Virus record (IMG/VR): IMGVR_UViG_3300047548_001106
Location: 1 to 32,913 of that record
Reading direction: 5' to 3' (one strand)
Length of the DNA stretch: 32,913 bases
From: a virus
Shown here: piece after piece, positions 1 to 32,913 of the stretch
Layout of the letters: the number at the start of each line of letters is the position of its first letter
Position numbering within the stretch: position 1 is the first letter of the stretch
Made by a program: the position numbers and the translations under genes
The notes under the pieces: generated by a model
Databases searched by the model: none
Seen by the model: the letters and a program-made list of their open reading frames with translations, nothing else
Told to the model about the DNA's origin: nothing

Positions 1-45
1 ATTTTCAGGGGTGGAAGAACCTAACCTGGGGGGTTTGCAGACTGC

Positions 46-70
46 TGTGTCAGTAAGAGCAACTGACACA
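46..70. repeat. 9-bp perfect inverted repeat (hairpin/operator candidate)
   Basis: TGTGTCAGT and ACTGACACA flank a 7-nt spacer. The element lies downstream of the leftward ribbon-helix-helix gene, in what would be the leader of the primase gene if the window is circular. No T-run follows on either strand, so it does not look like an intrinsic terminator. An operator or an mRNA leader hairpin is possible. The rest of 1-131 shows no gene I can support. Confidence 0.5.
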
Positions 71-131
71 CGCGCACACGAAACAAAATTGCCTCCCGAG
101 TGGGGAGCGGGGTTTGCAAGGCGCTGGATGG

Positions 132-344
132 TCATGCGGTGCGCCCCTCATCGGGACTATTGGCACCCGTTGAATCGTCGCAGCATGGGCCGATATTCCC
201 GTACATGTGCCGACGAACAATCACCCGGATCATTTCGCTCAGCTTGCGGTCTTCACGTGCTGCCAGCTTCGTGAGGTCGATCAGCTCACGCTCTGTGAAC
301 CAAGCCTTGATGGGCTCGGAATGTTTGCGGTCATCAATTGTCAT
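132..344 (-). CDS. Ribbon-helix-helix-like small regulatory protein
   Basis: A 70-aa protein. Residues about 15-48 (FTERELIDLTKLAAREDRKL followed by SEMIRVIVRRHM) fit a ribbon-helix-helix DNA-binding fold of the Arc/CopG type: a short beta strand, then two helices with a conserved Glu/Leu pattern and a Ser-containing turn. The C-terminal 20 residues are polar and probably disordered. It is read in the same direction as the Cro-like gene upstream and probably belongs to the same early leftward transcript. A role in early gene regulation is inferred from fold and position only. Confidence 0.7.
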   Translation of the reverse strand: MTIDDRKHSEPIKAWFTERELIDLTKLAAREDRKLSEMIRVIVRRHMYGNIGPCCDDSTGANSPDEGRTA

Positions 345-381
345 TTTTATGCTCCATCAAAAAATCCCCGCCGATCCGTAC

Positions 382-528
382 TCAGCATTGCCCAATGGAG
401 TAATGGACGCTGACGCACAGACCAGCGCGAACGGTCACGCCAACATGGCGGGGAAAACCAGCCGACCAGCCATGCACCACGCCATGAACCACCAACGATT
501 CACGCTCAATGGACATTGGGCTGGTCAT
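382..528 (-). CDS. Possible 48-aa small ORF between cro-like and RHH genes
   Basis: An ATG at 528 opens 48 codons ending in TGA at 382-384, filling most of the 200-bp gap between two same-strand early genes. The predicted peptide (start MTSPMSIERESL) has no recognisable domain. A purine-rich stretch (GAGAGACAAG) lies upstream of the ATG. The gap could equally be untranslated leader, so confidence is low. Confidence 0.25.
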   Translation of the reverse strand: MTSPMSIERESLVVHGVVHGWSAGFPRHVGVTVRAGLCVSVHYSIGQC

Positions 529-545
529 CAACTTGTCTCTCTCGC

Positions 546-818
546 TCAGGCAACTTGCATGCTTGCAGTCACACGGCGCACCAGCTCTGTGGCCGTGGTG
601 TCGGCCAGCTCAGGCCAGATGCGGGCGAAGTCATCCGGGCGCATTTCGCGCCGGGTCACCGCGCCTTCGGTGAAGACTTCAATGGCGGCCATGTGCACCA
701 CGGGCACAGGTTTGTCGCCACTGATCCAGTCAGCCACTTGTGGCGGCTTGATGCCCAGATGGCGGGCCAGTGCGGCTTGCCGTCCGTGTTCTTGTTTGAG
801 CCAGTCATGTAGTTCCAT
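546..818 (-). CDS. Cro/YdaS-like helix-turn-helix repressor
   Basis: A 90-aa protein starting MELHDWLKQEHGRQAALARH. Residues 10-40 form a helix-turn-helix (QAALARHLGIKPPQVADWIS) typical of Cro/YdaS-type phage regulators, and the C-terminal half is helical. A longer reading starting with TTG at 854 is possible. The ATG at 818 is preferred because it fits the domain and sits exactly where transcription should begin from the promoter at 826-854, giving a leaderless mRNA. It is divergent from the CI-like gene at 896. By analogy with lambda it should be the first gene of the lytic leftward transcript and repress the lysogenic promoter. Confidence 0.8.
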   Translation of the reverse strand: MELHDWLKQEHGRQAALARHLGIKPPQVADWISGDKPVPVVHMAAIEVFTEGAVTRREMRPDDFARIWPELADTTATELVRRVTASMQVA

Positions 819-825
819 GACGGGC

Positions 826-854
826 ATTATTAGCCACGACATAAGCACTGTCAA
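826..854 (-). promoter_or_regulatory. Near-consensus sigma70 promoter for the cro-like gene (PR-like)
   Basis: On the minus strand a perfect -35 TTGACA (849-854) is followed by a 17-bp spacer and a -10 AATAAT (826-831, five of six matches to consensus). The predicted start, about seven bases beyond the -10, falls on or next to the A of the cro-like ATG at 818, so the transcript would have no ribosome binding site. Repressor operators presumably overlap this 40-bp divergent region, but I cannot define them by symmetry. Confidence 0.7.
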
Positions 855-895
855 TAGCCTTAGATGAATTCCTTTTCTTAGCCCTTGACTATCTA

Positions 896-1288
896 ATGCA
901 ACTCGTGCAAACCATTGATGAAACCAGACGCCAGCGCCTTGACATGCTGATCAGACAGCATGGCGGCATTGCGCCGCTCAATGAATCAATTGGTTTAGCC
1001 AGAACTGATGCAACCATTTCACAAATTAAAAACAAATCTGTTCATTCAAAAACAGGGACACCCAGAGCCATGGGTGATTCGCTTGCCCGAAGAATTGAGG
1101 TTGCACTGAGCCTTCCCAGCGGATGGATGGACACTCCGCCCACTCAGGCGGAGCGCAATGGCATTGACGATCAACGATCCAAAATTGCCCAGCTCATGGA
1201 GTCATTGCCGGATGACCAATTGGCTGTCGCTCTACGATTGCTTGATGCGCTTGCGAAACCAGAGCAGGGCAACGGCACCAACGGATGA
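896..1288 (+). CDS. Short CI-like phage repressor (no peptidase domain)
   Basis: A 130-aa protein. The N-terminal 80 residues match the layout of phage/XRE repressors of the form RRQRLDMLIRQHGG...ISQIKNK, then an SxTGxPRxMGDSLARRIE stretch and GWMDTPP. The final 35 residues (SKIAQLMESLPDDQLAVALR) are a helical tail. The S24 LexA-type peptidase domain of full-length CI is absent, so RecA-stimulated self-cleavage is not expected and induction must work another way. It is divergent from the cro-like gene, with starts 77 bp apart. The start is chosen from family alignment by memory. No convincing ribosome binding site is seen. Confidence 0.75.
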   Translation: MQLVQTIDETRRQRLDMLIRQHGGIAPLNESIGLARTDATISQIKNKSVHSKTGTPRAMGDSLARRIEVALSLPSGWMDTPPTQAERNGIDDQRSKIAQLMESLPDDQLAVALRLLDALAKPEQGNGTNG

Positions 1289-1332
1289 AGGCAGGCCCAG
1301 CCAGGTTGCGGTCGTGATCTGGCTGGACAAGT

Positions 1333-1599
1333 TCAGGCAACGGGATCGTTGAGTACTCCCAACTCAACAAAGATGGCCGGTTGCAGGCTGGCCGTGATCC
1401 GGTTGAGGTTACGGGCCAAGGCCACCAATTCAGCTTCCACATCGTTCAGGTTCAATGCCCTGCATCGGGTGATGGCGCTGTTGATCCCATATTCGGCCCT
1501 GTTCAGCTCATAGGCCAAACCTCCCACGTTGCCCATGGTCTTTTTGACCCTGGACGCCATGACCGCCGCGCGGTCTGACTGCGTGTTTTTCTCTTCCAT
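1333..1599 (-). CDS. Hypothetical 88-aa protein
   Basis: Starts MEEKNTQSDRAAVMASRVKK, with AAGGA a few bases before the ATG. It is hydrophilic and mostly helical, with no recognised family. It lies on the strand opposite its neighbours, between the CI-like gene and the rightward accessory operon, so it may be a lysogeny-expressed (moron-like) or antitoxin-like gene. The good ribosome binding site and normal amino-acid composition argue that it is real. Confidence 0.55.
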   Translation of the reverse strand: MEEKNTQSDRAAVMASRVKKTMGNVGGLAYELNRAEYGINSAITRCRALNLNDVEAELVALARNLNRITASLQPAIFVELGVLNDPVA

Positions 1600-1612
1600 G
1601 CGATTCCTTGAA

Positions 1613-1632
1613 GCACCCGCCCAGCGCGGGTG
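1613..1632. terminator. GC-rich hairpin, possible weak terminator
   Basis: CACCCGC and GCGGGTG pair around a 5-nt loop, followed on the plus strand by a short T-rich stretch (TTGCTATTTT). It could stop readthrough from the repressor gene before the accessory operon begins. The T-run is interrupted, so efficiency is uncertain. Confidence 0.35.
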
Positions 1633-1652
1633 TTGCTATTTTCCCAAAATAA

Positions 1653-1691
1653 TTACGTTGTGGCTATTGCATAATCTTTACGTTGTGGCTA
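1653..1691 (+). promoter_or_regulatory. Two 14-bp direct repeats upstream of the accessory operon
   Basis: TTACGTTGTGGCTA occurs at 1653-1666 and 1678-1691, 25 bp apart start to start, in an otherwise AT-rich gap just before the first rightward accessory gene. Tandem sites of this spacing are typical operators or activator sites. A CATAAT (-10-like) lies between them at 1669-1674. Regulator unknown. Confidence 0.5.
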
Positions 1692-1729
1692 AGATTTTGC
1701 CCATTGCCACTCATTCAAGGAGATTTCAC

Positions 1730-1867
1730 ATGAGCCCCTACCTGCTGGAAAACCTCTATCACAGCCTTGGCCGACCACGTTGGTTTTGGCCGAGCGTCAT
1801 GGCCTTGCTGCTGGTGCTGATCGTCATCGGCTCCAGCGTCAGCCCTGAATTCGAGCTGATGTACTGA
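1730..1867 (+). CDS. Small single-pass membrane protein (45 aa)
   Basis: Starts MSPYLLENLYHSLG, preceded by a strong Shine-Dalgarno (AAGGAGA) at ideal spacing. Residues about 18-37 (WFWPSVMALLLVLIVIGSSV) form one transmembrane helix, and the short C-terminus ends SPEFELMY. First gene of the rightward accessory operon. No family recognised. Small phage membrane proteins in this position are often accessory or exclusion functions, but nothing here proves that. Confidence 0.6.
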   Translation: MSPYLLENLYHSLGRPRWFWPSVMALLLVLIVIGSSVSPEFELMY

Positions 1868-1875
1868 GCGCAGCC

Positions 1876-2160
1876 GTGGACAAGCTGCCGCCTCCAACGT
1901 GTGAGCAGTTGCGTCATGCCTTTGAGCAGTTGGCCGCACGGTGCAAGGAACTCAAGCCCTTGAATTTCATGCAGGCCATGGAGCACCCAACGTGGTCACG
2001 TGTCATTCGCTGCAAGGCCAGCGCAGACCGCAAAGAGGAATTCAAGCGCAACACCACCAGGCGCGTGAAGTTGGTGCGCCGCATCAACCCGGCCACCGGC
2101 CAGTGGTTCACCCAGCGAGTCCCCGGCGAATTTGACGCCGATCAACCCCAGTTTTTTTAA
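1876..2160 (+). CDS. Hypothetical basic 94-aa protein (GTG start)
   Basis: Starts at GTG (MDKLPPPTCEQLRHAFEQLA), only 8 nt after the preceding stop codon. The middle is rich in Arg/Lys (RKEEFKRNTTRRVKLVRRIN), suggesting nucleic-acid contact. No family recognised. A later in-frame ATG would give a protein starting MQAMEHPTW. The GTG start is favoured by tight gene packing. Confidence 0.5.
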   Translation: MDKLPPPTCEQLRHAFEQLAARCKELKPLNFMQAMEHPTWSRVIRCKASADRKEEFKRNTTRRVKLVRRINPATGQWFTQRVPGEFDADQPQFF

Positions 2161-2178
2161 CCACCAACCGAGAAACAC

Positions 2179-2568
2179 ATGACAGACCTTTCCATTGAGC
2201 AAGACATTCAAGCCGCCGGTGCCAATAAGTACCCGCGCATCACCCCTGCCGACATCGAGGCAAACATTGCCGACGAGTATTACATCAACGCTGGGGATGC
2301 CACTCTTTCTGAAATGCGGAATGTAGGCATTGACGGTAGCCACCCGCTTGATTTGCTGACATTTTGTGTGTTGGTGCTGCGCAACGGGTTCACTGTGACT
2401 GGTGAGTCGGCTTGCGCAAGTCCTGAAAACTTCAACGAAGAAATCGGCCGAAAAATTGCGCGTCAAAACGCCATTCAAAAAATTTGGCCGCTCATGGGCT
2501 ATGAGCTTCGCAGTCGGCTTGATGAAGCCTCTCGCAAAGACGCTTGCATTCGTGCTTGCGAAGGTTGA
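2179..2568 (+). CDS. Phage Gp49-like protein
   Basis: A 129-aa protein with the signature of the phage Gp49 family: EYYINAGDA near residue 35, then HPLDLLTFCVLVLRNGFTVT and ESACASPENFNEEIGRKIAR, ending in a helical tail (IWPLMGYELRSRL). The family is common in the early regions of proteobacterial temperate phages and its biochemical role is unknown to me. Family assignment is from recalled sequence pattern. Confidence 0.8.
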   Translation: MTDLSIEQDIQAAGANKYPRITPADIEANIADEYYINAGDATLSEMRNVGIDGSHPLDLLTFCVLVLRNGFTVTGESACASPENFNEEIGRKIARQNAIQKIWPLMGYELRSRLDEASRKDACIRACEG

Positions 2569-2591
2569 TCCACAAACGAAAGACAAAACCC

Positions 2592-2942
2592 ATGAAAGCC
2601 TTTTCCGTTTTTCTTCAAGACCTGAATCTGGGTCAAACCCACTCACTACTGACGCAAGACCTGCACGACCTGTTGCAGACCGTCAAAAGCACCGGGCGCA
2701 GTGGCACCCTGACCGTCAAGATCAAAGTTTCAGCGGCCACCCGTGGCGGTGACGTTGACAAGGTGACCATTGCCGCCGATCGCAAATTGGAGCTGCCCAA
2801 GCCAGAGCAGCCCACTGACTTTTTCTGGCTCACGGATGACGCCGAGCCGACCCGCCAGCACCCACGCCAGCACGACCTGGACTTGCGTGACGCCAAGACC
2901 CCTGCCGAAACACCGCTGGCCGCGCTCAAGCAAGCCAGTTGA
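2592..2942 (+). CDS. Hypothetical protein, partner of the DUF2303 gene
   Basis: A 116-aa protein starting MKAFSVFLQDLNLGQTHSLL. Residues 15-65 have a mixed alpha/beta pattern (HDLLQTVKSTGRSGTLTVKI...KVTIAADRK), followed by a charged C-terminal half (PEQPTDFFWLTDDAEPTRQHP). Small proteins of this appearance often sit just upstream of DUF2303 genes in phages, as here. Function unknown. Confidence 0.6.
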   Translation: MKAFSVFLQDLNLGQTHSLLTQDLHDLLQTVKSTGRSGTLTVKIKVSAATRGGDVDKVTIAADRKLELPKPEQPTDFFWLTDDAEPTRQHPRQHDLDLRDAKTPAETPLAALKQAS

Positions 2943-2992
2943 TCGGCCATTGCCTCTTTTTCATTTCCCACCAACCTCCCGCAAAACACACC

Positions 2993-3838
2993 ATGACCAA
3001 CGAAATCACCATGCAAGACACGCCCGAGCTGTTCGACATTGCGCAGCACCTCATGAACCAAGCGGCTGCCGCGCTCAAGCCCGAGCAAGTGGCACACGCC
3101 ACCTTTGTGACCGTGCCGCCCGGTTACAGCCACAAGGATGTGACGGAGCTGGTGCGCAAGGCCGCACCCATGCCGCACCGCAAGCAAGGCGTTATCGAGC
3201 TTGCCAGCGTGGACAGCTTCATCACCTTTTGCAAAGAGCAGCAACGCGAGGCAACGGGTTATATCTACGCCAACCCGGACACGCTCACCATGACTGCCGT
3301 GTTCAACGACAACCGCTCAGCCGATGCGGGATGGCGTGACCATCAGGCCAAGTTCCAGGCCAAGTTCACGCCCGAATTTCAGCGCTGGCTGGAAAACAAC
3401 GGGCACAGCCGCGCCAAAGGCCAGACCGAGTTTGCCGAGTTCATTGAAGACAACTTGGCCGACATCACCGAGCCAGCCGCGCAGCAGTTGCTGGAAGTTG
3501 CCAGCACCATCCAGGCCAAGACCGACATCAATTTCAGCAGCGCCAAGCGCCTGCATGACGGCCAGGTGCAACTGGGCTACACCGAGACCATCAATGCCAG
3601 TGCCGGTGCCAATGGTGCGCTCCAAATCCCCAAAGAATTCGCGCTGGGCTTGCGCATCTTCAAAAACGGTGACGGCTACAAGCTCCGCGCCCGCCTGAAA
3701 TACCGACTGGGCAACGGCCAGGTCAAGTTCTGGTATGAGCTGGATCGACCCGAGCGAGCCGTGGAGGACGCTTTTGCCGGGTATGTGGATGCCGTGTCTG
3801 AGCGCAGCGGCTATGTGGTGTTGCTGGGCAATGCGTGA
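2993..3838 (+). CDS. DUF2303 (YfdQ-like) phage protein
   Basis: A 281-aa protein. It contains HRKQGVIELASVDSFITFCK near residues 60-80, then DNRSADAGWRDHQAKFQ, QTEFAEFIEDNLADI and a C-terminal region with KFWYELDRPERAVEDAF, the conserved order of the DUF2303/YfdQ family of lambdoid and related phages. The family is found in early gene clusters and its molecular role is unknown. The start at 2993 was chosen because homologues begin close to this Met. Confidence 0.8.
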   Translation: MTNEITMQDTPELFDIAQHLMNQAAAALKPEQVAHATFVTVPPGYSHKDVTELVRKAAPMPHRKQGVIELASVDSFITFCKEQQREATGYIYANPDTLTMTAVFNDNRSADAGWRDHQAKFQAKFTPEFQRWLENNGHSRAKGQTEFAEFIEDNLADITEPAAQQLLEVASTIQAKTDINFSSAKRLHDGQVQLGYTETINASAGANGALQIPKEFALGLRIFKNGDGYKLRARLKYRLGNGQVKFWYELDRPERAVEDAFAGYVDAVSERSGYVVLLGNA

Positions 3839-3845
3839 GGCTGCA

Positions 3846-4151
3846 ATGACCAAGCCAAAGACACCGCAAAAAGTCCAGAGTGCACCCCTGTTGCTGGAGC
3901 AGGCCAGGGGCCACATGGAGGCCCGCGCATCGACCTATGACCAGCCAGGGGGTGAGCGCTCCATGGGCAAGGCCGTGGCGGCATTCAACGCCATCACGGG
4001 CCGTGCGCTGGCCGAGTCTGAGGGTTGGTTGCTGTTGCAGTTGCTCAAGGATGTGCGTCTGTTCCAGCGACCCGGCTACCACGCCGACAGCGCCGAGGAT
4101 TGCATTGCCTATGCAGCCCTCAAGGCCGAGGCCAAGGGGATGGGCCGATGA
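3846..4151 (+). CDS. DUF6378-like phage protein
   Basis: A 101-aa protein. The core (RASTYDQPGGERSMGKAVAA, then LLLQLLKDVRLFQRPGYHAD and DSAEDCIAYAALKAE) resembles the DUF6378 family, all-alpha proteins that look distantly like MazG-type folds. Starts 7 nt after the DUF2303 gene ends. Its stop overlaps the next start (ATGA). Function unknown; a nucleotide-metabolism link is only suggested by the nearby dUTPase. Confidence 0.6.
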   Translation: MTKPKTPQKVQSAPLLLEQARGHMEARASTYDQPGGERSMGKAVAAFNAITGRALAESEGWLLLQLLKDVRLFQRPGYHADSAEDCIAYAALKAEAKGMGR

Positions 4152-4630
4152 CGCGCATGACCGATTCGCATGGCGGCTTGCATGTCAAGGTGTCCGCGCA
4201 GCGCAAGAGTGACAGCCTGCGAAGCCGTGTGGAGGCCGAGTTGCTGAAAGCCTATGAGCCGATCAGCGCGGAGCGCATCGCCACCCTGTTGCATGATCCA
4301 TCCATTTCGGTGGCAAGTGCCATCCAGGCGCTGGTGAGCCAGCAACGCGCCTACCGTGCCAGCCGCCGTGGTCGCACCAGCTTTTACCTGTGGGGCCGTG
4401 ACCCGAGCGCATCCGTTGGCAAGGTCAAGGCCCGCGCGGGATCTGATGCCGATGTGATGAAGCGCCCGACCTATGACGGGCGTGAATTGCGCCGCCTGCC
4501 GATCCCTGAGGGCCGGTACCGGGCGTATGAGTTGCCCAGCTTGGTCAATGGCAAGCCGGTACCGCCGCGCGGCATTCATGCCCAGTGCGTTGGCCTGCCT
4601 TTCAAGCACGACCTGACGCGAGGCACCTGA
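4148..4630 (+). CDS. Hypothetical protein, possibly with a winged helix
   Basis: A 160-aa protein. Residues about 20-80 (RSRVEAELLKAYEPISAERI...ISVASAIQALVSQQRAYRAS) look like a winged-helix domain with a wing ending in FYLWG. The C-terminal part has no recognised domain. ATGA overlap with the gene before and a one-base TGATG overlap with the gene after suggest translational coupling. DNA binding is an inference. Confidence 0.55.
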   Translation: MTRMTDSHGGLHVKVSAQRKSDSLRSRVEAELLKAYEPISAERIATLLHDPSISVASAIQALVSQQRAYRASRRGRTSFYLWGRDPSASVGKVKARAGSDADVMKRPTYDGRELRRLPIPEGRYRAYELPSLVNGKPVPPRGIHAQCVGLPFKHDLTRGT

Positions 4631-5172
4631 TGCGCAAGCAATCGGCCTATGCACGAAAGCGCAGCCGCATGGATGCGCCCTGCACCTACAGCATATTGAC
4701 CGAGCTGTCGGCCAGCCCGACCCAGCCCATGGCGCTGCATCGCCGCTCTTACCAGCTCACGCGCATGTGGCAGGGGCTCACGGCCATTGAACGTGCGCCA
4801 GAGCCCAGCAAGGACGATTGGCGCGTTTGCAGTGATGCGGTGAACCTCATGGAAACGCTGATCACATCGAATGGCGGGCTTTGGCCTGACTGCGATGGCG
4901 ATTTGGTGCACATCCAGGACGCGCAAGGCTTGCTGCAAGACGCCATCGCGGCACTGGCAATGGCTGGAAAACGCAACCTCAGTGGCGGAAACATCCGACT
5001 TGATGCACGGGGCATTGTGGCCGTTCGCGGCATCTTGGAGGACTACCAGACGATTTTGGAAACGCTGCCAGAGCGCACCCTGATTCGGGCGCACCGGCTC
5101 ACCGAAATCCGCATCAAAGAAATCCTGCGCGGCAAGACCCAGCCGCACGACATTGAAATCATCGACCTTTGA
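4630..5172 (+). CDS. Hypothetical helical phage protein
   Basis: A 180-aa protein, mostly helical, with an N-terminal basic segment (MRKQSAYARKRSRMDAPCTY). It resembles by eye the uncharacterised early proteins of beta- and gammaproteobacterial phages that follow DUF2303 clusters, but I do not recognise a named family. Start chosen from the TGATG overlap. Confidence 0.6.
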   Translation: MRKQSAYARKRSRMDAPCTYSILTELSASPTQPMALHRRSYQLTRMWQGLTAIERAPEPSKDDWRVCSDAVNLMETLITSNGGLWPDCDGDLVHIQDAQGLLQDAIAALAMAGKRNLSGGNIRLDARGIVAVRGILEDYQTILETLPERTLIRAHRLTEIRIKEILRGKTQPHDIEIIDL

Positions 5173-5177
5173 CCATC

Positions 5178-5633
5178 ATGTTTCTGAAAACCCAAAAAAC
5201 CCACCCTGATGCAGTGCTGCCGGTCTACGGATCGGGAGGCGCTGGCTGCTTTGACCTGATCGCTGTTGAAGTCAATGGCGGCAAAGATGCTGTCAACGTA
5301 CTGAGCGGTGCGCCAGTGCTTTGCAACATCGGCCTTGCCTTTGAAATTCCAGTGGGCCATGTGATGCTGATTTTTTCGCGCAGCGGCCATGGCTTCAAAA
5401 ATGCCGTGCGTTTGAGCAACTGTGTTGGCGTCATTGACAGCGACTACCGTGGCACCGTCCAGGTCAAGCTGACCATGGACGCCAGCGCCGAATACCGCCC
5501 CATGCAGATCAAGCCCGGTGACCGTGTGGCGCAAGCCATGATCGTGCCCAGCCCTTACGTGCACTTTGAGTTGGCCGAGAAACTTGGTGAGACCGAGCGC
5601 GGTGATGGAGGCTTTGGGAGTACGGGCGCATGA
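5178..5633 (+). CDS. dut: dUTPase (dUTP diphosphatase), trimeric type
   Basis: A 151-aa protein with all five motifs of trimeric dUTPases in order: AGCFDLIA (1), FSRSGHGFKN (2), GVIDSDYRG with the catalytic Asp (3), KPGDRVAQAMI (4), and the glycine-rich RGDGGFGSTG at the C-terminus (5). The enzyme hydrolyses dUTP to dUMP and diphosphate, keeping uracil out of DNA and feeding dTMP synthesis. Motif 2 has Ser in place of the usual Pro (PRSG), a tolerated variant. A TTG 9 nt upstream is an alternative start. Stop overlaps the next start by ATGA. Confidence 0.93.
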   Translation: MFLKTQKTHPDAVLPVYGSGGAGCFDLIAVEVNGGKDAVNVLSGAPVLCNIGLAFEIPVGHVMLIFSRSGHGFKNAVRLSNCVGVIDSDYRGTVQVKLTMDASAEYRPMQIKPGDRVAQAMIVPSPYVHFELAEKLGETERGDGGFGSTGA

Positions 5634-5734
5634 ATACTTGGCCCTTCCCAGCTTTTCCGCTGCCACCCTACAAAGAGCCACGCAAATCGCGCATGCCGCT
5701 CTACCCGGTGGATGCCGAGGAGTCGCCGCTATGA
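5630..5734 (+). CDS. 34-aa micro-ORF coupled to dUTPase
   Basis: ATG at 5630 overlaps the dUTPase stop (ATGA), and its own TGA at 5732-5734 overlaps the next ATG in the same way. The peptide (MNTWPFPAFPLPPYKEPRKS then RMPLYPVDAEESPL) is proline-rich with no domain. The perfect fit between two genes by double ATGA overlap is the main evidence that it is translated, at least to keep ribosomes running through the operon. Confidence 0.55.
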   Translation: MNTWPFPAFPLPPYKEPRKSRMPLYPVDAEESPL

Positions 5735-5970
5735 CCAGCCACACCCTGATCGTTTGCAAGGGCGTGAATGCTGATGGCAGCGAGTGCGCAAAGGCCGAAG
5801 AATGCGCCCATTTCAGCGCATTTGGCATCGACCACAAGACGCTGAATTTGTGTGAGCAGATCGGTGAGCCCATGCACTTTTTCAAGCCTTGGCGTGACAT
5901 GGTGCGTGAAGGCGGTTTTTTGTCCATCAAGTTCATCCAGGCCACGCCGCAAATGGAGTTGCTGCCATGA
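5731..5970 (+). CDS. Hypothetical small Cys-containing protein
   Basis: A 79-aa protein starting MTSHTLIVCKGVNADGSECA. It carries four cysteines at about residues 9, 19, 25 and 42, the first three spaced like a small metal-binding knuckle. No family recognised. ATGA overlaps on both sides. Confidence 0.55.
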   Translation: MTSHTLIVCKGVNADGSECAKAEECAHFSAFGIDHKTLNLCEQIGEPMHFFKPWRDMVREGGFLSIKFIQATPQMELLP

Positions 5971-6350
5971 GCGACTGGAGCTGCTGCAACCCTGTTGGCA
6001 AATGTGAGCGCGGCCTTGGCTGCCCAGCGGGTGGCGCTTGCCATTCCATGCCTGGATGCGCTGACACGCTTTGCCCAGGCCATCCGGGATCAGCAAGGGT
6101 TGCCAGGGTCAAGCGCAGTTACCCGAAAAAAGCGCCCATGCTGGCCGCAACGTCACGCATCTACATCAAGCATCTTGCGCGGGCAATGCTGTTGTTTGTG
6201 CTGGTTGCAATGGCCTGCGCCGCCGCCGTTTCGATGATCTCGCGATACCCACCGAAAACCGATTGCACCAAGTTGATGGGCATGTGGAATGGCAACCCAC
6301 CTGCTTATCTGGTTTTGAAGTGCAAGGGCGCTGCGGAGGCCAAGCCATGA
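5967..6350 (+). CDS. Cys-rich N-terminus plus transmembrane segment
   Basis: A 127-aa protein. The first 40 residues hold eight cysteines (CCNPVGKCERGLGCPAGGAC then CADTLC), a basic linker follows, and one hydrophobic helix at about residues 72-90 (ARAMLLFVLVAMACAAAVSM). Topology suggests a metal-binding N-terminal part anchored to the inner membrane. No family recognised. Confidence 0.5.
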   Translation: MSDWSCCNPVGKCERGLGCPAGGACHSMPGCADTLCPGHPGSARVARVKRSYPKKAPMLAATSRIYIKHLARAMLLFVLVAMACAAAVSMISRYPPKTDCTKLMGMWNGNPPAYLVLKCKGAAEAKP

Positions 6351-6529
6351 CGCCAATGCCAGCCGCATACAACCGATGCAGGCCGGCGCAGCCATCCGAG
6401 CGCTGCCGCAACTGCAAGCGGTGGCTCGACCATCCAGAGCAGACCACCTGGAATGTTGTCCCCGTGGTCAACGTCCAAAACCACCAGAGCAAGGCATGTG
6501 TGCACATGCCGATTTCAAGGATGCAATGA
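6347..6529 (+). CDS. 60-aa protein with CxxC-like cysteines
   Basis: Starts MTPMPAAYNRCRPAQPSERC, then RNCKRWLDHPEQTT. Cysteines at about 11, 20, 23 and 51 could bind zinc, as in many tiny phage zinc-finger proteins. Chosen start is the ATG overlapping the previous stop. Function unknown. Confidence 0.5.
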   Translation: MTPMPAAYNRCRPAQPSERCRNCKRWLDHPEQTTWNVVPVVNVQNHQSKACVHMPISRMQ

Positions 6530-6530
6530 C

Positions 6531-6752
6531 ATGAGCGAAATCAAGACATTCCAGACACGCAAGCCAACCTGCCCACACTGCGGGCACGGCATGACCGACG
6601 ATGAAATGCTGCAAGACCCCGGCGACCTGTACCGGCTGCCATGGCTTGAGGGTACCGGCTCAACCGAGTGCCCGCATTGCGAACAAACCTATTTCGTGCA
6701 AGGCGGTTACATCCCGCACTACACCAGCGCAAAAACGGAGGTGGAGCTATGA
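6531..6752 (+). CDS. Small zinc-ribbon protein
   Basis: A 73-aa protein with two CPHC knuckles (TCPHCGHGMTDDEM at about 14-27 and ECPHCEQTYFVQGG at about 46-59), a clear zinc ribbon. Such small phage ribbons may bind nucleic acid or a host protein; no specific family recognised. ATGA overlap with the following gene. Confidence 0.65.
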   Translation: MSEIKTFQTRKPTCPHCGHGMTDDEMLQDPGDLYRLPWLEGTGSTECPHCEQTYFVQGGYIPHYTSAKTEVEL

Positions 6753-6973
6753 GCATGCAATCACTCAGACCCGATGTGTACGCCGCCATTTGCTTTGCCC
6801 TTTGGCATCACCAGGGCGGCAATTCACCCGTGGGCCAGCCGCTGCGTCCAATGCTTGGTCTGGGGCAACACGACCACATGACGCCAGACCAGCTTGAAGC
6901 CGCCAAGCGTTTGGCAAAAGCCATTGAAACCATTGATTTGACCGTTGGAATTACGACAGGAGAAACCGCATGA
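6749..6973 (+). CDS. Hypothetical 74-aa protein
   Basis: Starts MSMQSLRPDVYAAICFALWH. A central segment (HHQGGNSPVGQPLRPMLGLG) precedes a helix (LEAAKRLAKAIETID). It resembles by eye small phage proteins of unknown function. Held between two ATGA overlaps. Confidence 0.55.
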   Translation: MSMQSLRPDVYAAICFALWHHQGGNSPVGQPLRPMLGLGQHDHMTPDQLEAAKRLAKAIETIDLTVGITTGETA

Positions 6974-7362
6974 GCAACAAACACGACCCATACGCCAGTG
7001 AAGAAGAATCGCTGGCCGTGCTGCAAAAAGACACGCGCACCAGTGCTGAAAAGCGCCTGGATCAATTGCTTGAAGAGCGTTGGGCCAACGAGCAAGGCGT
7101 GGAGCTTGAGGGTAAATACAACATCCTGCGCCAGATCGCGCTGGAGCTGTTGGAGCAACGCAAGCCGCCACGGTTCCCGGAAGAGTCCAAGCAATTCAAG
7201 GAGTGGTATGACGAATGGTGGCTGGGTGACGGCCAGCAAGGCGAAATCATCCCCGGCAGCGCTGATGCCGACTTTCCCAAATACCTTGATGGCTACACGC
7301 TGGCTTTCGGCGCATGGATGGCGGCAAAACATGCTGCGAATGAATTGAAGGGGCAAGCATGA
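6970..7362 (+). CDS. Hypothetical acidic protein
   Basis: A 130-aa, Glu-rich, mainly helical protein starting MSNKHDPYASEEESLAVLQK. The C-terminal half (YDEWWLGDGQQGEII then LDGYTLAFGAWMAAK) ends in the FGAWMAAK pattern seen in many phage proteins of unknown role. ATGA overlaps on both sides. Confidence 0.6.
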   Translation: MSNKHDPYASEEESLAVLQKDTRTSAEKRLDQLLEERWANEQGVELEGKYNILRQIALELLEQRKPPRFPEESKQFKEWYDEWWLGDGQQGEIIPGSADADFPKYLDGYTLAFGAWMAAKHAANELKGQA

Positions 7363-7793
7363 ATGCCGATGAGTTGAAACTGATTTTGGACACCGTGAAA
7401 TCGGTGGCCGACACCGCTGGCATTGCTGGCATCACTTGGATTTGCATCCACTACCTGACCATTGCCATTGGACACATTGCCGTCCCGTTTGCGTGGGCGG
7501 GTGGGTTGATCATGGTGGCCCGCTATCTTTCAAAAGTTTTGATTGAGTCCGAGCGAAGAAAAGGTGATGTCAAGCAACTCGCTAGCGCAGATGAAATTGA
7601 AAAAACAAAACGGGCGGGCATTGAGTTGCAAAAAACAGTGCAGGAAACAGAGCTGGCAAAGGTCAAAGCGCAGCTTGCAGACCAGACTGTGCAGCTCCGA
7701 TCCATTGCCGCAGCCGCTGGCATCAAGTATTCCCAGTGGTCTGGCCTCATGAGCAGTGAGCTGGAAAAAATCATCGACAAGGTGAAGTCATGA
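7359..7793 (+). CDS. Membrane-anchored coiled-coil protein
   Basis: A 144-aa protein. Residues about 15-65 hold one or two hydrophobic helices (AGIAGITWICIHYLTIAIGH then FAWAGGLIMVARYL). Residues about 75-125 form a charged heptad-like helix (ADEIEKTKRAGIELQKTVQE then TELAKVKAQLADQTVQLRS). Likely an inner-membrane protein with a cytoplasmic coiled coil. No family recognised; a superinfection-exclusion role is possible but unsupported. Confidence 0.55.
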   Translation: MNADELKLILDTVKSVADTAGIAGITWICIHYLTIAIGHIAVPFAWAGGLIMVARYLSKVLIESERRKGDVKQLASADEIEKTKRAGIELQKTVQETELAKVKAQLADQTVQLRSIAAAAGIKYSQWSGLMSSELEKIIDKVKS

Positions 7794-8080
7794 ACGTCAT
7801 TGATTTTTGTGAAGCTCCGCGCACCATGGCCGAGGTTTTGAATGCAGGATTCACCCGCGACCAGATTTACAACAACGTCAAGCATGGAAAGCTGGTCAAC
7901 CTGACGCGCCGTGACGCATGGGGCCGCACAACACACAACAGGCCAGGTTTGTTTCAGGCCGCTGAAAACTGGGATGGCGGCCTGGAAGGCCACAACTTCA
8001 ACGGGCGTGAGCGACTTGGCGGCCAGGTGCAACACTTTGACGCCAAGCCTTTGGTTGCTGCATGGGGGGCATTGTCATGA
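7790..8080 (+). CDS. Hypothetical protein with possible HTH
   Basis: A 96-aa protein. Residues 10-42 (RTMAEVLNAGFTRDQIYNNV then KHGKLVNLTRR) look like a winged helix-turn-helix, and the rest (NRPGLFQAAENW...) is polar. It directly precedes the PrtN-like gene with an ATGA overlap, so it may be a co-regulator. Inference only. Confidence 0.5.
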   Translation: MNVIDFCEAPRTMAEVLNAGFTRDQIYNNVKHGKLVNLTRRDAWGRTTHNRPGLFQAAENWDGGLEGHNFNGRERLGGQVQHFDAKPLVAAWGALS

Positions 8081-8343
8081 ACACAGCTTTTTTGCTCATG
8101 GCCCAGTACAACGCCAAGGCAGTCATCCCGGTTGATGTGGTTTGCAAAGACTATTTCCCCCACCTGGACAGCACCAAATTTGTCCGCAAGGTAAGCGCCG
8201 GTGAAATCAAAATTCCACTGGTGAGGATTGAAGGCTCACAAAAATGCGCCAAGGGCGTGCACCTGCAAGACTTGGCCGACTATCTCGACAGGCGAAGGGA
8301 AGCGGCCATCAAGGAATGCGATCAGCTCAGTCGCTCAAATTGA
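8077..8343 (+). CDS. PrtN-like pyocin activator family protein
   Basis: An 88-aa protein starting MNTAFLLMAQYNAKAVIPVD, with DYFPHLDSTKFVRKVSAGEI and RIEGSQKCAKGVHLQDLADY. This is the recognisable pattern of the pyocin activator PrtN family. In Pseudomonas, PrtN activates pyocin genes by binding P-boxes. Phage members are small DNA-binding proteins usually found at the integration end of the prophage, as here beside attP. Its target in this phage is not evident. Confidence 0.85.
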   Translation: MNTAFLLMAQYNAKAVIPVDVVCKDYFPHLDSTKFVRKVSAGEIKIPLVRIEGSQKCAKGVHLQDLADYLDRRREAAIKECDQLSRSN

Positions 8344-8353
8344 GGAATCTACA

Positions 8354-8593
8354 ATGCAGACCATGGACACCCAGCAAACAGACAGCACGGCGGCAAAAAT
8401 GCACATGAAGGTCAGCCCAAAAGGCATGACCTATGTGTGCTTTGTCACGTATCGGCCCATTGACCAGATTGAAGACCTGGACGCCTATGCCGAGAAACAG
8501 GCCCGTGCAAGTTTTGTCTATGAGTCTGATGCGCAGTGGTTTTGCAGGCAATTCAATGAGGCGGTAGCTCGAAAGGTAGAGCCGTTCATTTGA
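8354..8593 (+). CDS. Hypothetical 79-aa protein running into the tRNA-like element
   Basis: Starts MQTMDTQQTDSTAAKMHMKV with an upstream GAGGAATCTACA (GAGGA ribosome binding site). Predicted alpha/beta core (MTYVCFVTYRPIDQIEDLDA). Its last 12 codons overlap the 5' half of the tRNA-like sequence, and its TGA stop lies in the anticodon loop. If attP recombination occurs here the C-terminus would change on integration. Function unknown. Confidence 0.55.
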   Translation: MQTMDTQQTDSTAAKMHMKVSPKGMTYVCFVTYRPIDQIEDLDAYAEKQARASFVYESDAQWFCRQFNEAVARKVEPFI

Positions 8594-8632
8594 ACGAGTG
8601 GTGCAGGGTTCGAGTCCCTGCCCGCCTCACCA
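8558..8632 (+). other. tRNA-like element, candidate attP core
   Basis: 75 nt fold as a tRNA. The acceptor GAGGCGG/CCGCCTC has 7 perfect pairs, followed by A and an encoded CCA. The D-arm is GCTC/GAGC with GGTA in the loop. The T-arm is GCAGGG/CCCTGC around the canonical TTCGAGT loop. The anticodon arm CGTTC/GAACG (8583-8587, 8592-8596) closes only a 4-nt loop (ATTT), so no functional 7-nt anticodon loop exists. Phage integrases commonly use tRNA 3' ends as attachment sites, and this lies just before the integrase. The 3' half is probably the host tRNA match, with the 5' half supplied by phage. I could not assign the host tRNA. Confidence 0.6.
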
Positions 8633-8657
8633 AAAACGGCCCATTTCGGGCCGTTTT
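8633..8657 (+). terminator. Rho-independent terminator
   Basis: AAAACGGCCC and GGGCCGTTTT pair around the 5-nt loop ATTTC, giving a GC-rich stem flanked by A-run and T-run. It directly follows the CCA of the tRNA-like element and should end the accessory operon transcript. In part it may be the terminator of the host tRNA gene captured in the att site. Symmetry would also allow it to work on the opposite strand. Confidence 0.8.
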
Positions 8658-8660
8658 CTA

Positions 8661-8713
8661 TTGGACAAAGTGCGTCCAATCACATTGACAACTTCAGAGG
8701 CCTGCGGGCTACT
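8661..8713 (+). promoter_or_regulatory. Inverted repeat and possible integrase promoter
   Basis: TTGGAC and GTCCAA (8661-8679) form a 6-bp inverted repeat. Just after it a perfect -35 TTGACA (8685-8690) is followed at 17 bp by GCTACT (8708-8713), a poor -10. This would give an integrase transcript with a leader of about 260 nt. The assignment is tentative because the -10 is weak. Confidence 0.35.
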
Positions 8714-8971
8714 GGTGCAACATTCGGTGCAACATAAAGCGCCATATATGCTCTATGTCATTGATGCAAAATGAGTTTTTTGGATTCATCGCATCAGTCC
8801 ATCATCGGCGCAACCGACAAACGCCACATCGTTGATTTCAAAGGATTTTCAGGAAAATCAACGACTTGCGCGGGATTTTTGTCTGTCTCGTTTGCTGTCA
8901 TTCAATGCGTTTTTGGTCTATTTGGTGCAACGGTGCTACATTTCGGTGCTACAAATTTCAGATGTTGCACC
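8714..8971. repeat. Six GGTGCAAC/GGTGCTAC repeats, likely integrase arm sites
   Basis: Direct copies GGTGCAAC at 8714, 8726 and 8924, GGTGCTAC at 8932 and 8945, and an inverted GTTGCACC at 8964-8971. Several are embedded in a longer form, (C)ATT(T)CGGTGCWACA. Short repeated sites in two clusters between the core att site and the integrase start are the expected layout of arm-type binding sites and of integrase autoregulation. Together with the terminator and tRNA-like element they occupy the 384-bp gap 8594-8977, which holds no convincing gene. Confidence 0.6.
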
Positions 8972-8977
8972 GAAGCC

Positions 8978-10120
8978 ATGGGAACCATTACAGCACGAAA
9001 GCGCAAGAACGGGTCAACCGCCTATCTGGCCCAGATCAGGGTCAAGGCCGGGGGCAAGGTGGTGCACACCGAGTCCCAGACCTTTGACCGCCAGCCTGCC
9101 GCCGCCCAGTGGCTTAAGCTGCGCGAACGTGAGCTGGCCCAGCCAGGTGGGCTGGATGCCGCCAAATCAGGCGACCCCTACTTGGCCGATGTGATCGACA
9201 AATACATCAAAGAGTCACGGCGCAACTACGGCAAGACCAAAAAACAGGTGCTGGCAACCATCAAGGCCGCGCCCATTGGCAAGCTGCGTTGCTCAGAGAT
9301 CGGCAGCCCCGAGCTGATGGCCTTTGCCAAGTCCATTGGCGGCCACCCTTCCACCGCTGGCAACTACATGAGCCACCTTGCCTCTGTCTTTGCCATCGCC
9401 AGACCGGCATGGGGCTATCCGCTGGACAAGCAAGCCATGGATGACGCCAGAACCGTGGCCGACAGGCTTGGCGTGATCGGGCGATCCAGCCGCCGCGACA
9501 AGCGTCCCAGCATTGAAGAGCTGGACAAGCTCATGGCCTATTTCGCGCTCTACGAGGCCAAAAACGCGCCCAAGGCCTACCCCATGCGCCACTTGATCGG
9601 GTTCGGGATTTTCAGCACCAGGCGGCAAGAGGAAATCACGCTGTTGGAGTGGGATGACCTGGATGAGGCCAAATCCACCATCATCGTGCGCAACATGAAG
9701 CATCCAGGCGAAAAGATCGGCAACGATGTGCGCGTGGACATCCCGCCCGAGGCCATGGCCATCATCCGTTTGCAGCCGCGCACCGGGCAATTCATCTTTC
9801 CCTACCAGTCCAAGACGATCAGCTCATATTTCACCAGGGCATGCAAGGTGCTGGGGATCGTTGACATCCGATTTCATGACTTGCGCCACGATGGGATTTC
9901 ACGCCTTTTTGAGCTGGGCAAGACCATCCCCCAAGCCGCATGCGTTTCAGGTCACCGGAGCTGGGTTTCTTTGCGCCGGTACACCCACATTGAGCAGACT
10001 GGCGACAAGTACGCCGAATGGCCGTGGATCAGGGAGATTTGCCAGCAGGCTGCGCAGCTTGATCAGTCAATGCGTGGGGGTGGCTCGAAATCATCAAATC
10101 TACCCGCCTCACGCTCATAG
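8978..10120 (+). CDS. int: Tyrosine-type phage integrase
   Basis: A 380-aa site-specific recombinase. It starts MGTITARKRKNGSTAYLAQI, a typical N-terminal arm-binding beta sheet, followed by a SAM-like core-binding region (about 65-175) and the catalytic domain. Catalytic residues are visible: Arg in FSTRRQEEI (about 215), the HxxR box FHDLRHD (about 300), SGHRSW (about 325) and the nucleophile Tyr in RRYTHI (about 335). It would catalyse integration and excision at the neighbouring att site. An upstream in-frame extension of 69 codons is rejected because it runs through the repeat cluster. Its 3' end overlaps the convergent gene at 10063-10245. Confidence 0.93.
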   Translation: MGTITARKRKNGSTAYLAQIRVKAGGKVVHTESQTFDRQPAAAQWLKLRERELAQPGGLDAAKSGDPYLADVIDKYIKESRRNYGKTKKQVLATIKAAPIGKLRCSEIGSPELMAFAKSIGGHPSTAGNYMSHLASVFAIARPAWGYPLDKQAMDDARTVADRLGVIGRSSRRDKRPSIEELDKLMAYFALYEAKNAPKAYPMRHLIGFGIFSTRRQEEITLLEWDDLDEAKSTIIVRNMKHPGEKIGNDVRVDIPPEAMAIIRLQPRTGQFIFPYQSKTISSYFTRACKVLGIVDIRFHDLRHDGISRLFELGKTIPQAACVSGHRSWVSLRRYTHIEQTGDKYAEWPWIREICQQAAQLDQSMRGGGSKSSNLPASRS

Positions 10121-10245
10121 CGCTCCGCCAGATCGCGGGCCTCAGCCCTGTCTGCGCCCACCCGGCGCTCAATCAGTTGCCTGAGACGCTTTTTGCCGTT
10201 TTCCCTGCGCCAGTCGCCAACGTCTTGGTCAGGGCTTTTGTGCAT
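10063..10245 (-). CDS. Small charged protein at the end of the lysis cassette
   Basis: A 60-aa protein starting MHKSPDQDVGDWRRENGKKR, Arg/Glu-rich and helical (LIERRVGADRAEARDLAERY). It begins inside the last codons of the Rz-like gene and overlaps the convergent integrase 3' end by 58 bp. No family recognised. It is the final gene of the long leftward operon. Confidence 0.5.
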   Translation of the reverse strand: MHKSPDQDVGDWRRENGKKRLRQLIERRVGADRAEARDLAERYEREAGRFDDFEPPPRID

Positions 10246-10732
10246 GCCGCGCCTCTTCAATGTCAAGGATGGCGTTGAGCTGGTCGGCCAGCTCCGCATG
10301 CGCCGCGCGGCAGACTGCTATTTGCTCCGCGAGGTCTCGATTGGTGCTGAATCTGAGCCCGTGGCCTGGATTACTGGCAGTGGCTGCGGCCTGATCCGAA
10401 GATTGGCTGGTAGCGGCTGGCAAGGGGGTGCCGATGGCGTTGAGCATGCCGACAGTGCCAGGGTCAAGGCAATCACGGCGGGTGAGCTGAGAAATTCGCG
10501 CATGGGCGGCTCCAAGTTGCTTGCTGAGGTTGCGGATTTGTTCGGCGTGACCGATGGCCCGCTGGTCGGCCATGTCCTGCATGGCCTGACGGCTTTTTTC
10601 AGCGGCTTGCTGGGCTTCAATTTGAGCCCTTGCAGCGATTCCCGCATGCCACTGGCACCCAAGCCATACCCCAAGCAAAAAAACGCCCAGAACGGCCATT
10701 GAGCGCCATGGGATGGCGGCAAAAAAAGGCAT
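10229..10732 (-). CDS. Rz-like inner-membrane spanin subunit
   Basis: A 167-aa protein with an N-terminal signal-anchor (residues about 11-28, SMAVLGVFLLGVWLGCQWHA), then a long Gln/Ala-rich periplasmic helix (IEAQQAAEKSRQAMQDMADQ) and a C-terminal helical part. This is the usual i-spanin layout. With Rz1 it fuses inner and outer membranes as the last step of lysis. Its ATG overlaps the stop of the putative endolysin (TAATG). Identity is inferred from topology, the embedded lipoprotein gene and position. Confidence 0.78.
   Translation of the reverse strand: MPFFAAIPWRSMAVLGVFLLGVWLGCQWHAGIAARAQIEAQQAAEKSRQAMQDMADQRAIGHAEQIRNLSKQLGAAHARISQLTRRDCLDPGTVGMLNAIGTPLPAATSQSSDQAAATASNPGHGLRFSTNRDLAEQIAVCRAAHAELADQLNAILDIEEARHAQKP
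10318..10503 (-). CDS. Rz1-like outer-membrane lipoprotein spanin, embedded in Rz
   Basis: A 61-aa protein lying wholly inside the Rz-like gene in another frame. It has a short signal peptide (MREFLSSPAVIALTLALSAC) with lipobox LSAC, so the mature lipoprotein starts at Cys20. The mature part is proline-rich (STPSAPPCQPLPANLRIRPQ), typical of o-spanins. Embedded Rz1 genes are characteristic of lambda-like lysis cassettes. Confidence 0.8.
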   Translation of the reverse strand: MREFLSSPAVIALTLALSACSTPSAPPCQPLPANLRIRPQPLPVIQATGSDSAPIETSRSK

Positions 10733-11175
10733 TACGCAAACTCCGTTGGGTTTTGAATGTCAATTTCGACAATTTCGCCGCGCTCGATGGCGTCTTTGAC
10801 CTTGGTTTTGACCAGCTCGACGGCGGGCCGACTGGTGCCGCCCACCAGGCTCACATCGGTGGCCCGCATGCCCAGCAGCAAGCAGCCTTCGGTATCTTGC
10901 GCGGTGTTGCCTGCATGGATTCGGATGAACTCAAATCCAGGGACATCCAGCAACGTGAGCGTGTCGCGCCCAAAGCGGGGGGAGTTTTGGAGCGCTACCC
11001 GGTAAGTGCCCGATGGAATGGCCGTGTTGCCCTTGATTTTCCATTCGTGCACTGGTTGGCCCGGTATTTCGCGCACCTCATCTTCAAGGGTGTTGCACGT
11101 GAAAGCGCCATCAATGTAGAGCTTGCCGACAGTAGCCCCGCTAAAGCTGGGGTGGCGCAAAACGGTGAGTTTCAT
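10732..11175 (-). CDS. DUF5675 family protein, putative endolysin
   Basis: A 147-aa protein. Conserved stretches are GKLYIDGAFTCNTLEDEVRE, TAIPSGTYRVALQNSPRFGR, LDVPGFEFIRIHAGNTAQDT and EGCLLLG. The His-Ala-Gly-Asn and Gly-Cys pair is typical of DUF5675, whose layout recalls L,D-transpeptidase-like folds. It lies between holin-like genes and spanins, where the endolysin belongs, and no other lysozyme or amidase is present in the window. A cell-wall role is therefore inferred from position; catalytic activity has not been shown to my knowledge. Confidence 0.7.
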   Translation of the reverse strand: MKLTVLRHPSFSGATVGKLYIDGAFTCNTLEDEVREIPGQPVHEWKIKGNTAIPSGTYRVALQNSPRFGRDTLTLLDVPGFEFIRIHAGNTAQDTEGCLLLGMRATDVSLVGGTSRPAVELVKTKVKDAIERGEIVEIDIQNPTEFA

Positions 11176-11178
11176 GGC

Positions 11179-11502
11179 TCAGCCCTCTTTGACTCTGGTT
11201 CGGATGATCAGCACCGCAAAACCGGCCATGACGGAAGTTTCGGCCAGCGTTGGATGCTCCACCCGCATGAGCGTGCCAGCGGCAAGCTGGTCAATGCCGA
11301 GCAACGGCAAGACCGGTGAAATCACCCCGCCGCCAGCGCCCAGGGCCAGCAGGCACCAGGCAGCGGCCTTGAGGCCATCGACGATGCGCGTGTGCATGTC
11401 AATTCCGGGCCTGAATGGAGCGGTGCGCTCCAACTTGTTGAGCCCTTCGGCCAGCACGATCATGGCGGCCATCCAGTGCAGACATTGCATGATGGATTCC
11501 AT
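11179..11502 (-). CDS. Holin-like small membrane protein
   Basis: A 107-aa protein starting MESIMQCLHWMAAMIVLAEG. Hydrophobic segments lie at about 5-18, 45-70 (AAAWCLLALGAGGGVISPVL) and 88-100. Size, multiple membrane segments and position between another membrane protein and the DUF5675 gene suggest holin or antiholin. No named family recognised. Confidence 0.55.
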   Translation of the reverse strand: MESIMQCLHWMAAMIVLAEGLNKLERTAPFRPGIDMHTRIVDGLKAAAWCLLALGAGGGVISPVLPLLGIDQLAAGTLMRVEHPTLAETSVMAGFAVLIIRTRVKEG

Positions 11503-11503
11503 G

Positions 11504-11899
11504 TCAGATGCTCCCAGCAGACTTTTCAGAACCAAAACGGGTGATGGCGGTGCGCAGCACATGCTGGGCACCAGCACCAACGGCAAATGCGCCGCCGAGA
11601 AACAGGGAGTCAGGCATGTTGCCGATCATGAGCGCCAAGGGCGTCAGGTATCCCGCAGTGAGGGCACTGGCAAGCACCACGGCCATGCGCCGCAAGGTGG
11701 TGCTGATGAGGTGCTGCCAGGTGTCGCCAGACGATGGGACGCTGTTGAGCAGAATGATGGCAACCAATGAGCCAGCAAACCCGGCCAGCAGCACATCCGG
11801 GCGCAGTCCAAGCGGCACACCAAAGGCAATCAATGACGGCACTGTGGCAGTCGCAGCCACCATGGTGACGGTGGCAGATGTGGTGGCAAGTTCGGCCAT
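11504..11899 (-). CDS. Holin-like membrane protein
   Basis: A 131-aa protein with three or four hydrophobic segments (VPSLIAFGVPLGLRPDVLLA, GFAGSLVAIILLNSV, AVVLASALTAGYLTPLAL, FLGGAFAVGAGAQHVL). A strong Shine-Dalgarno (GAGGAAG) precedes the ATG. It resembles class I-type phage holins and starts the lysis cassette after the DGR. Which of the two membrane proteins is the pore former cannot be told from sequence. Confidence 0.6.
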   Translation of the reverse strand: MAELATTSATVTMVAATATVPSLIAFGVPLGLRPDVLLAGFAGSLVAIILLNSVPSSGDTWQHLISTTLRRMAVVLASALTAGYLTPLALMIGNMPDSLFLGGAFAVGAGAQHVLRTAITRFGSEKSAGSI

Positions 11900-11918
11900 T
11901 GCTTCCTCTGTTTATTTT

Positions 11919-12170
11919 TTATTCTCGAAAAGGCTCCGGATCGTCGCGCCACTCTGGGATTTCAGGATGTTGCGCATCCGGGAAATCTTCGCGCACAAAT
12001 CCAAATTTTTCGATGGTTGAAACATCTTCAATAACAGTCCATTGTTTTGCTGCGTTGTCTTTCTCAATTCTGAAAATACTTCCTTCAAGCATCTTCACGA
12101 ATTGGTAATGCTTTTCCGTGTCTGCAATTGCGTCGAGGTCTTCGCGCGAGTTAATGGCATTTGATTCCAT
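11919..12170 (-). CDS. Small acidic protein downstream of the DGR reverse transcriptase
   Basis: An 83-aa protein starting MESNAINSREDLDAIADTEK, with GGAG upstream. Its start overlaps the end of the reverse transcriptase gene by 20 bp. The core (HYQFVKMLEGSIFRIEKDNA then KQWTVIEDVSTIEKFGF) is alpha/beta. Proteins like this occur after tail-fibre genes in some phages and may be a tail-fibre assembly helper or a DGR-linked protein. Unproven. Confidence 0.55.
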   Translation of the reverse strand: MESNAINSREDLDAIADTEKHYQFVKMLEGSIFRIEKDNAAKQWTVIEDVSTIEKFGFVREDFPDAQHPEIPEWRDDPEPFRE

Positions 12171-13137
12171 ACGTTGACTCCAGGTGATTGAATAAATTGC
12201 ATGTGTCGGCGTGTGATGCGTGTCCACGCCATGAGGCTAGAAATTTATTGAGTGATTCATCGTCATTAAGCTTGATGTATTTTTGAATTTTTCTCTTTGC
12301 TGTCGTGACAGATTGCTTTCTCATGAGTTTGTGTCTCGGCCAAATCCTGTACCCGAGAAAATTTATTCCGCGAGTGACGGGAGATATTTGCCATTTACTC
12401 ATTCGCAATCCAAGCTTCTCAATACTGAATTGCTCGATGTCTTCAAACCAGTTGCGAAGCTCATACGGATTGCTTGACAAAATCACAATGTCATCCATGT
12501 AGCGCGTCCACTCTTTTGCGCCAAGCTTGAAATGGATGAATCGGTCAACCTCTCCGCCATAGACGTTGGCAAATAGCTGGCTTGTCAGGCTGCCAATGGG
12601 CAGTCCCTTGCCTTGAGCTGGAACCATGGCTTCAATGAGTTTCAGTGTTTGGTGGCAACTGATTTTTTTCCTGATCAGGCGGTGAAGAATTTCCCGGTCA
12701 ACGCTTGGAAAAAATTTGCTGTAGTCCGTTTTGAGAAAATGGGTTGCACCCGTGCGCCGCAAGCCAGCTTGCACATGCCTGACGCCGGCATGCGTTCCCA
12801 TTCCTGACCGGCATGCAAATGTGCCAGGCATGAGCGTTTTTTCAAATATCGGGCCGATCACATTGACCAGCGCATGCTGGACAACACGATCCTTGAATTC
12901 AAGCGCATGAATGCTTCGCGGCTTTGGTTCATAAACAATGAATTCTCTAAATCCACCCTGACGCCAATTGCCGTCAATGATTTCTGACCGAAGGCGCTCA
13001 AGATTCAGCTCGGCATATTCCTTGAATTCAAGATAGCCCCATGTCATGCGCTTGCCGGACGATGTTTTGTGGAGCGCATCGCGCAGATTGTCAATATCCG
13101 CGACGCCCTCTATCAGGCGTTTGTACTTTTTACCCAT
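12151..13137 (-). CDS. brt: DGR reverse transcriptase (Brt-like)
   Basis: A 328-aa retroelement-type reverse transcriptase, the same length as I recall for BPP-1 Brt. RT motifs are FLKTDYSKFFPS with catalytic Asp (about 138), LPIGSLTSQLFANVYG (180-194), and RYMDDIVIL (212-220) with the catalytic YMDD, then RGINFLGYRIWP. The IGxxxSQ form of motif 4, in place of QGxxxSP of group II introns, is diagnostic of DGR enzymes. No maturase or endonuclease domain is present. The enzyme copies TR RNA to cDNA with errors at adenines, probably complexed with Avd. It lies directly downstream of the TR and its spacer. Confidence 0.96.
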   Translation of the reverse strand: MGKKYKRLIEGVADIDNLRDALHKTSSGKRMTWGYLEFKEYAELNLERLRSEIIDGNWRQGGFREFIVYEPKPRSIHALEFKDRVVQHALVNVIGPIFEKTLMPGTFACRSGMGTHAGVRHVQAGLRRTGATHFLKTDYSKFFPSVDREILHRLIRKKISCHQTLKLIEAMVPAQGKGLPIGSLTSQLFANVYGGEVDRFIHFKLGAKEWTRYMDDIVILSSNPYELRNWFEDIEQFSIEKLGLRMSKWQISPVTRGINFLGYRIWPRHKLMRKQSVTTAKRKIQKYIKLNDDESLNKFLASWRGHASHADTCNLFNHLESTYGIKCH

Positions 13138-13313
13138 GCAAGCACCCCACGAAGCCGGACACGACTTTCACACACGGTTTCCCGTGGCTACTCGTCGTTT
13201 TTCCGAACCCCCAAAGGTGTTTGCCGAAGCGGGACAGCAAGGCTGACCACATGGAAAATGGTCTGCCCATCATGCCGTGACAATGATGGAGCGATCCAAC
13301 AAAGTTCCAGTCC
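13138..13313 (-). ncRNA. TR RNA 3' spacer with stem-loops (TR to brt)
   Basis: 176 bp between the TR and the reverse transcriptase contain two inverted repeats that would fold in the sense RNA. One is CCATCAT/ATGATGG with a 9-nt loop (13267-13289). The other is CACGG/CCGTG closed by a GAAA tetraloop (13173-13186). In BPP-1 the RNA downstream of TR is needed as a structured primer/binding region for cDNA synthesis; the same role is inferred here. An open reading frame crosses it but is not considered a gene. Confidence 0.65.
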
Positions 13314-13432
13314 TCACAGACGCCGCGAGCCCCGATGTTGTTGTTCGAGTTCGTAGGGGAGTTGTTCCAGTTCGAGCAACGCGAACCGGAGTTCGACGTT
13401 TCATCCCAGTTGCCCCCAAAGATCACGGCGTT
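13314..13432 (-). repeat. DGR template repeat (TR), 119 bp
   Basis: Aligns without gaps to the VR at 13862-13980 (constant offset 548). 107 positions are identical and 12 differ. Every difference is an adenine in the sense (minus) strand TR: plus-strand T at 13338, 13341, 13345, 13350, 13351, 13365, 13366, 13372, 13392, 13399, 13404 and 13410. The TR is rich in AAC codons when read in the VR frame (NNSPTNSNNNIGARG), the usual design that lets adenine mutation reach many residues while avoiding stops. It begins one base after the avd stop codon. Confidence 0.97.
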
Positions 13433-13433
13433 A

Positions 13434-13814
13434 TTACCCATGCTGCCCCCTGCGCTTTTGTTTTCCGATCCATGCCCCAAGGATTTTTCCGACTTCGGCC
13501 AACAATGCTTGCGCAGTCTTGACCTGATGAGGGGTAATGCCCTTGACGCTTTCACTCGACAAAAACCGCAGCCAAAACCGCAGATGCGACATGCCAGCAT
13601 CCGCGATGTAGAGGCGAGAAACCTGAGTTGACTTCCCTGCCTCCACAAACAGTTGAACCTGACCCATGAGGCACTGAATGAACATGTCGCGCACAACCCC
13701 ATGCTTTCTTGGCAAGTTTTGAGCAATGGGATACAGGTATGAAATCACGGTCTCATACTTCTCGACCACGGCCATGGGCTCATAGGTCTGTGTGCTGTCA
13801 AGTTCTGGTGTCAT
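13434..13814 (-). CDS. avd: DGR accessory variability determinant (Avd)
   Basis: A 126-aa all-helical protein closely resembling BPP-1 Avd as I recall it: VEKYETVISYLYPIAQNLPR, KHGVVRDMF, AGKSTQVSRLYIADAG, LRFWLRFL and QVKTAQALLAEVGKILGAWI. Avd forms a basic pentameric barrel that binds the reverse transcriptase and nucleic acid and is needed for retrohoming. The C-terminal GKQKRRGQHG is basic, as expected. It sits between the variable gene and the TR, the canonical BPP-1 order. No strong ribosome binding site is visible before its ATG. Confidence 0.94.
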   Translation of the reverse strand: MTPELDSTQTYEPMAVVEKYETVISYLYPIAQNLPRKHGVVRDMFIQCLMGQVQLFVEAGKSTQVSRLYIADAGMSHLRFWLRFLSSESVKGITPHQVKTAQALLAEVGKILGAWIGKQKRRGQHG

Positions 13815-13826
13815 TGGTCAGGTGCC

Positions 13827-13842
13827 GGCGGCTGTCGCCGCC
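13827..13842 (-). promoter_or_regulatory. Hairpin directly after the variable gene (DGR target element)
   Basis: Directly abutting the TAA stop of the mtd-like gene, GGCGGC and GCCGCC pair around a GACA tetraloop in the sense strand. BPP-1-type DGRs carry a short hairpin/cruciform just downstream of the VR that boosts retrohoming to the VR and is absent after the TR. Position, stem and GRNA-like loop fit that element. Confidence 0.75.
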
Positions 13843-15342
13843 TTAATCAAGAATCAGGTGGTCACAGACGCCGCGAGCCCCGATGCTGGTGTACGAGACC
13901 GTAGGGGAGTTGACCCAGTCCGAGCAACGCGAACCGGAGCTCGACGCTTCAACCCAGGTGCCCCCAAAGATCACGGCGTTCTCCATTTGATACGTGCTGC
14001 CACGCCCGCCCGTGTTGGCTGTCCATCCAGCAGCGGCTGCGCCGCCGCCGAATTCATCGCCCCAAATCCACATGCATCCGGACGACTGGGCCATGCCCCA
14101 TTTGCTGATGTATGTGGCATTCCATGTGGTGGAACCGGGGTCTGAGCCTATGGAAGATGCTTCGGTTGTCCCAAAGGCCAGTGCAGCAAATTCGGAATAT
14201 GTTGGCGCTCGCTTGCCATGGCTGCGCAGCACCTCCAAGGCCTCCCACCAATTCAGTGAGCCATAGGCATTGGATCCGTTGCCGCCAAATTTCGTTGGAA
14301 TCTTTGGTGGGCTTGAGCCATCAGCAATGGTGACGTTGTATTTGCTGGTGCCGTTTGTCAGATGATCAACGCCAAGCAGGTAAATATCAGACCAAAAGCC
14401 ATCGGCCACAAGAGCCATGCCGCGCGGGTCTGGGCAGGCCGGACGGAACTTCAAATCCCACATCGAATAGGCGTTGATTTGCGGAGTGCTGTTGCCGCCT
14501 CCAGACGATCCGGAGTGGCCGCCAGGCGCGTAATGGAAGCCACCAATCTTGCGCGACCCCGTGACAGGCGGAGATGTAAAGCTTGATGTGGCCTGGATTG
14601 AGGAATCCGGATTGACCCAGATTGCATAGTCATTGCCGGCCGTGAGGGTCGGCATTGTGATGGCTGTATCTGATGCAAATGCGATAAGCTTTCCACCGAC
14701 ATCAACCAATGTGCCAGCTTTGATGCTTGCCGTCCCATTGCCTGTTTTTGTGAATGCCACCGCGCTCGGATCTAACTTGATAAAAATTCCAAGTGTTGAT
14801 GGCAAGACTGGAAATGAACCGAATGTCTTGACGCCTGTAATTGTCTGATTTCCGCTGGTGACGACAACATCGGCCCCAAGTTTTGAACCAGTTGCAGCGC
14901 CTGCGCCGAGTTTGTCCGCCGTAACGGCTGCATTCGCCAGCTTTTGGGTTGTGACAATGCCATCCTGCAATGACTCAGCCCAGTCAGCGGATACACCCGG
15001 TTGGCTGGTTGCCACGTTTGCCAGGTTGTTGAGCAAAATCCAGAATTTTCCGCTGTGCAAAACGGAAGCCGGTTTGTTGAGTGCGCCAGAAAGTGTGTTC
15101 CAGTAACCCTTGAAGTTTGCGGCATCAAGTGCAGCCTCTGAGGCTATTTGTGTTTCCTCAAGACTGACGGCGGCCTTGGCTGCACTGACCGCTGCTGCGG
15201 CTTGTTTTGCATTGACATCGGCTTGCAATGCGTTGGCCTCCGTTGCAAATGTTGGCAATGCAGCCATGAATGCATCGGCCCGAGTTGCAAAATTTGCCGG
15301 GTCAGTTCGTGTGGGTGGTGTTGGCAGTGGAGTAATTGACAT
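13843..15342 (-). CDS. mtd: Mtd-like DGR-diversified receptor-binding tail protein
   Basis: A 499-aa protein. Residues 1-80 are an Ala/Glu-rich tail-attachment helix region, and 78-125 resemble tail-fibre segments (GYWNTLSGALNKPASVLHSG). From about residue 187 on it closely resembles BPP-1 Mtd as I recall it: AVAFTKTGNGTASIKAGTLV, DYAIWVNPD, KIGGFHYAPGG, YSMWDLKFRPACPDPRGMAL, YLLGVDHLTNGTSKYNVTIA. It ends in a C-type-lectin fold with the variable region at residues 455-494. In BPP-1 this protein binds the bacterial receptor. It is longer than BPP-1 Mtd (about 381 aa) because the N-terminal part is different. The start overlaps the preceding stop (TAATG). Confidence 0.95.
   Translation of the reverse strand: MSITPLPTPPTRTDPANFATRADAFMAALPTFATEANALQADVNAKQAAAAVSAAKAAVSLEETQIASEAALDAANFKGYWNTLSGALNKPASVLHSGKFWILLNNLANVATSQPGVSADWAESLQDGIVTTQKLANAAVTADKLGAGAATGSKLGADVVVTSGNQTITGVKTFGSFPVLPSTLGIFIKLDPSAVAFTKTGNGTASIKAGTLVDVGGKLIAFASDTAITMPTLTAGNDYAIWVNPDSSIQATSSFTSPPVTGSRKIGGFHYAPGGHSGSSGGGNSTPQINAYSMWDLKFRPACPDPRGMALVADGFWSDIYLLGVDHLTNGTSKYNVTIADGSSPPKIPTKFGGNGSNAYGSLNWWEALEVLRSHGKRAPTYSEFAALAFGTTEASSIGSDPGSTTWNATYISKWGMAQSSGCMWIWGDEFGGGAAAAGWTANTGGRGSTYQMENAVIFGGTWVEASSSGSRCSDWVNSPTVSYTSIGARGVCDHLILD
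13862..13980 (-). repeat. DGR variable repeat (VR) with IMH-like 3' end
   Basis: The last 119 bp before the C-terminal tail of the mtd-like gene. Relative to the TR the encoded changes are N to T, D to V, T to A, N to S, N to D, N to V, N to V, N to Y, N to T and N to S, while the scaffold (FGG, SGSRCS, NSPT, IGARGVC) is unchanged. At the sense 3' end a GC-rich block (CGGGGCTCGCGGCG, 13869-13882) followed by TCTGTGA corresponds to the initiation-of-mutagenic-homing element of BPP-1. Homology to TR stops at 13862. Confidence 0.95.
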
Positions 15343-16247
15343 TAGATCAATCCTTCTATTTCAAGTGAACAAAATGATTTGTTTTGATATGCAATATCTA
15401 TGGAAAAATCCCTGTAATAACCAAGCATCAGCATTGGCAAATAATCGTCTCCATCGGCTCCAATCCAAACTGATGGGGTGGCGCGAACATCCGCAAGGAT
15501 TCTTTGAACTCGATTGATCTGCGCGGTATCAAGCATCAGCCGTGCACTCATTCGCTTGCTGTATGCCCTTTTGACAAATGTGGTAACGCCAAAATCATCG
15601 GTATCCTTACGGCTGTAATCTGTGATGCCGACATTAGCCCCATATTCGGCGTCCCCGAGAAAATAGAAAGTTCCAAAGTTGCACAGGCCAATTTGCACAT
15701 CCGACCCGCCAGTCAATGTCAGCGTAATTTCTGAATTACTGAAAGGCGGAATATCAGTCATCACCACCTCTGATTTCTGGACAAAAGGCTCAAAAAAATA
15801 CTGGTACCAGTCGGAAATAATTGTTCCATCGAGTGGGAAAGAATCTGAATAAATAATTGGGCCGCCCGTGCCATCCTTAACGGTGACGTCGAGCTGATTT
15901 CCAGTTAGCCCCATCAATGCCAGACTGTTGAAGATTCCAGGTTTGAACACCACAACCAGTGGAGATGGGGCAATCGTTGCCGTACTGATTTGATTGTCAA
16001 ACATCGCGCACTTGTTGCACGGGCCAAGATCAAGCCATTTGGTTGCGTCTGTTCCAGGTGTGGCTGTGTTGGTGCTGACAAGGCTTATGAAAATATGGTT
16101 GATGGTTGTTCCGCTGTCGGTTACCGGATAAGTAACTTTGGCGTCTTTGGCGTAACTTGTTCCTGATACCCATGCCGCAGTGGGCTCTGGCGCAGTTGTG
16201 CTGACCAGCATGGATGGGTTGAATGGGGTTGGCTTAATGACTTTCAT
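15342..16247 (-). CDS. Tail-tip protein with carbohydrate-binding-like N-terminus
   Basis: A 301-aa protein. Residues about 25-75 (AWVSGTSYAKDAKVTYPVTD ... NTATPGTDATKWLDLG) resemble small chitin/carbohydrate-binding modules (CBM5/12-like) common in phage tail proteins. The remainder is beta-rich with several Cys (CNKCAMF). It lies between the tape measure and the receptor-binding protein and so probably belongs to the distal tail that carries the Mtd-like protein. No closer family recognised. Confidence 0.6.
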   Translation of the reverse strand: MKVIKPTPFNPSMLVSTTAPEPTAAWVSGTSYAKDAKVTYPVTDSGTTINHIFISLVSTNTATPGTDATKWLDLGPCNKCAMFDNQISTATIAPSPLVVVFKPGIFNSLALMGLTGNQLDVTVKDGTGGPIIYSDSFPLDGTIISDWYQYFFEPFVQKSEVVMTDIPPFSNSEITLTLTGGSDVQIGLCNFGTFYFLGDAEYGANVGITDYSRKDTDDFGVTTFVKRAYSKRMSARLMLDTAQINRVQRILADVRATPSVWIGADGDDYLPMLMLGYYRDFSIDIAYQNKSFCSLEIEGLI

Positions 16248-16256
16248 GCCCGTCCC

Positions 16257-19200
16257 TTATGCGGCTGCAACGGTTTGCATGGCATCACCGTCTTGAGTAA
16301 CGCGCTCCCACAGGCGCTGCGATTTGCCGGTGTTGACTGCGGTGGCCCTTGCTTCGGCCCGGAGATCGGCGACTTCGGCTCGGAGCGTGCCCAGCTCTTG
16401 CACCATGGCAGCCAAGTAAATCGATTGATCGGCTGTGCCTTGTTGGCTGTAAATGAAGCTTGGCAGCGCACGGACACCCAGAGCACCATCGGCCATGCGC
16501 TCAAGTGGCATGACCGCCTCAGGCCCAGCCTCACCCATGACGCCAAGTTGGCCGCCATTGAACATGAACGGCGTTGGTGTGTTGTAGATGCCTTGACCGC
16601 CAAAGACACCGCCCGATGCAAAGCCGAAGAAGCTCAGCACCTTGCCAATGAGGCCGCCGCCGCCACTTGACTGGTTGACCACCACCGGATTAGCTGCTGT
16701 TTTAGCGGTAGAAGCGTCGATGTTTCTCAGGTAATCACGAATTGGTGCCAGGTAGTCCAGTGCAGATGCGGTGTTTTTTGACACGGCCATGAGGCCGTCA
16801 TTGTTCATAAACACGAGTGCTTCAATTTGCTTTGCCGAAGCCTTCAGGGCGTCGGCAGTGTTGTCCATGGTTCCGCTGCTGTAGCTGCCAACCGTGTCAA
16901 CCGCCGAATTCACAAGCTCCAACGCGCTGAGTTGCCCATCTCCATTGAGGTCAACGGACTGAATTAGTTTTGAGATTTGCTCATCGGTTGCAATTCCTTT
17001 TAGCCCTTTTGACAACTCATCAAATGTCAGTAGGCCATCGACATTTGAATCAAGTCTGCTAAATTCTTTGACGGTGGTTCGCGCAAGTGTGTAAACCTCC
17101 GAGCTGATGCTTTCGCCAACCAATCCGATTGTTTCCCGGATCGACAGGAGGGCGTCCAGCGTTTCTTGCTGGTAGCCCTTGACGGCTGGCAGCCCGGAAA
17201 CCTCTGCGCTGACCTGCGCGACGATGGCCGCAAATTGCGCACCGCTGGTGGCCTGATTTTTGGCCGCTGCAATGTACTGATCGGCCATGCCCGTGATCGA
17301 GCCCAGGGCAGACTGATCATTGGCCCGTGCCAGATTCAATGTTTGCAGGTACTGTGTCCGCGCGGCAGACATCGACACCGAAGGTGAGCTGGTGCTGATC
17401 TTGAGCGCGGTGAGCCATTCGCTGATGCTCTTGCCGCTGGCCCGCAAGGCGTTGATTTTGGCTTCGGCCTCTTTTTGGGCGGCATCGGCGGTTGCCATGG
17501 CAGCCTTGGTGACCTCTGAAAATGCCGGTGCCAATTGCAGCAACACGGCATATTGCTGCCTGCCAACTTCGGTGTTGAGGTCTTGGGCGTCCACAAGGGC
17601 TTTGTAGGCATCCAACGTGCGAGGTAAGGCCGTGCCACCAAACGCCTGAGAAAACGCCTTGGTGAGCTGTTCCTGTGTCTTTGCCAGCCGCTCTTCCTGT
17701 GTGTAGATCGACTGGTAGTAAGCCGTGGTGAGCGTGGAAAACGCCTCTGTGCCGCCGACCAGATCGAGCAGCTTGCTTGCCGCATCAGCGCCCACGGCGC
17801 TGGTTGCCAAAAGGCTCTGGTTGAGGGTGCCAAGCACCTGATTGACCGCCATCAGGCTATTGCCAAGGCGGGCCAGGGTGACGGAGGCCAATTCGCCATC
17901 TTTGGCAAACATTGCAAGCGTTGCGCCATAGGCCGTTTGGGCCATGGCATCGCCAAAGCCCGTGATGGCCGCTGCAATCGCTTTTTCTTTGGCCGCATCG
18001 TCCAGGCCTTTGAGGCTGATGCTGATCGACTTGGAGAACCCGTTGACCGCATCGGCGCTCAGGCCGATGGCGCTGGCATAAGCCCGAGTGGCTGCGGTGG
18101 TCATGCCGACAGCGCCGTTGAGGAATTTTCCAAGCTCCGCATTGATGGCCGCATAGTCGGTACCGGATTTGTCGGATCGGAACCATCCGCCCTCTTGGTA
18201 CCAGCGGCTGTATTGGCTCAAATTGGCCCCTGAGGCCGTGAACTGGCCCGACAAGCCGTAATCCTGCGTTTCCTTGGCTCCCATGCCAAATGCACGGTTG
18301 ACCAGGCCGCCAATGGCACCGCCGATAGCCGCACCAATGGGGCCAGCAATGACAGCGCCAATGGCCGTGCCCGTGACGGTGGCAATGTTCTTGTTTCCGA
18401 ATGCTGCGTATTGGCCGCTGATGGCCGTGCCAATGCCGTACCCGGCCAAAGCGCCACCGGCATACGATGCCGCAGTGCCCAGTGCGCCCGCCGAAGACAT
18501 GAGCGAAGAGCCTGCCTGATTCAAAACGCCCGTGGTGTTGTTGACCAGCCAAGCGCCAATGTCCTGCGCAGCAAATGCCACCTTGTCGCCCAGCATGGCG
18601 AAACCACCGACGATGTTGTCGTACACGCTTTTGATGGTGCCGATCATGCCCAGCGAAGACCCGGAGACACCGGCTGCCTGTGCGCCAGACGCGCCAAAAG
18701 CGGAGGCCATGCCAGCGCCAAGCGGGCTGATGATGGCCTGAATCACGGGCCGCAAAATCATGGTCTTGAACATGTTGACGATGGTGTCGCGCATGTTTTT
18801 GGCGAAATCCTTGCCGGACTCAAAGCCGCGCATCAGCGCGTCCACGATGCTGTCGTTGATCTTGTTGGCTGTGCGCTCCCATTCATCGGCAGCTTTTTTG
18901 GCGGCTTTTTCGTTGGCGTCCAGCACCTCGCCATCTTTCATGGCCTTGATCAGACGTTTTTGCGCGTCAATGCGCGACTCCAGCGCCTTCACATAGCCAG
19001 GAATGACGTTTTCGGTGGCCTCAAGCGCGGCCAACTGGTTTTCCATTTCGGCCAACGTCAATTCGGCCAGAGCTGATTTTCCTTGGCCGTAGGTGGCGTT
19101 TGCCATTTCCTGAGATTTGGCCTGCGCTTCAATGGCATCCACCTGTTTCCAGGCTTCACCCAAAGTCTTAGCCATTTCGTCATTGATTTGTTTTTCCAGC

Positions 19201-20549
19201 TTGGCCCGATCCTCAGCCGCTTTTTTCATGAACGGCTGTTGTTCCAGCAGAAGGCGCTGCGCATCGGTCAACTGGTCAACCGTCAGCTTGCCCGCTTTGT
19301 AGGCGGCATTGAGGCTGTTCCATTTTTCAAGGAAATCACCCGACAAACCGCTGTCCACCTGCGTCAAGCTGGAATAGAGCTTTGCGCCGCTGTCGGCCAG
19401 CTTGGCTGCCTCTTCGGCCAGCTTTTGCGCAGCCTTGGCCGCTGCCTCTTGCGCCTTGATATCCAGCTTGGAGGCATCCAACACAGGTTTTGCGGCTTCG
19501 GCCACCTTGGCCGTGGCCTCAATCTCTTTCATCCTGTCGCGCAGCCGCTGACCCAGCATCTTGTCATCAAACATGGTGGTCACCTCTGACCACCCGTTGG
19601 AAAACGCTTTGCCAGCCCGCATGAAGTTGCCTTGGGCCATTTCGTATGCGCCCAGGGCCAGGGTGCTGAGCGTGGTGATCAGCACACCAAACACCCGGAT
19701 CAGGAATTGCGCACCATCGGCCACATAGCTCAGGCCAATGATGGCCGACTGCGTCCAGCGGGCAATGGTGCCGTCTTTGCTGAGTTTGGCAATTTCATCG
19801 CGGACGCCGCCGCTGCCATTCATCACATCCAGGAAAGCTTGAGTTGCCAGGTCAAGCGCGGGCACCATGCCCATGCTCACTTGTTTTTGCCATGCCTCAC
19901 TGGTGGCTTTTGCGCGGGTCAGGTTATCGGTGAAGTTGTCCGCAGCCTCAGCCTGTGCTGTGGTGGTTTTGGCTTGAATCTCACCGGCCAGCGCCAGGTC
20001 TTTCATCATGGGCAGCAGCTTTGCTCCCTCTTTGCCAAAAATCGCCATGGACACGGCAGCTTTGCTTGCGCCGTCCTGGTATTCGCCCAGGGTGCGGGCC
20101 AGCAGCATGAATTGCTCATCCGGGGCCAATTTCTGGAATTCGCGCACATCCAGGCCCATAGCCTGCAATGCAAAACCAGCGCCCTTGCCTTCCTCTGTCA
20201 CGCTGGTGAGTGAGCGCGTCATGCGGTTCATGGCCGCAGCGATGCTCTCAGCGTTTTGTCCGCTGTATTTGCCGACAGCGGCCAAGCCGCTCAAAGATTC
20301 AACAGTCACTCCCGCCTGGATTGCCAGATCATTGAGTGCAGCAGCGCTTTCGATGCTGCCCATGACCATGTTTTTTGCCCAATTGACGGACATGCCAATG
20401 CCCAGCAGTCCAAGGGCTTTGGTGGCGATGCCAGCGGCCAGCTCAATGCGCTTGGACATGCTTTGCGCCATTTGCTCGACCTCAGCGAATTTACGCTGCA
20501 CATCGGCAATGTCGGCCATGAGTTTGATGTTGACGGCACCGGCCTGCAT
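16257..20549 (-). CDS. Tail tape measure protein
   Basis: A 1430-aa protein, the largest in the window. It starts MQAGAVNIKLMADIADVQRK and has long helical regions, Gly/Ala-rich membrane-like stretches (about 690-760) and a lambda gpH-like C-terminus (GGQLGVMGEAGPEAVMPLER). It sets tail length and is ejected during infection; tails near 200 nm would be expected at about 0.15 nm per residue. Residues about 1163-1210 hold two canonical EF-hand loops (DSNVDGLLTFDE and DLNGDGQLSALE), unusual for this family. A second reading frame shadows it but has no gene features. Confidence 0.93.
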   Translation of the reverse strand: MQAGAVNIKLMADIADVQRKFAEVEQMAQSMSKRIELAAGIATKALGLLGIGMSVNWAKNMVMGSIESAAALNDLAIQAGVTVESLSGLAAVGKYSGQNAESIAAAMNRMTRSLTSVTEEGKGAGFALQAMGLDVREFQKLAPDEQFMLLARTLGEYQDGASKAAVSMAIFGKEGAKLLPMMKDLALAGEIQAKTTTAQAEAADNFTDNLTRAKATSEAWQKQVSMGMVPALDLATQAFLDVMNGSGGVRDEIAKLSKDGTIARWTQSAIIGLSYVADGAQFLIRVFGVLITTLSTLALGAYEMAQGNFMRAGKAFSNGWSEVTTMFDDKMLGQRLRDRMKEIEATAKVAEAAKPVLDASKLDIKAQEAAAKAAQKLAEEAAKLADSGAKLYSSLTQVDSGLSGDFLEKWNSLNAAYKAGKLTVDQLTDAQRLLLEQQPFMKKAAEDRAKLEKQINDEMAKTLGEAWKQVDAIEAQAKSQEMANATYGQGKSALAELTLAEMENQLAALEATENVIPGYVKALESRIDAQKRLIKAMKDGEVLDANEKAAKKAADEWERTANKINDSIVDALMRGFESGKDFAKNMRDTIVNMFKTMILRPVIQAIISPLGAGMASAFGASGAQAAGVSGSSLGMIGTIKSVYDNIVGGFAMLGDKVAFAAQDIGAWLVNNTTGVLNQAGSSLMSSAGALGTAASYAGGALAGYGIGTAISGQYAAFGNKNIATVTGTAIGAVIAGPIGAAIGGAIGGLVNRAFGMGAKETQDYGLSGQFTASGANLSQYSRWYQEGGWFRSDKSGTDYAAINAELGKFLNGAVGMTTAATRAYASAIGLSADAVNGFSKSISISLKGLDDAAKEKAIAAAITGFGDAMAQTAYGATLAMFAKDGELASVTLARLGNSLMAVNQVLGTLNQSLLATSAVGADAASKLLDLVGGTEAFSTLTTAYYQSIYTQEERLAKTQEQLTKAFSQAFGGTALPRTLDAYKALVDAQDLNTEVGRQQYAVLLQLAPAFSEVTKAAMATADAAQKEAEAKINALRASGKSISEWLTALKISTSSPSVSMSAARTQYLQTLNLARANDQSALGSITGMADQYIAAAKNQATSGAQFAAIVAQVSAEVSGLPAVKGYQQETLDALLSIRETIGLVGESISSEVYTLARTTVKEFSRLDSNVDGLLTFDELSKGLKGIATDEQISKLIQSVDLNGDGQLSALELVNSAVDTVGSYSSGTMDNTADALKASAKQIEALVFMNNDGLMAVSKNTASALDYLAPIRDYLRNIDASTAKTAANPVVVNQSSGGGGLIGKVLSFFGFASGGVFGGQGIYNTPTPFMFNGGQLGVMGEAGPEAVMPLERMADGALGVRALPSFIYSQQGTADQSIYLAAMVQELGTLRAEVADLRAEARATAVNTGKSQRLWERVTQDGDAMQTVAAA

Positions 20550-20551
20550 GC

Positions 20552-20923
20552 TCAGTGATCCTTTCGTGCGGCTTGCGCACGTGCACCAAAAATCGAGCGA
20601 ACGCCATCAGAGACGGCTTGCCGGTGATCATTGGCGGGTTGTTCGATGAAGAATGGCGGGCAATCGACTTGCTGCGCATCCTGACTGGCGACAACGTAGG
20701 CCGTGCTGAGACGGCGCAAGGCCCGAGCCTCCCACGCCTGCAATTCAACCCCGGTGTTGAGCTGCCAAGCCATCAGGTCGGCATGAGACATGGGGATTGG
20801 CCCCATGGCTCCATGCGAGACCGGCCCAGCATCAAACAGGTAGCCAATGAGGTGCCCAGCCGCTCCAACGGGCGGCAAATCGGGAGTGCGTCCCGCATTC
20901 TCGATTTGCTGCATTCTGGTCAT
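20552..20923 (-). CDS. Tail assembly chaperone T domain (expressed as GT by frameshift)
   Basis: A 123-aa open frame starting MTRMQQIENAGRTPDLPPVG, with MGPIPMSHADLMAWQLNTGV and LRRLSTAYVVAS, the pattern of the second-frame tail chaperone between tail tube and tape measure genes. The frame is open upstream to the AAATTTT slip site at 21037-21043, so it is probably made mainly as the C-terminal part of a 287-aa G-T fusion and not from its own ATG. GT binds the tape measure and recruits tube subunits. Confidence 0.75.
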   Translation of the reverse strand: MTRMQQIENAGRTPDLPPVGAAGHLIGYLFDAGPVSHGAMGPIPMSHADLMAWQLNTGVELQAWEARALRRLSTAYVVASQDAQQVDCPPFFIEQPANDHRQAVSDGVRSIFGARAQAARKDH

Positions 20924-20991
20924 TGGTTTGTCTGTTGCCTTTTCTGACTTGAGGTTTTTGCTTTTTGGTTGAGGTGCCGTTTGAAGCCAAG

Positions 20992-21043
20992 CGGTCTGCT
21001 GTACGTAGACCGTCAGGTCATCAATCAGGCGCTCGTAAAATTT
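20992..21043 (-). promoter_or_regulatory. Programmed -1 ribosomal frameshift site
   Basis: Minus-strand heptamer A AAT TTT (21043-21037), in frame with gene G, fits the X XXY YYZ slippery rule. A -1 slip continues as TAC GAG CGC CTG and reads without a stop through 38 codons into the ATG at 20923 in the T frame; I checked each codon. The zero frame ends at TGA 21025-21027, four codons later. A stem CGGTCT/AGACCG with a 9-nt loop (20992-21012) begins about 25 nt downstream, further than usual for a stimulator. Confidence 0.85.
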
Positions 21044-21414
21044 GCCCAGTCCCCAATGGCTTTGCCGACCTGATCGGCAATGAAGCCAATGGACGGGTCG
21101 TTGTATGCGGCCTCAAATGCCGTGCTGTCGCCCTGGTAGGCCCAGCCGTTGAAAGACACGGTGCAAGCGGCCAGGAATGCTGCGTTTTCGCGCTGTTGCT
21201 CATCGGCGCTCAGCTTGACCTTGCCCTTTTTTGCCATCCGATCCAGCATGCGCTGGGTGCGCTGGGAATTGGCTTTCTGGTACGCCTTACTGCCAGGGCC
21301 ATACACGGTGACGCTCAAAGGCTTACCGTTGCCATCCAGCAGCGGTTCATCGTTGCCATTGAGCAGTTCGAGGGTGAATGTGTCTTTGGCGGCCAGGGTG
21401 GTGATTTCAAACAT
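21025..21414 (-). CDS. Tail assembly chaperone G
   Basis: A 129-aa protein starting MFEITTLAAKDTFTLELLNG, with AAAGGAAA before the ATG. Beta-rich N-terminus, helical centre (RTQRMLDRMAKKGKVKLSAD) and the C-terminal NGWAYQGDSTAFEAAYNDP typical of phage tail chaperones. It sits between tail tube and tape measure genes and carries the slip site four codons before its stop. A 12-codon upstream extension is possible but lacks a better ribosome binding site. Confidence 0.82.
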   Translation of the reverse strand: MFEITTLAAKDTFTLELLNGNDEPLLDGNGKPLSVTVYGPGSKAYQKANSQRTQRMLDRMAKKGKVKLSADEQQRENAAFLAACTVSFNGWAYQGDSTAFEAAYNDPSIGFIADQVGKAIGDWANFTSA

Positions 21415-21525
21415 TTTTGGTTTCCTTTTGCGGGGAGTTGATGAGGTCATGGGAAATTGCCCTTACTTGGCCCAGCCGCTTCCCGCAAAAGAAGCGAACC
21501 GGGCCAAGCAGGTGCACGGAGGGGC

Positions 21526-21987
21526 TTAGGCAGCCAACGACTCAACCACGCCAACACCAGCGCTGTTGGTGGTCAATTCCAGGGTCATGGTGGCGCTGGT
21601 CACGCTGTCCACGGAGCCAACGCCCACCTTGAATGACATGACTTTGGCTTGGAAGTAGTACTTGTCACCGTTTTGGGTAGTGATGACAAAGCTGTAGTCG
21701 TTGTCAGACAGTGCGCCTGCCTTGGCAAGGATTTGGCCCGCATCGTCGGTGTCCAGGCCAAGCTGCACATTGATGGAGCCTTCGTTGAAAGAGCCTTTGA
21801 GCTTCACCGTGCCGCGCGAACCGATGGGGTTGTGCGTGATCAGGTTGAATTCGCGGCCAAACTCACCCAGGTCGGTCACTTCACCAACGGTGGTGAACGT
21901 CAGGGCGGTGTAGCCAGCGGCATCAAAGGTTGCGGGTGCGGCAGCGCTGATTTTCAGCGAGGTACCGGCAGAGGAACGAACGGTCAT
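21526..21987 (-). CDS. Major tail tube protein
   Basis: A 153-aa protein starting MTVRSSAGTSLKISAAAPAT. It is beta-rich with the tail-tube pattern GYTALTFTTVGEVTDLGEFG, then GTVKLKGSFNEGSINVQLGL and a C-terminal Ser/Thr-rich strand. It polymerises into the tail tube of lambda-type siphoviruses. A strong Shine-Dalgarno (AAAGGAAA) suits high expression. Position between head-tail connector and chaperones agrees. Confidence 0.88.
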   Translation of the reverse strand: MTVRSSAGTSLKISAAAPATFDAAGYTALTFTTVGEVTDLGEFGREFNLITHNPIGSRGTVKLKGSFNEGSINVQLGLDTDDAGQILAKAGALSDNDYSFVITTQNGDKYYFQAKVMSFKVGVGSVDSVTSATMTLELTTNSAGVGVVESLAA

Positions 21988-22005
21988 GATTTTTTCCTTT
22001 CGGGG

Positions 22006-22302
22006 TTAATTCAACAGGTCAAGAATGCAAACTCCGGTGCCGTCATGGCGGGCATTGGCGATGCGGTAGGTGCCAGCAGCGGGGCCGCTGATCACCACAA
22101 GGCTTTTGCCCTCAGGCTGTGCCGGGACGCTGGCCGATGGCAGCGTGAAGGTTGGCGATGTGCCAGCCGTCACGCCGAAGCCATCGAGACTTGCGCCCCG
22201 GTAACCGGGCTCCATGACACCAATGACCGTGACCCCATCGAGCGTGGCCGTGTCGGCCAGCTCGTTCGCATTGAAAAATGGGCTCAGGTCTTCGGTGAAC
22301 AT
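22006..22302 (-). CDS. Head-tail joining protein, lambda FII-like
   Basis: A 98-aa protein starting MFTEDLSPFFNANELADTAT, with LDGVTVIGVMEPGYRGASLD, GKSLVVISG and GTYRIANARHDGTGVCILDL, the pattern of the FII-type connector family in which a short loop-rich barrel binds the connector and the tail. It follows the capsid gene as expected. No gpU-like terminator gene is found between it and the tube gene. Confidence 0.75.
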   Translation of the reverse strand: MFTEDLSPFFNANELADTATLDGVTVIGVMEPGYRGASLDGFGVTAGTSPTFTLPSASVPAQPEGKSLVVISGPAAGTYRIANARHDGTGVCILDLLN

Positions 22303-22325
22303 GGAGCGTTTGCTTTCCGTCAGAC

Positions 22326-24227
22326 TCAGGCGGTGATGGCGTCCACCATGGTGGCGAACGACTCAGCGTGACGGATGGCGACATCAACGTCTTGCAGGGC
22401 CACCACGCGCACGGTGCCGCTGGTGGAGCCGCTGTAAGGATCAACCGTCAGGTCGAGGCCGCCCCACATGCCAATCAGCAGATCGGCAAAGTTGCCGAAG
22501 ATGATGGCCGACAGGTCGGTGCCGTTGCCTTTGGTCAGGTTGGAGGGCACGGCATTGGTGATGCCAGCGCGGTAGCCATTCAGGGGCATATCGCCTTGCT
22601 CGAACACAAAGCCATTCTGGTTGTTGGCTTTGGTAGTGCCCTTGAGCTTGCCGCGAACCTTGGCGTTGGTCAGGTAGCCCATGGAGCCGACATCGGCGTT
22701 GGCAACGGCCACATCGGTTTCGAGTTCGATGATGTTGGCCCAGGTCGGTGCGGCACCGTCAGCACCACCGGCAACGCTGGGGGTGATCAGGGTCAGCAGG
22801 CCAGACGGCTGGTTGTTTTGGCCGGTACCGCTGATGGCGGCTTGCTGGATGGCGAGACCCAGCACGGCGGCCAGATCGCGCTGCACAAAGCCTTCAACGT
22901 CGATGCTCGATTGCTTGAGCAGTTGGCGGCTGATGTCGGTGAAAGCGCCGACAGTCTTGGCCTGCATGGTGACCTGAGCGATGGTCTGTTGGCTTTCCGT
23001 GGGTGCGCCAGATTCGGCCACCCAGTAGGCAGTCGCGCCACCGGATTGCTTGGGGATAGCAATTTTGCCGACCAGGCCAGTCAGGAACTGAGCGCCCAGG
23101 CCGTCGATGACCATGGCGTTGCGCAGCAGCTCGATGAAGTTGCCAGACAGCAAGCTGGTGGCAACCAGGTTACCGCCAGCCGTGGCCGTGGTGACGTTGA
23201 GATCACGCTTTTGCACTTCAAACGGCACCATGAAGCCGCGCGATTCTTTGCCCAGCACTTTGGCTGCGGCATCAGAGCACTCGCGCTCGAAAGAGGCGGC
23301 GCGTTGGGCGTTGGCGTCTTGCGGATTGGCAAGGGCGTTGAGGGCGCGAAGGATGCTGTATTCCTTGACCTCTTTGCCGCTCATGCCGATGTCGGCAGTG
23401 GGTACGCCTTTTGTGGACAGCTTGTCCAGGGCTTCGCGTTGGAATTCTTCCACGGTCAGGCCGCGCTGAATTGCCGACATTGCCAGCTCAGCGCCACCAG
23501 GAATGGTGGCAGCGATTTTGGAGATTTCGGAGGCGTGGTTGCGCTCTTCGGTGGTGGTGACTTTCGTCATGGTTTTTTCCTCAGAAGTTGATGGAGGGTT
23601 GATTTCGGGATTGATTTCGGGATCGGTTTCGGGGTCTGTTTCGCCTTCGGTGCCGTCACCGGCTTCGACTTCGACTTCGACTGAAACGCTGATTCCGCGC
23701 TGGTCGGGTTCGGCACTGCGGCCAACACCGACCGATGCGTCAGCAGGAACGCTGACAAGGGAGACTTCAAAGGGTTCCCAGTCGGTCACACGGTAGGTTT
23801 CCACACCTTCCACGGTCTCAACCAGTACGGCTTTGTGAATCATGTAGCCGACGCTCACGTTTCGGCGGATGCCTTCACGAACGTCTTGCCACACTTCCTC
23901 TGCACGAACGCTTTTTCCAAAGCGCACCACGGCCCGAGCTACCCGATCAGCGCCGATTTCGACAGATTCAACGACCCCGACAACATCTCTGGTGTCGTGA
24001 TCCATAAGCAGGTTTGCGCCACTGCGCAGACGGCCTTGGCGCATGCTGGTGGAGCTGACATCGAGAATTTCGACGCCCCACCAGCGCTCATACGGCGTTT
24101 CGCTGGCAAAAGCCAGGGTTGCCGTGCGGGCCTCTTCGTCAATGGCTTGGCGCTCGACCACAAGGGCACGCTCACTGCGGCCCTTGTTCAGGTGGCGCTC
24201 CATGTTGGGAGGAATGTTTTTGCTCAT
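22326..24227 (-). CDS. Fused prohead protease and HK97-type major capsid protein
   Basis: A 633-aa fusion. Residues 1-175 are a U35-like prohead protease: MERHLNKGRSERALVVERQA, the His in LLMDHDTRDVVGVVES, and RRNVSVGYMIHKA with the likely catalytic Ser. An acidic Pro-Glu linker (about 185-218) is followed by a delta/scaffold-like region and the HK97-fold capsid, from about residue 310 (FMVPFEVQKRDLNV) through TGQNNQPSGLLT, MGYLTNAK and GYRAGITNAVPSN. An internal ATG at 23570 with strong GAGGAAAA at good spacing could also yield a separate 414-aa capsid. ATG 24257 and TTG 24263 are alternative starts. Confidence 0.9.
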   Translation of the reverse strand: MSKNIPPNMERHLNKGRSERALVVERQAIDEEARTATLAFASETPYERWWGVEILDVSSTSMRQGRLRSGANLLMDHDTRDVVGVVESVEIGADRVARAVVRFGKSVRAEEVWQDVREGIRRNVSVGYMIHKAVLVETVEGVETYRVTDWEPFEVSLVSVPADASVGVGRSAEPDQRGISVSVEVEVEAGDGTEGETDPETDPEINPEINPPSTSEEKTMTKVTTTEERNHASEISKIAATIPGGAELAMSAIQRGLTVEEFQREALDKLSTKGVPTADIGMSGKEVKEYSILRALNALANPQDANAQRAASFERECSDAAAKVLGKESRGFMVPFEVQKRDLNVTTATAGGNLVATSLLSGNFIELLRNAMVIDGLGAQFLTGLVGKIAIPKQSGGATAYWVAESGAPTESQQTIAQVTMQAKTVGAFTDISRQLLKQSSIDVEGFVQRDLAAVLGLAIQQAAISGTGQNNQPSGLLTLITPSVAGGADGAAPTWANIIELETDVAVANADVGSMGYLTNAKVRGKLKGTTKANNQNGFVFEQGDMPLNGYRAGITNAVPSNLTKGNGTDLSAIIFGNFADLLIGMWGGLDLTVDPYSGSTSGTVRVVALQDVDVAIRHAESFATMVDAITA

Positions 24228-24251
24228 GTGGTGACTTTCGGTTTGTTGGCG

Positions 24252-24276
24252 TGACATCGACAAGGCAAAAATGTCA
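24252..24276 (-). repeat. Stop-codon hairpin, copy 2 (portal end)
   Basis: TGACAT and ATGTCA arms around a loop with the same AAGGCAAA core as the copy at 26380-26405. In the sense strand the hairpin begins at the TGA stop of the portal gene and runs into the start region of the protease-capsid gene. The two copies share 24 of about 27 bases with a one-base length difference. Role unknown: translation termination/reinitiation or an RNA-processing signal are possible. Confidence 0.6.
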
Positions 24277-25776
24277 CGACCCGGTGCCGCTGCCGGGTGT
24301 TGGTTGAGGTGCGGCAGCGGTTGCCGAAGTGGCCCCCGGTAGCGAGTCGTAAGCCGTCATGGGAACGCCATACTCACTCGCCAGCTTGTGCGCGTCTGCA
24401 ATTGCTTTGAGCGTGTCTTCAAAGTCGTAGCCCTGAGCAGCGCAAAGGTCTTGCGGGCTCATGAGGCCCGCTTTGACTTTGAGGATGTTGGCTTCGGTGT
24501 CGTTTTTGGGATCGACCCAATCCCAGCGCCGAGGCATCCATTCATGACGCGAAAACTTGTCCAGCTTTGCCAATGGCAATGGTGAGCCGTTGGGCATGAC
24601 CACGGCACCAGACAGCAGCGCCATTTGCAACCAAGCGCGGTAAATCGGCTCCATGAAACTGGCGATGAACCATTCCTGATCGGCCATCCAGCGGTCTCGC
24701 TCTTCCAGCGTCCCAGATCGGATGGAGCTGAATGAAACTCCTTCCAGGTCATTGCCAAGCGAGTGGTAAGCGACACCCCATCCGCTGGCGATGCGTTGCA
24801 AGGTGGTTTTGACAAACGGCCCGAAGTTTTCAGACGGGTATTTGCTGTCAAGCTGTTTGATGTCGGTGCCAGCCGGGATCGTGTCAAAGTATCCGGGCAG
24901 GCTGGTGGTGACAGTCTCGCCGCCTGAGTCAACGCCACCAATGGGCGCTTGGCCGTCTTGCGTGACAAAGAAGCCATAGTGGTTGGCTCCATGCTCAGCG
25001 GCCAGCAATGCGGCCAACTTGAAGCCGCCCAGGTGGTGCAGACTGAGCATGCCCGGTGCCATCCATGGGATGCCGCGCAATTGTTCGCCGCGCTCGACCT
25101 TGAATGCGTGGATCACATCTTGCATTGGCAGCCGGATGCGCTGGCGGTTGCTGTTGGCACCGTCATTGGGGTGCGCAGCAAAAATGTGCAGGGCTACCGG
25201 CCTGCGGTAGGTGTCAACTTCAACGCCCATGATGACCGTGTTGGGGCCGTAGCGGCCATTGAACGTGGTGTCAATGCGGTCAACGTCAATGATTTGAATG
25301 GCGAAATTGAATTTGTTGCCAGCATCGGCACCGCGCACCAGGCGCACCAAAAATTCACCATCGCAAGTGAGGCCGCCAGTCAGCGTTTCGCACATGTCGC
25401 GGAAATGCTGATGGCCGGTCAGATCGGCCACATACTGCCATTCGCGCCACGCCGATTCGATTGCCATGTTGGCAAGTCGATCCGGTTTTCCGGGACTGTC
25501 TTCAATGCGAACCTGCAAGCGGATGCCAGCGGGGCCGATGATGTTGTTTTGCACCATGTCGCGGAATTTGCGCGCATAGTCGTTGTTGTTCGCCAGGTCG
25601 CGGCCACGGGCGCGAAGCCTGTCCAGATCGCCGCGCAGCTCTTCATTGATGGATTGCTGAGTGCCAAGCCAATCGGCTGCCAGTCGGTCAATCCGGGCCG
25701 CCTGGAAACGGCGCACCTGCATGGTGGATTGAGGTGAACGGCGAACGCCATTCCAAATTCGGGCCAGTAAATTCAT
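24274..25776 (-). CDS. Portal protein, lambda gpB family
   Basis: A 500-aa protein starting MNLLARIWNGVRRSPQSTMQ. Characteristic stretches are RARGRDLANNNDYARKFRDM, GPAGIRLQ, TCDGEFLVRLVRG, VIHAFKVERGEQLRGIPWMA and FSSIRSGTLEERDRWMADQE, all typical of lambda-type portals. A dodecamer at one capsid vertex through which DNA passes. The start overlaps the stop of the preceding gene (ATGA). The low-complexity C-terminus (ATSATAAAPQPTPGSGTGS) is common in this family. Confidence 0.92.
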   Translation of the reverse strand: MNLLARIWNGVRRSPQSTMQVRRFQAARIDRLAADWLGTQQSINEELRGDLDRLRARGRDLANNNDYARKFRDMVQNNIIGPAGIRLQVRIEDSPGKPDRLANMAIESAWREWQYVADLTGHQHFRDMCETLTGGLTCDGEFLVRLVRGADAGNKFNFAIQIIDVDRIDTTFNGRYGPNTVIMGVEVDTYRRPVALHIFAAHPNDGANSNRQRIRLPMQDVIHAFKVERGEQLRGIPWMAPGMLSLHHLGGFKLAALLAAEHGANHYGFFVTQDGQAPIGGVDSGGETVTTSLPGYFDTIPAGTDIKQLDSKYPSENFGPFVKTTLQRIASGWGVAYHSLGNDLEGVSFSSIRSGTLEERDRWMADQEWFIASFMEPIYRAWLQMALLSGAVVMPNGSPLPLAKLDKFSRHEWMPRRWDWVDPKNDTEANILKVKAGLMSPQDLCAAQGYDFEDTLKAIADAHKLASEYGVPMTAYDSLPGATSATAAAPQPTPGSGTGS

Positions 25777-26327
25777 TGACCAAACCTCACATAAACACGG
25801 CTGTTGTCAGGCAGGCCAGAGGCAATGCGGCCAGCCTGTTCCTCTTTGCCAACCTCAATGCGCAAGCGGTCACGGTGCGCCCAAAGTTCGGGTAGCGAAT
25901 ACCGCTTGAGCTTGCGCCCCTGAATCTCATATTCGGAGGCGGCAAGATTGGTGGAGTTGGAGAGATAGGCTTCGACAGCCTCAAGCGCCTTGCGAGCTTG
26001 ACTTCGGTTGTCCAGCGTGTTGCCCGAGAAACTTGGCTGCACAGTGATGCGGCCTTCGCCCACCGTGAACACATCGCCAGCCTTGGAGGCCTGAGCCCGG
26101 TAGTCGTAGACCCCGGAAGTCCATTGGCTTGATGTGGCCGCCGATGCTTGGATCAGGTGTGAATCACCGCTGGCCGTGCTGGTCAGCGTGATTTTTGAGG
26201 CGGCATTGATGAGGATGTAGGTGATCACCCAGCCCTGACTGGCCGGGTAATCCGTCAGGGTTTTGAGCCAGCGTACTGTGTCACCGGCATTGATGGATGA
26301 TGGTTCGATTGTTGAGATTTCTGGCAT
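25773..26327 (-). CDS. gpW-like head joining protein with N-terminal Ig-like domain
   Basis: A 184-aa protein. The C-terminal 65 residues (RKALEAVEAYLSNSTNLAAS ... GRKLKRYSLPELWAHRDRLR) resemble the small lambda gpW head-completion protein (Leu-rich helix, short beta hairpin, helix). The N-terminal 100 residues (EISTIEPSSINAGDTVRWLK ... GVYDYRAQASKAGDVFTVGE) are beta-rich and Ig-like, an extension not found in gpW itself. Placed between terminase and portal, as W is in lambda. The ATG start is preferred over a TTG five codons upstream. Confidence 0.65.
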   Translation of the reverse strand: MPEISTIEPSSINAGDTVRWLKTLTDYPASQGWVITYILINAASKITLTSTASGDSHLIQASAATSSQWTSGVYDYRAQASKAGDVFTVGEGRITVQPSFSGNTLDNRSQARKALEAVEAYLSNSTNLAASEYEIQGRKLKRYSLPELWAHRDRLRIEVGKEEQAGRIASGLPDNSRVYVRFGQ

Positions 26328-26379
26328 GGTTGGCGGACGCAAAAGCGCCAGGGTTTCGCCAACTGTGCCGATGGATGTA

Positions 26380-26405
26380 TGACATCAACAAGGCAAACGA
26401 TGTCA
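26380..26405 (-). repeat. Stop-codon hairpin, copy 1 (end of Mor-like gene)
   Basis: TGACATC (26380-26386) and GATGTCA (26399-26405) are perfect 7-bp arms around a 12-nt loop with the AAGGCAAA core shared with 24252-24276. In the sense strand the hairpin begins with the TGA stop of the gene at 26403-26762. It is the second copy of a dispersed element in the head operon. Confidence 0.6.
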
Positions 26406-26762
26406 CACGCCACCATCAATGATGCGGTAAATTTGCCGCGATGAAAGCTGAAATTTACGCTCTAAGTACGACACACGCTCACCCGATTGGTGCAGCCGCC
26501 TGATTTCTTCATTTCTTTGGCTGGTGCCTTCGCCAGGACGCCTTGCCACATAAAGCCGGTCACCTCCAAAGACTTCGCGCACCTGTTTTTCTGCCGCTTC
26601 AATGATGGCCTTTTCAAGGCGTGGCGTGAGGGCCAGAACGCACCGCAAGGTGTATTCCACAACATCATCGGTGTGCCTGACCGAATGCAGTGCATCAAAG
26701 TCAATCACGGCATGCTCTGTGGCCTGATTTTTGGGAGTGCGCGGGGTTGTTGTCTTCACCAT
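26403..26762 (-). CDS. Mor/C-like transcription activator domain protein
   Basis: A 119-aa protein. The C-terminal half (EVFGGDRLYVARRPGEGTSQ, RNEEIRRLHQSGERVSYLER, KFQLSSRQIYRIIDG) has the beta-strand linker plus helix-turn-helix pattern of the Mor activator family of phage Mu. The N-terminus (residues 20-70) is helical, probably for dimerisation. It begins inside the last codons of the large terminase gene (7-bp overlap). Its place in the morphogenesis operon, and not beside immunity genes, is uncommon; it may feed back on late transcription. Confidence 0.7.
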   Translation of the reverse strand: MVKTTTPRTPKNQATEHAVIDFDALHSVRHTDDVVEYTLRCVLALTPRLEKAIIEAAEKQVREVFGGDRLYVARRPGEGTSQRNEEIRRLHQSGERVSYLERKFQLSSRQIYRIIDGGV

Positions 26763-28699
26763 ATTCTTGACTGCTGATTGGGTCGGCGTGTTTGCCGGTT
26801 GAGGATGGGGTTGTTTTTTTGCGGTGCTGGCTGCGGAGCTGGTGCCTCTAAGGCCTCAGGCATTGCGGGCACTTCGGAGCTGGTCTGTTTTCCGTCCAGA
26901 TAGGCTTCGATCCGATCCCAATCCGTTTTGGTTGCCCTGTGCAATCGAAGCTCAGGATGGTGAGCGGCTGCAAACGCATAGACCCACGTGTCAAGCGGCT
27001 CATTTCGAGCGCCACGGCGGTTTTCAAATCGGTTTTTGCTGGGGTTGTAGATTTCGCCCACCAGGCCGGTGAAGAACTCCGGTTGAAGCTGGTCGCTGAA
27101 ATGCGTCATGCGGTCTTCGGGTTGCTTGTCGGCATCGGCGCTCAGGCGGCTATAGAGCCAATGCTTTGCACCCACGGTGCCCACGTGATAGACCATCACC
27201 CCTTTTTTGTCGCTTCGGCCCTTGAAGTCAATGTCGTGCAGCTTGCCTTTGCTCAGGATGGGCGCATTGTTTGGCACCGCTCCAAAAATCGCCATGGGCC
27301 GCTTGACGCGCCTTTGGCGCACAAAGTTTTTAACCGCCTCAGTCCTGTGGCCGCCAGCGTCTTGGCACATGGCCTCTACACGCATGGTGCCGCCGCCTTC
27401 GCGCTCAATGGGCCGGTTGAGCAGATCGGCCAATGACGCCCACACGGGTTCATCGGCTGGATCGCCTGGAAGCTCAATGTAATCCAGCGTCCAAAACGAC
27501 AGGCCACGCCCCCAGCCAACAATGTGCACGGCCAATCGGTTGTCTTGCGTGTCCACGCCAGCCGTGACCACCAACGCGCCGCGCGGAGCCACGCGCAATG
27601 GGTAGGCTTCGGCGCGGTCTGCAATGGCGTTATGACGCACGGCCCGCATGGCCGCATCCTCCCAGGGCTCAGCAAGCCGGTCATTGATGAATGTCTTGAG
27701 CCGCGCGGGATCGTTTTGAATTTCTCGCCAGGTCTCGACCAGATCGGCCCAGCGTGGCCCAAGGCCAAATTGGTAGTAGAGGCAGTTGATGTGGTAGCCG
27801 CGAATTTTTGAGCCGGGATTGGTTGGCCGCCATTCACCGGCCCGGATCATGCTGGTTTTGTGGTGTTCATCAATTTGTGCGCCGCACTCCTGACAGGTGT
27901 ACCAAACCTGTGAGCCGTCAGTGCTCCAATGCAGGCCACCCCATTCCAGGTGCTGCATGTGTTCGCAATGCGGGCATGGCACAAAGTACCTGCGCTGATC
28001 GCTTTTGTTCCAAAGCGATTCAATGCGGCTGATGCCTTTGATGGTGGGTGTGCTGATGTAGAGGCGTTTGTAGGTTGAAGGGAATGCGCTGGTGCGCCCC
28101 TCCAGCATCGCCAAAGGATCGTCGCCACCGGACAGGTTGTTGCTGAATTCGTCAACCTCATCCACGATGAGTTTTTGCACCGTGGTCGATTTCAGGCGGC
28201 TTGGGCTGCCTGCGTGTTCGATGTAGAGCTGCCCGCCCGCAAAGTCTTTGAATGTCCGGGTGTTGGATGAATCGCGGCTGGCAACGCTACTCAGTGCGCG
28301 TTTCATGGCCGGTGTCTCTTCAATGGTCGGGGTGAGCTTTTGTGACACCCATTTATTCATCGAGACTTCGCCAGGAAGGCAAACCATGATCGGGCCGGGG
28401 TCGTGATCCATGGTGTAGCCCAGCGAATTCACGGCCACCTCTGTTTTGCCAAACTGGATGGGGAACATCAAAGCGGTGTCATGCACGGCACTGCGGGCGC
28501 TCATGCAATCCATGGGCTCCCTGAGCGGTGGATTGTTTTCGGTGACCCATTGACCGGCCTGTGCGCTGCCCTTGCTGGACAACCTGCGCTCAAGGTCTGC
28601 CCATTGGCTGACCGTCATGGGCTTGCGCGGTGCAAGCGCACGGGCCAAGGCCTTGAAGCCAGCAACGCAAGGGTTTGCGAATTTGACCTGATCAAACAT
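26756..28699 (-). CDS. Terminase large subunit, lambda gpA (TerL) family
   Basis: A 647-aa protein. The ATPase has a Walker A-like loop PIQFGKTEVAVNS (about 80-92), a Walker B strand LIVDEVDEF and a zinc knuckle pair (PCPHCEHMQHLEWGG and YTCQECGAQI, about 240-275). The nuclease domain includes VTAGVDTQDNRLAVHIVGWG. It cuts and pumps DNA into the prohead; relatives use cos sites. The start is MFDQVKFANPCVAGFKALAR; an upstream extension lies inside the small terminase gene and is rejected. The Pro/Gln-rich C-terminal tail is dispensable-looking. Confidence 0.93.
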   Translation of the reverse strand: MFDQVKFANPCVAGFKALARALAPRKPMTVSQWADLERRLSSKGSAQAGQWVTENNPPLREPMDCMSARSAVHDTALMFPIQFGKTEVAVNSLGYTMDHDPGPIMVCLPGEVSMNKWVSQKLTPTIEETPAMKRALSSVASRDSSNTRTFKDFAGGQLYIEHAGSPSRLKSTTVQKLIVDEVDEFSNNLSGGDDPLAMLEGRTSAFPSTYKRLYISTPTIKGISRIESLWNKSDQRRYFVPCPHCEHMQHLEWGGLHWSTDGSQVWYTCQECGAQIDEHHKTSMIRAGEWRPTNPGSKIRGYHINCLYYQFGLGPRWADLVETWREIQNDPARLKTFINDRLAEPWEDAAMRAVRHNAIADRAEAYPLRVAPRGALVVTAGVDTQDNRLAVHIVGWGRGLSFWTLDYIELPGDPADEPVWASLADLLNRPIEREGGGTMRVEAMCQDAGGHRTEAVKNFVRQRRVKRPMAIFGAVPNNAPILSKGKLHDIDFKGRSDKKGVMVYHVGTVGAKHWLYSRLSADADKQPEDRMTHFSDQLQPEFFTGLVGEIYNPSKNRFENRRGARNEPLDTWVYAFAAAHHPELRLHRATKTDWDRIEAYLDGKQTSSEVPAMPEALEAPAPQPAPQKNNPILNRQTRRPNQQSRIW

Positions 28700-29300
28700 T
28701 TTCAGCCTCACCGGCCATGCGGTTGAATTTGTCGGCCAGGTCAAGCAACAGGCGCTCGACCTGATCGGCCAGCGTGGCCCTGATAGCGTTTTCGTCTCGC
28801 CCGACCAGTTGCGGTGGCAATGTGGCTGTCCAGGCTTCAAGCCTGCCGCGCAGTGTTGCACCAGCATCGGCAAACGAGGCCACCACCTCTGTTTTCTCCA
28901 TCAGTTCACCGGCCTCTTTGCGCCAAGAGGCATGCTCACGCTCAGCGGCCCAATGCTCACGCTTGGCCTTTGCGGTTTGAAAGTCGTATGACCTGCCGCC
29001 CTGCCTTGCGTCTTGCTCTTCGCTTGGCTCTGTGGCTGCCTCTTCATCGTCACCAGTGGTGGCAGCATGGCCGGTCATGGCTTGTGCGCCACGCGCATTG
29101 GCATGCCGAATGGCAACGCCCGATTTGGATGGATCGCGGGTTTCTGCAATCCGTGCAATGCTTTCGGCAACGCGCACCCGCTTGCCGTCATCGGTCAAGA
29201 CAAGTCGCCCTTCTTTTTTGAGCTGATAGGCATACGTGCGCTTGCATCCGATGTATTCGGAAAACTCAGGAACTGACAGCGTTTCTGGTCTTGAATTCAT
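28692..29300 (-). CDS. Terminase small subunit, Nu1-like
   Basis: A 202-aa protein. The N-terminal DNA-binding winged helix (TLSVPEFSEYIGCKRTYAYQ, LKKEGRLVLTDDGKRVRV) is followed by an acidic linker and a helical C-terminal domain (AKAKREHWAAEREHASWRKE, GELMEKTEVVASFADAGATL, LADKFNRMAG). This is the Nu1/DUF1441 layout. It recognises the packaging site and recruits the large subunit. It overlaps the terminase large start by 8 bp. Confidence 0.88.
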   Translation of the reverse strand: MNSRPETLSVPEFSEYIGCKRTYAYQLKKEGRLVLTDDGKRVRVAESIARIAETRDPSKSGVAIRHANARGAQAMTGHAATTGDDEEAATEPSEEQDARQGGRSYDFQTAKAKREHWAAEREHASWRKEAGELMEKTEVVASFADAGATLRGRLEAWTATLPPQLVGRDENAIRATLADQVERLLLDLADKFNRMAGEAENV

Positions 29301-30007
29301 TTTGCTGTAGCCAATGCCTTGTCAATTTCCTGATAAAGGATTTGGTTGAATTTGGCTTCGACCACCGGGCCTGCAATGGCCTCCATGTCCAATTTCTTTT
29401 CGTACTTTGCGGGCGTGTCTTCAAACACGATCACCGGGATCAACTTACCCGGCCCCCCTGAGCTTCCTGGAATGCGCCGCCAAATTCCGAGTGGCGCGTT
29501 TTCCCAGCCAGCACCACGGGGGACGCCGAAGAACAGTTGCAGTGGCTGGCCTTTTTGGCCTTTTCTTCGGTTGGTACCGCCAGCGCCAATTCGCCGCGCA
29601 AGGGCCGCGCTGAGTTGCCCGTTTTCTGCTGCATCTTTGAGCTTGGCAATGATGCCGCGCGGGATGTTTCCAAAGGCATTGAGTTGGATGTTTCCGGGCA
29701 ACCTGATGCCAGCTTCATGCGGGTCATAGATGCCGCCAGACTCTTGCATTGCCAGGTACTTGGCTTGGATTTCTTTGAACCCCACTTCGGCTACCAGCTC
29801 TTCGCGCGTGGCCCGTTTGGTGTAAGTGCCGTTTTTGGTGAATGGTGTTGGCCGGTCAAAGGCCTTGTCCAGCTCGCCTGGAATCGCTTTTCTGACTTCA
29901 ACGGCTGTCTTGGTCAGGGCGGATGCAACCGCGAACTTGACCTGTTTGAGGCTGGTGGCCATGGCGGCTTTGACTTTGGCGTCATTGACATCAACTTTGA
30001 TTTTCAT
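29297..30007 (-). CDS. Minor tail protein Z / tail completion-like protein
   Basis: A 236-aa basic protein. Features seen: MKIKVDVNDAKVKAAMATSL, a helical segment (VKFAVASALTKTAVEVRKAI), an Arg/Lys-rich mid region (RRIGAGGTNRRKGQKGQPLQ) and FFGVPRGAGWENAPLGIWRR. It resembles the gpZ/prophage minor tail protein Z group. In lambda Z lies after FII; here it lies upstream of the small terminase. Its presence would explain the lack of a Z gene between FII and tube. The assignment is from recalled pattern and is moderate. Confidence 0.5.
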   Translation of the reverse strand: MKIKVDVNDAKVKAAMATSLKQVKFAVASALTKTAVEVRKAIPGELDKAFDRPTPFTKNGTYTKRATREELVAEVGFKEIQAKYLAMQESGGIYDPHEAGIRLPGNIQLNAFGNIPRGIIAKLKDAAENGQLSAALARRIGAGGTNRRKGQKGQPLQLFFGVPRGAGWENAPLGIWRRIPGSSGGPGKLIPVIVFEDTPAKYEKKLDMEAIAGPVVEAKFNQILYQEIDKALATAK

Positions 30008-30252
30008 GGCTTGCTTTCAGTTTTTGGGGCCGTGGAGGCACTTTTCTCAATCAGGGCATCCAACCCCTTGGACAACTCTTTTTCATCGCCTGTGAGCGTG
30101 ATTTGCATGGCCCTGAGGCCGGGGAACAGGTCTTGTTCCTGCAAAGACTTCACCAGATCGTGCAATTCAGGCCAGGACTTGACCACCTCTTGAAACTTTT
30201 TGGCGTTTTCAGGGGTGCAACGGATCAAGGCAGTTTGTTTTTTTCCATCCAT
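30004..30252 (-). CDS. Hypothetical 82-aa protein after the iteron cluster
   Basis: Starts MDGKKQTALIRCTPENAKKF, with a purine-rich tract (AAAAAGAAAG) next to the ATG. Helical, charged, with no named family. Its stop overlaps the next start (ATGA). The frame is open for another 96 codons upstream, but that stretch translates the iterons and the alternating CA/TG tract into low-complexity Cys/His/Thr sequence and is rejected as coding. Confidence 0.6.
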   Translation of the reverse strand: MDGKKQTALIRCTPENAKKFQEVVKSWPELHDLVKSLQEQDLFPGLRAMQITLTGDEKELSKGLDALIEKSASTAPKTESKP

Positions 30253-30262
30253 CTTTCTTTTT

Positions 30263-30508
30263 GTGCGGTATGTGGGGTGTGAAGTGCGGTATGGCCGATG
30301 ACGTAAGTGGTTGATTTGATTGGTGTGTGCGGTATGTGCGGTATGTGCGGTATGGGTACACACATGCACATGCACACGCACACGCATGCACACACATGTG
30401 CGCCTGTGCGTCCGTGTAAGGATTGATACCGCACATACCGCACAAGCCTTGAAAATCAATGGTTTGATGGCGCACGTGATACCGCACGTGATACCGCACA
30501 TACCGCAC
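30263..30508. repeat. Ten iterons in inverted clusters around a 48-bp alternating Pu-Py tract
   Basis: Five plus-strand copies of GTGCGGTATG start at 30263, 30284, 30327, 30336 and 30345; the last three are tandem with a 9-bp period. Five inverted copies of (G/C)ATACCGCAC start at 30425, 30434, 30478, 30490 and 30499. Between the clusters, 30356-30403 is an uninterrupted alternating purine-pyrimidine tract, prone to Z-DNA. The whole 284-bp gap 30253-30536 has no convincing gene and follows the primase-helicase stop. P4-type primase-helicases bind repeated sites at their origin, so this is a candidate phage origin; a packaging site or an operator are alternatives. Confidence 0.75.
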
Positions 30509-30536
30509 AGATCAGGCCGAGACAGGGTGCATTCGG

Positions 30537-32882
30537 TCATCGCCCGACACCTCCCATGCCCTTGAAGTCCTTGAGCGCCATCTTGAAGACGCCAACCCGC
30601 TCACCAATCCATTCGCTCTCACCCCTGCCTGGTGGCAGCTCGTGCCCGCCTTTGAGAAAGGCGATGGCCGATGGCCCTTTGAGGCCAGATTCACTGTCGT
30701 AGCGTTTGCGCTCCACCGCCGCCCCATGCTTGCGCTTGAGGGCATTTGCAAACCGTGGCTGGTTGAGCGCTTTGAGGCCAACACGACCACACCATGCGTG
30801 GTACAGGTCAAACAGGTCTTGGCTCAGGCATGGCGACAGCAGCTTGGGGGTGTGTTTTCCGGGGAAGCCTTCGACATCGCCAGCCTCAAAGGCCAGCATG
30901 AACCGGCTTGGGCTGTCCAGGCTCAGGTCAATCAGCTCACGTTTTGCATCGGTCATGGGCGGCAGCGTGGCCGCATTGAAGTCGCCCAGGTCAAGGTGCA
31001 GCAGATACTCATGCAGGGCCGCCACGCCATCACCATCAATCTCAGCCTTGACGCCTGCATAAAACTCACGACTGAGCTTTTCGGGCGTCCAGATCACCGC
31101 ATGCCTGCGGTCATCCTCTTCCAGCACCACTGGCATGGCCTCATTCGACAGGAAAACCATGTTCACATGGTTTTTCTCTTCGTAGGCCGCCATGTTTTTG
31201 GGGTTGATCCGAATCCACTCCCCGGTGATGAATGCCTTGAGCTTGTTTTTGATGTGGTACAGGTCAGACCGTGCCACCACTTCATCGGCAATCAGGAACA
31301 GTTTTCGACTGGCCCAGTCGTTGAATTTGTCTTCAATGGCCGACTGATCAATCACACGGCCATAGGGGCCGTATATGCCCATGATGGCCTCAAAAAACAT
31401 GTTCTTTCCGGTGCCTTGAGGGCCATGGATCACCAGCGTTGTTTTCATCTTTGCGCCGGGATGCTGGATCGGGTAGGCCAGCCATCGGATGCACCACTGG
31501 AAAAGCTCTTCGGGTCTGCTATCGCCTGCGCACATGTAGCGCAGCAAGTCCAACAGGTTTTCGCAATTGCCTGACTTTGGCGTGGTCGGCCATCCTGACC
31601 ACAAGTTGCAATGAATGCTTGGATCGGTGCAGGCCGGGTCAAAGCCTACCTCTTGCACTCGCACCAAATGCCGGTCTGGATGCTCAGCCCATGACCGATG
31701 CAGCTCACGGGCTACACACGCATCGCGCATGTCGCTCAAGGCGACAAGGCAATGCTCCTGGTGGTCAAACACCGTGCCGCCTTGGCCGTACACCAGCGAA
31801 AAGCGCTCCAACAACTCATCCAGTGAATCAATGGGCCTGAGGGGCTGTTTTTCCGCGCTCCCCTCCCCCTGTGCTGTGCTGTCACGCGCAGCGGCTGGGC
31901 CAACCGTCCACCCCAATTCCGAGATGCGGCCTTGCACCTGAGCGCGGACAACATGCAGGCCTTCGGCCAGGTGCAGGTCATTGAAGTCAGTGATCTTGAT
32001 GCCCTTGGACTCATAGGCTTCGCGCCTTGCCACTTCGTCAGCGAAAACGGGAGCAACGTATGCGCCGCCAACCTCAAGCGCGGCAGCACTTGCGCATGTC
32101 ACGCCCGGATTGCCCTGACTGAAAACGTCATCGTCGGCGCAGATCAGCATGCGGGTTTTTTTGTACCGCTTGCGAAGTGCCGCGGCCACGGGTGCCAGGT
32201 TGCCTGCGTCAAACGCCACGGCCACCGGAATGCCTGTGGCCTCATAGAGGCTGGCCGCTGTGGCGTAGCCCTCAGCAATCAGCATCAACGGCCCAGGCAT
32301 GCCGATCAGGTGGAAGTGGGCTTTCTTGATCAGGCCAGCGGGCCAGAATTCCTTGCCCAGTTTGCGCTGGCCGTTTTGCTTGCCGCGAATGATTTGCAGG
32401 CCATGGATGTTGTTGGCCGTGTCCAGCATGGGAATGACCATCGAGCCATTCGGACTGAAACGGATGCCGTGCGCTCCCACCCCCTTGCGGTGGAGGTAAT
32501 CGCAATCGCCATCTTCAACGCATTTTTTCCAGGCTGCGGTGGCCCTTCGTGCCGCCCGCTCCGCATCGGCCTTGCGCACCAGTTCGGCCCGCTTGCTGTC
32601 TTCGGCCAGTCGCCTGCGAAGGCTGGCCCGTTGCTCTTGGCTGATTTCGGACTGGCGAATGTCGATTTTGACGGCGTTGTTTTCGGCTCCGCGCCAAATG
32701 CCATAGCTGCCAACGATCAGGTCATCGCCGTTTGCCAGGCGCATTTCATGCACGTGATACCAGCCGCGCTTTTCGCGCGTCCCTTCGACCCGGCAGCGGG
32801 TGAGTTTGCCGACCTCAAGGGACTGGACATCCAGGCCCGCTGAGCGCAGTTGGCTCAGCACATCATCGTAGTTCGACGCCAT
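30537..32882 (-). CDS. Primase-helicase, P4 alpha-like / DUF5906
   Basis: A 781-aa protein. It has an N-terminal region, a TOPRIM-like primase core (LMLIAEGYATAASLYEATG about 200, LICADDDV about 250), then an SF3-type helicase: Walker A IHGPQGTGKNMFFEAI (about 480-495), Walker B KLFLIADEV (about 525-533), and NMVFLSNEAMPVVLEEDDRR with the sensor Asn and arginine finger. It primes and unwinds at the phage origin. It is the only replication protein seen; polymerase and other factors must come from the host. The ATG is 32 bases from the window end and its promoter lies outside unless the molecule is circular. Confidence 0.92.
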   Translation of the reverse strand: MASNYDDVLSQLRSAGLDVQSLEVGKLTRCRVEGTREKRGWYHVHEMRLANGDDLIVGSYGIWRGAENNAVKIDIRQSEISQEQRASLRRRLAEDSKRAELVRKADAERAARRATAAWKKCVEDGDCDYLHRKGVGAHGIRFSPNGSMVIPMLDTANNIHGLQIIRGKQNGQRKLGKEFWPAGLIKKAHFHLIGMPGPLMLIAEGYATAASLYEATGIPVAVAFDAGNLAPVAAALRKRYKKTRMLICADDDVFSQGNPGVTCASAAALEVGGAYVAPVFADEVARREAYESKGIKITDFNDLHLAEGLHVVRAQVQGRISELGWTVGPAAARDSTAQGEGSAEKQPLRPIDSLDELLERFSLVYGQGGTVFDHQEHCLVALSDMRDACVARELHRSWAEHPDRHLVRVQEVGFDPACTDPSIHCNLWSGWPTTPKSGNCENLLDLLRYMCAGDSRPEELFQWCIRWLAYPIQHPGAKMKTTLVIHGPQGTGKNMFFEAIMGIYGPYGRVIDQSAIEDKFNDWASRKLFLIADEVVARSDLYHIKNKLKAFITGEWIRINPKNMAAYEEKNHVNMVFLSNEAMPVVLEEDDRRHAVIWTPEKLSREFYAGVKAEIDGDGVAALHEYLLHLDLGDFNAATLPPMTDAKRELIDLSLDSPSRFMLAFEAGDVEGFPGKHTPKLLSPCLSQDLFDLYHAWCGRVGLKALNQPRFANALKRKHGAAVERKRYDSESGLKGPSAIAFLKGGHELPPGRGESEWIGERVGVFKMALKDFKGMGGVGR

Positions 32883-32913
32883 CAGTAACTTGCGCCTCGA
32901 CTGACTACAAAGC

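What the first reader, a model, noticed from the sequence alone, without database searches (positions are those of the whole stretch)
12151..15342. Complete, active-looking BPP-1-type diversity-generating retroelement
All parts are present in order: Mtd-like variable gene, VR, post-VR hairpin, Avd, TR, structured spacer and reverse transcriptase with YMDD and IGxxxSQ motifs. TR and VR (119 bp, offset 548) differ at 12 sites, and all 12 are sense-strand adenines of the TR; 0 of the 91 non-adenines differ. About 12 of 28 adenines changed. Chance cannot explain this, so mutagenic retrohoming has occurred in this lineage.
Basis: partly seen in the sequence, partly recalled or inferred. Interest (0 to 1): 0.95.

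Follow-up and report, generated by a model that had tools for sequence, protein, structure and literature searches.

The report
Phage receptor-binding-protein diversity-generating retroelement
A temperate bacterial virus carries a complete cassette that copies a template through an error-prone reverse transcriptase to rewrite the tip of its receptor-binding protein; it is a good new example of a well-known system (Bordetella phage BPP-1), and relatives show it has worked in nature.

Summary
On the minus strand, in order: Mtd-like variable gene, VR, GRNA-loop hairpin, Avd, TR, structured spacer RNA and reverse transcriptase. TR and VR (119 bp, offset 548) differ at 12 sites, all TR adenines (12 of 28 A, 0 of 91 others; P=3e-9). 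RT, Avd and the Mtd domain match solved BPP-1 proteins (E=8e-136, 2e-50, 1e-121), and the spacer hits Rfam Phage_DGR. It is a bona fide BPP-1-type DGR.

A related viral contig has an identical TR but a VR differing at 19 sites, 18 at TR adenines. Two closer relatives (96% identical over 4.2 kb, TR identical) have VRs differing at 17 sites, all adenines. The system has worked repeatedly in nature.

Differences from BPP-1: the Mtd head is fused to an unrelated 157-residue N-terminus in a phage with long-tail genes, and the hairpin stem is 6 bp, not 8. The window is a nearly complete temperate phage genome; a relative is integrated in a MAG titled Bordetella.

A side observation deserves checking: across 149 TR/VR pairs the rare non-adenine changes are mostly T→G (30 of 57). 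The cassette is a new member of a known kind.

The parts
13843..15342 (-). Variable gene (499 aa): residues 158-499 are a homologue of BPP-1 Mtd; residues 1-157 are an unrelated tail-attachment-like N-terminus
   Evidence: PDB 1yu4 E=1.4e-121 over 158-499; Pfam mtd_2nd, phrog_11262; N-terminus matches other phages only over a short stretch
13862..13980 (-). VR, variable repeat; codons 455 to 494 of the variable gene
13827..13842 (-). Post-VR hairpin, 6-bp stem with GACA (GRNA) loop, 19 nt after VR
   Evidence: compensatory pair change in L004
13434..13814 (-). Avd accessory protein, 126 aa; its stop abuts TR
   Evidence: PDB 4dwl (Bbp7) E=1.6e-50; Pfam bAvd
13314..13432 (-). TR, template repeat, 28 adenines, 24 of them in AAC or AA-rich codons
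13154..13292 (-). Structured spacer RNA, Rfam RF03022 Phage_DGR
   Evidence: 102.1 bits, E=4e-17
12151..13137 (-). DGR reverse transcriptase, 328 aa, YMDD and IGSLTSQ motifs intact
   Evidence: PDB 8ub7 full length E=8e-136; alignment

Best explanation
This is a complete BPP-1-type diversity-generating retroelement between the tail and lysis genes of a temperate, long-tailed phage. The avd-TR-spacer transcript is copied by the RT-Avd complex, which misreads adenines. The mutagenised cDNA replaces VR at the end of the Mtd-like gene, anchored by the shared 3' sequence and the adjacent hairpin. Each copying event gives the receptor-binding protein a new C-type-lectin tip, probably changing which bacterial surface structure is bound. 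Shown here: the anatomy, adenine-confined TR-to-VR difference, and repeated VR replacement among relatives that share a TR. Inferred from homology with BPP-1: priming, homing, and the effect on host recognition.
For: 12/12 differences at TR adenines. RT, Avd and Mtd domain homologous to solved BPP-1 proteins. Rfam Phage_DGR spacer. GRNA hairpin, with a compensatory stem change in L004. L004: TR identical to the window, VR different at 19 sites, 18 at TR-A. L080 and L003: TR identical, 96% identical over 4,248 nt outside VR, VR different at 17 sites, all at TR-A. Where the TR of L080 and L003 differs from the window (positions 78-79, TA to CG), their VRs carry the same CG, as TR-to-VR copying predicts. 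In 54 pairs 742/766 differences are at adenines.
Against: No read-level or experimental evidence for this contig. The hairpin stem is 6 bp, while published phage DGR hairpins are 7-10 bp and shortening the BPP-1 stem by 2 bp lowers activity (PMC3240598); however 6-bp stems are the commonest form among relatives found here. L004 has one non-adenine VR change.
Confidence: 0.97

Rival explanations
1. The cassette is a decayed or dormant DGR: VR was diversified in the past but the element no longer homes.
For: The hairpin stem is shorter than the published range; no reads show ongoing change.
Against: All frames and catalytic motifs are intact; the TR-RT spacer RNA is conserved; at non-adenine positions TR and VR are still identical over 91 sites, although third positions in flanking genes differ by about 40% between the window and its nearest relatives, so VR must have been refreshed from TR recently.
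Confidence: 0.05
2. The pair is an ordinary gene-fragment duplication whose copies diverged by point mutation.
For: Two 90% identical repeats 548 bp apart.
Against: Adenine-only differences, P=3e-9; RT, Avd and DGR RNA adjacent; the same pattern in over 50 relatives.
Confidence: 0.005

Closest known systems
Bordetella phage BPP-1 DGR (mtd, avd/bbp7, TR, brt; AY029185)
   Same: Same gene order and strand, similar VR-TR offset (556 and 548), VR at the 3' end of the receptor-binding gene, Avd stop abutting TR, nearly letter-identical 3' VR sequence, GRNA hairpin, RT 328 aa in both and 61% identical, Mtd domain homologous over 342 aa.
   Different: Here the Mtd head sits on an unrelated longer N-terminus (499 against 381 aa); the phage has a 1430-aa tape measure and a major tail protein, while BPP-1 is a short-tailed podovirus (general knowledge); hairpin stem 6 bp and loop GACA instead of 8 bp and GAAA; cassette DNA only 65% identical.
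Viral DGR clades catalogued from metagenomes by Roux et al. 2021 (PMC8144416)
   Same: Tail-protein targets, strong adenine bias, widespread activity in viral DGRs.
   Different: Whether this exact element is in that catalogue could not be checked here.

Membership tests
Diversity-generating retroelement (DGR) | Reverse transcriptase of the DGR clade with the [IVL]GxxxSQ motif | tested here: met
   IGSLTSQ and YMDD present and invariant residues kept; full-length match to bRT 8ub7
Diversity-generating retroelement (DGR) | TR/VR pair with differences confined to TR adenines | tested here: met
   12/12; relatives 742/766
Diversity-generating retroelement (DGR) | VR inside the coding sequence of a C-type-lectin-type target | tested here: met
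   VR begins at codon 455 of a homologue of Mtd; the lectin fold is taken from the solved homologue, not modelled here
BPP-1-type DGR | Avd accessory protein between target gene and TR | tested here: met
BPP-1-type DGR | Structured spacer RNA between TR and RT | tested here: met
   Rfam RF03022, 102 bits against a cut-off of 50
BPP-1-type DGR | Hairpin after VR: GC-rich stem of 7-10 bp, 4-nt GRNA loop, 4-34 nt from VR (PMC3240598) | tested here: inconclusive
   Loop GACA and distance 19 nt fit; the stem is 6 bp, just under the published range
BPP-1-type DGR | VR replaced in nature while TR stays constant | tested here: met
   Window against L004, and L080 against L003
BPP-1-type DGR | RT-dependent mutagenic homing and tropism switching | not testable with these tools
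   needs a laboratory assay

The most novel reading that the evidence does not exclude
DGR reverse transcriptases have a weak second specificity: besides misreading adenine they occasionally put cytosine opposite template U, giving T-to-G changes in VR at about 1% of T sites. In 149 unique TR/VR pairs related to this one, 30 of 57 non-adenine changes are T to G, against 4 T to C and 2 T to A. In 25 of the 30 the TR carries the commoner base of its family, so VR is the changed copy. The bias exceeds that of flanking genes (binomial P about 7e-8 counting distinct contexts only).
Probability: 0.45. Interest if true: 0.45.

Novelty: new member of a known kind. Interest (0 to 1): 0.32.

Why it matters
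It is a clean, intact BPP-1-type cassette in a different phage background, with natural same-TR/different-VR comparisons that show the machine working outside Bordetella phage. It shows the Mtd head, Avd, template RNA and RT behaving as a module that can be joined to another tail attachment domain. The pooled relatives offer a test of how strict adenine specificity is.

Tried and rejected
Simple duplication with point mutation: rejected by adenine confinement. Second VR elsewhere in the record: a search of the whole 32,913-base record with TR finds only TR and the one VR. Recent exchange of TR between phages as the cause of its 98-100% conservation (third positions of flanking genes only 56-69% identical): not decided; Avd and spacer are also more conserved than RT, so constraint remains possible. 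Template slippage as the cause of T-to-G: the neighbouring template bases in the commonest context (AACTCC) would give T to C, so slippage does not explain it (inference). Exact att core: only short shared stretches found, left open. Host of the MAG relative beyond its record title: not pursued. Literature on non-adenine DGR changes: DiGReF (PMC3521204) looked for C-, G- or T-specific repeats, not for rare off-target changes; PMC12875486 reports cytosine as the favourite error opposite adenine in vivo; none of the passages read reports T to G.

Full report
OBSERVATION. The 119-bp repeat pair at 13314-13432 and 13862-13980 is found without prior assumption. On the minus strand the two copies differ at 12 positions, all adenines in the TR copy (12 of 28), none at the 91 other positions (P = 3e-9). 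All 12 lie in codon positions 1 and 2, chiefly of AAC codons, and change 10 residues of the encoded protein.

COMPONENTS. The RT (328 aa) aligns end to end with the BPP-1 RT of known structure (8ub7, E=8e-136) and keeps YMDD and IGSLTSQ. The 126-aa protein is Avd (4dwl, E=2e-50; Pfam bAvd). Residues 158-499 of the variable protein align with Mtd (1yu4, E=1e-121) right to the C-terminal GARGVCDHLIL. The spacer between TR and RT is a full-length hit to Rfam RF03022 Phage_DGR. After VR comes GGCGGC-GACA-GCCGCC; the loop fits the published GRNA rule and the distance of 19 nt fits the published 4-34 nt, while the stem of 6 bp is just under the published 7-10 bp (PMC3240598). In L004 the stem is GGTGGC-GACA-GCCACC, a compensatory change, so the stem is maintained. 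In most relatives a stem of 5-9 bp with a GRNA loop follows VR; in about a quarter the simple scan found none.

ACTIVITY IN NATURE. Three close relatives were found: L004 (a 35.5-kb viral contig), L003 (a 4.4-kb viral contig) and L080 (a MAG contig). L004 has exactly the window's TR; its VR differs from the window's at 19 sites, 18 of them TR adenines, the other a synonymous T/C at position 78. L080 and L003 share a TR, are 96% identical over 4,248 nt outside VR, and differ in VR at 17 sites, all TR adenines. At TR positions 78-79 L080 and L003 both read CG where the window reads TA, and their VRs follow their own TR. This is what repeated copying of TR into VR predicts. Across 54 pairs 742 of 766 differences are at adenines. 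The window's own VR still matches TR at every non-adenine site although third codon positions of flanking genes differ by about 40% from the nearest relatives, so VR was refreshed recently on that scale (inference).

CONTEXT. The record is a viral contig of 32,913 bases. It has terminase, portal, capsid, head closure, a major tail protein, a 1430-aa tape measure, primase, dUTPase and an integrase, so it is a temperate phage with long-tail genes; a sheath gene was not seen among the ORFs tested, so a siphovirus is likely but morphology is inferred. The related prophage in the MAG is collinear but circularly permuted: window 8804-32913 then 1-8808 maps onto one continuous stretch, with only about 25 bases missing between the window's ends. 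So the window is a nearly complete genome and integration occurs just upstream of the integrase. The MAG record is titled Bordetella parapertussis; that label was not verified. BPP-1 itself is a podovirus (general knowledge), so the same Mtd-DGR module serves a different phage type, joined to a different N-terminus whose short matches lie in other phages' tail fibres.

SIDE RESULT. In 149 unique TR/VR pairs there are 1,678 changes at A and 57 elsewhere; of the 57, 30 are T to G, against 4 T to C and 2 T to A. In 25 of 30 the TR has the family's commoner base. Flanking genes do not show this bias (P about 7e-8 on distinct contexts). It may be a weak second error of the RT (C opposite U); cytosine is also the favourite wrong base opposite A in vivo (PMC12875486), and A to G is the commonest change here (783 of 1,678). 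Selection is a live alternative, since one context (TCC to GCC, serine to alanine) recurs, and related loci are not independent.

VERDICT. A real, intact, naturally active BPP-1-type DGR. Shown: anatomy, adenine specificity, VR turnover with constant TR. Inferred: molecular steps and effect on host recognition. Novelty is that of a new member of a known kind, in a new phage background.

Noticed in passing
Pooled relatives (149 TR/VR pairs), e.g. L007, L015, L020, L027, L028, L043: Rare non-adenine TR-to-VR changes are mostly T to G (30 of 57), recurrent in AAC[T]CCGGT; possible weak second specificity of the RT or selection.
   Followed up: partly
13314-13432 compared with L004, L080, L003: TR is 98-100% identical to its nearest relatives while third codon positions of RT and the variable gene are only 56-59% identical; stronger conservation than its template role obviously needs.
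   Followed up: partly
about 8804-8840: The collinear prophage in the MAG (L080 contig) begins and ends here, just upstream of the integrase: the likely phage attachment site. Short shared stretches only (ACATCGTTGATTT), core not defined.
   Followed up: partly
1 and 32913: The window's ends join in two relatives with about 25 bases between them, so the record is a nearly complete, circularly permuted phage genome.
   Followed up: yes
16257-20549: The tape-measure protein carries a pair of EF-hand calcium-binding motifs at residues 1163-1213 (Pfam EF-hand_7).
   Followed up: no
LR745707-LR745709 (phages collection): Engineered T7 records with a chimaeric fibre joining T7 gp17 to BPP-1 Mtd turn up as DNA matches to the variable gene.
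   Followed up: no
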